A DNA stretch of 64,000 nt, from NCBI GenBank assembly GCA_030710605.1, contig CP092879.1:44521151-44585150 (forward strand), read 5' to 3'. This document shows positions 1-64,000 of this stretch, piece by piece. The notes beneath the pieces are model-generated. The model saw nothing but the letters and a program-made list of their open reading frames with translations. It was not told the DNA's origin and made no database searches. A program made the translations under genes and the position numbers. Within the stretch, counting starts at the first letter, position 1. The number at the start of each line of letters is the position of its first letter. The stretch comes from Cordylochernes scorpioides. Its lineage: Eukaryota > Arthropoda > Arachnida > Pseudoscorpiones > Chernetidae.

Positions 1-1506
1 TATGATTTTAATTTAGAATATGTACCAGGAAAATTGATTCACACCGCAGACACTCTATCTAGAGATTCAATTTCAGAGGAAACCATCGACACCTCAGATC
101 TGGATCTCCAGAACACCATTATGACTCTAAATCTGAAGGTGACCACTAAAAGATACCAGGAAATTCTCAGAGATATGGAGTCAGATGAAGAAATGATAAA
201 ATTAAGGGATCATATACTGAATGGGTGGCCTATTCATAAGAAAAGTGTGGACTATGCTGTTAAGCCCTACTGGCATTGTAAAGAAGAACTATATATATGG
301 AAAGACCTGATTTGTAGAGGACAAAGACTTGTCATCCCTAAAGTCCAAAGGGAAAGCATCTTGCAAACACTACACATGTCTCATCAAGGGATCTCTGCTT
401 GTAAAAACAGAGCACATGAAGCTATTTATTGGCCTGGACTGGATAGAGAAATAGAAGAGATGGTTTATAAGTGTAGAATTTGTCAAGAATCACAACCTTC
501 GCAAAGGAAAGAACCACTTATACCTCACGAAATAGCAGACTACCCTTGGCAAAAAGTAGCTATTGATTTCTTCTATCTAGACCAATCTGTATTCATAATA
601 ATAGTAGACTACTACAGCAGCTTTCCTGAAGTCATCAAGGTAGCATCAACTTCAGCAAAAGAGATTCTACCAGTTTTGAAATCTACCTTCGCAAGACATG
701 GGATTCCAGAGATCATCATCACTGATAATGGACCACCATTTACATCACAAGACTTTACTAATTTTACAAATGAATGGGACATAGAACATAAAACCTCTAG
801 CCCAGGATACCCAAAATCAAACGGATTAGTGGAGAGGATGGTGCAAACAGTAAAGCAGCAACTTAAGAAATGCCGTCAAGACAACACTGATCCTTATATG
901 TGTTTAATAGCCCTGAGAACAACTCCGTCAAATAATCTACCGTCCCCAGCTCAGATGCTAATGGGAAGAAACTTGAGAACCTTGATCCCAATGAAAACCA
1001 CAAAGCTAAAACCTGCTTTCATTAGCACGGAAAACATTCTACAGCAGAAGAGGGAAAATCAATATAAGATGAAAAAATATTATGACCGAAATGCCAAAAT
1101 ACTTCCTAAAATGAGTCCTGGTGAACAGGTAAATGCCAAAACTAGCAATGCCTGGAGACCAGCTACCATCATTGGAGAAGCCAACCAGCCTCGATCATAC
1201 ATCATTCAGAACAACGAGGGCCGAATATTAAAACGGAACAGAGTTCACCTACGGCCCAGAAGTTATCCTGTTGGACAGAGAAGGAGCAGCCAGTCATCGC
1301 CCCAATTGGATCCAGCCCCCTCGACATCATCGGAGTCCAGTGGTCAAAGGGAACCAGGAGAATTTCCCCGCCTGAACCTCAGTCCTGAAGAGTTGGCCCT
1401 ATCCACTTCAACTCCCATAGGAAACTACAATGAAGGAGGCACTGCCTACACCACTAGAAGTGGACGTGTGGTAAAGCCTCCAAAGAGATTCGACCCCGGA
1501 CTTTAA
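1..1506 (+). CDS. Gypsy/Ty3 retrotransposon Pol, 3' part (RNase H tail and integrase), 5' truncated by window
   Basis: The frame is open from base 1, so this is the C-terminal part of a longer Pol polyprotein. The first residues match the end of a Gypsy RNase H domain (a 'HTADTLSR'-type motif). A zinc-binding HHCC domain follows (LHMSHQG, then CRICQ), ahead of 'YWPGLDREIEEMV'. The integrase core then shows a DDE triad: D in VAIDFF, D in ITDNGPP, and E in NGLVERMV, with exactly 35 residues between the second D and the E. The C-terminal region is basic, then proline- and serine-rich. No internal stop is present, so this copy may be young. It integrates element cDNA into the host genome. The stop is followed by a polypurine tract and LTR, as expected for a Gypsy 3' end. 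Seen: motifs and open frame. Known: family roles. Activity is not established. Confidence 0.93.
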   Translation, partial: YDFNLEYVPGKLIHTADTLSRDSISEETIDTSDLDLQNTIMTLNLKVTTKRYQEILRDMESDEEMIKLRDHILNGWPIHKKSVDYAVKPYWHCKEELYIWKDLICRGQRLVIPKVQRESILQTLHMSHQGISACKNRAHEAIYWPGLDREIEEMVYKCRICQESQPSQRKEPLIPHEIADYPWQKVAIDFFYLDQSVFIIIVDYYSSFPEVIKVASTSAKEILPVLKSTFARHGIPEIIITDNGPPFTSQDFTNFTNEWDIEHKTSSPGYPKSNGLVERMVQTVKQQLKKCRQDNTDPYMCLIALRTTPSNNLPSPAQMLMGRNLRTLIPMKTTKLKPAFISTENILQQKRENQYKMKKYYDRNAKILPKMSPGEQVNAKTSNAWRPATIIGEANQPRSYIIQNNEGRILKRNRVHLRPRSYPVGQRRSSQSSPQLDPAPSTSSESSGQREPGEFPRLNLSPEELALSTSTPIGNYNEGGTAYTTRSGRVVKPPKRFDPGL

Positions 1507-1508
1507 TT

Positions 1509-1704
1509 AAAAGGGGAACATGTTGTATATAGTTATAATCTGTGCTACAAAAGATCTGGCAACCAGTATGTAAACAACGCCGCATAATAAATATATAATT
1601 GTTCTAGCACGGCGGTATATTAATTGTCTATATACATAAAGGCTGTAACTATATTAAATATATATAAAGCTAAAGGTAAATGAACCCGTATAAAAGATAC
1701 AACA
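1509..1704 (+). mobile_element. Polypurine tract and 3' LTR of the Gypsy element
   Basis: A polypurine tract (AAAAGGGGAACA, 1509-1520) immediately follows the Pol stop. The LTR then starts with TGTTGTAT and appears to end with ATACAACA near 1704, an 8 bp perfect terminal inverted pair of TG...CA type. That gives an LTR of about 184 bp, which is short. A TATA-like TATAAAAG lies close to the 3' end, which is odd for a promoter and makes the 3' boundary tentative. The 5' LTR lies outside the window, so the LTR pair and target duplication cannot be checked here. Confidence 0.65.
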
Positions 1705-1750
1705 GTATGGATCTTTATTATAATAACGAATAGATTCAAAAAGGATAAGT

Positions 1751-1950
1751 TTCTTTATTTGAAAAATAAATTCGAGCTTTCGGGCGCAAGCTGCCCTTCT
1801 ACAGGAATAATGGATACAATTTCAAGTAGTCATGTATGTACAGATATATATTCTTTATTTGAAAAATAAATTCGAGCTTTCGGGCGCAAGCTGCCCTTCT
1901 ACAGGAATAATGGATACAATTTCAAGTAGTCATGTATGTACAGATATATA
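1751..1950. repeat. 100 bp direct tandem repeat, two copies
   Basis: Two near-identical 100 bp units begin with TTCTTTATTTGAAAAATAAA at 1751 and 1851. Each holds the short inverted motif CTTTCGGGCGCAAGCTGCCC followed by TTCTAC. A related CTTTCGGGCA...TGCCCTTCT motif recurs near 16625 and 61090, so this is a dispersed repeat rather than part of the Gypsy LTR. Confidence 0.85.
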
Positions 1951-2100
1951 TATTTTCTTTAAATGGTTTCTCGCTTTGGTCTTGTATAGCGTGAGTGGAT
2001 CACATACCCACGTGATTTAGTTTAAATCAAAGAAAAGCCTTGATAAAGAGAGGCGTGTTGCCCCTAGAAATACTAGCTGATTAATAATTTATATCCAGTA

Positions 2101-2447
2101 TATGCCCTATGGCATTCCTGTGCGTAAAGTGGGATATTCGGAAAAACTAATGAGACGTTATTTCGGCCCATACAAAGTAACCCGAAAAATATCTGATGTG
2201 ACCTATGAAGTTGAAACATTCAAACCAGCAAGGTCGTCGTAAAAAAAAAGATTTAGTTCACATTTGTAGGATGAAACCTTATTTAAACCCAGAGGACCAG
2301 GAGGACCAGCTAGAAGAGGACCCAGAAGATGACTCGACAAACTTCCAGGAAGAAGACATCCCCACTGAACGAACACAACAACCACAGACCCGCGAAGAGA
2401 TCTCAGGCCCTATCACCCGTTCTCGAGCCTTGAGACTGAGGATGTAA
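2101..2447 (+). pseudogene. Decayed Gypsy Pol C-terminus (GPY/F region)
   Basis: The first frame reads through KLMRRYFGPYKVTRKI and 'DVTYEVE', which is the GPY/F module at the C-terminal end of Gypsy integrases. The frame then breaks near 2200-2230, in and around an A-rich run, and the similarity continues in another frame as 'DLVHICRMKPYLNPE', an acidic tail and a stop at 2447. Upstream Pol domains are absent. This is a different lineage from the element at 1-1704, judging by the different C-terminal sequence. It is a frameshifted, 5'-truncated remnant. Confidence 0.85.
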
Positions 2448-2482
2448 GTCTCCTTCTGAGCATCGGGTCGATGCTCTTTATA

Positions 2483-2749
2483 GGAGGAGACTATGTGGCG
2501 ATGAAATATTTTATTATTTAATTTAATATTATTCAATGAAAATATATTCAACAGATTATAAAAATATATATTACTCTGTATTTGTGAAATCATCTTTTAA
2601 ATATTTCTTTGCTTGCTTGCTTAAGATTCTATTGCTGTAAATACTTTTGGCTGACTTGTTAATAATTGTCGACTCGTCGTTGTGACGTCATCAATAAATA
2701 CTTTTATATCTTAAGATATTTCAAGACTTGATTTCTACGCTAAAATATA
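2483..2749 (+). mobile_element. Probable polypurine tract and LTR start of the second Gypsy remnant
   Basis: A purine-rich AGGAGGAGA tract is followed by TATGTGGCG, a typical Gypsy PPT-to-LTR transition (TGTGGCG start at 2494), shortly after the Pol stop. The LTR 3' end is not clear. The sequence runs AT-rich into a Helitron end at about 2750. Confidence 0.5.
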
Positions 2750-2858
2750 TTATACAAGAATGACATCCACGGCGCCAATTTATAACTGTAACGAATAGTA
2801 TTTGAATAAAAGCATTTAATTGGGTAAACCCCGGGCGTTGCCCGGGTCATTCGGCTAG
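2750..2858 (+). mobile_element. Helitron 3' end (truncated copy)
   Basis: This segment matches the 3' part of the Helitron at 33063-34191. It has the same run from 'ACAAGAATGACATCCACGG' to a GC hairpin (CCCGGGC GTT GCCCGGG), then TCATTCGGCTAG and a host T. A hairpin shortly before a CTAG terminus is the classic Helitron 3' end. The 5' end is missing. Confidence 0.82.
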
Positions 2859-5800
2859 TTTCTTGATATGCGGCACTTTTTGCGACCCTTCGACAATATT
2901 TTGTTTTTTATCAAATATACTTAATCAATTTCTTTATACGATATTCACTTTTGGTTCCTTATTCACCAGTTTGCTGAGATTACCTTTTATTTTATCCAAT
3001 TTCAATCAAATAGATACTAAAAATTATAAAAAAGAGTTCATAGCTTTCTCTTTCTGATGCCTTCAATGAGCACGTGAGTCCGAGGGTACACAGCTGGATA
3101 GGCATTGCTTATTTTACCAAAATATTACAATCCATAAATATTAAACTTTCAATAAAAAATATATATATTGGAACACACACACTCTAACTAATTATCTTTA
3201 TTTCAATATTTCAACACGAGAAACATACTGGGTCTTACTAAAGGCAATCATTTCTCTAGAGGCAAGGTTTTTTAAGTTATTTACATACAGTTACTTTATA
3301 TAACTTCTCTTCGACAAGTTCGCCCCTATATATTAGTTTCGCGTTGAGAAAGGCAGGGTACAGATCCCTGAAATATTAAAAAAATCAAAAATTAGTTCCA
3401 AGATGTGTGCCTCTCTTATTGAAAACACATTGTTTTATTTGCGCTCGGACATCTCCAAACTTTGAAAATCGGATTGTAGAATAGTTTTATATTAAGATAA
3501 ATACCAGAAATGTAAGTCCATTGACTGGAAGGTTTGATTCCACAGAGATAATATTGTATGAGAGCATATACCTTATAGACGCTTAATTTTATTTGGTTAT
3601 TCATTTGTGGGTGTTTATTTATTTATTATTTATTTTATTATATTAGGCATAATTTCCACACCACCCAGGAGGTACTGCCGTTGGCGTGTTACCCTTTGTT
3701 TATAGTGGCGGGTTCCCCAGGAGGCCTATACCACTCTTCTAACAGAGCTCCAACATCGGACCGCTCGAATCAGCCTCCGCCCTTTTTTAGACATTACTCG
3801 GCCGAGTCCGATTAAATCAGCCCGGCCAGGTTCCTAGACATCCTACCTAAAGTAAAATTATTGTTTTCTAAAGTGTCCATTGTTGGATCGGTGTGACCAA
3901 GGAAACCTAAATTTAATTTTTTTATAAATAAAATTTCTCAATTTATATATATATATATATTTCAATTTGTGGAATACATTCATTCAAGAAACTAACTTGA
4001 GAATTATTAATAGAAGATAGGAAGCTCATATGAATTGTTCTTATTATATCCATTATTTGTTTCGATATTTTTCATGTGGATCAAAAATAGAAAACCAGCT
4101 TCAGAAAATGAACAAGGACGTTCAACACATGGGAAATATGAATGATTGAATTGTTATGACATTCATTCCTTATTTTCATTCTTATTCATTTATTATTAAC
4201 ATTTTTACTACATTATTTAGTAAGTTTCTTCAACATAAACAAAAGTTTAACACTTCATATTCAATCAAAAATATTCATTTTAGGAATTTATATTCAACAT
4301 CGCTAAAACCACATGTACTTTATTTAAATTTCAGTTCATTTATAAAATTTTAAAATTATATTTTAGCTACTTGGTTACTTGTTTCAAGTACACCTTATGT
4401 AGGCCATTATAATAATCGTGGGTAGTTAACAACACTGTCTCTTGATCCACAAGTGCACCATATATATAAATAAAATTAATAAAACATATTTTGGATAATA
4501 TTGAAAGGTTTATATAAAGCAAAATAAACTCGTTATTTCCTGAATTATCTTTTCCAAACCTCTCACAAGTCAGCTACGCGCCTCTTTGCTGCTTCTCCTC
4601 AATCAAATCTAAAATATGCCATGTCATAAGTCTAACTGAGAATATAGAACCGCTGCGAGTATATATTTCTTAACATGTCAAAATTGGGTAAAATATTTGT
4701 GATAAATTATTTTTAGGAATGTTCATTTGAAATAATATATATTATAGAGTCACTTGCATATAGTCACAAATTGTGACTCACAATATATGCACCTCTACAA
4801 ACCTATAAGCTTATGTTCATAGATACCCTAATACAATAGTAGAATAGTAGAACGGTCTGGAGATTATTTTGGCGAAACCGCTGAGAGGGTTCACCACTGA
4901 TGAGTCAAGTCCTCACATTAAAAAAAATATATCATTGCATTAAATAGTCTATAGAGATAATATTCGATCATATATGGAGAAAGAAACATTTATTATAAAT
5001 TGTATATAAATTGGGAAGTAGTAAACAGTTCAATATTTGCAGTTACAAGTAGTCAGGGCTCTATTTTGTTAAGTTGGAAAGGAGTTAAAAATAATCATTA
5101 CTTTCTGCTGTCAAGAAGTGGCATGCATAAAATGTCAGCATGCCAATTGGCAAGAAAAACCTTGGGCCTATCACTACAGTTTTAGTATTCACACTAAAAC
5201 ACTGGAGATATGGTACAGAAGTTAAAACAAACAAACAAAAAAATCATGTTTGCTATTCTAAGAATTTAGCGAGAATTCACTGATAACTTGAATAACTGCT
5301 ACTTTTGAATGGCGGATCTTTCTTAAAGGTGAAGAGGCGAGAGAATGCACCTGCTATCATCTATCCAGATATTCCTTGATCCATTCTTCCGTTACTCACA
5401 GTCCTGAATACACGAGCCGCTAGCCCGTTAGCCCACTCTCCATTGGCGTCCTGATTATAAAATACCTAATCCGCTAAAGAAAGGCCAATCTACAATATTA
5501 TAGAGGAGTAAATCGGAGGATGAAGACAACTTTCAAGAAATTTGCGCACTCGCTCGATCCTAATGCCAATGCAAGTATATAAATTTTCAGACGTCAAGAT
5601 CTATGAAAAGTAGTGAATTTTAATTTCGTTTTTTAAAATTCATTGTCCTTATTAGGTTTTGTGTCCTTTTTGCATTTTGAAAATAAATAGATGTACTAGA
5701 CTCAAAACCGAAGTTTCGTTTTACATAATTTTATTTTAGAATATTTTAATTCATGCTATTTTCTAATTTTGTTGTAAAATTTTGAATTGTATTACTATAT

Positions 5801-5880
5801 TATAGAATGCTTGACATTAATTTTTTTGTTTTTATTATATACGATAAAGTATTTTATTCTAAACATTATTCGTAGAGGAA
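2859..5880. other. AT-rich sequence with no supported gene; one GC-richer patch
   Basis: Only short chance ORFs occur. The patch at about 3650-3850 is distinctly GC-richer (with GGAGGTACTGCCGTTGGCG and CGGCCGAGTCCG) and looks like a foreign repeat fragment. I cannot name it. 4868-4916 is a copy of the dispersed 'GGCGAAACC...GGGTTCACCACT' repeat described elsewhere in this list. Confidence 0.6.
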
Positions 5881-5884
5881 ACAT

Positions 5885-5965
5885 TCACTTGGGAGATCCC
5901 GGGTGAAGCCGGGTCATAATTTTGAATTATAACAAATAACATTTGAATAAAAAACAACTATTTTA
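5885..5965. repeat. Helitron-like hairpin remnant
   Basis: The segment 'GATCCCGGGTGAAGCCGGGTCAT' followed by 'TTATAACAAATAACATTTGAATAAAA' resembles a degenerate version of the Helitron hairpin and its subterminal sequence. Here the subterminal block comes after the hairpin, as it would across a head-to-tail junction. It is heavily mutated. Confidence 0.4.
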
Positions 5966-8900
5966 TACCTTCGCACTCAGGAATACTCTCACTCAGGTTG
6001 TCCCAGAGTGAATATTTTCCCAACCTAGAATGCCTTAACAAATATAATTTATATAAATGTATCTTATTATCCACTCTCTCTAAAATGGAAAATTAGGTGA
6101 AAATCAAACGCAAAATAATGGTACATTGGAAACATCATGACACCTATTAGAGAATCAATAATGTAATTATAATTAATAACATTTTTAAAAGAGATATTGG
6201 CCTTGCATTCATTAGAGGATATACCAGGTTAAGCTGGATTATTCTCTCTATCCGCGATCAGTTTATAATTATTATAATAGTTTACAACTCGAAAATATGC
6301 ACTAATTTTTGTATTTAAGAGCTTATATGTTAATTGATATATTCAGTTACCTTCACGTAGAATTTCTCAAAGGTTTAAGTAGGTTTGTTTGAGGACAGTA
6401 AAACATCAAACATCACTTTATCTTGAAAAGATTGGATTCAATAAGGAGTGGATACTAGCCTCACGAATATTGTTCTATCAAAGGTATGTAATTGGATAAC
6501 TTGTTATTGACGAAATCCTATTTAGACATGATATATAGTTTTGTTTGTATGACTTGTCTTTTATAACTATGGTAATTATTTCGTAAGCTATGGTAATCAT
6601 ATGACTTTTACGAACCTATGGGCAATTTATGGTTTTCTATGTGTAGTGTTTATATTAGCATACCCTCCAATATATGTTGAAATAAATGTAGGACACAGAA
6701 TCTGAATGTATCGACTGTTTGTCTCGCTAGACAATGCTATTGTCGCCTATGTATCTACACAAATATGGAAGTTTTACTTCCGTCGTTTGTCGTATAGAAT
6801 TTTCCGAACACATCAACCTTGGTAGTTGAGAAAACACATACTATAGAAGCTTCCATAGGTGATAACCTTAAACATGAATTATTTATTTGTTACTTCTGGG
6901 GTAGTTTCTGTTAATTGAGTTGTCTCGTACAATATTTTACGTTTATAAAGTTTTTGGAAGCTGCTTTCTGATCAGGTGTTTCACTTATAGGGTATTTACC
7001 TGTGATATTTCTGATGATAGGATTAGTGATTGGTGGAAGGGTTTTGAGTCAATGGATGACAGAGTTTGGAATCCGTATTGTGACATTAGGGGTAGAATGG
7101 TTCTTTTTGATTAGTTAAAACTAGCAAAATGATGATAATGATGATTCGTTCCTTTTTTGGATTCAGGAAAGAGTTCATGTAAGACGAATCGTTTTATTTG
7201 TAATTGAAAAATTATCCTCATATAGAGAAGAAAATATATATTAAACAGCTTTTGTGTGAAAATAGAACTTATATTGGTTTCTTAAACTGAAGGAGCAATA
7301 TATATTGTAATAGTTTATATTATATATTCTTTGCTGTTACATTCAATCAAGTCAAGTTCTATATTTCGTCACTACGTATATGGACAAATATTCACCAATT
7401 CGATCTGTTAATGGCCTTCACTTTCACTATCTGTGACCTTCAGATATTTTTGGATTCCTTCTAGCCAGCTCATTTCAAGTCTTTCTTTTTTCCTTTTTCC
7501 TTCAATTTTTCCCAACATCAACGTCTTTTTAAAGACATGTGCTCTTATTTTATGTATGCAGTAGGTAAGTCTTTATTTAAATATTTGAGATTCTAAGGAT
7601 CAACCAGGATTACTTTGAGTAGCTTTATCCATGTTCACATTTTAATAGCATTAATTCTTCTTATTCTTTTTCTGAGAGTATGTATCTTACATCCATAAGT
7701 GACCACAAGGATTTCCAATGCCTCTACAATTATCCTCTTCGTCTTGAATGAATTAAACTGGATTAAACAAAAGAAGCTGTCCAAAACTGCCAACGGTGTA
7801 AATAGATTGTGGTAAAATTCACGAGTCCTTAAATGTGTAAATTGTTGTGCAGCGCAGTGAAACCTCGCATGAGCTACCTTTCTGATGTACGACCCGAGAA
7901 ATGGATAAAATTATAAAAATGACTTGCGAAATAATCTAAATTCAATAGGAGACCATCTTAAAGAGAGAGGCAGAAGTATAAATATTTTTGAGTGATCTTT
8001 AATGGCAAGTTCAACCGCATATATTCAATAGAAAAATCGTTTTGGTAAGCAGCTATGTGAAGTATGTGAAATAGATACTTAGTCACACAGATACACATAT
8101 GCTTTCAATATGTTAAATTATATATCACTATATAGAAATAAAGGTCACCTTTCCCTTCAAAATAGATGCTAAATTCTGATTCTCAAGTCGATGACAAAGC
8201 AACACCACACTAGCTTTGACAATCTGAGAAGCGTCCACCTAAAGACTATGGTTTCGGGGTAATAACCCTCGACAGTCCAAAGTAGACTTTAATTCATGAG
8301 ATCCACAAGTATTCAAATGAAATCTTAATAATTTGCCAAAAGGGGTTTTTAAGGTAGAGTGGCTAGGCCAAATCTATGGCCAGAAATATAGATGAAAAAT
8401 TTCCTGGAGGAAATTCATCTATATAAAAAGGTCGCCTCTCCTGTTAAACAAGACGCTGAAACTAAGCACTCAACCTCAAAGGAAGAAAAGTGATGATGAA
8501 ATATAAAAAATATATTATTGAGAAAAATGTTTAAAAAGAACGATGGAAAACTACAGTTTAAAAGCAATATAAGAACAAAAAGGAAATCCCAACGGCATCA
8601 TGTAAGGGTGATTAAATGGCAATAAACTCATGAAAAAACACCGAGAAGATGAGGAAATACTTTATTATCAGTTACATAATACATCAATAAAACCCTCAAT
8701 CTAATTAGAATTCATTATCATTCCCATTAGGGGATGGTTCAAACACCAAAAAAAGTAAATTAATAATTCAGATATACACAAACACATTCTACATTACACA
8801 TACTAGATTTGCTCCTTGATTTCACCTCAATAGGGATTTCCAAACAAACGATTCCATCAAGTTTTTTAAACAACATTCTATCCACAACCTTATCTAATTC

Positions 8901-9955
8901 GTTGGGAATTATATTTATTTTGAAATTTCCACGAAATCTTTCGAAAAAAAAAAAAAAACACATTTCAATTGATGATCGCAAAAGATAATTTAGCTGTCTT
9001 CTAGCCTTCCAATTCACAGAATAATTTGAGAATGTTTGACATTTCCTTAATGAAATATGGAAGGTTTTCCTGCATAGAATTAATATTTGGTACTCTGAAA
9101 ATGTTTTGGAGATACAAATTGAGTTAAAATCATTAATTAGTTGATCTATTTTAGAAACAGGAAGAGTTTAAGTGACAAAGGACTTCACGTAAAGGACAAC
9201 GACAACAATTTGAGAGCTAGTTATCTGAAATTACGTTAAAGTAAAATGGAACACAAAGGTATTATATTTGACCTTATTAAACATGACTCTCATTGATAAA
9301 GACACCTAAAAATAGATATCCACCTTGAACCTCGTCTTAAGATGTTTCAAGCTTCTTATTTTATGCGAATTTACACATAAAATTCATATTTCATACTAAT
9401 TTTCTGAAACTAAGCGAAGAGAAATTACCTTTTGTACTGGTACATGTAGCACCTCGAATTTGCATTGTTACTATCGTAAAATCTCCACCTACAACCTCAG
9501 AGAATACAAATTGCACTAGTTAACTTGGTTTTGATATTTATATAAAATAGCAAACACAAATATTGAATTAAAAATAATACATACACCTTTCTCAAGTTAT
9601 AACAATGTATATATTTTATGTAAACAAAAGCTCCGCGCTACATAGCACTCATACATATCAAAAGAATATAATAATTAAAAGGTTTTGCCTAGATTTTTTT
9701 AAAATCAGTAAGTAAACATGTGCTTTTTATCTATAAACAGTATAGGTGGAGAATCATAACAAACATTGCAAAATTTTAACTTATTATTATAATAAGCGTG
9801 TAAAGCTGCTAATTTTGCCATTCCCCCTGAGAAACAATGAAAAAAACATGAAGGGCATGTTGGCCCCCGAAAGCTAGAGAAATATAAAATAATTGAAGAA
9901 ACCTGGCCCTGGATTGCTTGTTGATTTTGTTGAAAAAGTTATTAATCTTTGTTTC
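5966..9955. other. AT-rich sequence with no supported gene
   Basis: Nothing beyond short ORFs, AT microsatellites and scattered repeat scraps is visible. No splice-bounded exon could be supported by family similarity. Confidence 0.55.
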
Positions 9956-11215
9956 ACACATTCTCTAGAGTCAAATCTATTAACTTGATTCCTTCCAGAT
10001 CCAACTCTATAACGCGGCGAAACCTCTCCATCCGGATAGTTCAAATGTATAGAATATTGCTATTGTTATATTCTAAAGTCAAATCTATAACCTAGCACTC
10101 CCCCCCCCCCCCTTTAGAACCAACTCTATAACGCGGCAAAACCTTCATCTGGATAGCTCAAATATATAGATTATTAATCATTGTATCTTTCTAGAGTCAA
10201 ATATATAACCTTGACTCCTTCCAGAAATAAAGATATAACGCGACAAAACTTTACCCTGATACCTCAAATGTATAGATTATTACCATTGTTATATTCTAGA
10301 ATCAAATCTATGAACACTTGACTACTTCCAGAACTAGCTCTATAACGCAGCAAAACTTTCATCCGGTTAGGTCAAAGATATAGATTATTGCCATTGTTTC
10401 ATTCTAGAGTCAAATCTATGAACACTTGAGTCTTTCCAAAACCAACTCTATAACGCAGAAAAACTTTTATCCGGATAAATAAAATGTATAGATTATTGCC
10501 ATTGTTATATTCTAGAATCAAATCTATGAACACAGCTCTATACAGCTCTATAACGCAGCAAAACTTTTATCCGGTTATCTCAAAGATATAGATTATTGCC
10601 ATTGTTTCATTCTAGAGTCAAATCTATGAACACTTGAGTCCTTCCAAAACCAACTGTATAACGCAGCAAAACTTTTATCCGGATAGCTCAAATGTATAGA
10701 TTATTGCCATTGTTATATTCTATAGTCAAATCTATAACCTTGACACACACACACACGCGCGCGCGCCTTTAAAACCAACTCTATAACGCGGCAAAACTTT
10801 CTCATCCGGATAGCTCAAATATATAGATTATTGTCATTGCTTCATTCTAGAGTCAAATCTATAACCTTGACTCCTTCCAGAATCAAACATATAACGTGAC
10901 AAAACTTTACCCTGAAACCTCAAATGTATAGATTATTATCATTGGTATATTCTAGAATCTAATCTGGAACCCTCTTCCCCTTCCTTGACTTCTTTCAGAA
11001 GCAACTCTATAACGCGGCAAAACTTACTTCTGAATAGCTTATATGTATAAATTATTATATTTTTATATTCTAGAGCCAAATCTATGAACTGGAATTTTCC
11101 ATAATTTACAACCGGAGATAGCTCAAAGTTATAGATAATTGCCATTGTTATATTCTAGATTCAGATATATCACCTTAACTCCTTCCAGAACTAGCCATAC
11201 AACACGATTCAATTT
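9956..11215. repeat. Satellite array, about 108 bp unit, about 11-12 copies
   Basis: The landmark TATAACGCGGCAAAAC recurs near 10008, 10128, 10234, 10341, 10449, 10549, 10658, 10782, 10891 and 11009, and in decayed form near 11107. This gives spacings of about 100-124 bp. Each unit also holds TTCTAGAGTCAAATCTAT, CCGGATAGCTCAAATGTATA and GATTATTGCCATTG. Two units carry simple-sequence expansions at the same internal position: a poly-C run near 10101 and a CA/CG run near 10743. No coding potential is seen. Confidence 0.92.
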
Positions 11216-11924
11216 CCTTTCGAAAGGACAAATATTTTGCAAACGTATATGGATTTGACACACAAAACGAGACTACATTTTTATTCTTTTATATATTGCA
11301 AATAAATATCCCACTTATATCTGAAATCGAGAGGCAATACAAATGGAATATCAAAGAAAAATATACTTACACTTTGATTGGAAATATCTACTGGTTAGAA
11401 AAAAATCAAATAGCTTTTCAAGGCTTTACAAAAATATATTTTTAGATGTTTATCTATAAAGAGACATAAGAAGAAACGCTTGTAGAATATTAATAATCTC
11501 CAGAGCTTGTGGTTTCTAATAAATTATTGAAAATAAACTTTCTGTCGCAATACTTGACTCATTATTTTAATAAAAATAGAGCTTTTACGAGCCTTCTAAA
11601 ATTGATATACGCATTGCAATATATAGACACTTAATGGTTTAAATATGTAAAATAGATTAGTGTTTGGGTGTGGAAGACCCTGATTTAAATGCAAAAAGAT
11701 ACACGTGTGCGAATTTTTGAAACATAGTTATCATAATTTGGATGCTACAATGCTAATATACATTTATATATATGTTATATTAAAATATTATTGTATTCAA
11801 AATTATATTTCATCGATTCAAATACTTTGTTAAATCGACCGCCAGAAGTTACGCTTCCCATATAAAAACTCGTTGTTGTTGTTTCCCGATGGCCGGCTTA
11901 AACCTTTGTACATTATGTAAATAA

Positions 11925-12430
11925 CAGCCCGAAACGCGTCCGTGGTTAGCTTTTCTTGATTAATCAAGAATAGGTATTTGGCTAATTCTGGAATAATTAA
12001 AAATCAACGAGAATAGTTGATATTTATTCCGATAGATGGCGCAAGCCATCAGCAACTTTCAGTTGCACGATAAGGAGATGCCTTTTCTTAATTTATGCAC
12101 CTTATCCCAGTACAATATTACATTTGTACTATTTTTTCACATCTGTGTAGCGTTCTCACGCAATACTGGCCTTAACTACCCATTTCATGATTTTTCAGGA
12201 TGCCTTAATGACCACTTTTTTGGTCGTTTAGGTACAGCTTGCACCACGCTGATGAGGGCCAACAGCCCGAAACGCGTCCGTGGTTAGCTTTTCTTGATTA
12301 ATCAAGAATGGGTATTTGGCCAATTCTGGAATAATTAAAAATCAACGAGAATAGTTGATATTTATTCCGATAGATGGCGCAAGCCATCAGCAACTTCCAG
12401 TTGCACGATAAGGAGATGCCTTTTTCTTAA
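11925..12430 (+). mobile_element. 506 bp hammerhead-ribozyme retroelement, 1.5-mer, with 13 bp target duplication
   Basis: The insertion is flanked by ATTATGTAAATAA at 11912-11924 and 12431-12443. The same repeat without the insertion exists at 41284-41560. Inside, the sequence starting at GAAACGCGTC (11931) repeats 338 bp later (12269), so the insertion is one full unit plus about half of a second in head-to-tail order. Unit landmarks are TTTTCTTGATTAATCAAGAA, GATAGATGGCGCAAGCCATC and AAGGAGATGCCTTTT. The left end begins inside the ribozyme. Head-to-tail units with a self-cleaving ribozyme and a target duplication recall retrozymes and the non-autonomous RNAs mobilised by Penelope-like elements. 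There is no ORF, so it is non-autonomous. Confidence 0.8.
12236..12288 (+). ncRNA. Hammerhead ribozyme with minimal stem III
   Basis: The catalytic core is complete: CUGAUGA at 12249-12255, a 4 bp stem II (GGGC/GCCC, loop CAACA), GAAA at 12269-12272, and a GUC cleavage triplet ending at 12278. Stem I pairs ACCACG (12243-12248) with CGUGGU (12279-12284), with a further AGC/GCU pairing outside an internal loop. Stem III is only the self-complementary ACGCGU, a form known in retroelement and satellite hammerheads that are thought to cleave best as dimers. The copy at 11925 keeps only the 3' half. Confidence 0.85.
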
Positions 12431-12920
12431 ATTATGTAAATAAATTTTTCATTTTTTATTCTTACGCCTTAAGCCAGGCAGTACTTCTACCTATTTATGT
12501 TTTATATATATTCCTTAAGCTCAATTAAAGCAAATTCTAATCTCTATTATTTTTATTATACTTAAAGATTTTAACCACGACTGCAAAAAAAAAAAACAAT
12601 ATCATAATGATACTCATGTATCCAAAAATAATTATAAAATATATACCAAAGTCAAGCAACAGTTAATAATTCTGTATATTTCAAAATATTCCAAAAAAAG
12701 CGGAAAATATTTTTATATAATATATATATAGCAACAAATATCTTTTAAGAAACTGATAATTTATATTATGGTGATTGTACATATTGCTAGACACTTCTTT
12801 CATTTGTACATAGTTATTTTTTCTCTCTTTCTCCTTGTTAATATCATATGAAAATTCTATTCACTGCTTAAAATTATATATATATATATGTACATTATAA
12901 AGGACTGCGGCGTATGATTA

Positions 12921-13365
12921 TAAAACAACACTTAAAGTTTCACCGCATAAGTTTATTTTCTGTGAAAAATCAATATTTATTTCAAAGAGAAATATTAACT
13001 ATTTCATACTTTTTTCTAGATGAAGTATGAAAGGGTGAAAATATGAAGAGCAATGGCGAAGTATGAAGTATGAAAGGGTGAAAATATGAAGAGTAATGGC
13101 GAACGGAAAAATAAAAGTGTCCAGGGGCGGGAATCGAATTGTTGTGGGTTCGATTCCGCCCCTGGACACTTTAATTTTTCCGTTCGCCATTACTCTTCAT
13201 ATTTTCACCCTTTCATACTTCATACTTCGCCATTGCTCTTCATATTTTCACCCTTTCATACTTCCTCTAAAAAAATTAAAAATAGTTAATATTTCTCTTT
13301 GAAATAAATATTGATTTTTCACAGAAAAGAAACTTATGCGGTGAAACTTTAAGTGTTGTTTTATA
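12921..13365. repeat. Fold-back element with a tRNA-like core
   Basis: Two arms of about 215 bp are near-perfect reverse complements, centred near 13143. The centre is GTGTCCAGGGGCGGGAATCG facing its own complement: two 3' halves of the tRNA-like core seen in the array at 43252-44057. Each arm also has ATGAAGAGTAATGGCGAACGG and CACCGCATAAG, both related to that array. An internal tandem duplication of the 'TGAAGTATGAAAGGGTGAAA' block occurs in both arms. It is a snapback derivative of the same family. Confidence 0.85.
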
Positions 13366-13861
13366 TATATATGTATAGATAAATGCAAAGGCATACATGT
13401 TTGACAGCGCAGGTGTCCCTTGGGAGTCATAACGCTTTAAATTGCAATAAAATTTGAAAAATGCTAATATACTTTGATCTTTTTCATGTATATAATGTTC
13501 ATAACACATACACTCACCACCTCCCTATATTTAAATACTTCCTATTTAAAACCTTCATAGCAGACCTATTAAATATAGGCTTAAACAACCCATATTCGAT
13601 ATTTTATAAAAAATATTCCTAAATGGAAGTCATGTGTTTCAAACAGATGTTGTGTATGGTAATCTGCAAATAAGGCGAGTAATACTTTTTTTAAATGCTT
13701 TATTTAAAAATTGAATACAAATGCTAAATAAAAACTAAAAAAGGTCACACAAACACCATATATTTGGCCCTAGTAAAGATAAGAGACTAGTCATCTAAAA
13801 TTGATAAAAATCTAAAAGTTTCTAGAGAATAACATCCAACCCCAAGGAATAGAAAAAAACT
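13366..13861. other. AT-rich sequence with no supported gene
   Basis: Only short ORFs are present. This stretch may belong to the left arm of the inverted duplication, but its partner would lie beyond base 64000. Confidence 0.5.
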
Positions 13862-14121
13862 AGAATGTAGATTGCATCAAACTATAATGTGATTGAGAAA
13901 CTAGAGAAAAAGCTAAAATAGTTCATAATTGTGCATGATAGAGGAGTATAAAGATAATAAAACTTTCTTCTATAATATAAAATATATTTAACTCTATCTA
14001 TATATTAAAATCTCTCTATAATTTTTCTAAGTTATACTATGTGGATTTTAGAAAGGTATAAGGTAAAATAATTATTCCATTTCGAGGTTTTGAAGATGGG
14101 TTAAAAGGAATATGGATTGTT

Positions 14122-14374
14122 CTACTTTCCGGACATGTCAACAAGGATCTTGAGGAGAGGTCTTAGTGGGGTTTTGGGAACGGGGACGACTTCATCGTGG
14201 GATGGGAAGGAGAGACCGCTACAGGCCGCGGTGCCCGGGGCATACCCCGCACAAGCCAGTGCCATCACATCCCCGGTGTAGCTGTTTACAACCTCCTCCA
14301 GGAATTTGCCTGTCTCGGTCGAGCAATGGTCGTGGGTTGCTTTTACAGCACAATCACGGAATTCCGCGAAGTTG
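14122..14374 (-). CDS. Terminal exon D3' (left-arm copy) of cysteine-rich secreted-type protein
   Basis: On the - strand the acceptor TTGATTCGCAG is followed by one base and then codons for NFAEFRDC and so on, ending LVDMSGK before the stop. It keeps four cysteines (FRDC, HDHC, LACAG, TAAC), as in D1 and D2. The protein is identical to the right-arm D3. Two silent changes separate them: the first exon base (C here, T there), which completes a TG? cysteine codon either way, and a glycine codon (GGC here, GGT there). It needs an upstream phase-2 donor, which exon C' at 30341 supplies. Function unknown. Confidence 0.8.
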
Positions 14375-14848
14375 CTGCGAATCAAACACATTGTGATGTT
14401 TATATATACATAGCAATAAGAAAGCAACAATTTGAGAGATAGTTACCTGAAATTATTTAAAAGTAAAATATAACAAAGGTATTATATTTGACCTTATTAA
14501 ACATGACCCTCATCGACAAAGACACCTTAAAAATAGATATTCGCATTAAACCTCGGCTAAAGATGTTTTTATCTTCTTATTTATTGAGATTTTATACATA
14601 TAACAAACTCACATACTAATTTTATGAAACTAAGCGAAGAGAAGATACTTTTCATAAGTTTTCATTACGAACAACAAATCATATAAAAGGGCTAAAACAT
14701 TTGTGCTGATAATTATTGAAAATAAATTTATTTACTTTCTTCAGGGAATCAAAATATAAGCTTCATAGGTTAGATTATAACGAAGAGAATAATAAACAAA
14801 ATATATAACTGCTGTTTTGTATTTCAAACAACGGAATATTTAGTGCAT

Positions 14849-14927
14849 ATAAACTCATGAACAAAACATAAATATCCCGATATATACGCTGAAAAGAACA
14901 ACTTAAAGTTATGTCCATGAGCGTATT
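14849..14927. mobile_element. Internally deleted Tc1-like MITE
   Basis: The ends TAAACTCATGAACAAAACAT and AAGTTATGTCCATGAGCGTA form a terminal inverted repeat of the 'ACTCATGGACAAAACTT' type. The right-arm counterpart at 62801-63013 keeps about 130 bp of interior that is missing here. Confidence 0.7.
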
Positions 14928-16369
14928 ATTAAATGTCTACATCAGCCTTTTTAATTCCTTATTTCTAATGTTTCTGTGACCTTCTGTTATTCTTTTCAGG
15001 GAAACCAAATCATATTCATAATTTCAAATTGTAAAAGTGTTATTTTTCTGAAAACTTATTATATTTGGATAATGAACTCTTAGAAAAGATTTCTTGAATA
15101 TCAATATATTGTGTTTAATAGTTAAATAATGAAACCTGATTCATAGAAATCCTGTGTTATTCAAAACAACTGACACTTTCCTCAACCATTAACTACATCT
15201 TGTTATCTATAAGGAGACTTCAGGAGCGATAACAAATTTCACAAGAAATGATCATAAAATAATCGTCACGGGTTTTATAGCCATATGAATGTAATAAACA
15301 TTTAGTTTTTTAAATCCTTAGTACTTCAATAAAATATACATAATAATAGTTACCAATATATTGCAACTATTTCTCTATCAAACACCAACAAAGCCTTTAG
15401 TAAGACACAAGTCTTATACAGATTCTCCTCTCTCATTGCCGATTCCACGATATCCTCATGATGATCAATTACCATCATGCAGTAAAGAAGAAAACGATGA
15501 ATATATGTTATTTTTTCCTTCCTAATTTTTATCTTATTTTCTCCTCAATTCATTGGTTGATGGGTGGTATTCTTGTCTTCCTAAAGTTTAATTTTCAAAG
15601 TTTTTACGAAGTTCATTCTCTTGTCTTTTTATCATAGTGGTCCTTACATACCTTTACGTAGCATTGCTGTAAACACGTGTACTAGACAGGATGCCCAAAG
15701 GTAATCATCTTTTTAATCATTTCCAGAAGGATATATCCTTCTAGATAATATTTAAGACATATCTGTTACTTAGACTGTCATTACATAGTTTTCTAATGAT
15801 CAGAAGACCATTTATCTAGGAGTTATTAAACTCTATCTAAAAATAGAGACTAGGTTTTCGAAATTCTACATGATAAAATATCTAATAGATATATTAATAA
15901 TTAAAAGCTATATATTACTTTTATTTACGGAAATTGTTCTTTGTGAATCTTTATAGTTAAATTAGTGAAGGATTTATAAAAAAATCAAAAATTTAACCAA
16001 AGAGAATGATTTAATTGTTTAAAAAAGCGATCAATCGAGCAAGTCATCCTACTTGAGTCGCTTTACTACTGGCTTTAATCGAAGAAGAATTGTGGACAAT
16101 TTATAAAATCGAATACTTCTAAAAATATATATTAATAAAGACTTCGCTTGAGCGCTTTACTAATTTAACAATAATCCGTATTATATTTTTTTATTGAAAG
16201 TTTTTATACAATGTTCTTGCATTTGAATCTATCATTTAACCGTAACGTTGAAGACCTCGCTTGAAAGCTTGCCTATTTTCACAATATAAGTTTATTTATT
16301 GACAAATATTTATTGAATGTTTTTATACAATGTGTATGTATTGGAATCTATCGGTCAATGTTGAGAACT

Positions 16370-16560
16370 TTCTTGTTGGTTGTCTGAGGTTGTCCAGGAA
16401 GGCTGAAGGACACGACCTTGATCGACCTTCACCCTCTGGTTTATCGGCCGCCCTTCGGCCAATTTAACTGCTGGGCTAATTGCCGAGGACGTGCCCTTGG
16501 GCCACAACAAAGGCTTGTTTACCATGGGGTACCTATGGCCGATAATGCCCAGTTAGAATT
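16370..16560. repeat. GC-rich conserved island (left copy)
   Basis: This is a 190 bp block far richer in GC than its surroundings, with TTATCGGCCGCCCTTCGGCC hairpin sequence and 'GCCGAGGACGTGCCCTTGGGCC'-like pairing. The right-arm copy at 61185-61375 is nearly unchanged although its AT-rich flanks differ more. No long ORF is present. It could be a SINE-like repeat or a structured non-coding RNA. Confidence 0.5.
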
Positions 16561-17229
16561 GACGCTATGTTATTAGAAGTAAAAAAATCGTGAATCGATG
16601 AGTTTCTTGTAGGATTTTTTATTCAGCCGACCTTTCGGGCATTTCTGCCCTTCTAATATGAGAGAGGATAAATTTTGTTGTATATCTGCATATTTTTGTC
16701 GTTCATATTTCTTTATATGCAAATATATATATGTGCAAATATGTATATGCAAAATAAAATTTATTCTTTCTTATACGTTCTTGTAGAAGGGGAATATTCT
16801 CAAAAACTCAGCTAAATAATAAAAACAAACATTAAACTCTTCGCCTCACGATTCTGTTCTTCTGATTATTTACTATTCCAGGTGGTTATCCAAGTTATGT
16901 TATTGACACAATGACTTACAATCTTCACTAGGCTTACTGATTGGTGAGATATTTATAATTTATTTCTACTGTAATAGTATCAGTTTGTTTACTTTGCGTA
17001 AAAGAGGAAATTTCGAATTTCTAACTATCAAAACCTATGAATTCGATATTATTGGATAAGAAGAGCCTAAATTTACAGCTAAATCTTTCATATTTCTGTT
17101 TGATAATAGAATACTCACATTAATCGATGAAATTTAGATTTTCTTATTATATCAGAGTGGAATCAACACACTCCATCTCAATTAAGGATTTTTCAATATA
17201 AGGCAATAACGTGCCATTAATATATAGGA

Positions 17230-17350
17230 TATAAAAACGTTAAGGCACGAATGTTTATTTTACACATAAAAATAACTTATACTATTCTTACTTCGATGGA
17301 AAAATAGTGAGAGGGCTTGGCTTATTAGTGGTGAACCCTTCCAGCGGTTT
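17230..17350 (-). repeat. Dispersed 'GGCGAAACCGCT...GGGTTCACCACTRATRAGCCAAG' element
   Basis: On the - strand the block reads TTGGCGAAACCGCTGGAAGG and GTTCACCACTAATAAGCCAAGCCCTC, then a short sequence that recurs with many copies. Others are at 4868, 22795, 26230-26440, 26575, 31435, 31830, 45690, 46040, 51335, 51525-51720, 55045 and 60370. Copies at 26230-26440 and 51525-51720 are flanked by inverted 'CATGAATGTTTCTTT'-type arms, so this is a MITE or SINE-like family. Confidence 0.7.
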
Positions 17351-18677
17351 CGCCAATTTAATCTACCAAACCGCTTTTTAGAGTTCTAATACTGTTTTGT
17401 ATCATTCTGCTTTTACATGCTACACTGAAGGGTGGAATCTTAGAAATGGTATTTAAGCAAACTATGTACATATATTTTTAGGAGAGTAAAATTACATATA
17501 AATATTTGCATCGAGCAATGTCTTTGGGCAAGCAATAATTTCAATAGTTTTATGATTTTTTTTTCTCTGGATTGTTATAAATACCAATTTTGGTGGCATG
17601 GATACAATCAAGATAGTGAGAAATTTCGCTATTACCTAATATACATAATGTTATCTCTCTCAAACTACTCAACACCATCATACTAGAGTCTATACAAAAG
17701 ATTTTATTCAAAAATAGTGTAACTAATCCTTTCATTAAAAACGCCTCCATTGTTATTGAAAGACTGAGTTTTGATCGTGTGAAGTAGGATGGATTGCGCG
17801 CCCTCTCAATATTTTCTCAATATTATATTTTCTCTTATTTACATATTTTGGGATATAGGATATAAAACAACAAGGAATATCTTAATATTGTCTTTAAGTT
17901 TCAATATAATATATATACGGTAAATTATTAGGAATTTCACTCACGTCAAAGTAAATGAGGTATTTCATTATAAATAAAGAGTATAGTAGTATAAATAAAA
18001 TTGGCATTTAGCTAATATGGTAATTTAAAAGGAAGCTTACGAGGATACACCATTCTCTTGATCAGACATTACTATATCACAAATATCCATCTAAAATGGC
18101 CTCTATTGCGCCTTTTTTGAAAACTAGGGCTATGAAAAACCTAGTTACTGAGGTATACTGGTGTTCATAAAGGTCATTTTCATTTCCATGATATGTAGCC
18201 AGTCTAGAACTGTAATTCGAATAGAATCGAATTTGGATAATTCGAAGCCCAAAGAACAATAAAAATCGAATTATCCAAAAATTCGAATTGACAACGGAAA
18301 TTCTATTCATAGGAAATTCTAGGGACCAAGATAAATATTGGAATTAAAGACGTTAGAATTATTCAGGTTCTACTGTATTAGGATAATTTTAGATAATTTT
18401 TTGTTCTTATCTTGTTGTTGTATTTGTTTTGCATTGAAAAGAATGTGAAAGATGAATCTTGGTGTCATATAATAGTCTTCTATCAGCATTGGACCACTCT
18501 TCTTCTTTTGTTGAAGTTCCAAAATATTTCTTGCTCATTTTATTGTATCTTATTTCGGAACTTATGTTTTGTGTCTCTAAGAAAAGCACCAAACATATCT
18601 CTCTATTCTAAATATAGTTTTATTTCTCTTTAAGTTTTCTCTAGCTAAGGTAACATAAGATTCCATTCGTTGGATAG

Positions 18678-18924
18678 CTATCGCATGCTAGTAATGATTG
18701 AGAGGAGAGGCTTGATCACAGTGATGGCTGAAGGAATCTCCTCATTGTGGGATGGAATCTTGATATTCTCGCAAGCAGCAGACCCCACTTCAAATCCAAC
18801 GCATGCCAGGGTCATGACCTCTCCTGTATAACTGTCCATCACCTGATCCAAGAATTCTGCCACGTCAGCATTGCAGTGAGTGTGTGCAGCCTTCAATGAG
18901 CAAGATTTGAAGTCGGCGAAAGAG
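18678..18924 (-). CDS. Terminal exon D2' (left-arm copy) of cysteine-rich secreted-type protein
   Basis: On the - strand the acceptor GTGTTTCCAG precedes one base and the codons SFADFKSC. Cysteines follow in HTHC, LACVGF and SAAC, and the reading frame ends ITSMR-stop. The encoded residues are identical to the right-arm copy at 58811-59057. The amphipathic stretch between the second and third cysteines (AEFLDQVMDSYTGEVMTLA) looks helical. The upstream in-frame ATG lies before a good acceptor, so I treat this as an exon rather than a stand-alone ORF. Confidence 0.82.
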
Positions 18925-19796
18925 CTGGAAACACGACCCCAAGTCATAATTCGTCAAGTTGCTTACTGAAGATAAATAAACGCTGACTCCAAATTAGAAT
19001 ATAATTTGAAATATTTTAAAGAAATTAAGTTAAGAATAATATGCGATTCTATTTTTTATAGATGGAATTCTGGTATATATCAATATCTTGATTGAAAGTT
19101 GAGCTTCTCAAGGAATAAACCTTTTCGCTTTCGATTTTCTTGATATTATAAATTTATATTCTCTTTCTTAAAACAAATAGAGAGACTTTATCGTTAAAAT
19201 AAAGTCGACAAATACAATTATTACTATTGAAGGTCTCTGTAAAACCCTAGATTATTTTTAATATTATCCCATTGTATAATTATACAAGGTCATGAAGAAT
19301 GAATAAGTCTCCATGATAGGTAAAAAGAGCTGCTGTTGTTGGTTAGCTCTCCAATGGGCATCACATGGAGGTGACAGTCAGACTTTTCCTCTTGGATTCA
19401 CTAGGTTAATGGTCAACCAAATGTTACGAAACCATTTTTGCTAAATTTTGAATGTAGGCCATGGTTTTAGGTGCTATGGCTCTCGTCAGACCAAGACGGC
19501 GTCGATTTTACAAGGCCCAGTGAAGGAACCTTGAAATATCTCCAATTTGCTTAAGATGTAATTTGAGATGGCAAAATGACTGAGATAATTCTATGGTTGG
19601 AAAATATTAGATTTTGTTTAAGAACATAATCATGAAAAGGAAAATACACTTTTTACTTCTAAATATATACCCAGTCGATGAACCTTTCTGCAATCATTTT
19701 TGAATGTTATTTAGATGAAAAAATCTATATATCTCTCATATATCTTTGTAATTATAGATTATTTCTTCTCTATTTAATTTATATATATTTAGATAT

Positions 19797-20007
19797 GAAA
19801 AAACAATAGAAAAAAATAAAAGATAAGTGGGTCAGGTGTTGATATTAAAAATAAAGAAGGCATCTCCTGGCCACAAGCACATGTGCTTGGCCAAATATCT
19901 CGGAGTAAGCTAAATAAACGTTTAGTTTATTTTTACTCCACTAGATGGCGCTCTGCCATCTAAAAAGCACATGTGCTTGTGGCCAGGAGATGCCTTCTTT
20001 ATTTTTA
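19797..20007 (-). mobile_element. Left-arm-only hairpin element with 12 bp target duplication
   Basis: It is flanked by ATATTTAGATAT at 19785-19796 and 20008-20019. The right arm has this 12-mer once (as its complement, 57941-57952) and no insertion. The body is a long hairpin of about 44 bp arms (AAAGAAGGCATCTCCTGGCC, AAGCACATGTGCTT) around ACTAGATGGCGCTCTGCCATC. On the - strand a tail 'ATCAACACCTGACCCACTTA' and a T-rich end follow. It shares GGCCAA, TAGATGGCGC and GAGATGCCTTTTT landmarks with the hammerhead element. Confidence 0.85.
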
Positions 20008-21039
20008 ATATTTAGATATATTTTATAAAATATTCATAATTTAAAAAAAATATATATAAATATATCTATATAACTAAAATTAATATTTAAAATCTCCATT
20101 GCTGTGAAAGTGACTTCATTCTTAGAGAACTTATTATATTATACATTATCTTCTAAAAGAAGAAAGAGAAATATATTGGTTCAATATTTTGGAATAATTA
20201 ATGCTGAACTCAAACACCTGGTTCATAGGACTAAACCCATATAATATAGGTAATATCGTTATCTAGTTTATGTACATGAACCAGTGTTCAGCACAGTCGT
20301 TAGTCTCTTCTTCTTAGTCCTTGAATATCAGCAAATAGAAGGTCCACTGCATAAGCAAATTTTATTTGATTCGAATGACTAGTTTGAAAGGTATGTTTTC
20401 TTCAATGTGATCTACTTATAGCCATAGTCTGGTGATAATATATTGTCTTGGTGTAGGTTGTCAATTCGATGAGGATTGTTATAGGAAAAATAATGCTGTG
20501 GTTTGTTTTCTGAATTTTTATGCTTTTGATCTAATATAGGTTCACCAATTTTGAGAAATCTCTTTTACCATCAAGGGCTGGTGAGTGTCCTCTTTAATTT
20601 TATAATGTATTTGAAGACTTATCACGGTGTCCTCTTTTCGGTGTCCTCTTGGATTTGCCGCTCTAAGGCGTTGTCCAACCTCTTCCACGTGGAGTGGTCA
20701 GCTAGGAATTTTCAATTCAAATATTTGGAACCATTTAGTGGAATTTCTCATACTCATCCAGTATTTTGAGAAGCATGTATACACTCATGGACAAAACTTG
20801 AGGAAGTTCCATATTTTAAGTATAAACTACTCCTTATTTGTTATATAACGGCGGATTTCTCCTAAATGTATATTCGAACGTTCTCATTTTCAAAATATAA
20901 AAAAATATAATAATAAATATAAATATATATGCTGAAATGTATAACATTTCTTTTGTTTTTCCATGAATGGAAATGCTATGGAAATATAAGTTCTTTTTTA
21001 TATCTACTAAGATAAACTTCATTAATATAACTAACTATT

Positions 21040-21233
21040 AAAATTAATAAAGGCATATCCTGACCAAAAGCACATGTGCTTTTTAGATGGCAGAGCGCCA
21101 TCTAGTGGAACAGAAAACAACTAAACATTGATTTAACCTGTTCCCTGAAGTAAATCAATGTTTAGTTGATTTCAGTTCTGCCATCTAAAAAACACATGTG
21201 GTTTTGGTCAGGACATGCCTTTATTAATTTTAT
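21040..21233. repeat. Hairpin element, variant (left copy)
   Basis: The terminal arms are TTAATAAAGGCATATCCTGA and its complement, each followed by AAAGCACATGTGCTTT-type palindromes and AGATGGCAGAGCGCCATCT. A matching copy lies at 56703-56898 in the right arm, so it predates the split of the two arms. Confidence 0.82.
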
Positions 21234-24200
21234 AATATCAACATCTAACCTTTTTATTATTTTTTTCTATTATTTTTTCATAACTAACAATAATACAAGA
21301 TCTTCGTACTACACCCATGTTCTCGCAAGAATACTTAAAATTGAGGATTTCATTTTATCAAACATACTTAAAAAATTGAAATGAATTATTATAAAAAGAA
21401 GACTGCAAAAAATAATGAAATATATAACCTTATAATTGAAAAATTATAAAAAAATACTATGAAGATTATAATGATTATTTCAGAGAATATTCTAGAAAAC
21501 TCAAGATTACCAAAATTTATCCAGCCAAATGTTTATAATATAAAATTTATACGTGGCATGGCGACTTTAACACGTACTTGAATTGATAGAACTGATTTTT
21601 CTATCTTCTTACGTGACCAAGAAGAATATAACTCGGAACATATTTTAATCCGGTGCCCACATGTTGCAGATTTGAGAGTACAATGTCAAATGAACAGTTC
21701 CAGTTTAAGCCGAATGGTTTTCAGTAAAGAAGAATATAGAAAATTAAAAATATTCTGCAGACTCTCCCTCAACTACCGTGGACCTAAATTACACTAATGA
21801 ATTGAAAATTCTAACTTCAATTTGTATATTTTATTAATTTTAAACATTCTATATTCATATAATTAATTTATTGGTTAATTATTATAATATATATTGAAAA
21901 TTATTGATTCTTTAAAAATAGAAAATAAGATTTAATACGTAAATACACTCTTTCTTGTATAAAGGGTTTGCTCTAAAATGTATATTTATATAATATTTCA
22001 CTATCTCTCTCTTTAATACTAAAATATTTTAATATATATTTTGATAGAGATGAAATAAAATATTTTGAATATTTACACGCAACTATCCACATAGGATATA
22101 ACTTATGTGTGTTTTGGAATAATTAAATAAAATAAATCATTTTACTGAAGTAAAATTACCAAGGCATGGCTCTCAAATGTATACTTATTCTTGTGAGTCC
22201 TTAGTAGCACTATCCATACATGTATCGAAGAAGAAATAAAAGTTAACGGCGACGAAATTCTTTATTTAAATATAAATAAATTAAACTTGTTGCCGTAAAC
22301 TTTGATTCCTTCTTCAAGATGATGTCTGGTGATTCCTTCTCTTGTAATATTGAGAATTTATCATTAAAATACTTTTAATAATGTATATATCTTTATTTTA
22401 ATGTTAACCCAAGTCAATTATATTCTGAAGAAGTATACCCATTTCGTTTTGACCAAAACAATATCTGTACATCTCAATTATTTAAGCTTCAACTCCATTT
22501 TTTCTTCTTCAATGAGATAGAAAAATACATTATTATAAAGCTTTAGATTTTACTAATATTTACTTGATTCTTTGGGGAAAAACATAAGAAAATTTCAAGT
22601 ATTGAATAAGTCTGAACCATGTAATAGTTCAAAAGTCGAATTAATTGGCAAGAATATGGATTCAGTAGTTTAGGATATGTTACAAAACAGACAAGCAAAC
22701 CAATTCTGTTGTAGGAAATGAGAGGATTGGAGCATGAATGTATTTTTTACACATAAAACAAACTTCTACTGTCCTTACTGTGATGAAAAATTTATTGGGT
22801 GGGCTTGGCTCATCAATGGTGAACTTTCCCAAGTTTTCATTATCATTAAACATCCCTTTGAAGGAAGATAAAAATTATGTGAAATTGACTATTAAATGAC
22901 ATTTTTTTCTTTCTCTCTTATTACTATATTAGCATATATATTCTATTATTGTGCGGCAGAGTATATTTTAAAGAAAAATATATTAATATATGGTTATTTT
23001 ATATATTTTGTTATATTTAGCATATTTATTTCTATGCTTCTGTACTTCCATGTTGGTTTGTTCAAAATAAAATGCTTTTTTATTTTCATGGTTGTCTTCC
23101 CTCATTTTCAACGTGACATCTTGGTGGAGATGCTGGGTAGACTAAGGAAGACAAACTGAAGATCGCCGAGGAGACCTCGTGGCTGTGAGTACTGTAAACT
23201 ACATTTACCGCGACCAACTTAAGGATTCCATCGTCGTGTCAAAGTCAAGACTTCAAGAAGACGATGTTTCCATAGGTCGTTGTAAGGATAAATTCGATCT
23301 TCACACCGCAAGAAAAAGGACGTAAAGCCATTAAGAACTTTAGACATAACGGAATGAATTGTATATTTTAAATTCAGAATAATGGTGCTTATAGTAATTA
23401 ATTTATTTAATCATATCTATTAATAAGATAGTTTAAAAATTTGTTAACACAATGTTCTCTTTGAGGTTGAACATTCAAACCGGAAAACCCAGATTAAATC
23501 GAGTAATTGCGTTAGTTTTAATCCATATATTTTAAAAAGGATATATCTACATTAACCATTCTTGATTTCTTTACCTTCCGACGTTTCTGAGATTCACTGT
23601 CACCTTCCTCAGGGGAAAATTTTTCTTTTTTGAAATATTTTTTCTTCTTCTTCTTCTTAAAAAAAAATACTTTTTCGCTTAAATATCAAAACAATGCATC
23701 TTTTTGATCTTTTATTATTAGCAGAACGCTCTCTTATTTATATTGTAATAATTGTAGTAATATATATTGCAAAAATGCGAGAGGACAATACTCTTTGTGC
23801 ATACGTAATTATTCTGAATATATACAGTGCATCAAAAACCCTTTCTTAACAGTCCTCGTTTCCGAATGTTTTCATCTTAACAGATTTATTGTGTGAATAA
23901 TCTAAATCCGGTTAATATTTATATATTAAAAAGAGACAAAATTATTTGCTTATTAGCTTCGTTACTATTTTACCCTTCATAGATATCCCCTTTAATTAGG
24001 ACACATCCTTCTATTAAATAAGAGTTCTTTATATATAAATATATATTTAGAAATCAACTTTTATTGTGCTAAAAGATTTACCAATTAATAAGCGTATTAG
24101 TATTTAATTTTCCTGACACATTTAAAATTTGCAAATACATTACATGCAAATTATGAAGCTCTGAAAAGACCCAAATTTAGAAGTTTTCTTATTGAAGCTT

Positions 24201-24300
24201 ATTTCCATTTAGAGAAGTCATTTTCAAATTTGATGAATATATCTCGAATCTGATCTTAGTGTTAACTCTCAAATGCATTTTCAATACACTATATATATAT

Positions 24301-24490
24301 TAAAAATAAAGAAGGCATCTCCCGACCACGAGCACATGTGCTTTTTAGATAAAAGAGCGCCATCTAGTGGAAATATAAATAAAAAGCACATGTGCTCGTG
24401 GTCAGGAGATGCCTTCTTTATTTTTAATATCAACACCTGACCCACTTATCTTTTATTTTTGTCTATCGTTTTATCATATATATATATAAC
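24301..24490. repeat. Hairpin element (left copy)
   Basis: It has the same arms as the element at 19797 (AAAGAAGGCATCTCC, GAGCACATGTGCTTTTT) around GAGCGCCATCTAGTGG, and the 'ATATCAACACCTGACCCACT' tail. The right copy is at 53515-53700. The loop is shorter than in other members. Confidence 0.82.
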
Positions 24491-24732
24491 CTCCCGAAAG
24501 AGTTTTAAAAATAAATATTATTAAATTTTGATTTTTTGAAATGAATTCCTATCTACCCTATGGCTTTTTAACAAATATTTATAATTATAGTTACATACAT
24601 CCATATTTTGGACTTAATCTAAACGCTAACTAACTAAGAATAATTAAACATTCTCTAGTCTAAATATATTTTTTATTTTTAAAGTTCTCTAGCTAAAAGG
24701 TAACATATAAGAGTCCAGTATTTGGACATTCA

Positions 24733-24976
24733 TCACATTTCTGTAATGATTTTAAGGAGGGGTTTGACCACAGTTATGGCCGATGGAACCTCTTCATTAT
24801 GGGATGGAATCTTGTAGTTGCCGCATGCCGTGGAACCCACTTCGAATCCCACACATGCCAGTTTCATTACATCTCCTGTGTAACTGTCCATCACCTGATC
24901 CAGTAAGTTCGCCACATCAGCATTGCAGTGAGTGTGTGCCACTTTCAAAGTGCAAGATTTGAAGTCGGCGAAAGAG
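24733..24976 (-). CDS. Terminal exon D1' (left-arm copy) of cysteine-rich secreted-type protein
   Basis: On the - strand, acceptor CGTGTTTCCAG leads to one base and then SFADFKSC, as in D2. The four cysteines are kept, and the exon ends with LKIITEM-stop. The protein matches right-arm D1 completely. The only coding change I see is a silent TTC/TTT phenylalanine at the start. It is closer to D2 than to D3. An AATAAA lies about 60 bp after the stop (TTAAAAATAAAAAAT on the coding strand), which suits a last exon. Confidence 0.82.
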
Positions 24977-25110
24977 CTGGAAACACGAATTCATATTATC
25001 ATTCTATAAGTTACTGTTCTAGCTAAACGATTCTATCTAAATCTAACTAAGAGAGAAGAATGTTATAAAATATCAAAAACCTTTCGCAATATACCAATGG
25101 TATATATATA

Positions 25111-25320
25111 TATTAAAAATAAAAAAGGCATTTCTAGACCAGGAGCACATGTGCTTTTCAGAAGGCAGAGCGCCATCTGGTGGAACAGAAATCCACTAAG
25201 CATTAATTTAGTCTGTTACATGATATTTGGCCAACCCAATATATTGATAAATCAAGAAAAGCCATCCACGAACGCGTTTGCGCTGTTGGTGCTCGTCAGC
25301 GTGGAGCAGGCTGTATAATA
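25111..25320 (-). mobile_element. Hairpin element with decayed hammerhead (left copy)
   Basis: On the - strand it begins with a hammerhead-like region (25260-25312: stem I CCACG/CGTGG, CTGACGAG) and continues through TTTTCTTGATTTATC, GGCCAAATATC and CAGATGGCGCTCTGCC to GCACATGTGCT and a TTTTTATTTTTAATA end. The GAAA box reads CAAA, so cleavage is unlikely. It links the hairpin family to the hammerhead element in one molecule. Confidence 0.75.
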
Positions 25321-28029
25321 ATTTTGGTCCCAGAAGCTTCTTGAGAAACCAAGAAATGGATATTTAAGACTAAACTTGCGTAAATACGTTTAACATTTTT
25401 TCATATATATATATATATATAATTTATGTTTCATTATTGTGATAAAAAAATTAAGGAACTTATTGCGTAAGTCTTTTGATATTTTATAATAATAAATCGC
25501 AAAATTCCTCTAGAATGTATTGTTATTTTTCAATTTATATTTTCTGAAAGATATTCTCAGATTAAATTGAACTTCTAGAAGTTAGACCCATTTTCTTTTA
25601 CGAATTTCAACCAGCGGCTCTTTAACCTGCAGAGCTAGGTCTTAGAATGATGCCAGGTTGATTACGCTCTGATCATCCTGGCGTCCAACAAGGCGTGCTT
25701 GTACAAGTTCTTCTTAAGTGAGAAGAATTAAGAAGAATGCAATAAAATCCCCTTGTATTATTATTTCAATGAATAATATTGTACTATATAGTGAGCTACT
25801 TTCTTTTATGTTTATCATGTCTTATATATGAAAAACAGATGTTAATATTATTCTGTTTATTTATAATATTTTTCAAATCTCATTCTCAAAACTAGGGTAA
25901 TTCATGATTATACTTCTAAGGAAGCTTGTTCAGATAATCTCACATTTTATGCTGACACAAAGAACACCGAACCAGCATAGGATAGGTTAATCCATGTTTA
26001 GGGGAAACCTGGAAATCTTAAACAATAAATCACAAAATTCGATTTATAGTTGATAGATAGCATTATTACCAGTTGGTGTGTTAAATATGATACTTACTTG
26101 ACTTTAATTTTGAATAAATTTAGGTATATTTAAAACTAGAATGTTTTAAAAAGGTTTGTTATTGTGATTTATTTTCTTTTACCACCTACCTCTCATCAGG
26201 TTGCTGTTTTTATTTTTCTCTTAATTATAAAGCGATATAACGTGCCATCTATATATAAGAAAGGGAAGCATCAAAGCATGAATGTTTCTTTTAAACATAA
26301 AAAAATAAACTTCTACTGTCCTTACTGCAATGGAAAAAACACTGATGAGCCAAGAGCCCTCCCAATAATCTTTCACCACAGTAAAGATAGTAGAAGTTTA
26401 TTTTATGTTCAAAAAAAAAAACATTCGTGATTTATTTATTACCAGTTACAAATAAGACACGCTATATCCTATATGGATAATTGAACGTGAAACTATTTAC
26501 AATAATTCATATTGTAGTAGAGTAGGTAACAGAATTATTAATGATTCCTTTTCTAATTTTTTAAATATATGCAGGAGGCCCTGGTTTATCAGTGGTAAAC
26601 CCTCCAAAGAATTCGCCGCAGTTTGATTATCAATACCGTATAATATTGTATTGTACTATTTATTATGATATTTTCGAGGAATATATGGTGAAGGTATCAG
26701 AGCTGCTAAAAGAATACTAGCGTTATATAAAGACAGTGGTTATATCACGGAGATGTTAAATCTAGAAATTATATAATAATAAATATATATGAAATATTTT
26801 GACGTTATCTGCGTCTGAATTTATCAGACAAAAACAAGAACCGAGTTTTAAAAAAGAACTAATAATAGCAAGCGTCATATTGTAAAACAAGATGTCCTTG
26901 GAGTAGAGAACACACACGTCATTAAACCCAACACCATTATAGCTTTATGTATTAGTCACCAACTAATTAGAAATAAAAAGTTTACATATACAAGGAGTGG
27001 TGTAATTATAGGTGATGACAAGATTTGTCCTAAGACAATGTAGACACTCTATCCCAACCAGATTCTCTCTGTTTCTACCTACATTGCGAACTGTAGATAC
27101 AATAATACATTAAAGGGAAATTCGTCGGAATGTGAACCAGACTTTCAAATAAATATCACAAAATCTATATCAGCCCTTCAACCTGCGACAATTTATTTTT
27201 CAAAATATTTCAATTCCGAAATTTACAACTTGTCTAGGGTCTCAACATTTTCAATTATATATTTAAATATATTTATCATTATATAATCTAATTTATTCGT
27301 ATTTATTCAATTCTGTATTTAACCTTATATAATCTTATATGAACATTGTAATAAATCAGTTTCAATCTCAATCTCAACATTTTCAAGGTACAAAAATAAC
27401 TATTTTAAAGAAACTTCCAAAAGGATTATTGAACCTGTGGTCCAGTCTTCACGTATTTATATATTTACCTAACACGAAAAGAAAATAATAACAAGAACTA
27501 CGCATGCGCTAGGAACTAGAAGAGAGTATATGAGCGGAAGTATATAAATGGGGCAGCATATGTGAACTTCATACTTATTCTGATTATTTAACCTGTGATC
27601 CAGTCTTTACGTACTTACATATTTACCTAACATGAAAGAAAATAATAATACGAACTACGCATGCGCTAGGGACCAGAAGAGAATAAATGAGTGGAAGTAT
27701 ATAAATTGGGCAGCATATATAAACTTCATACTTTACCTGAATATATATAATTTATTATGACCTTTTAAAAACTAATAAATACCGCCAATGCGATAAAAAT
27801 TATCAATTTGAAAACTTGATTTTTCATATTCTTTTTAAACAAATGAAATTCCGTTTAAAAATTTTATTTAAAATCGATTATAGAAATAAATTCTAAATAT
27901 ATTACTATATAAAATGAATGATTTTCTCTTCAATATAATCAATATTTTTGATGTATATTTTACAAAATCTTAACGTATCTTTTTACATTTATCAAACCCA
28001 ATTGAATTTATATGCATCATATATTTACT

Positions 28030-28545
28030 CTATTTATTTCACATTGATAAAAATACCTAGTACACATGGTACATACAAGCCATGATAATGATTATCATGG
28101 TGGTTAGAAGTTAGCGACTGATTTTACTGTAGGTAGAATCGTTTGTTTATTTGCACTCGTTGGTGAGAGTTAACTTTTGCAAGATTAAGGGGCTATTGGT
28201 GTAATATTTTCGCTAGAAAAAGTGCCCCATGTGGGATTCGATCCCGGATCTTCACTGCCGAAAACCGAGAGTTTATACTAATCGCTCACAGACTAGTACA
28301 CATGGTGCATACAAGCCATGATAATGATTATCATGGTGAAAGGAAGTTAGTGACTGATTTTAATGTGTGTAGCACAGTTTGTTTGTTCGAATTCGATTGT
28401 ACGATTTGAATTTTACAAGAATAGGGGGCTATTGGAGTAATTTTTCACTAGAAAAGAAAAGTGCCCCATGTGGGATTCGATCCCAGGTCTTGACTGTCGA
28501 AATCGAAAGTTTATACCACTCGTCCACAGACCTCTTGAACATAAT
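28030..28545 (-). repeat. tRNA-derived SINE, two tandem copies (left arm)
   Basis: The tRNA-like parts on the - strand (28222-28293 and 28461-28532) carry a B box (GGATCGAATCCC) and an A-box-like TGAGCGATTAG or TGGACGAGTGG, but the acceptor stem does not pair. Each unit also has a 21-base palindrome, CCATGATAATG centred on G, and the sequence GCTTGTATG...CATGTGTA. The right arm has the same pair at 49100-49600. Confidence 0.75.
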
Positions 28546-30340
28546 CTCTCAAAATAAGTTTACATGTTCAAACCTTCAATAGATTTGTCGTTCATGGCTG
28601 ATAGCCACGTGATAACGAGGAGCCTTGAGACTAATATTGCTATGGGTTGGGCAACAACCTGTAGTAAACAAGTTGTAACCATTTTTCTGTTTTGAAATAT
28701 ATCTTATTATTGTTATAACTACTTTCCATTCTGATTTATTGACATTTTTACCATGGTAAACTATATATTTCGTAAGAGAATTATAATGAGTTCCATATTT
28801 CCATAATAATTTGTTAATTTTTTTAACCATGGAGTATATGTAAATATATATTTTGTAAGGCACTTATTATGCTAGAAACATAAATGTCTTGGAGTATTGA
28901 GGAAATTTTGAGTTGGAAATCGTCTATTTATATAATCAGAGTCTCAATGGTTTTTAAAGGTCGAGATTTGATTAAAATTTGAATATAATTAATAATATTC
29001 CACTTTAAAATGAAATCCAATCTTATTTTATAAATCACAAATGCCTTAGTATTACGAAAATCGAAAATCTTTTGAAATATTTAATCTTCTTTTTTTTTTT
29101 TTGCGAAAACGCACACATTTTTTGTATTATAAAATTAATAATCAACTTCTATATATAACCTATTCAGTTTCTCTACTTATTTATTCAGGTATTGTTATAA
29201 CTCTCTCTTTCGAATATCCTCAATCTAATTCAATTTTATTAAAGAAAAATTAAGAAATTCCGAACTATAAAATAAATAAAGATGTTTAAATCTGTGATGG
29301 ACATAGTGGAAAGAGGTCTAAATTAATATTATGTGAATAGGACGTTATTTTAGAAGTCGATATTTAAATGGAAGATAAGAACACTCTATTGAGAGAATAG
29401 AGGAGCCCTATTAAAGAATAAAAATTAAAATCAGAATAATAAATATATAAGAAAAGAAGACACGAAGATATCTCTCTCTCTCTCTTTCAATAGATATACT
29501 TAAAGTGAATAGGTATATATAAAAATAAAGTAACTTTACAAAGACTCTAAAAAATATTTCTTATTCACCCATGGTATATCTTTAAAGGTATTAGCAAGGA
29601 CGTTTACAAAACTCTATATAGGGAGGAATATACACTAATGACAAGATTCAAGAGTGTGGAGAACTCAAATCTTTAAAGTTTACAGGCATTTTCAAGACCT
29701 TTCTAGAATGCGCCTAACCCAATATTGCCAGTTCTCTACATATCCTTGGTTGTATCCAAGCCACAAAACAGGATCTTTGGGATAACCCAAGAATATTTCA
29801 ACAAGTTTCTAAGTGTTCAAAACCTTTTGAAGTTGTCAAATAATCCATAACAGAGAACATATTTTTAAAACACGTGAAACCATCATAACTAGAGAAATAA
29901 AAAATAGAGACATTTTGACATATACTCGTAGAGACGAAGTGTTAAATATCTCATTAAAAAGAAAGAAGAAGCGGTACAAGAAAAGAATTACTATTTTCAA
30001 AAGTTAAATTTGCACAATTTTATTATAAATATATTTCAAAAAATATATATTAAAATTATGAGAAGATTTACATCTTCTAACTGGAAATATTTCGAGCTAG
30101 GTTCACTTCGACGGGCTAATATGCAAACATGTGAGACTTACATTTCAAATATTGGCCCATTGAAGAGCTCGTGACTTCACGATTCAAAGGTGAATTAAAG
30201 AATTAGTAAACACATCACAAATAAATAATAGAGATATTTAGAGAGAAAATAGAAAGGTGTCTAAAATGTGTGTTTAAAGAAAAAAGAGATAGGCTTAAAT
30301 AAGTTTGATCGAATACCGACACCACCCAAAACCGACTCAC

Positions 30341-30473
30341 CAACAAGCAAGAGGGATCCTGTCGTCAGTGGGAGCTCCGACACTGATGTCACTCAAATGC
30401 ATGACCAGTCCGCGCATGCAGGAGTCAATCTCGCTCTGGGAGTCATGCATGCACTGAGCGTGGGACAGGTACT
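30341..30473 (-). CDS. Internal exon C' (left-arm copy)
   Basis: On the - strand, acceptor TTTTCACAG is followed by 133 bases and donor TTG|GTGAGT. It begins with two bases of a split codon (phase 1 in) and ends with TG of a cysteine codon (phase 2 out). The protein has YLSHAQC, IDSCMRGLV and LAC. Three differences from the right-arm exon (CTG/CTT, CAT/CAC, CCT/CCC) are all silent. It should join to an exon B in this arm, which is absent because the arm ends at the gap. Confidence 0.82.
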
Positions 30474-31045
30474 CTGTGAAAACACACAGGTATGTTATCA
30501 TTTCTGGAAGTCGTGAATATACTGAGCGTGAGTCGGTTACTCTGGGAGACCAGACAGACAGGTTCTCATCTCTTGAAGTTCTGAATGTACTGAGGGTAGG
30601 ACGGGCGGGTAGTCTGTGAGAACGGAAAAACAGGCTCCCATCTATAGAAGTCGTTAATGTACTGAGCGTTAAGCTTTTACTCAGGGATATTACACAGACA
30701 GGCTGACATTTCTTGGAGTCGTTATTGTAGAGAGCGTGGAAAATATACTATAAGGGGAACACAGGCAGGTTTTCATCTCTGGAAGTCGTGATTGTATTGA
30801 GCCTGGGACAAATACTTTGTTAAAGATCAGAGAAAGTCTCTTATATCTGGGAGTCGTTATTCTGGAGATCCTGAGATAGATGCTCTGGTAAAGAACGCAG
30901 ACAGGCTCTTATTATATCTATGGGAGTCGATAATGCGATTAACATGGAACATAAGCCCTGGGAGAGCATATAGGCAGATTCTTAACTCTTGTGTTCGTGA
31001 ATGTAGTTGGCGCGGGACAGCTACTCTGGGGAAGACATAGACATG
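30474..31045 (-). repeat. 68 bp splice-acceptor minisatellite (left arm, about 8 units)
   Basis: Units repeat the intron end plus the first about 45 bases of exon C: a TCTGT-rich tract, TCACAG, AGTA, CCCACGCTCAGTACATTCA and CGACTTCCAGAGATGG (as seen on the - strand). The array abuts exon C'. It has fewer units than the right arm. Confidence 0.85.
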
Positions 31046-33134
31046 TTCTAAAGAAACGGTAATCCAAGCAAATATTTCTCAATTAATCAATATACGACTA
31101 CACTGAAGTTCAGATATTTTCATGTGAATTCCGCAGCCAATTGATTTCATCAAATTTCTTGACTCATTCTAATTCCAAAAATACTGTAAAGTTTCTTATT
31201 TTTACTTTATAAATTAATTTAACAACCTTTATGAATGAGGTAGATTTATTTTGAAGGATTCACTTCAGCTGAAAATATTTTTGAAATTTTAATAGTTACC
31301 TATATATTTGAATAATATATATCTTGACGGTTTATTTAGTGAAAAATATTTTCAAATAAAAAATATATTTTTTCAAATTTGTAATTATTGATATTTCTTG
31401 CTTCTTTTTACCTAATTTCTTCAACTGAAAATGGTTTGGGATGGCTTATCTAATCAATGTTGAATTTTTTCGGTGATTTCGCCAATTTAATAGACCAAAT
31501 CTTTCTCGTTATCTATATTATATGTTGAATCTGCTTTTGTACTTAGAACTTGAAAGTTTAATAATAGTGATGTATTTTGCTAAACTATATGGAGAAACAG
31601 GTTACTGTATGGGTAAAACTCTCATGTGTAGTTTTGCTTCGAGCACAGGTCTTCTGCATATAGAACAAGATAACAAACACAAAGGCCTGTTTGGGCACCA
31701 TAAAAATAAAAAAAATATATTTATACAATTACAGAAGACTCTTTCCATAATTTCGTTAAAATACCATCACAAAGAATCAACCTACAAGCGCAGAATTTAA
31801 GGATATGGTCTATTAAATTGATAGACTTGTTGTAAAGGTTTACCATTAATGAATCAAGCCTTCCAAACTCCTTTTAACCTATAATTTTCTATTTTAGGAA
31901 TTACATCTTTTATTTATCACCAAAAATAACGTTGACTAATTCTATCCTAACATATAGTGTGTTATTTATATTGTTTCACACTTAATAATATATATTATGA
32001 GATATAACTGTTCAATTTTGTGTAATTCTAAATCTATTATGTGTTAATGATATTTAAAATACCAATTTTATTTATGGATGTGAATTTTGAAAACTTTTCT
32101 TTCGTCTGTGTTATTATTCTGTACGACCAGTTTTTTAATAGCACCATTAGATCGAAACTGGAAATACAAGTCCAATTTGGATGAATGACCAAAGGAAAAA
32201 TCCCAGGCTCTATTGTTTAAAGTTTTCCTGCCTTTGAGAACTGGGAAGAAATGATAACAAATTATAGTAATGAGTATAATGACAATTTTATTCATAAGTA
32301 CGGACTATTGTCTCTTCACTGTCAACATAATCTTCCCAGTGCTACAATAATAAAAAATAACCATTTTTATATAAACAAGTGAACTTTAGAGTCTGCAGCA
32401 TTTTTCTTTACGGTCATTTTGGATTCTCCAAAATATACCTTTGATATTTATCTGAAAGAATGTTCTATATATAATGTTAAAACAGACTCTATCCTTTATT
32501 TAAAGCTATTTGTCACTTATTCTATATTGGAATCTTTAATATCTACTTTTTATTCCTCTCTTTCCTAGTAATGTACTCAAATCTTGTCTTTTGATCGATC
32601 ATAAACTTGATTCATATTCTTCGGCTCACTTACTTTTGGTATATCATTAATATAAAATCTATCATTTGTATTCTCTCTCTTCTTCTCTTCTGGAGTTGCA
32701 ATGAAAACAGATCCTATAGGAAAACACTATCAAATATTATCGTGTATTTGCTACTTATTTTAATTTGAAAAATGGCTATTTTTCAACATATCTATCTTAT
32801 ATAGTCTTCTGAAAGCTCTTCTTCTTTTATACAAGTTCTCTAACTTTTAATATATTATAGCGAAAGGAGTTCTTTAATATTTTAAATCTATTACTTTCTC
32901 TTTGGGCCGAGGCAAAAGTATCTTTCGTTTAGATGCTATCTGCATGTTGGTTTATTAGTAAAAGGACATATTTACCTAATACCTCCGGCCTAAGAGGCTC
33001 TAGTGCAACATGAATCGAACAGTTTCATATATTACCCCCCCATGTGATACAGATTAGCGCTATCTACTTATATATTTGCCTTATTCTGTCTGTTTGTTTG
33101 TCTGTCTGAAGCTCACGGATGGGATTTTTCATAA

Positions 33135-33205
33135 CCATCGGTGGTTCCGTGGTAGAATGCTCGCCTGCCACGCTGGCAGCCCGGGTTCGATTCCCGGCCG
33201 ATGCA
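33135..33205 (+). tRNA. tRNA-Gly-GCC-like, damaged, inside Helitron unit 1
   Basis: This is a 71-base glycine tRNA shape with anticodon GCC and an intact B box (GGTTCGATTCC). The A box is altered (TGGTTCCGTGG), the anticodon stem and variable region differ (GCTGGCAGCC), and base 1 is C rather than G. A T-run follows directly. Confidence 0.65.
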
Positions 33206-33419
33206 TTTTTTTTTTTTTTTACAATTTTTAAAACTCATTTATATATTATACAAGAATGACATCCACGGCGCCAATTTATAATTGTAACGAATAGTATTTG
33301 AATAAAAGCATTTAATCGGGTAAAACCCGGGCGTTGCCCGGGTCATTCGTATCTACTTATATATTTGCCTTATTCTGTCTGTTTGTTTGTCTGAAGCTCA
33401 CGGATGGGAATTTTCATAA

Positions 33420-33490
33420 CCATCGGTGGTTCAGTGGTAGAATGCTCGCCTGCCACGCGGGAGGCCCGGGTTCGATTCCCGGCCGATGCT
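33420..33490 (+). tRNA. tRNA-Gly(GCC), near-intact, inside Helitron unit 2
   Basis: The length is 71 bases. The D arm (TGGTTCAGTGG A box), anticodon loop (CTGCCAC), stem and T arm (B box GGTTCGATTCC) are all as in a normal glycine tRNA. The acceptor stem pairs CATCGG with CCGATG, with a single mismatch at base 1 (C facing C). A T-run of more than ten bases follows at once, which is a strong pol III terminator. It could be transcribed. Charging may suffer from the C1 change. Confidence 0.8.
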
Positions 33491-34747
33491 TTTTTTTTTT
33501 TTTACAATTTTTAAAACTCATTTATATATTATACAAGAATGACATCCACGGCGCCAATTTATAATTGTAACGAATAGTATTTGAATAAAAGCATTTAATC
33601 GGGTAAAACCCGGGCGTTGCCCGGGTCATTCGTATATAATAATTGTATAAACGAATGCAAGACAAAATCACCGCGAATGTTTCTTTTTTTTTTTAAGGCA
33701 ATTTCTTTTTAAGGCAATTATCGTTATTTATCGTTAATTTTTGTTTCGATTATATTGAAAAAAAAAACTATATGGTGCCTTTAAAAAATGATCTTTATTA
33801 CTATGCAGTTTTCTGTTTAGTCAATATACCTAAGTTCATGTTGCAAATGTAATTATCTCTATCGATTTAGTAGGTGAAATGCAAAAAAAAAAAATCGACA
33901 TGATGAAATCTTTATGAAAATTCACATTTTTATTTTTATATTTTCAAGACACACACAGTTTGGGGCGGGACGTTTCACAAGAGAGACATCCACGGCGCCA
34001 ATTTATAATTGTAACGAATAGTATTTTAATTGAAACGTTTTAAAAACACACAGTTTGGAACGCGACGTTTCACAAGAGTAACATCCATGGCGCCAATTTA
34101 TAATTGTAACGAATAGTATTTGAATTAAAACGTTTTTAAAATATATACGCACTCGGGTAAAACCCGGGCGTTGCCCGGGCCATTCGTCTAGTTTAAGAAT
34201 AATAAAATAAATGAATAACCTTAGCTTACTTGAGAATACATATATAATCATAATAAGAACTTATATAAACATTTATTGTTTACCTTATGACAATGGATAC
34301 TCGAGTTTAATAGGATACGCGTTTCATAGGGAAGAGAAAACGTCGATCAAAAATTAACGCACGATAAAATGAATTTTCAAATATAAAAAAAAATTGTTTG
34401 CTTTTATAAGTTAATTTCTATATTAAAGAGAATTTTGAAATAATTTTCTAATTGAAAAATAATATATATTTTTTAACTTTCTCTCATTCTGATTTTCTTC
34501 TTGATTTGAGAGATTTTCTAAAATTCTGCTTGAAAACTTATTTAAATAAACATATTCTCATTTAATAATATATATGTTATTATATTTAGCCTCAAAAAAT
34601 TTATTATCAATTAAAGAGATAAATGTTTTGTGATTTTTCTCTAAAAAGCAGTATCCCTCATTTCTCAACGTTCAGACAATTCACAATCTGAAATCTTCTT
34701 TTAACTCTCAGTCACCGGTTTAATAAAATTAGGAATTGTACTTTTGT

Positions 34748-34859
34748 ATATATTATATCGAGTAAAGGTCAAAGACTCTTCCAGTAAGAAGTTTCAGAAG
34801 ATGAGTTTCTTTAAAAGAAACTCATCTTCTGAAACTTCTTACTTGACATATATTATATC
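34748..34859. mobile_element. 88 bp palindrome insertion with 12 bp target duplication, left-arm only
   Basis: The sequence ATATATTATATC occurs at 34748-34759 and 34848-34859. The right arm has it once and lacks the 88 bp between. The insert holds a near-perfect 59-61 base palindrome whose arm is GTAAGAAGTTTCAGAAGATG then AGTTTCTTT. It is too short to encode anything. Confidence 0.82.
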
Positions 34860-35135
34860 ATTTATCACTGGATATTATCATTATTTATTTTCATTTTTTC
34901 AATGTCTATATTTACGATTTGAAAACGCTTCTTCACTTTTATTATGAGATATTCATTTAGAACAATATCATTGAGTATTCTTGTATGTTGTGCCTTGACT
35001 AATGATATTTTTATTAAGGTTACTAGCAGATTTCATCATAAACAAATTGATCAAAATTTCCCTAGGGTCTTTAAAATCAAAGAGATTCTTCTCCCGATTG
35101 TGAATTCTCTTATAAAGATGCTGAAAGAGCAAATT

Positions 35136-35235
35136 NNNNNNNNNNNNNNNNNNNNNNNNNNNNNNNNNNNNNNNNNNNNNNNNNNNNNNNNNNNNNNNNN
35201 NNNNNNNNNNNNNNNNNNNNNNNNNNNNNNNNNNN
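35136..35235. other. Assembly gap (100 N)
   Basis: There are exactly 100 N, a conventional length for a gap of unknown size. It begins at the last base that still matches the right arm (42829 on the complement). Confidence 0.99.
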
Positions 35236-35804
35236 GCACGGACATAGGAAAGTTAGAAATTTATATTTTTTAAGATTTGTCTTTTATTTTATTTTTGGGT
35301 TTTTTCCTCGATTAATTCCCTAAAATTTCAATATGACAATGTCGTAATTTCCATTATGAGTAATATCAACGATGAAAAACAATGGGAAGACACGTCATAA
35401 CACTTGAATAAACATAAGTTATAAATTAACACTCAGCTTGCTGCAAGTTTCCCAGTAAAGGAGAAAGAGGCTATATTGACAGCTGTAAAGAAAGCTCCCC
35501 CGCTGAGAGTCTTGGCTATAAAGTCTATCAACGTGTGTGGAAAAATACCCGCCAAGAACCTTGATTTCTAGTATCGTGCAAGAAGGTATCCGAAATAGAA
35601 ATCATTAATTTGATTGCATATGAAGACGAAAGAGGTAAACATGCTTTCATCAATAAAAATATTGACAATGTGAAATTTGTTTACGAATTTCTATAATAGC
35701 TATTTTGTGTGTTCACATAATCTCTCTAGGTTATATTTTCAAATATATATTAAATAAATTTTGTTAATTATAAACCGCCGGTCTTATTTTTTTTTTTTGT
35801 CCTT

Positions 35805-35957
35805 GATGGAGACATGCAATGTTGTTCACACATGGTTCTCTTGTGTCTTCAGTAAAGGATACTGTGTATCAAATATCTTTCAGAGTTATTGTCTGAATCC
35901 TGATATGAATACAGAAATATAAATCTTCCTTAAGTTTCGTTCATGAGTGTATATAAT
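35805..35957. repeat. Tc1-like MITE fragment
   Basis: It shares 'TGTGTATCAAATATCTTTCAGAGTTATTGTCTGAATCC' landmarks (in part) with 39455-39645 and 62860-62900, and ends with AAGTTTCGTTCATGAGTGTA, the family terminal repeat. Confidence 0.6.
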
Positions 35958-36689
35958 ATCATTTTAAAGATATGCTAGGTAGATATACCTTAATATACTA
36001 TGGATAATATTCTTATATGCATCTTGATATGATTAGGTTTTGGTATAGGTGAAGGTATTTTACACTATCTTATAAAGCAAAGGTGTTTCTTCTGTCTTTT
36101 TTCTTTTCGAAAGATTGTTTGAATCTCTTTATCTGTCGATAATTCAGTTTAAATTTTGGGAATCTCTTCATATCAAACTTTTCATTCTTTTCGATTTAAT
36201 AATCTACATTATTCAATTCTTGAATTCAATGTAAACGTTTAAATTTGATATTCTAAAAGCTACCGTTCTCTAAATACAAAATGGGTGAAAAACAAAAACA
36301 ATTAAAAAATATTTATGCGAACAGAAAAAATACTTTATATATATTTTTATAAATACCTTTATTTTTTAGATAGAGTATATATATACGAATAAAAAATTAA
36401 ATATATATATCAATAAATCTATTTTCCATGTTCAAAATACAATAAAAACAAACTTTCAAAATATCGGTTTCATTATTTTTAAGAGTTTTTACGATTTGAC
36501 AAAATATATATATATATTTTTTGGGTTATCGTATTTGACTGAAACTTCTTATGAATGGCTGTTTAAAAAACATGGAGAGATTGATGGTTTCTCCTGGAGG
36601 GGGTCTCTCTTCGGAGATTGGTCGTTCAGAGAGGTAATCATTGTTGATCATATGTGCTTATGAATTTCTTATACCGTATTTTACTCTAA

Positions 36690-36840
36690 TACGCGATCAC
36701 CATCTCCTTAGCGGCGAAATACGCGATCTAAGTATTCTTCGTAGATCGCGAAATGCTTGGTGTCGCTGAAAACCCGCTGGCGATTCTCCATCAAACTCTG
36801 CAGCGCTGGCAGAGGCGCCATATTCAGTGCATATAATGAA
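36690..36840. repeat. GC-rich patch with inverted TACGCGATC motifs
   Basis: The motif AATACGCGATC occurs twice in direct order, with GATCGCGAAATGC in the opposite sense nearby, then GCGCTGGCAGAGGCGCCAT. The composition contrasts with the AT-rich flanks. It is probably a repeat fragment of unknown type. Confidence 0.4.
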
Positions 36841-37069
36841 TATTATTTATTTTAAATAGTGCAGACTGTGAACTTTGCATGTATTGACAAGATGTCAATA
36901 AAATTATTTTAATTGTAATTGTCTAAAAGTTACTAATAAATCTTTTATTTCTAAGTAAAATTGTGTGGTTTGAAGCATTCTATAAACCTGCATATATAGA
37001 AGACCTTTATAAATAAAAAGCTAAACGGTTTACGAGAGGATGAGTTTCTTGTTTTTTTTTAATATTCTC

Positions 37070-37205
37070 TCAAGCTTTCGGTTATCACAAACCCTTCTAC
37101 AGTAGTATATATTAAAATAGATCTCTTAATCATTAACTTTTATCTTAAAGATTAATTTTTATCATATATACTCTTGTAGGAGGGTTTGTGATACCCGAAA
37201 GCCAA
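37070..37205. repeat. Short fold-back (CTTTCGG...CCTTCTAC family)
   Basis: CTTTCGGTTATCACAAACCC at about 37073 is matched by GGGTTTGTGATACCCGAAAG at about 37182, an imperfect inverted pair of about 26 bases with an AT-rich loop. The motif resembles the 100 bp repeat at 1751. Confidence 0.7.
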
Positions 37206-37317
37206 GAAGAATATACAATAAAGTAAGAAACTCAGCTTTGGAAGATTTTTGTTTATTATTTATATCCATTTTACAGAAGATTTTACTCTTTTCAGAATTA
37301 GAAACCTTTTCAAATAA

Positions 37318-38075
37318 AATTATTTTTATATCTCTCTTTACAGGGCCTTGAAAATTTCTAACTCCAATATCTAGAAGGTTAGGTAGAATTTCAAAAGTGT
37401 TTTCTATATTGGTAGAAATGAACTTATAGTGACACTAACTAGTATAGACTCACAATCATTATGGCAAGAAAACTGCTATTATGGAGAAAATGGAAGAAGA
37501 GAATTATTTTTATATTTCTCTTTACGGGCCTTGAAAAATTCCAACAAACTAAAAGGTTAGGTAGACTGTCAAAATTATTTTCTACATTTGTAGAAATGAG
37601 ATTATTGTGAAACTAAAATCAATATAGACTTACAATCATTAAGGCCAGAAAAACTGCTATTATGAAGAAAATGGAAGAAGAGAATTATATACAATTATTT
37701 TTATATTTCTCTTTACCGGGTCTTTAAAAATTCCAACATACTTGAAGGTTAGGTAGACTGTCAAATTTGTGGTCTACATATGTAGAAATGAACTTATAGT
37801 AAAACTAAAATCAATATAGACTTACAATCATTATGGCCAGAAAACTGCTATTATGAATATAATATAAGAAGAGAATTATATATAATTATTTTTATATTTA
37901 TCTTTATCGGGTCTTGAAAAATTCCAACAAACTATAAGGTAAGGTAGACTGTCGAAATTGTTTTCTGCATTTGTAGAAATGAGTTTATAGTGAAATTAAC
38001 TAGCATAGACTCATAATCATTATGGCCAGAAAACTGCTATTATGGAGAAAATAGAAGAAGATAATTATAGAATGA
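37318..38075. repeat. Tandem repeat, about 187 bp unit, four copies
   Basis: The landmark GAAAACTGCTATTATG occurs near 37468, 37650, 37839 and 38029 (spacings 182, 189, 190). Units also share TTTATATTTCTCTTTA, AGGTTAGGTAGACTGTCAAA and ATAGACTTACAATCATTATG. Confidence 0.93.
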
Positions 38076-38341
38076 AGAGAATCACATTTAAAATAGACAT
38101 TGTTAATTTTCGAATTAAATTTTCAATAATTTTAACAATTTCACTCACTAAAATCATGTATAATGTTAAAAGGCTATTAACAAATAAATAAAATTCCAAA
38201 AAACTTTAATGAAGCAACTAACCTCGACTTGTTATCAAGTCTAACGAAGCCTCAGGTGAAGTTTTCAAAATGGTTTGTAGACAAGAACCTTGGAGAAAAA
38301 GTCGATAACGGTTTGAGATTTGGTCAAACATCCAAGTCTCC

Positions 38342-38704
38342 TTGGACGGCCAAATCCCTTTCACCTCTGAAGGTCAACCCTGCCAACTGATCCCCGGGGC
38401 GGTGTCATTGCATATGCAAATTGATTCTCTCGTAGTATTTGCATACGGTTTCATTGGGGTTTTAGAGCGTACTTGCTTTCTGGTTTCTGCTGATTTGATA
38501 ATCACGTTTTTTTTTTTGCCAAGGTGGATGCTCCCAAAGAATGAAGGACGATTGAATGGTCATTGGCGTGGCATCTGGCCTTGGAAATCTGGAGAGATTC
38601 CACTCTTTTCCGATTATCTTTTTCTTTTGAAATTGTTTGTGTTCCTTGAAATCCCTCTAGAAATGTTTGGTATTTATATAGTGATAATATGTTGTAACTA
38701 TTAG
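38342..38704 (+). other. Open frame of 120 codons, unrecognised
   Basis: The frame runs through a GC-richer opening and then a hydrophobic, T-rich second half. No domain, acceptor or donor fits it well. A long T-run inside the frame argues against a real gene. Most likely it is a chance frame or repeat fragment. Confidence 0.2.
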
Positions 38705-39181
38705 TGATTTTCCATTCAGTTTCATCCTTGAATCTTTTTTTCTTCTTTTTTTTTTGCTTAAAAATAATCAGATTGCATCAAACTAAGTCACCGATTATTG
38801 GTATTATTCTGTCAGAAAATGGTATTTTGATTCTAAATGAAATATGATTATATTTCTGGAAATTAGGATTTTTTCAGTATACTGGATGATACTTTTTTTG
38901 TAGGATTTTTAGGTGAAATATGGCAATAATTTATTCGTTTGAAAACTAGCATATTCGAATTTTTCTAACTCTCTCACTTCATGCATACATAATTTGGCTT
39001 TTTTTTTTGCTTTTCATAGATTCATTATTATGATTCCTCTCAAATATTCATGATATGATATATTTACAGAATATATAAATGATTCAAAATACAAATACGA
39101 AATTTCAACTTTCAACATTTTCATTCAGGGCGTTTTTGAAATACGGAAAAAAAATCGGTTAATATCATTATCATACATATA

Positions 39182-39341
39182 CAGTTAAACCTGTCTATAG
39201 CGCCACCTCTAAATAGTGCCCGATTTTAAATATTAAAATGTAAACATTTTACATTAAAAGTGTCCTGTCTATAGCACCCCCTCTCTATAGCACCCTATTC
39301 TGGTGAGTCCCAAGAGGGAGCGCTATAGACAGGTTTAACTG
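39182..39341. mobile_element. 160 bp MITE with 22 bp perfect terminal inverted repeats
   Basis: The ends are CAGTTAAACCTGTCTATAGC and its exact complement (22 bases each), flanked by CATATA on both sides, a possible 6 bp target duplication. The interior holds further CTGTCTATAGCACC copies. No ORF is present. Confidence 0.88.
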
Positions 39342-39449
39342 CATATATATATATATTAGAATGCAAATTAGTTTAATAGGCATATGCACAGGTTCAAAAT
39401 GTTGGCAGGTTGGAATATAGAATATATATATATATTCGTAGACAAAAAC

Positions 39450-39645
39450 TTAAGGATGTTGTACCTATTAGCATGTATATCGGGATTCTGACAGAATAAT
39501 TCTGAATTTGTTCACACTTGGTTATCTCGCGTATCTTCAATAAAGGTCATTGTGTATCAAATATCTTTCAGAGTTATTGTCTGAATCCCGATATACATGC
39601 TAGTAGATACAAGTTACTTAGGTTTTCTCGATGGGTGTATATGCC
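39450..39645. repeat. Fold-back related to the Tc1-like MITEs
   Basis: GCATGTATATCGGGATTCTG (39471) faces CAGAATTC-type and TCTGAATCCCGATATACATGC (about 39583) in inverted order. The outer ends resemble AAACTTAAGG and its complement, and the interior matches 35805-35900. Confidence 0.75.
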
Positions 39646-40419
39646 GCAAACTAACTTATTGTAAGTATTATTTTTTGACCTATATATGAATTAAGATATC
39701 ATTGTCCCACAGTATATATATTATCTCTAGTTCAGGGAATTTGAGCAAAATTGGTAGCTTCATATGTGCCAATCAAGGTTTCAAGTCAAAGTTTTTCAAT
39801 CTTTTTTATTGATTTTACTGAGAGTTTTGTATACCTTTACTACTGAATTGGAGGGGAGAAGTCCGACCATACCTCTCTGCGGCCCCCCCTGGACCCTTGG
39901 AATATTCGACTAAATTCTCGTTTATTTCCAAGGTGACTAACGGCACCCATTTATCAAAGATGAGCATTGGATACGAAAACAACAACAACTACTGAGTTCT
40001 ACAGTTTTTCATAAAGGTTTTTAAAAAATGGTTAAAAAGAAGATGACTTTCTATAAGACACTCAGGTATGTCTCACTATAAAGACTTTGTATTGCTGATA
40101 TTTATGTATTTATTGATATTTTTGCCATATAAAATTATCTTCAAAGGTCTACTGCGCTAAAGGGGCTCTCTCATCGTGATAGGAATGTCAGATACTATCC
40201 TCACAATATATGGAATTATAAGTTCAAAGACAAAACCTTTATCTCGGGGTATGGCGAGCCCCCTCGCAGGGTCTGCCGTTACGAAAATTCAAATTTCAAC
40301 AAAATTGAGTTTTGCTTATATTCTTTATTCAAGTAATATAATTCTCTTGTAGAAAGGCCTTCATTATTCCCGAAGGCTATATATATATATATATATGAAA
40401 TAATGTTGAAGTTCTGGTA

Positions 40420-40980
40420 GCTCTTGTTGTACTGTGTTGACCGAGAGGAACAGTCAGGATGTAGAGTTTTCCAGTACCTCTCTGCACCTTGGAAGACCTT
40501 TAAAAGTTCTCACAAAATACAGGCAGTCGTGGTCGAGGCAGAGTGGAAAGCTGGGGATATCCATACACAAAAAACGAAGACACAGTTGCACTAAGAAAGT
40601 TCCGTTAACAGATAAAAGCTGAGCTAGAAGCGCAAGATGGAGATAGACGAATTCTTCCTAACTACATGTTGGATGAGATCGACATAACATACGACCGACG
40701 CGGCTTGCACTAAGGGTGAACTAAACTAAACTGTACTGAACTGAACTGTCAAGTCACTGTAAGGTGATGTATTTATAGGTTAAAGACGGGGCGACCTTAT
40801 GTGACAGGGGCGTTTCTGAGAAAGGGGGGCCTTGGCATGTCCAGGTGTGAGAGGGGTCTCTGCATTCCACCACATGTGACAGTGTGGGTGGCCTTGTTTG
40901 TGGGAATTGTAAATCGACCTGATTTATGACTTCCATCTTTAGACTTTGTTGTTTTGGCAATACTATGCTCGATCTCTGCT
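40420..40980. other. GC-richer unassigned block
   Basis: This stretch is less AT-rich than its neighbours and has a degenerate AACTGAACTG-type run near 40722. It ends in a region resembling a retroelement LTR or UTR, but no paired LTR is visible and I cannot assign it. Confidence 0.3.
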
Positions 40981-41179
40981 TTAGCTCAACTCTTAAATCT
41001 ATTACAGATTTTATTTATTTATCCACTTTGTACAAATTACATTACATAGGGCGATGCAATGACACAGATTAATCATGCGCATAATTATTTATAGATGTGT
41101 TTCTATATACAACATGACAATCTTATTATAAGTTATATACACAGTATGGGGTTGTTGGTTCAAATTACCATATATATAT

Positions 41180-41295
41180 TATAAAAAAATAAAAAGGATA
41201 AGAGATAATCTGTTGTATTTTGATCATCTTGAATATTGATATTATAAAAAAATAAAAAAGATAAGAGATAATCTGTTGTATTTTGATCATCTTGA
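41180..41295. repeat. Short tandem duplication, about 67 bp unit
   Basis: The block from TTATAAAAAAATAAAAA through GATAAGAGATAATCTGTTGT to TTTTGATCATCTTGAA occurs twice in direct order. Confidence 0.8.
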
Positions 41296-41560
41296 AGTTT
41301 AAACTATGGCAATGCAGTCGTGGTTCAAAATAACAATTTTGAAAGTATGAAAATAAAATAAGTTTTGAAAGAGATTTTTTAATTGAGCTCTATAGGATAA
41401 ACATAATTTGATTAAAGTACAGCCTGGCTTAAGGCGAGTGAACAAAGAAAACAAAATATTATTTACATAATTACAAAGTTTTGGGTCGGCCAACGGGGAA
41501 GAACAACAATCAGTTTATATAGTAGAAGCGTGACCTCTGGCGGTCGATTAAAACAGTATT
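41284..41560 (-). repeat. Intact copy of the repeat at 11835-12520 (empty site for the hammerhead element)
   Basis: Read on the - strand it runs from ATCGACCGCCAGAGGTCACG through TTTGTAATTATGTAAATAAT to CGCCTTAAGCCAGGCTGTAC without interruption. Confidence 0.8.
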
Positions 41561-41898
41561 TATATCTATGAAATTATAACTCTAAATAAAATAACATTTT
41601 AACATATAACATTTTTAAATAAAATATTTCAATATAACATATATATGTTAAATATTCCCTTTATATCTCTCTTAAAATAAATTCATCCTTGGAGAGTTTG
41701 ATTTTCACTCTGATTAGTATCATTTTTTGCTTTATTTTTCATCTTGGATTGCGAATCGATTCTAGATTTGACGAGATATTTTTCAAAAAGAATTTTATGT
41801 TTATACATTGATCTGTTTAAGAATTGAATCTAGTTGAGGGTTTACTGAATGAAAAATATAACAGGTATTTCTCTGTTGTTTCCTCTAGTGAAGGTTAG

Positions 41899-42046
41899 TG
41901 TGGTGTGGGACAGGTCTCGGTGCTGTCCGGGCCGATGAAGACTGTTCCTTCGAACATCTGGACGAGCTTGGCAGCCACATCTTCCTGCTAGGTGTCGAGG
42001 ACCGGCCCATTCCCACCACTCCTGAGGCTGTCACGGAGTTCTGCAA
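41899..42046 (+). CDS. Exon A of cysteine-rich secreted-type protein
   Basis: The acceptor TTAG (preceded by a T-rich tract) leads into two bases of a split codon, then WCGTGLGAVRADEDC and on to TTPEAVTEFC, with donor CTGCAA|GTACGT. An alternative AG eight bases upstream is excluded by an in-frame stop. The length is 148 bases, phase 1 in and phase 2 out. The spacing of cysteines before 'EFCK' recalls an uncharacterised family of secreted, disulfide-rich arthropod proteins. It resembles insect 27 kDa hemolymph glycoproteins in layout only. A signal peptide would be on an upstream exon. Function unknown. Confidence 0.72.
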
Positions 42047-42665
42047 GTACGTTGGACAAACTGTTCTCACCTTGTTACAAATACGATACAAATACTTATG
42101 GATGAACATTTTGACGGGAGGATATTTATTTATAAAAATAAGTTCGCCTCTACCGTAAGAATGGACACCAAAAACCTAGATGTCATCCATTGACTGTCAC
42201 CGCAAACTAGCGACCTCAGATCGGTAACAAAAACACAATACCAGCTTTTTCAAAAAGCATTCTAATACTTTTTTTAACAAAATAGGATGAAACCGATTAA
42301 CACCATATTTTCAAACAAAATATTTCCCACTGTTCTCAATGCAATGAATATAAGTTGGGGCAGTTATCAAAGTGGGAGGTATTTATTTTTGGGTGCATTC
42401 TTTATGCAAAATGGTTCATCAAATTGGATCCTCAGGTAAGGTTTATACTGTATATCAGGGAAGATTAAAAGCACACAAATCCATAATAGTTCTGGCAAAC
42501 ATCTTAACTATGCATGAAAACAATATTTAGTATCAATGGTTTTTGAAAAAAGATTGATAGAGAAAATAATAGAAGACTATTTATATTTGTTTATATTATC
42601 TATTATGATGTATATTTACATTATTTTAGTTTTAACAATCTTCACGTGGGTTTGACTCTGTATAG

Positions 42666-42804
42666 GAATTCGAACGAGGCTGTTGCTGAGATCCGGGAGT
42701 TCACCAAGAAGTGCCTGAAACCATTCCCCAACAACTGGCCAACGTGATGCTCAATAGCGCCTCCAAGGAAGTACAGAGCTGGTGCTCTGCCGACAGGATG
42801 CCTG
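42666..42804 (+). CDS. Exon B with one apparent frameshift
   Basis: Acceptor CTCTGTATAG and donor CCTG|GTGAGT bound 139 bases. The first base completes a lysine codon with exon A. The first frame reads NSNEAVAEIREFTKKCLKPF and then hits a stop. Beginning at a run of four C, near 42725, the sensible coding continues in another frame (QQLANVML... EVQSWCSADRMP). That is consistent with one base missing at the C-run. In the second frame the donor is phase 1, which fits exon C exactly. A homopolymer sequencing error and a real null allele are both possible. The left arm has no copy to compare. Confidence 0.72.
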
Positions 42805-43398
42805 GTGAGTTGAACATCTTAGATGATCAATTTGCTCTTTCAGCATCTTTATAAGAGAATTCACAATCGGGAGAAGAATCTCTTTGATTTTAAAGACCCT
42901 AGAGAAATTTTGATCAATTTGTTTATGATGAAATCTGCTAGTAACCTTAATAAAAATATCATTAGTCAAGGCACAACATACAAGAATACTCAATGATATT
43001 GTTCAAAATGAAGATCTCATAATAAAAGTGAAGAAGCGTTTTCAAATCGTAAATATAGACATTGAAAAAATGAAAATAAATAATGATAATATCGAGTGAT
43101 AAATGATATAATATATACAAAAGTATAATTCCTAATTTTATTAAACCGGTGACTGAGAGTTAAAAGAAGATTTCAGATTGTGAATTGTCTGAACGTTGAA
43201 ATGAGGGATACTGCTTTTTTGAGAAAAATCACAAAACATTTATCTCTTTAAAACGAAAATTGAAATTATACCGCGAATGTTTCTTTTTATAAAAATCGAA
43301 ATTTATTATCAAAGAGAAATAGCGACATTTCTAACTTTGAGGATGAGGTATGGAAAGGTGAAACATGAAGAGTAATGGCGAACGGAAAAATAAAAAGT

Positions 43399-43472
43399 GT
43401 CCAGGGGCGGGAATCGAACCCACACCCTTCTGCTTACCGGGCAGGTGCCTTGTCCACTCGGCTACCCTGGAC
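43399..43472 (-). tRNA. tRNA-like core 1 (not a normal tRNA)
   Basis: On the - strand an acceptor stem GTCCAGGG pairs with CCCTGGAC (8 bp). A 3 bp D stem (GCC/GGC), an anticodon arm CTGC/GCAG with loop CCGGTAA, and a T arm with B box GGTTCGATTCC follow. Base 33 is C, not the universal U, so reading the loop as an anticodon (GGU) is unsafe. An identical core is at 43691-43764 and a partial one at 43983. It is probably a tRNA-derived pol III promoter and not a decoding tRNA. Confidence 0.6.
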
Positions 43473-43690
43473 GTATTTTTCCGTTCGTAACTAATACTTA
43501 AAGTAACATTTAAAATACAATATAACGCGGCTGATGATTGTAAAACGAAAATTGAAATTATACCGCGAATGTTTCTTTTTATAAAAATCGAAATTTATTT
43601 TCAAAGAGAAATAGCGACATTTCTAACTTTGAGGATGAGGTATGGAAAGGTGAAACATGAAGAGTAATGGCGAACGGAAAAATAAAAAGT

Positions 43691-43764
43691 GTCCAGGGGC
43701 GGGAATCGAACCCACACCCTTCTGCTTACCGGGCAGGTGCCTTGTCCACTCGGCTACCCTGGAC
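43691..43764 (-). tRNA. tRNA-like core 2
   Basis: Same sequence and structure as core 1, including C33. The two being identical, while the arms of the locus have diverged, suggests recent amplification. Confidence 0.6.
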
Positions 43765-46384
43765 GTATTTTTCCGTTCGTAACTAATACTTAAAGTAACA
43801 TTTAAAATACAATATAACGCGGCTGATGATTGTAAAACGAAAATTGAAATTATACCGCGAATGTTTCTTTTTATAAAAATCGAAATTTATTTTCAAAGAG
43901 AAATAGCGACATTTCTAACTTTGAGGATGAGGTATGGAAAGGTGAAACATGAAGAGTAATGGCGAACGGAAAAATAAAAAGTGTCCAGGGGCGGGAATCG
44001 AACATTCGCGATATAATTTCAATTTTCGTTTTACAATCAACAGCCGCGTTATATTGAATTTATCTCTTTAATTGATAATAAATTATTTGAGGCTAAATAT
44101 AATAATATATATTATTAAATGAGAATATGTTTATTAAAATAAGTTTTCAAGCAGAAATTTAGAAAATCTCTCAAATCAAGAAGAAAATCAGAATGAGAGA
44201 AAGTTAAAAAAAATATATTATTTTTCAATTAGAAAATTATTTCAAAATTCTCTTTAATATAGAAATTAACTTATAAAAGCAAACAATTTTTTTTTTTATA
44301 TTTGAAAATTCATTTTATCGTGCGTTAATTTTTGATCGACGTTTTCTCTTCCCTATGAAACGCGTATCCTATTAAACTCGAGTATCCATAGTCATAAGGT
44401 AAACAATAAATGTTTATATAAGTTCTTATTATGATTATATATGTATTCTCAAGTAAGCTAAGGTTATTCATTTATTTTATTATTCTTAAATAGCGCTAAT
44501 CTGTATCACATGGGGGGTAATATATGAAACTGTTCGATTCATGTTGCACTAGAGCCTCTTAGGCCGAGGGTATTAGGTAAATATGTCCTTTTACTAATAA
44601 ACCAACATGCAGATAGCATCTAAACGAAAGATACTTTTGCCTCGGCCCAAAAAGAAAGTAAAATATTTAAAATATTAAAGAACTCCTTTCTCTATAATAT
44701 ATTAGAAGTTAGAGAACCTGTGTTAAAGAAGAAGAGAATCCAGGAGACTACAAAGTTAGATATGTTAAAGAATAGCTATTTTTCAAAATAAAATAAGCAG
44801 CAAATATACGATAATATTTGTTAGTGTTTTCCTACAACCATATAGGATCTGTTTTCATTACAACTCCAGAAGAGAAGAAGAGAGAGAATACAAATGATAG
44901 ATGAGATATTAATGATATACCAAATGTAAGTTAGCCGAAGAATATGAATCAAGTTTATGATCGATTAAAAGACACGATTTGAATACATTACTAGTAAAGG
45001 GAGGAAGAAAAAGTAGATGTTAAAGATTCCAATATAAAATAAATGGCAAATTGCTGGAAAGAAAGGATAGAGTGTGTTTTACCATTATACATAGATCATT
45101 CTTTCAGCGAAATAACAAAGGTATATTTTGGAGACTATAAAATGACTGTGAAAAAAACTACGGACTCTAAAGTTTGCTTGTTTATATAAAAATGGTTATT
45201 TTTTTATTATTGTAGCACTGGGAAGATGATGTTGACAGTGGAGAGACAATAGTCCGTACTGGTTTTATGAATAAAATTGTCATTATACTCATTACTATAA
45301 TTTGTTATCATTTCTTCCCAGTTCTCCAAGGCAGGAAAACTTTAAACAATAGAGCCTGGGATTTTTCCTTTGGTCATTCATCCAAATTGGACTTGTATTT
45401 CCAGTTTCAATATAATGGTGCTATTAAAAAAAACTAGTCGTACAAAATAATAGTATAGACGAAATAAATATTTTTAAAATTCACATCCATAAATAAAATT
45501 GGTATTTTAAATATCATTAACACATAATATCGTTGGAATTTCACAAAATTGAACAGTTATCCAATAATATGTATTATTAAATGTGAAACAATATAAATAA
45601 CACACTCTATGTTATGATAGAATTACTCAAAGTTATTTTTGTTGTTAAATAAAAGATGAAATTTTAAAAATAGTGAACTATAGGTTGAAAAGAATTGGGA
45701 ATGCTTGATTTATCATTGGTGAACCTTTACAGCAAATTCACCAATTCAATCTACCAGAAAGTTTTTTCTTTGTGATTGTATTTAACTAAACTTTGGAAAT
45801 AGTCTTCTGTAATTGTATAAATTTAGTATTTCTTATTTTTTATGCTATTCAAACAGGCTTTTATGTTTGTTATTCTGTGCTATATTCGAAAGAGCTGTGC
45901 TCGAAGCAAACCTACGAGTTAATGTGAATATTATACCAATACCATAGCCTGTTTCCATATAGATTAGCAACAATACATCGCTAGGAATATACTTTAAAGT
46001 ACACAGTATAAAAGCAGAATAAACATATAATATGGATAGCGGTTTTGTCTATCAAATTGGCGAAGTTACCGAAAAGGTTCAACACTAATAAGCTAAGCCT
46101 TCCCAAATTATTTTAAGTTAAAGAAATCCAGGATAAAGAATCAATACAAATTAATAAATTTTGAGATTCTTTTAAAATTTTATGGTTTTAAAGTAAATTT
46201 AAGGAGCATTAATTCTAAATTTTACAGTATTTTTGGAATTAGAATGCCTCGAGATGTTGAAATCAATTGGCTGCGGATATTAACGAAAAATAGAATGAAC
46301 TTCAATTTTGTCGTATATTGACCACTTGAGAAATATTTTCTTGGATTATCGTCTCTACAGAACATATCTATGTGTACCCAGAGT

Positions 46385-47196
46385 ATCTGTATCGCACTAG
46401 CTACATTCACGACTCTCAGATATCCTGTCTGTTTGCTTTCCTGAGCTTATGTTCAACTCTAACCGTATTATCGACTCCCAGATATAAGGGCCTGTCTGTG
46501 TTCTTCACAAAAGTGCCTATTCCAGGCTCTTTACAATAATTACGCCCAGAGATGAGAAACTGTCTGTTTAATATCTCCCATTGTATCTATCCAAGTCTAA
46601 CTACAGTACATCACGGCTTCCAGAGATGAGAGCCTCTCTGTCCTTTCTCACAGAGTATCCGTCCCACGCTTAGTACATTCACGAATTCCAGAAATGGGAG
46701 CCTGTCTATTTGTTCTCACAGAGTATCCGTCCCACGCATAGTACATTCACGACTTCCAGAGATGGAAGCCTGTCTATCTGTTTTCACAGAGGATCCGTTC
46801 CACGCTTAGTACATTAACGACTTCCAGAAATGGGAGCCTGTCTTTTTGTTCTCACAGAGTATCCGTCCCCGGCTTAGTACATTCACGACTTCCAGAGATG
46901 GAAACCTGTCTATCTGTTTTCATAGAGTATCCGTCCCATGCTCAGTACATTCACGAGTTCCAGAGATGGGAGCCTGTCTATCTGTTCTCCCAGAATATCC
47001 GTCTACCCTCAGTACATTCACGACTTCCAGAGATGGAAGCCTGTCTATCTGTTTTCACAGAGTATCCGTCCCACGCTTAGTACATTCACGACTTCCAGAG
47101 ATGAGATTCTATCTGTGCGATCTCCTAGAGTATCCGTCTTCCGATCGATATATTCACGACTTCCAGAGATGATAACCTGTCTGTGTGTTTTCACAG
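46385..47196 (+). repeat. 68 bp splice-acceptor minisatellite (right arm, about 12 units)
   Basis: Successive units start 68 bp apart (CACGCATAGTAC at 46733, CACGCTTAGTAC at 46801, and so on). Each contains TCTGTTCTCACAG followed by AGTATCCGTCCCACGCTYAG and ACATTCACGACTTCCAGAGA. The last copy of the TTTTCACAG is the acceptor of exon C. Apparent ORFs through this stretch are translations of the repeat. Confidence 0.88.
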
Positions 47197-47329
47197 AGTA
47201 CCTGTCCCACGCTCAGTGCATGCATGACTCCCAGAGCGAGATTGACTCCTGCATGCGCGGACTTGTCATGCACTTGAGTGACATCAGTGTCGGAGCTCCC
47301 ACTGACGACAGGATCCCCCTTGCTTGTTG
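47197..47329 (+). CDS. Internal exon C
   Basis: Acceptor GTTTTCACAG and donor GTTG|GTGAGT bound 133 bases. The AG at the start completes a glutamate codon with the G left by exon B. The protein reads EYLSHAQC, then SEIDSCMRG and DDRIPLAC, and ends with TG of a cysteine codon. Any D exon supplies the third base (C or T) and gives Cys in every case, producing a CC pair ahead of '[S/N]FAxF'. The phase agreement on both sides is strong evidence that A-B-C-D belong to one gene. Confidence 0.85.
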
Positions 47330-49099
47330 GTGAGTCGGTGTTGGGTGGTGTCGGTTTTCGATCAAACTTATTTAAGCCTGTCTCTTCTGTCTTTAAAAAC
47401 ACATTTTAGACTCCTTTCTATTTTCTCTCTAAATATCCTTATTATTTATTTGTGATGTTTAGTAATTCTTTAATCCATCTTTGAATTGTGAAGTCACGAG
47501 CTCTTGAATGGGTCAATATTTGAAATATGAGTCTCACCTTTTTACATATTGGACTGTTGAAGTGAACGTAGGTTAAACCTTTCCAGTTTGAAGATGTAAA
47601 TCTTCCTAATTTTAATATATATATTTTGAAATATATTTATAATAATCGTGCAAATGTAATTTTTGATAATAGTAATTCTTTGCTTGTACCGCTTCTTCTT
47701 TCTTTTTAATTAGGCATTTAAAACTTCGTCTCTATATGTCAGAGTGTCTCTACGAGTTATGATGTTTTTACTTGTTTTAATAATATGTTCTGATATGGAT
47801 TATTTGACCAACTCCATAAGGTAGTGAGGACTTAGAAACTTGTTGATATTTTCTTGGGTTATCCCAAAGATCCTGTTTTGTGGCTTGGATACAACCAAAG
47901 ATATGTAGAGAACTGGCAATATTGGGTTAGGCGCATTCTAGAAAGGTCTTGAAAATGCCTGTAAACTTTAAAGATTTGAGTTCTCCACACTCTTGAATCT
48001 TGTCATTAGTGTATATTCCTCCCTATATAGAGTTTTGTAAACGTCCCTGCTAATACCTTTAAAGATATACCATGGGTGAATAAGAAATATTTTCTAGTGT
48101 CTTTGCAAAGTTACTTTATTATTATATATACCTATTTACTTTAAGTATTTCTATTGAAAGAGAGAGAGAGAGAAATCTTCGTGTCTTCATTTCTTATATA
48201 TTTCTTATATATATATATATTCTGATTTTAATTTTTATTCTTTAATAGGGCTCCTCTATTCTCTCAATAGAGTGTTCTTATCTTCCATTTAAATATGGAC
48301 TTCTAAAATAACGTCCTATTTACATAATATTAATTTAGACCTCTTTCCACTATGTCCATCACAGATTTAAACATCTTTATTTCTTTTATAGGTTCGGAAT
48401 TTCTTAATTTTTCTTCAATAAAATTGAATTAGATTGAGGATATTTGAAAGAGAGAGTTATAACAATACCTGAATAAATAAGTAGAGAAACTGAATAGGTT
48501 ATATATAGAAGTTGATTATTAATTTTATAATACAAAAAATGTGTGCGTTTTCGCAAAAAAAAAGAAGATTAAATATTTCAAAAGATTTTCGATTTTCGTT
48601 ATACTAAGGCATTTGTGATTTATAAAATAAGATTGGATTTCATTTTAAAGTGGAATATTATTAATTATATTCAAATTTTAATCAAATCTCGACCTTTAAA
48701 AACCATTGAGACTCTGATTATATAAATAGACGATTTCTAACTCAAAATTTTCCTCAATACTCCAAGACATTTATGTTTCTAGCATAATAAGTGCCTTACA
48801 AAATATATATTTACATATACCCCATGGTTAAAAAAACTAACAAATTATTATGGAAATATGGAACTCATTATAATTATCTTACGAAATATATAGTTTACCA
48901 TGGTAAAAATGTCAATAAATCAGAATGGAAAGTAGTTATAACAATAATAAGATATATTTCAAAACAGAAAAATGGTTACAACTTGTTTACTACAGGTTGT
49001 TGCCCAACCCAGAGCAATATTAGTCTCAAGGCTCCTCGTTATCACGTGGCTATCAGCCATGAACGACAAATCTATTGAAGGTTTGAACATGTAAACTTA

Positions 49100-49600
49100 T
49101 TTTAAGAGATTATGTTCAAGAGATCTGTGGACGAGTGGTATAAACTTTCGGTTTCGACAGTCAAGACCTGGGATCGAATCCCACATGGGGCACTTTTCTT
49201 TTCTAGTGAAAAAATTACTCCAATTGCCCCCTATTCTTGTAAAATTCAAATCGTACAATCGAATTCGAACAAACAAACTGTGCTACTTACATTAAAATCA
49301 GTCACTAACTTCCTTTCACCATGATAATCATTATCATGGCTTGTATGCACCATGTGTACTAGTCTGTGAGCGATTAGTATAAACTCTCGGTTTTCGGCAG
49401 TGAAGATCCGGGATCGAATCCCACATAGGGCACTTTTTCTAGCGAAAAAATTACACCAATAGTCCCTTAATCTTGAAAATGTTAACTCTTACCAACGAGT
49501 GCAAATAAACAAACGGTTCTACCTACAGTAAAATTATTCGCTAACTTCTATCCACCATGATAATCATTATCATGGCTTGTATGTACCATGTGTACCACGT
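49100..49600 (+). repeat. tRNA-derived SINE, two copies (right arm)
   Basis: tRNA-like parts are at 49123-49193 and 49362-49433, with B box GGGATCGAATCCC. The 21-base palindrome CCATGATAAT-G-ATTATCATGG follows each unit. It mirrors 28030-28545. Confidence 0.75.
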
Positions 49601-51056
49601 ATTTTTTATTTACATTAATAGAGAAAATATATAATTGCATTTAAATTTAATTGAGTTTGATCAATGTAGAAAGATACTTTAAAATATTGTAAAATATACT
49701 TTAAAAACATTTTATATTAATGAGAAAATCATTCCTTTTATACAGTGATATTTCAAAAATGTATTTCTATTATCGATTTTAAATATATTATTTTAAATGG
49801 GATTTCATTTATTTAAAATTATTATGAAAGATTAAGTTTTCAAATTGATTATTTTTATCACTTTGGTGTTATTCAATTAGTTTATAAAATGTCATAATAA
49901 ATTATATATATTCATAAATAAAGTATGAAGTTTACATATGCTGCCCCATATATATACTTCCGCTCATATAGTTTCTTCTAGTTCCTAGCGCATGCGTAGT
50001 TCGTGTTATTATTTTCTTTTCATGTTAGGTAAATATATAAATACGTGAAGACTGGATCACAGATTCAATAATCCTTTTGGAAGTTTTTTCACTATACTAT
50101 GGGTAAATAATAAATCGTTTCCAGTTTTGTTTAAGTGTTATTTTATTATTATGGATCTATTCACTTTTTAAGTGAAATTAAATAGTTATTTTGTACCATG
50201 AAAATGTTGAGACTTTAGAAAAGCAAAAATTTCGGAGTTAAAAGATTTTCGAAAATAATCCGTCGCAGGTTAAAGGACTGATGTAGATTTTGTGATATTT
50301 AATTGAAAGTCTGGTTAACATTCCAACGAATGTTCTTATAATGTATTATTATATCTATAGTTCGCAATGTAGGTATACACAGAGAGAATCTGATTCTTTT
50401 TAAAATAAGTATTTTTGTACCTTTTGAAAATGTTGAGACTTTAGAAAAGCTCAAAATTTCAGTTTGAGATATTTTCAAAAATAATTCGTCGCAGGTTTAG
50501 AAGCTGAGGTAGAATTTGTGATCTTTAATTGAAAGTCTCGTTTACATTTCAACGAATGTTAATATAATGCATTGTACTTCTACAGTTCGCAATGTAGGTA
50601 GACACAGAGAGAATCTAGTTGGGATAGAGTGTCTACATTGTCGTAGGACAAATCTTGTCATCACCTTTAATTACACCACTCCTTGTATATGTAAACTTTT
50701 TATATCTAATTAGTTGATGACTAAGACATAAAGCTATAATGGTGTTGGGTTTAATGACGTGTGTGTTCTCTACTCCAAGGACATCTTGTTTTACAATATG
50801 ACGCTTGCTATTATTAGTTCTTTTTTAAAACTCAGTTCTTGTTTTTGTCTGATAAATTCAGACGTAGATAACGTCAAAATATTTCATCGAATTTATTATT
50901 ATATAATTTCAAAATTCAGCATTCCCGTGATATAACCATTGTCTCTATATAACGCTGGTCTTCGTTATATTGCGGCTCTGATACCTTCACCATAAATTTC
51001 TCGAAAATGTCAAAATAAATAGTACAATACAATATTATACGGTATTGATAATTATC

Positions 51057-51335
51057 AATTATATAATTAATATATATATATATATATATATTATTTATTT
51101 AAATATTAGATGGTTTATCGCCCAATAAGCTTGTAAGACGTCCGTGGCTCACCTGAAGCACGCGACCTGCTGCGTGCTTCATAACAAAAACCTCGTAAAA
51201 GATGGACGATTGGTCCATCAAAATATTGGATCAATAAAAAATCTTATTAAATCTTATTTATAGATATATATTTATATATTAAAATTATTTTTTTAATTAA
51301 AATATTTTTTCATATATTTATATATACGTATATAA
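51057..51335. mobile_element. Right-arm-only structured insertion
   Basis: The left arm (near 26630) lacks this stretch. It contains a 9 bp GC-rich hairpin (GAAGCACGC/GCGTGCTTC, near 51157) and a second hairpin (GATGGAC/GTCCATC, near 51204), surrounded by AT repeats. The AT-rich ends hide any target duplication. The family is not recognised. Confidence 0.6.
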
Positions 51336-52534
51336 TTAAACTGTGGCGAAACCTTTGAAGGGTTCACCACTGATAAGCCAGGGCCTCCTGCCTATATTAA
51401 AAAATTAGAAAAAGAATAATTAATAATTCTGTTACCTACTCTACTACAATATGAATTATTGTGAATAGTTTACAGAAATTATCAATATCGGATATAGCCT
51501 GTCTTATTTGAAATTGGTAATAAAAATAAAGCACGAATGTTTCTGTTCAACATAAAATAAACTTCTACTATCTTTACTGTGGTGAAAGATTATTGGGAGG
51601 GTTTGGCTCATCAGTTTTTTTTTCCATTGCAGTAAGGATAGTAGAAGTTTATTTTTTTATGTTTAAAAGAAACATTCATGCTTTGATGCTTCCCTTTCTT
51701 ATATATAGATGGCACGTTATATCGCTTTATAATTAAAATAAAAATAAAAACAGCAACCTGATGAGAGGTAGGTGGTAAAAGAAAAAAATCACAATAACAA
51801 ACCTTTTGAAAACATTAAAGTTTTAAATATACCTGAAATTTAACCAAAATATTAAAAGTAAAGTAAGTATAGGTTTTAATACCAACTGGAAATAACGCCA
51901 TTTATCAACTATAAATCGAACTTTGTGATTTATTGTTTAAGATTTCCAGGTTTCCCCTAAACATGGATTAGCCTATCTTGTGCTGGTTCGGCGTTTTTTG
52001 TGTCAGCATAAAATGTGAGATTATCTGAAAAAGCTTCCTTTGAAGTATAATCATGAATTACCCTAGTTTTGAAAATGAGATTTGAAAAATATTATAAATA
52101 AACAGAATAATATTAACATCTGTCTTTCATATATAAGACATGATAAACATAAAATAAAGTAGCTCACTATATAGTACAATATTATTCATTGAAATAATGA
52201 TACAAGGGGATTTTATTGCATTCTTTTTAATTCTTTTCACTTAAGAAGAACTTGTACAAGCACGCCTTGTTGGACGCCAGGATGATCAGAGCGTCATCAA
52301 CCTGGCATCATTCTAAGACCTAGCTCTGCAGGTTAAAGAGCCGCTGGTTGAAATTCGTAAAAGAAAATGGGTCTAACTTCTAGAAGTTCAATTTAATCTG
52401 AGAATATCTTTCAGAAAATATAAATTGAAAAATAACAATACATTCTAGAGGAAATTTGCGATTTATTATTATAAAATATCAAAAGACTTACGCAATAAGT
52501 TCCTTAATTTTTTTTATCACAATAATGAAACATA

Positions 52535-52535
52535 A

Positions 52536-52590
<55 letters not shown>
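52535..52590. repeat. (AT)n microsatellite
   Basis: A run of alternating AT of more than 50 bases lies here. The left-arm equivalent near 25405 is about half as long. Confidence 0.95.
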
Positions 52591-52594
<4 letters not shown>

Positions 52595-52677
52595 AATTGT
52601 TAAGCGTATTTACGCAAGTTTAGTCTTAAATATCCATTTCTTGGTTTCTCAAGAAGCCTCTGGGACCAAAATTATTA

Positions 52678-52885
52678 TACAGCCTGCTCCACGCTGACGA
52701 GCACCAACAGCGCAAACGCGTTCGTGGATGGCTTTTCTTGATTTATCAATATATTGGGTTGGCCAAATATCATGTAACAGACTAAATTAATGCTTAGTGG
52801 ATTTCTGTTCCACCAGATGGCGCTCTGCCTTCTGAAAAGCACATGTGCTCTGGTCTAGATATGCCTTTTTTATTTTTAATATATA
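52678..52885 (+). mobile_element. Hairpin element with decayed hammerhead (right copy)
   Basis: It mirrors 25111-25320. The hammerhead-like region at 52681-52733 keeps stem I (CCACG/CGTGG) and CTGACGAG, but the invariant GAAA reads CAAA, so it should not cleave. Confidence 0.75.
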
Positions 52886-53015
52886 TATATACCATTGGTA
52901 TATTGCGAAAGGTTTTTGATATTTTATAACATTCTTCTCTCTTAGCTAGATTTAGATAGAATCGTTTAGCTAGAACAGTAACTTATAGAATGATAATATG
53001 AATTCGTGTTTCCAG

Positions 53016-53259
53016 CTCTTTTGCCGACTTCAAATCTTGCACTTTGAAAGTGGCACACACTCACTGCAATGCTGATGTGGCGAACTTACTGGATCAGGTG
53101 ATGGACAGTTACACAGGAGATGTAATGAAACTGGCATGTGTGGGATTCGAAGTGGGTTCCACGGCATGCGGCAACTACAAGATTCCATCCCATAATGAAG
53201 AGGTTCCATCGGCCATAACTGTGGTCAAACCCCTCCTTAAAATCATTACAGAAATGTGA
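53016..53259 (+). CDS. Candidate terminal exon D1
   Basis: The acceptor CGTGTTTCCAG is followed by one base and SFADFKSC, then cysteines in HTHC, LACVGF and STAC, and a stop after LKIITEM. The exon is phase 2 in, compatible with exon C. An AATAAA-containing run lies about 60 bp after the stop. Compared with D2, the changes cluster before the second cysteine and near the C-terminus. It may be one of three alternative last exons, or the last exon of its own gene copy. Confidence 0.82.
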
Positions 53260-53514
53260 TGAATGTCCAAATACTGGACTCTTATATGTTACCTTTTAGC
53301 TAGAGAACTTTAAAAATAAAAAATATATTTAGACTAGAGAATGTTTAATTATTCTTAGTTAGTTAGCGTTTAGATTAAGTCCAAAATATGGATGTATGTA
53401 ACTATAATTATAAAGATTTGTTAAAAAGCCATAGGGTAGATAGGAATTCATTTCAAAAAAATCAAAATTTAATAATATTTATTTTTAAAACTCTTTCGGG
53501 AGGTTATATATATA

Positions 53515-53700
53515 TATGATAAAACGATAGAAAAAAAAAAAGATAAGTGGGTCAGGTGTTGATATTAAAAATAAAGAAGGCATCTCCTGACCACGAGCAC
53601 ATGTGCTTTTTATTTATATTTCCACTAGATGGCGCTCTTTCATCTAAAAAGCACATGTGCTCGTGGTCGGGAGATGCCTTCTTTATTTTTAATATATATA
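53515..53700. repeat. Hairpin element (right copy)
   Basis: It mirrors 24301-24490: arms with GAAGGCATCTCCTGACCACG and AGCACATGTGCT around the CACTAGATGGCGCTC loop, with the TGGGTCAGGTGTTGAT tail. Confidence 0.82.
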
Positions 53701-56700
53701 TAGTGTATTGAAAATGCATTTGAGAGTCAACACTAAGATCAGATTCGAGATATATTCATCAAATTTGAAAATGACTTCTCTAAATGGAAATAAGCTTCAA
53801 TAAGAAAACTTCTAAATTTGGGTCTTTTCAGAGCTTCATAATTTGCATGTAATGTATTTGCAAATTTTAAATGTGTCAGGAAAATTAAATACTAATACGC
53901 TTATTAATTGGTAAATCTTTTAGCACAATAAAAGTTGATTTCTAAATATATATTTAAATATAAAGAACTCTTATTTAATAGAAGGATGTGTCCTAATTAA
54001 AGGGGATATCTATGAAGGGTAAAATAGTAACGAAGCTAATAAGCAAATAATTTTGTCTCTTTTTAATATATAAATATTAACCGGATTTAGATTATTCACA
54101 CAATAAATCTGTTAAGATGAAAACATTCGGAAACGAGGACTGTTAAGAAAGGGTTTTTGATGCACTGTATATATTCAGAATAATTACGTATGCACAAAGA
54201 GTATTGTCCTCTCGCATTTTTGCAATATATATTACTACAATTATTACAATATAAATCAGAGAGCGTTCTGCTAATAATAAAAGATCGAAAAGATGCATTG
54301 TTTTGATATTTAAGCGAAAAAGTATTTTTTTTTTTATTTAAGAAGAAGAAGAAGAAGAAATTAAAGCTAGCGCAATTACTCGATTTAATCTGGGTTTTCC
54401 GGTTTGAATGTTCAACCTCAAAGAGAAATTGTGTTAACAAATCTTAAACTATCTTATTAATAGATATGATTAAATAAATTAATTACTATAAGCACCATTA
54501 TTCTGAATTTAAAATATACAATTCATTCCGTTATGTCTAAAGTTCTTAATGGCTTTGCGTCCTTTTTCTTGCGGTGTGAAGATCGAATTTATCCTTACAA
54601 CGACCTATGGAAACATCGTCTTCTTGAAGTCTTGACTTTGACACGACGATGGAATCCTTAAGTTGGTCGCGGTAAATGTAGTTTACAGTACTCACAGCCA
54701 CGAGGTCTCCTCGGCGATCTTCAGTTTGTCTTCCTTAGTCTACCCAGCATCTCCACCAAGGTGTCACGTTGAAAATGAGGGAAGACAACCATGAAAATAA
54801 AAAAGCAATTTATTTTGAACAAACCAACATGGAAGTACAGAAGCATAGAAATAAATATGCTAAATATAAAAAATATATATAAAATAACCATATATTAATA
54901 TATTTTTCTTTAAAATATACTCTGCCGCAAAATAATAGAATATATATGCTAATATAGTAATAAGAGAGAAAGAAGAAAATGTCATTTAATAGTCAATTTC
55001 ACATAATTTTTATCTTCCTTCAAAGGGATGTTTAATGATAATGAAAACTTGGGAAAGTTCACCATTGATGAGCCAAGCCCACCCAATAAATTTTTCATCA
55101 CAGTAAGGACCGTAGAAGTTTGTTTTATGTGTAAAAAATACATTCATGCTCTAATCCTCTCATTTCCTACAACAGAATTGGTTTGCTTGTCTGTTTTGTA
55201 ACATATCTTAAACTACTGAATCCATATTCTTGCCAATTAATTCGACTTTTGAACTATTACATGGTTCAGACTTATTCAATGCTTGAAATTTTCTTATGTT
55301 TTTTTCCCCCAAATAATCAAGTAAATATCAGTCAAATCAAAAGTTTTATTATAATGTATTTTTCTATCTCAATGAAGAAGAAAAATATGGAGTTGAATCT
55401 TAAATAATTGAGATGTACAGATATTGTTTTGGTCAAAACGAAATGGGTATACTTCTTCAGAAGTTAAATTGATTTGGGTTAACATTAAAATAAAGATATA
55501 TACATTATTAAAGGTATTTATAATAGTTTATTTCAACTTTTCAATAATAAATTCTCAATATATAATTCATATTAAAAGAGAAGGAATCACCAGACATCAT
55601 CTTGAAGAAGAAATCAAAGTTTACGGTGACAAGTTTCTCTTATTTATATTTAAATAAAGAATTTCGTCGCCGTTAGCTTTGATTCCTTCTTCTATATAAC
55701 TCATATTTTAAATACATACGTGAATAGTGCTATTAAGGACTCTCAAGAATAAGAATACATTTGAGAGCCATGCCTTGGTAATTTTACTTCAGAAAAATGA
55801 TTTATTTTATTTAATTATTCCCAAACACACATAAGTTATATCCTATGTGAATATTTGCGTGAAAATATTCAAAATATTATATTTTATCTCTATCAAAATA
55901 TATATTAAAATATTTCTACTATCAAAGAGAGAGTGAAATATTATTCAAATATACATTTTAATGCAACATTTATACAAGAAAGTAAGTATATTTACATATT
56001 GAATCTTATTTTATAGTTTCAAAGAATTAATAATATTTAATATAGTGTAAAATTAACCAAAATATTAATGGTATAAATATAGATTATTTAAAAATAATAA
56101 AATATACAAATTGAAGTTAGAATTTTCAATTCATTAGTGTAATTTAGGTCCACGGTAGTTGAGAGAGAGTCTGCAGAATTTTTTAAATTTTCTATATTCT
56201 TCTTTACTGAAAACCATTCGGCTTAAACTGGAACTGTTCATTTGACATTGTACTCTCAAATCTGCAACATGTGGGCACCGGATTAAAATTATGTTCCGAG
56301 TTATATTCTTCTTGGTCACGTAAGAAGATAGAAAAATCAGTTCTACCAATTCAAGTACGTGTTAAAGTCGCCATATGCCACGTATAAATTTTATATTATA
56401 AACATTTGGCTGGATAAATTTTGGTAATCTTGAGTTTTCAAAAATATTCTCTGAAATAATCATTAGAATCTTCATAGTATTTTTTTTGTAATTTTTCAAT
56501 TATAAGGTTATATATTTCATTCTTTTTTTGCAGGCTTCTTTCTATAATAATTCATTTCAATTTTTTAAGTATGTTTGATAAAATGAAATCCTCAATTTTA
56601 AGTATTCTTGCGAGAACATGGGTGTAGTACGAAGATCTTGTATTATTGTTAGTTATGAAAAAATAATAGAAAAAAATAATAAAAAGGTTAGATGTTAATA

Positions 56701-56702
56701 TT

Positions 56703-56898
56703 AAAATTAATAAAGGCATATCCTGACCAAAACCACATGTGTTTTTTTAGATGGCAGAACTGAAATCAACTAAACATTGATTTACTTCAGGGAACAGGTT
56801 AAATCAATGTTTAGTTGTTTTCTGTTCCACTAGATGGCGCTCTGCCATCTAAAAAGCACATGTGCTTTTGGTCAGGATATGCCTTTATTAATTTTAAT
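56703..56898. repeat. Hairpin element, variant (right copy)
   Basis: It mirrors 21040-21233, with the TTAATAAAGGCATATCCTGA arm and CACATGTG palindromes. Confidence 0.82.
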
Positions 56899-58810
56899 AG
56901 TTAATTATATAAATGAAGTTTATCTTAGTAGATATAAAAAAGAACCTATATTTCCATAGCATTTCCATTCATGGAAAAACAAAAGAAATGTTATACATTT
57001 CAGCATATATATTTATATTTATTATTATTATTATTATTATTATTTTTTTTTTGAAAAGGAGAACGTTCGAATATACATTTAGGAGAAATCCGCCGTTATA
57101 TAACAAATAAGGAGTAGTTTATACTTAAAATATGGAACTTCCTCAAGTTTTGTCCATGAGTGTATACATGCTTCTCAAAATACTGGATGAGTGTGAGAAA
57201 TTACCACTAAATGGTTCCAAATATTTGAATTGAAAATTCCTAGCTGACGCCTCCACGTGGAAGAGGGTGGACAACGCCTTAGAGCGGCAAATCCAAGAGG
57301 ACACCGAAAAGAGGACACCGTGATAAGTCTCCAAATACATTATAAAATTAAAGAGGACACTCACCTGCCCTTGATGGTAAAAGAGGTTTCTCAAAATTGG
57401 TGAACCTATATTAGATCAAAAGCATAAGGATTCAGAAAACAAACCACAGCATTATTTTTCATATAACAATCCTCATCGAATTGACAAACTACACCAAGAC
57501 AATATATTATCACCAGACTATGGCTATAAGTAGATCACATTAAAAAACAGACCTTTCACACTAGTAATTCGAATCAAATAAAATTTGCTTATGCAGTGGA
57601 CCTTCTATTTGCTGATACTCAAGGACTAAAAAGAAGAGTCTAACGACTTTACTGAACACTGGTTCATGTACATAAACTAAATAACGATATTACCTATATT
57701 ATATGGGTTTAGTCCTATGAACCAGGTGTTTGAGGTCCTAAGTTAGATTTTATTCAGCATTAATTATTCCAAAATATTGAACCAATATATTTATCTTTCT
57801 TCTTTTAGAAGATAATGTATAATATAATAAGTTCTCTAAGAATGAAGTCACTTTCACAGCAATGGAGATTTTAAATATTAATTTTAGTTATATAGATATA
57901 TTTATATATATATTTTTAAATTATGAATATTTTATAAAATATATCTAAATATATAAAAATTATATAGAGAAGAAATAATCTATAATTACAAAGATATATG
58001 AGAGATATATAGATTTTCATCTAAATAACATTCAAAAATGATTGCAGAAAGGTTCATCGACTGGGTATATATTTAGAAGTAAAAAGTGTATTTTCCTATT
58101 CATGATTATGTTATTAAACAAAATATAATATTTTCCAACCATAGAATTATCTCAGTCATTTTGCCATCTCAAAATACATCTTGAGCAAATTGGAGATATT
58201 TCAAGGTTCCTTCACTGGGCCTTGTAAAATCGACGCCGTCTTGGTCTGACGAGAGCCATAGCACCTAAAACCATGGCCTACATTCAAAATTTAGCAAAAA
58301 TGGTTTCGTAACATTTGGTTGACCATTAACCTAGTGAATCCGAGAGGAAAGGTCTGACTGTCACCTCCATGCGATGCCCATTGGAGAGCTAACCAACAAC
58401 AGCAGCTCTTTTTATACCTATCATGGAGACTTATTCATTCTTCATGACCTTGTATAATTATACAATGGGATAATATTAAAAATAATCTAGGGTATCACAG
58501 AGACCTTCAATAGTAATAATTGTATTTGTCGACTTTATTTTAACGATAAAGTCTCTATTTGTTTTAAGAAAGAGAATATAAATTTATAATATCAAGAAAA
58601 TCGAAAGCGAAAAGGTTTATTCCTTGAGAAGCTCAACTTTCAATCAAGATATTGATATCTACCAGAATCCCATCTATAAAAAATAGAATCGCATATTATT
58701 CTTAACTAAATTTCTTTAAAATTTTTCAAATTATATTCTAATTTGGAGTCAGCGTTTATTTCTCTTCAGTAAGCAACTTGACGAATTATGACTTGGGGTC
58801 GTGTTTCCAG

Positions 58811-59057
58811 CTCTTTCGCCGACTTCAAATCTTGCTCATTGAAGGCTGCACACACTCACTGCAATGCTGACGTGGCAGAATTCTTGGATCAGGTGATGGA
58901 CAGTTATACAGGAGAGGTCATGACCCTGGCATGCGTTGGATTTGAAGTGGGGTCTGCTGCTTGCGAGAATATCAAGATTCCATCCCACAATGAGGAGATT
59001 CCTTCAGCCATCACTGTGATCAAGCCTCTCCTCTCAATCATTACTAGCATGCGATAG
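58811..59057 (+). CDS. Candidate terminal exon D2
   Basis: The acceptor GTGTTTCCAG, one base, then SFADFKSCSLKAAHTHC; the frame ends SIITSMR-stop. Four cysteines match D1 and D3. AATAAA occurs about 55 bases after the stop (GAGAAATAAAACT). The protein is identical to the left-arm copy. There is an in-frame ATG at 58788, but it sits in front of a strong acceptor and I do not take it as the start. Confidence 0.84.
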
Positions 59058-61184
59058 CTATCCAACGAATGGAATCTTATGTTACCTTAGCTAGAGAAAA
59101 ATTAGAGAGAAATAAAACTATATTTAGAATAGAGAGATATGTTTGGTGCTTTTCTTAGAGACACAAAACATAAGTTCCGAAATAAGATACAAAAAAATGC
59201 GCAAGAAATATTTTGGAACTTCAACGAGAGAAGAAGAGTGGTCCAAAACTGATGGAAGACTATTATATGACACCAAGATTCATCTTTCACATTATTTTCA
59301 ATGCAATACAAATACAACAAGAAGGTAACAACAAAGAATTATCTAGTTGTATTCTAATACACTAGAACCTGAATAATTCAACGTCTTTAATTAGAACATT
59401 TATCTTGGTCCCTAGAATTTCCTATGAATAGAATTTCCATTTTAAATTCGAATTTTTGGATATTTCGATTTTTTTGTTTGTTTCCTTGGTCTTCGAATTA
59501 TCCAAATTCGACTGTATTCAAATTACAGTTCTAGACTGGCTACATATCATAGAGATTTGAAAATGACGTTTATGAACACCAGTATACCTCAGTAACTAGG
59601 TTTTTCATAGTCGTAGTTTTGAAAAGAGGCGCAATAGAGGCCATTTTAGATGGATATTTGTGATAGTAATGTCTGATCAAGAGACTGGTGTATCCTCGTA
59701 AGCTTTCTTTTAAATTACCATATTAGCTAAATGTTAATCTCTCTTTGCTGCTCTTTCAATCCCTTTATTTATAATGAAATACTTCATTTATTTTGACGTG
59801 AGTGAAATTCCTAATAATTTACCGTATATATATATTATATTGAAATTTAAAGACAATATTAATCAGAAATATAAAGATATTCTTTGCCTTTTTACATCCT
59901 ATATCCGAAAATATGTAAATAAGAGACAATATTAAGAGGGCGCGCAAACCAGACTACTTCACACAATCAAAACTCAGTCTTTCAATAACAAAGGAGGCGT
60001 TTTAATGAATGGATTAGTTACACTATTAATAAATATAAGTTTTTGTATCAACTCTAGTATGATGATATCAAGTAGTTTGAGAGAGATAACATGATGTATA
60101 TTAGTTAGTAGTGGAATTCCTCACTATCTTGATTGTATCCATACCACCAAAATTGGTATTTATAACAATCCAGAGAAAAAATCATAAAACTATTGAAATT
60201 ATTGCTTGCCCAAAGACATTGCTCGATGCAAATATTTATATGTAATTTTACTCTCCTAAAAATATATATACATAGTTTGCTTAAATACCATTTCTAAGAT
60301 TCCACCCTTCAGTGTAGCATGTAAAAGTAGAATGATACAAAACAGTATTAGAACTCTAAAAAGCGGTTTGGTAGATTAAATTGGCGAAACCGCTGGAAGG
60401 GTTCACCACTAATAAGCCAAGCCCTCTCACTATTTTTCCATCGAAGTAAGAATAGTATAAGTTATTTTTATGTGTAAAATAAACATTCGTGCCTTAACGT
60501 TTTTATATTCTATATATTAATGGCACGTTATTGCCTTATATTGAAAAATCCTTAATTGAGATGGAGTGTGTTGATTCCATTCTGATATAATAAGAAAATC
60601 TAAATTTTATCGATTAATGTGAGTATTCTATTATCAAACAGAAATATGAAAGATTTAGCTGTAAATTTAGGCTCTTCTTATCCAATAATATCGAATTCAT
60701 AGGTTTTGATAGTTAGAAATTCGAAATTTCCTCTTTTACGCAAAGTAAACAAACTGATACTATTACAGTAGAAATAAATTATAAATATCTTACCAATCTG
60801 TAAGCCTAATGAAGATTGACATTGCGTCAATAACATAACTTTGATAACCACCTGAAGCAGTAAACTATCAAAAGAACAGAATTGTGAGGCGAAGAGTTTA
60901 TTTTTTGTTTTTATTATTTAGCTGAGTTTTTGAGAATATTCCCCTTCTATAATAGTAAAATAAGAACATATAAGAGAGAATAAATTTTATTTTAAATATA
61001 CATATTACATATTTGCATATAAAGACATATGAACGACAAAAATATGCAGATATATAACAAAATTTATCCTCTTTCATATTAGAAGGGCAGAAATGCTCGA
61101 AAGGTCGGCTGAATAAAAAATCCTACAAGAAACTCATCGATTCACGATTTTTTTACTTCTAATAACATAGCGTCAATTCTAACT

Positions 61185-61375
61185 GGGCATTATCGGCCAT
61201 AGGTACCCCATGGTAAACAAGCCTTTGTTGTGGCCCAAGGGCACGTCCTCGGCAATTAGCCCAGCAGTTAAATTGGCCGAAGGGCGGCCGATAAACCAGA
61301 GGGTGAAGGTCGATCAAGGTCGTGTCCTTCAGCCTTCCTGGACAACCTCAGACAACCAACAAGAAAGTCCTCAAC
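61185..61375. repeat. GC-rich conserved island (right copy)
   Basis: It is the reverse complement of 16370-16560 with few changes, including the GGCCGAAGGGCGGCCG hairpin. Confidence 0.5.
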
Positions 61376-62800
61376 ATTGACCGATAGATTCCAATACATA
61401 CACATTGTATAAAAACATTCAATAAATATTTGTCAATAAATAAACTTATATTGTGAAAATAGGCAAGCTTTCAAGCGAGGTTTTCAACGTTACGGTTAAA
61501 TGATAGATTCAAATGCAAGAACATTGTATAAAAACTTTCAATAAAAAATTATAATACGGATTATTGTGAAATTAGTAAAGCGCTCAAGCGAAGTCTTTAT
61601 TAATATATATTTTTAGAAGTATTCGATTTTATAAATTGTCCACAATTATTCTTTGATTAAATCCAGTAGTGAAGCGACTCAAGTAGGATGACTTGCTCGA
61701 TTGATCGCTCTTTTTAACAATTAAATCATTCTCTTTGGTTAAAATTTTGATTTTTTTTATAAATCCTTCACTAATTTAACTATAAAGATTCACAAAGAAC
61801 AATTTCCGTAAATAAAAGTCAATAAATATAGCTTTTAATTATTAATATATCTATTAGATATTTTATCATGTAGAATTTCGAAAACCTAGTCTCTATTTTT
61901 AGATAGAGTTTAATAACTCCTAGATAAATGGTCTTCTGATCATTAGAAAACTATGTAATGACAGTCTAAGTAACAGATATGTCTTAAATATTATCTAGAA
62001 GGATATATCCTTCTGGAAATGATTAAAAAGATGATCACCTTTGGGCATCCTGTCTAGTACACGTGTTTACAGCAATGCTACGTAAAAGTATGTAAGGACC
62101 ACTATGATAAAAAGACAAGAGAATGAACTTCGTAAAAACTTTGAAAATTAAACTTTAGGAAGACAAGAATACCACCCATCAACCAATGAATTGAAGAGAA
62201 AATAAGATAAAAATTAGGTAGGGGAAAAAATAACATTTATTTATCGTTTTCTTCTTTACTGCATGATGGTAATTGATCATCATGAGGATATCGTGGAATC
62301 GGCAATGAGAGAGGAGAATCTGCATAAGACTTGTGTCTTACTAAAGGCTTTGTTGGTGTTTGATAGAGAAATAGTTGCAATATATTGGTAACTATTATTA
62401 TGTATATTTTATTGAAGTACTGAAGATTTAAAAAACTAAATGTTTATTACATTCATATGGCTATAAAATCCGAGACGATTATTTTATGATCATTTCTTGT
62501 GAAATTTGTTATCGCTCCTGAAGTCTTTTTTTAGATAACAAGATGTAGTTAATGGTTAAGGAAAGTGTCAGTTGTTTTGAATAACACAGAATTTCTATGA
62601 ATCAGTTTTTTTTATTTAACTATTAAACACAATATATTGATATTCAAGAAATAATTATCCAAATATAATAAGTTTTCAGAAAAATAACACTTTTACAATT
62701 TGAAATTATGAATATGATTTGGTTTCCATGAAAAGGATGACAGAAGGTCACAGAAACATTAGAAATAAGGAATTAAAAAGGCTGATGTAGACATTTAATA

Positions 62801-63013
62801 ATACACTCATGGACATAACTTTAAGTTGTTCATTTCAGCGTATATATCGGGATTCAGACAATAACTCTGAAATATATTTGATACACACTAACATTTATTG
62901 AAAACACACGAGATGAACAACTGTAAACAAAATTGACTCTGTTTCGTTAAAAAAAAAGGTAACCAACGAAAATAATGACTTCCCACTTCTTTATGTTTTG
63001 TTCATGAGTTTAT
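62801..63013. mobile_element. Tc1-like MITE, full-length
   Basis: The ends TACACTCATGGACATAACTT and its complement-like GTTTTGTTCATGAGTTTATA form terminal inverted repeats next to TA. The interior holds TATATCGGGATTCAGACAAT, shared with 35805-35957 and 39450-39645. No transposase is present. Confidence 0.75.
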
Positions 63014-63487
63014 ATGTACTAAATATTCCGTTGTTTGAAATACAAAACAGCAGTTATATACTTTGTTTATTATTCTCTTCGTTAGAATCTAACCTATGAA
63101 GCTTATATTTTGATTCCCTGAAGAAAGTAAATAAATTTATTTTCAATAATTATCAGCACAAATGTTTTAGCCCTTTTATATGATTTGTTGTTCGTAATGA
63201 AAACTTATGAAAGGTATCTTCTCTTCGCTTAGTTTCATAAAATTAGTATGTGAGTTTGTTATATGTATAAAATCTCAATAAATAAGAAGATAAAAACATC
63301 TTTAGCCGAGGTTTAATGCGAATATCTATTTTTAAGGTGTCTTTGTCGATGAGGGTCATGTTTAATAAGGTCAAATATAATACCTTTGTTATATTTTACT
63401 TTTAAATAATTTCAGGTAACTATCTCTCAAATTGTTGCTTTCTTATTGCTATGTATATATAAACATCACAATGTGTTTGATTCGCAG

Positions 63488-63740
63488 TAACTTCGCGGAA
63501 TTCCGTGATTGTGCTGTAAAAGCAACCCACGACCATTGCTCGACCGAGACAGGCAAATTCCTGGAGGAGGTTGTAAACAGCTACACCGGGGATGTGATGG
63601 CACTGGCTTGTGCCGGGTATGCCCCGGGTACCGCGGCCTGTAGCGGTCTCTCCTTCCCATCCCACGATGAAGTCGTCCCCGTTCCCAAAACCCCACTAAG
63701 ACCTCTCCTCAAGATCCTTGTTGACATGTCCGGAAAGTAG
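63488..63740 (+). CDS. Candidate terminal exon D3
   Basis: Acceptor GATTCGCAG is followed by one base (T, finishing a TGT cysteine with exon C) and NFAEFRDCAVKATHDHC. The third and fourth cysteines are in LACAGYAPGTAAC. It ends LVDMSGK-stop. It is the most divergent of the three D exons, GC-rich at third positions, and identical in protein to the left-arm copy. Confidence 0.82.
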
Positions 63741-64000
63741 AACAATCCATATTCCTTTTAACCCATCTTCAAAACCTCGAAATGGAATAATTATTTTACC
63801 TTATACCTTTCTAAAATCCACATAGTATAACTTAGAAAAATTATAGAGAGATTTTAATATATAGATAGAGTTAAATATATTTTATATTATAGAAGAAAGT
63901 TTTATTATCTTTATACTCCTCTATCATGCACAATTATGAACTATTTTAGCTTTTTCTCTAGTTTCTCAATCACATTATAGTTTGATACAATCTACTTTCT

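What the first reader, a model, noticed from the sequence alone, without database searches (positions are those of the whole stretch)
11925..12430. Hammerhead-ribozyme retroelement inserted as a 1.5-mer, with an empty-site copy in the same window
A complete hammerhead core with minimal stem III (ACGCGU) lies at the junction of head-to-tail 338 bp units, and the insertion has a 13 bp target duplication. The empty target repeat occurs at 41284-41560. This is what is expected from reverse transcription of a circular or multimeric ribozyme-processed RNA.
Basis: partly seen in the sequence, partly recalled or inferred. Interest (0 to 1): 0.88.

Follow-up and report, generated by a model that had tools for sequence, protein, structure and literature searches.

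The report
Ribozyme retroelement inserted Penelope-style
A 338-letter stretch of DNA that codes for no protein but carries a self-cutting RNA motif occurs in thousands of copies in this animal genome, and its insertion scars look like those of Penelope retrotransposons, which suggests that Penelope enzymes copy its RNA, probably as a circle.

Summary
11925-12430 is a 1.5-mer of a 338-nt unit with a 13-bp target duplication, a type I hammerhead at the unit junction and an empty paralogous target at 41459-41471. It is a metazoan non-LTR retrozyme, a known kind.

The new part lies in the host genome (2.62 Gb, unnamed). The exact 30-nt hammerhead core occurs 9,777 times, a control pattern 0 times. 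In 31 distinct fetched loci, 47 of 51 outer 3' ends fall at one of two unit positions 49 nt apart; 20 copies are head-to-head, and 16 of the 18 with both ends in view pair one end of each kind. Units and arms of one locus share variants (0.9-1.6% discordance at 12 segregating sites, 32.8% between loci), so one template sequence served each insertion. Four GIY-YIG Penelope copies of the same genome show this scar, one with its short end 16 nt off. It matches the two internal start sites shown in vitro for an Anolis Penelope (PMC11167929).

Best reading: Penelope protein copies a retrozyme circle from two start sites. Ribozyme activity, circles and partnership were not tested.

The parts
11925..12430 (+). 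Retrozyme insertion A: 506 bp, 1.5 units of 338 nt
11912..11924 (+). Left target duplication ATTATGTAAATAA
12431..12443 (+). Right target duplication ATTATGTAAATAA
12236..12289 (+). Complete type I hammerhead (stem I, stem II, one-pair stem III with CGCG loop); predicted cut after 12278
   Evidence: cleavage not tested
11925..11951 (+). 3' part of a second hammerhead at the 5' end of the insertion; cut site after 11940
12069..12106 (+). Site-1 hairpin, stem GATAAGG/CCTTATC; site 1 after 12091 (unit 151), used at the 3' end of A (12430)
12129..12140 (+). Site 2, CTATTTTTTCAC (unit 200); 3' end of the tailed arm in other copies, internal here
41313..41612 (-). Diverged paralog of the repeat that A interrupts, without insertion; single target copy at 41459-41471
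52590..52885 (+). Copy B, related family, decayed hammerhead (GAAA damaged, CGTT at the cut site)
25107..25403 (-). Copy B', the same insertion on the other palindrome arm
19797..20000 (+). Copy E, head-to-head relative without hammerhead, on one palindrome arm only (the other arm is empty at 57941-57960); 12-bp TSD ATATTTAGATAT; limits approximate
53505..53702 (+). Copy C, head-to-head relative without hammerhead; partner C' at 24290-24488
56649..56911 (+). Copy D, head-to-head relative without hammerhead; partner D' at 21024-21287

Best explanation
A copy of an abundant animal non-LTR retrozyme that is inserted by Penelope-type machinery. Steps: (1) a genomic copy is transcribed (inferred). 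(2) Hammerheads, probably as dimers because stem III is minimal, cut the RNA into 338-nt monomers (motif and covariation shown, activity inferred). (3) The monomer is closed into a circle (inferred; reported for coral, mussel and axolotl). (4) A Penelope protein with RT and GIY-YIG domains cuts both strands of an AT-rich target about 12-14 bp apart (scars shown, enzyme inferred). (5) The cut ends prime at two fixed internal sites of the RNA, in the loop of a hairpin (site 1, unit 151) and at CUAUUUUUUCAC (site 2, unit 200); the end positions are shown, their use as start sites is inferred from the Anolis enzyme. (6) The polymerase can run more than once round the circle; two cDNAs are joined head-to-head, or one cDNA is joined to the target (one-armed copies such as A). 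Arms and units of one insertion carry the same variants, so one template sequence served both arms; that this was one circle is the simplest reading.
For: Ends: 47 of 51 outer 3' ends of 31 distinct loci at site 1 (24) or site 2 (23); 16 of 18 head-to-head copies with both ends in view have one of each. A sample taken by position (12 loci, 9 distinct): 3 head-to-head loci with one end of each kind, 5 one-armed loci that end at or near a site, 1 ambiguous. One template: discordance at 12 segregating sites 1.60% within an arm (19 of 1190), 0.92% between arms (9 of 975), 32.8% between loci (21353 of 65084); 0 of 2000 re-pairings of arms reach the observed value. Penelope: GIY-YIG frames of up to 828 aa; four fetched head-to-head copies each have a 32-nt tail on one side only and hammerheads in both arms, TSDs 14, 14 and 12 bp, one in microsatellite; RT-like and GIY-YIG matches in L100. 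In vitro precedent: PMC11167929 (main text read). Hammerhead covariation: 5 of 14 pairs with double changes in 6 variants, 7 of 500 shuffles reach this.
Against: No RNA or enzyme data. Retrozyme and Penelope tails show no clear sequence homology, and a model of the retrozyme hammerhead finds none in 10 Penelope loci (0 matches at E <= 1). The site-1 hairpin is not more stable than shuffles in family 2 (z -0.7, 0.0, 0.5) or in Penelope L099 and L100 (z -1.3, 0.5). Exceptions: 4 of 51 ends at no site; L066 and L070 mix variants; the own partner arm is the nearest in 13 of 19 loci only; one divergent locus may have two site-1 ends (L101-L103); Penelope L100 ends 16 nt short of site 1 and L097 has a few extra bases at both ends. 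Several one-armed copies have no visible TSD. In the Anolis work a dead hammerhead did not stop insertion and unprocessed RNA was used, which speaks for step 5 but against a need for the ribozyme.
Confidence: 0.75

Rival explanations
1. Same Penelope machinery, but the template is a linear, uncut multimeric transcript of a tandem copy; cleavage and circles play no part in insertion.
For: Gives 1.5-mers and longer as well. Donor arrays are themselves homogeneous (0.89% within an arm), so shared variants do not exclude it. The Anolis element used unprocessed RNA, and no reads began or ended at its hammerhead cut site.
Against: The hammerhead is kept in most copies of the fetched loci (94 of 136 pattern hits identical to that of A) and by double changes across variants, which calls for a use. 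Many copies have few units.
Confidence: 0.2
2. A LINE-type enzyme inserted it, and the head-to-head copies come from twin priming.
For: TSDs of this length and inverted copies are also known for LINEs (recalled).
Against: Twin priming puts an internal, variable position at one outer end (recalled); here 47 of 51 outer ends are at two fixed positions and the inner junction varies. GIY-YIG Penelope copies of the same genome show the scar. LINEs of this genome were not examined.
Confidence: 0.04
3. DNA-level amplification: satellite expansion or a foldback DNA transposon.
For: A long 338-bp array exists (C3:52.07-52.08 Mb), and two-armed copies look like foldback elements with TSDs.
Against: Dispersed short copies (79 clusters for the first 100 listed core matches), TSDs outside microsatellites, a tail on one side only, arm lengths in register with a circle, and no sign of fixed symmetric ends. 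Array growth after insertion may still occur (L058 and L059 differ by one unit).
Confidence: 0.02

Closest known systems
Metazoan non-LTR retrozymes (Cervera and de la Pena 2020, PMC7229834; Results parts 1-2 of 3 and Discussion read)
   Same: Type I hammerhead, unit of about 170-400 nt (here 338), low GC, tandem units, TSD longer than 4 bp, many copies, strongly self-paired RNA; stem III like that of axolotl Amex1 (one pair, palindromic tetraloop).
   Different: Here two fixed 3' ends, a one-sided 49-nt tail and head-to-head copies; not described in the parts read. Figures and supplements were not seen.
Penelope-like elements: Anolis Poseidon PAc (PMC11167929, main text read) and Adineta vaga Penelope (PMC3846280, passages and Discussion read)
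   Same: Head-to-head and partial-tandem copies, optional tail at one end, AT-rich targets, short TSDs, hammerhead upstream of two internal RT start sites.
   Different: The retrozyme codes for no protein, has a canonical stem I hammerhead and a longer tail (49 nt against 32 in the Penelope copies here).
Plant LTR retrozymes (from PMC7229834 and passages of PMC7761336; PMC4918200 seen in a listing only)
   Same: Non-autonomous elements with hammerheads and circular RNA.
   Different: Type III hammerheads, LTRs, PBS and PPT, 4-bp TSDs, Gypsy partner.

Membership tests
Metazoan non-LTR retrozyme | Type I hammerhead at the unit junction | tested here: met
   Stem-checked scan 1 in window, 0 in 300 simulations; covariation. 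Rfam only below its threshold.
Metazoan non-LTR retrozyme | Tandem units of about 150-450 bp in many copies | tested here: met
   338 nt; exact 30-nt core 9,777 times; arrays and multi-unit copies.
Metazoan non-LTR retrozyme | Low GC, no protein, TSD longer than 4 bp | tested here: met
   Unit GC 0.393; longest stop-to-stop frame listed over the insert 83 aa; TSD 13 bp.
Metazoan non-LTR retrozyme | No PBS, PPT or LTR of plant type | not tested
   No search for a primer binding site or polypurine tract was made.
Metazoan non-LTR retrozyme | Self-cleavage and abundant circular RNA | not testable with these tools
   Only predicted: unit RNA z -8.3.
Penelope-like element | Own frame with RT and GIY-YIG domains | tested here: not met
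   Longest listed frame over the insert 83 aa; so it is not a Penelope element itself.
Penelope-like element | Insertion scar: head-to-head copies, tail at one end, AT-rich target, short TSD | tested here: met
   16 of 18 two-armed copies, TSDs 12-14 bp outside microsatellites; same scar in Penelope loci of this genome.
Penelope-like element | RT starts at two adjacent internal sites | tested here: inconclusive
   Two fixed ends in the genome; starts themselves need an enzyme assay.
Plant LTR retrozyme | Type III hammerhead, 4-bp TSD | tested here: not met
   Stem I is the open stem; 13-bp TSD.

The most novel reading that the evidence does not exclude
Animal retrozymes are the SINEs of Penelope elements: their RNA circle carries a two-site start module that resembles the Penelope tail in layout, and a Penelope RT dimer copies one circle from both broken target ends at once, more than once round, so that each two-armed insertion is a record of a single circular RNA.
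Probability: 0.6. Interest if true: 0.8.

Novelty: new variant of a known kind. Interest (0 to 1): 0.65.

Why it matters
How animal retrozymes are reverse transcribed is open. PMC7229834 proposes Penelope elements from shared features (hammerheads, tandem copies) and co-occurrence, and PMC7761336 says the repeats show no conserved motif that reveals the partner. This genome holds thousands of copies that record end positions, direction, number of turns and template identity, so two questions become directly testable: whether Penelope protein is the retrozyme enzyme, and whether a circular RNA is its template. It also bears on Penelope elements themselves: the tail and head-to-head form that the Anolis work ties to two start sites are found again on an RNA that codes for nothing.

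Tried and rejected
Rejected: chance hammerhead (0 in 300 simulations, control 0). Rejected as chance: Rfam DUF3800-IX and IS009 on the insert (E 0.12 and 2.5). A loose hammerhead pattern in genome contigs gave 48 bacterial or archaeal stretches; none was printed by the stem check. A pattern in viral contigs found 0; plasmids no match. The hammerhead model did not find the Penelope hammerheads (0 in 10 loci). BLAST hits of the retrozyme in Penelope locus L090 are a small nested retrozyme; otherwise no clear alignment. The 5' ends of one-armed copies cluster, but the query selects for that: no claim.

Limits of the samples: the 38 loci are ranked by similarity to A and favour long copies. 7 were dropped as the same locus or a segmental duplicate (L055, L056, L059, L073, L074, L077, L078). 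In one search matches under 92% identity were left out, which removes older neighbouring copies. Penelope loci L097-L100 were chosen because two GIY-YIG hits faced apart, so that they are head-to-head is by choice; the tail on one side is not. Other Penelope loci L087-L096 (3.2 kb each) were not mapped to their ends. In one search one measure, further pair types, did not exceed shuffles (380 of 500), and (two distinct rows) 58 of 500 reach the observed value.

Not found in print: 'retrozyme' with 'head-to-head' gave 0 papers; searches with Penelope, hammerhead, tail, target-primed, non-autonomous listed none whose title or opening abstract reports a Penelope-type scar in retrozymes; those papers were mostly seen as listings. 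Preprints, most subscription journals and all supplements are not covered.

Full report
Observation. The insert 11925-12430 is a 1.5-mer of a 338-nt unit between two copies of ATTATGTAAATAA. A diverged repeat on the minus strand at 41313-41612 matches both flanks and holds the target once, at 41459-41471. The hammerhead with stems I and II is the only one in the window under a stem-checked scan, with 0 hits in 300 simulations; Rfam sees it only below threshold. The unit as RNA is far more structured than shuffles (z -8.3), the ribozyme alone is not (z -1.2). About 2.1 kb that includes the insert have a 97.2% inverted copy outside the window with the same TSD (L074), so the insertion is older than that duplication. 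Its half-units differ by 3 substitutions and 1 indel in 168 bp, as expected of copies identical at birth.

Other copies in the window. B and its palindrome partner B' carry a decayed hammerhead. Between A and B three stem pairs change on both sides (only two distinct rows, 58 of 500 shuffles reach this). With six variants five of 14 pairs do (7 of 500 shuffles), 92.9% of cells pair (0 of 500), slid controls pair 28.6-43.4%, and one measure, further pair types, does not exceed shuffles (380 of 500). C, D and E share the 3' end but show no hammerhead core in the scan. By my reading each is head-to-head with a longer arm on one side. E lies on one palindrome arm only.

Genome. The window lies in a 2.62-Gb assembly of 24 pieces. 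The exact 30-nt core occurs 4936 + 4841 times; the same pattern read backwards never. 38 loci ranked by similarity to A were fetched; 31 remain after 7 duplicates are dropped.

Fixed ends. Units are counted from the cut site. Outer 3' ends lie near unit 151-157 (site 1..GGAGATGCCTTTTTCTTA(A)|) or 196-208 (site 2..CTATTTTTTCAC|); part of the spread is BLAST running into AT-rich flanks. In one search (windows 145-160 and 193-210, matches of at least 92%) the 31 loci hold 33 clusters. 47 of 51 outer ends are at a site (24 and 23); the misses are the array edge in L062, and L063, L066, L076. 20 clusters are head-to-head; 18 have both ends in view, and 16 of these have one of each kind. 13 clusters have one orientation; 12 end at a site. 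Outside plain microsatellite the TSDs are A 13, L067 14, L068 12, L072 13, L075 13, L079 12, L080 12 (trimmed by eye) and E 12 (by eye). L053, L061, L062, L066, L070, L081, L082 and L083 show none that convinces; L054, L060 and L076 show 10-11 bp with one mismatch. L072 has a slipped repeat of the site-2 tract, as expected of a primer that slips there.

Sample by position. The first 12 core matches on one contig are 9 distinct loci. Three are head-to-head with one site-1 (or near) and one site-2 end (L109, L111, L112), five are one-armed and end at or near a site (L104, L105, L106, L107, L110), and one divergent locus (L101-L103) has two arms with site-1-like ends and 240 bp between them. L106 and L110 show TSDs of 9 and 13 bp by my reading. 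Among the first 100 listed core matches (79 clusters), opposite-strand neighbours within 2 kb are 8 head-to-head and 1 tail-to-tail.

One template per insertion. Units of one strand at a locus differ by 0.89% (156 pairs), units of opposite arms by 0.67% (134 pairs), units of different loci by 2.80% (8668 pairs). At 12 segregating positions the figures are 1.60% (19 of 1190), 0.92% (9 of 975) and 32.8% (21353 of 65084). Re-pairing arms at random reaches the observed value in 0 of 2000 trials, the own partner is the nearest in 13 of 19 loci, and L066 and L070 carry mixed variants. Gene conversion between arms and homogeneous donor arrays remain possible.

Penelope elements. GIY-YIG gives 146 listed matches (of 17015 first-look candidates, 150 scored), in frames of up to 828 aa. 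All 11 listed neighbour pairs within 6 kb are head-to-head. Four such pairs were fetched. Each has one arm that runs to ..CTATCTTCACGA| or its variant, and one shorter arm that ends near ..CAAGAAATAT|, 32 nt before. In L100 the short arm stops 16 nt before that point, and in L097 a few extra bases stand at both ends. TSDs are 14 (L100), 14 (L097) and 12 bp (L099); L098 lies in microsatellite. Both arms of all four carry a minimal hammerhead. L100 has an RT-like match (E 7e-6, below the curated cut-off) and GIY-YIG matches. The Adineta vaga paper describes head-to-head copies with an optional 31-bp tail at one end. The Anolis paper shows two internal RT start sites, the tail between them, and cutting and extension of both target strands.

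Start region. In family 1, site 1 lies in the loop of a hairpin closed by GATAAGG/CCTTATC (fold z -4.1), in family 2 by GGTCAGG/CCTGACC, that is two double changes. But the family-2 stretches do not fold better than shuffles (z -0.7, 0.0, 0.5). The Penelope stretch has CTGGCCG/CGGCCAG around its site 1; L097 folds so (z -2.8), L099 and L100 do not do better than shuffles. Site 2 reads CTATTTTTTCAC (family 1), CTATTGTTTTTTC (family 2) and CTATCTTCACGA (Penelope). The stretches do not align otherwise. This is resemblance of layout, not shown homology.

What is known and what is new. The retrozyme is a known kind (PMC7229834). The Penelope-type scar of retrozymes, and the evidence that both arms come from one template sequence, I did not find in the searches named in Tried and rejected. 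Transcription, cleavage, circles and the enzyme are inferred.

Noticed in passing
13862-35135 and 42829-64000: Large inverted repeat in pieces of about 85-99% identity; the region of insertion A has its own 97.2% inverted copy outside the window (L074), so the palindrome seems to reach beyond the window. A run of N at 35136-35235 lies next to its middle.
   Followed up: partly
33061-33635 and 43249-44003: Tandem units of 283 and 292 bp that each hold a tRNA gene or tRNA-like copy (Gly gcc, Thr ggt).
   Followed up: no
9964-11203, 37314-38069, 46604-47236: Other tandem arrays with periods of about 108, 191 and 68 bp.
   Followed up: no
12035-12060 and the matching place in B, C, D, E: AGATGGCGC is invariant in all five copies aligned, in a small hairpin; it resembles an insect CTCF site (recalled, not tested).
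   Followed up: no
L081 2138-2558: A second retrozyme family with hammerheads 351 nt apart, about 70% identical to family 1.
   Followed up: partly
L090 1001-1135: A very small head-to-head retrozyme beside a GIY-YIG match.
   Followed up: no
18678-18953, 24733-24990, 53002-53259, 58782-59057, 14122-14442, 63420-63740: Related cysteine-bearing frames repeated in the palindrome arms; two of them were scanned and no Pfam family reached its cut-off.
   Followed up: no
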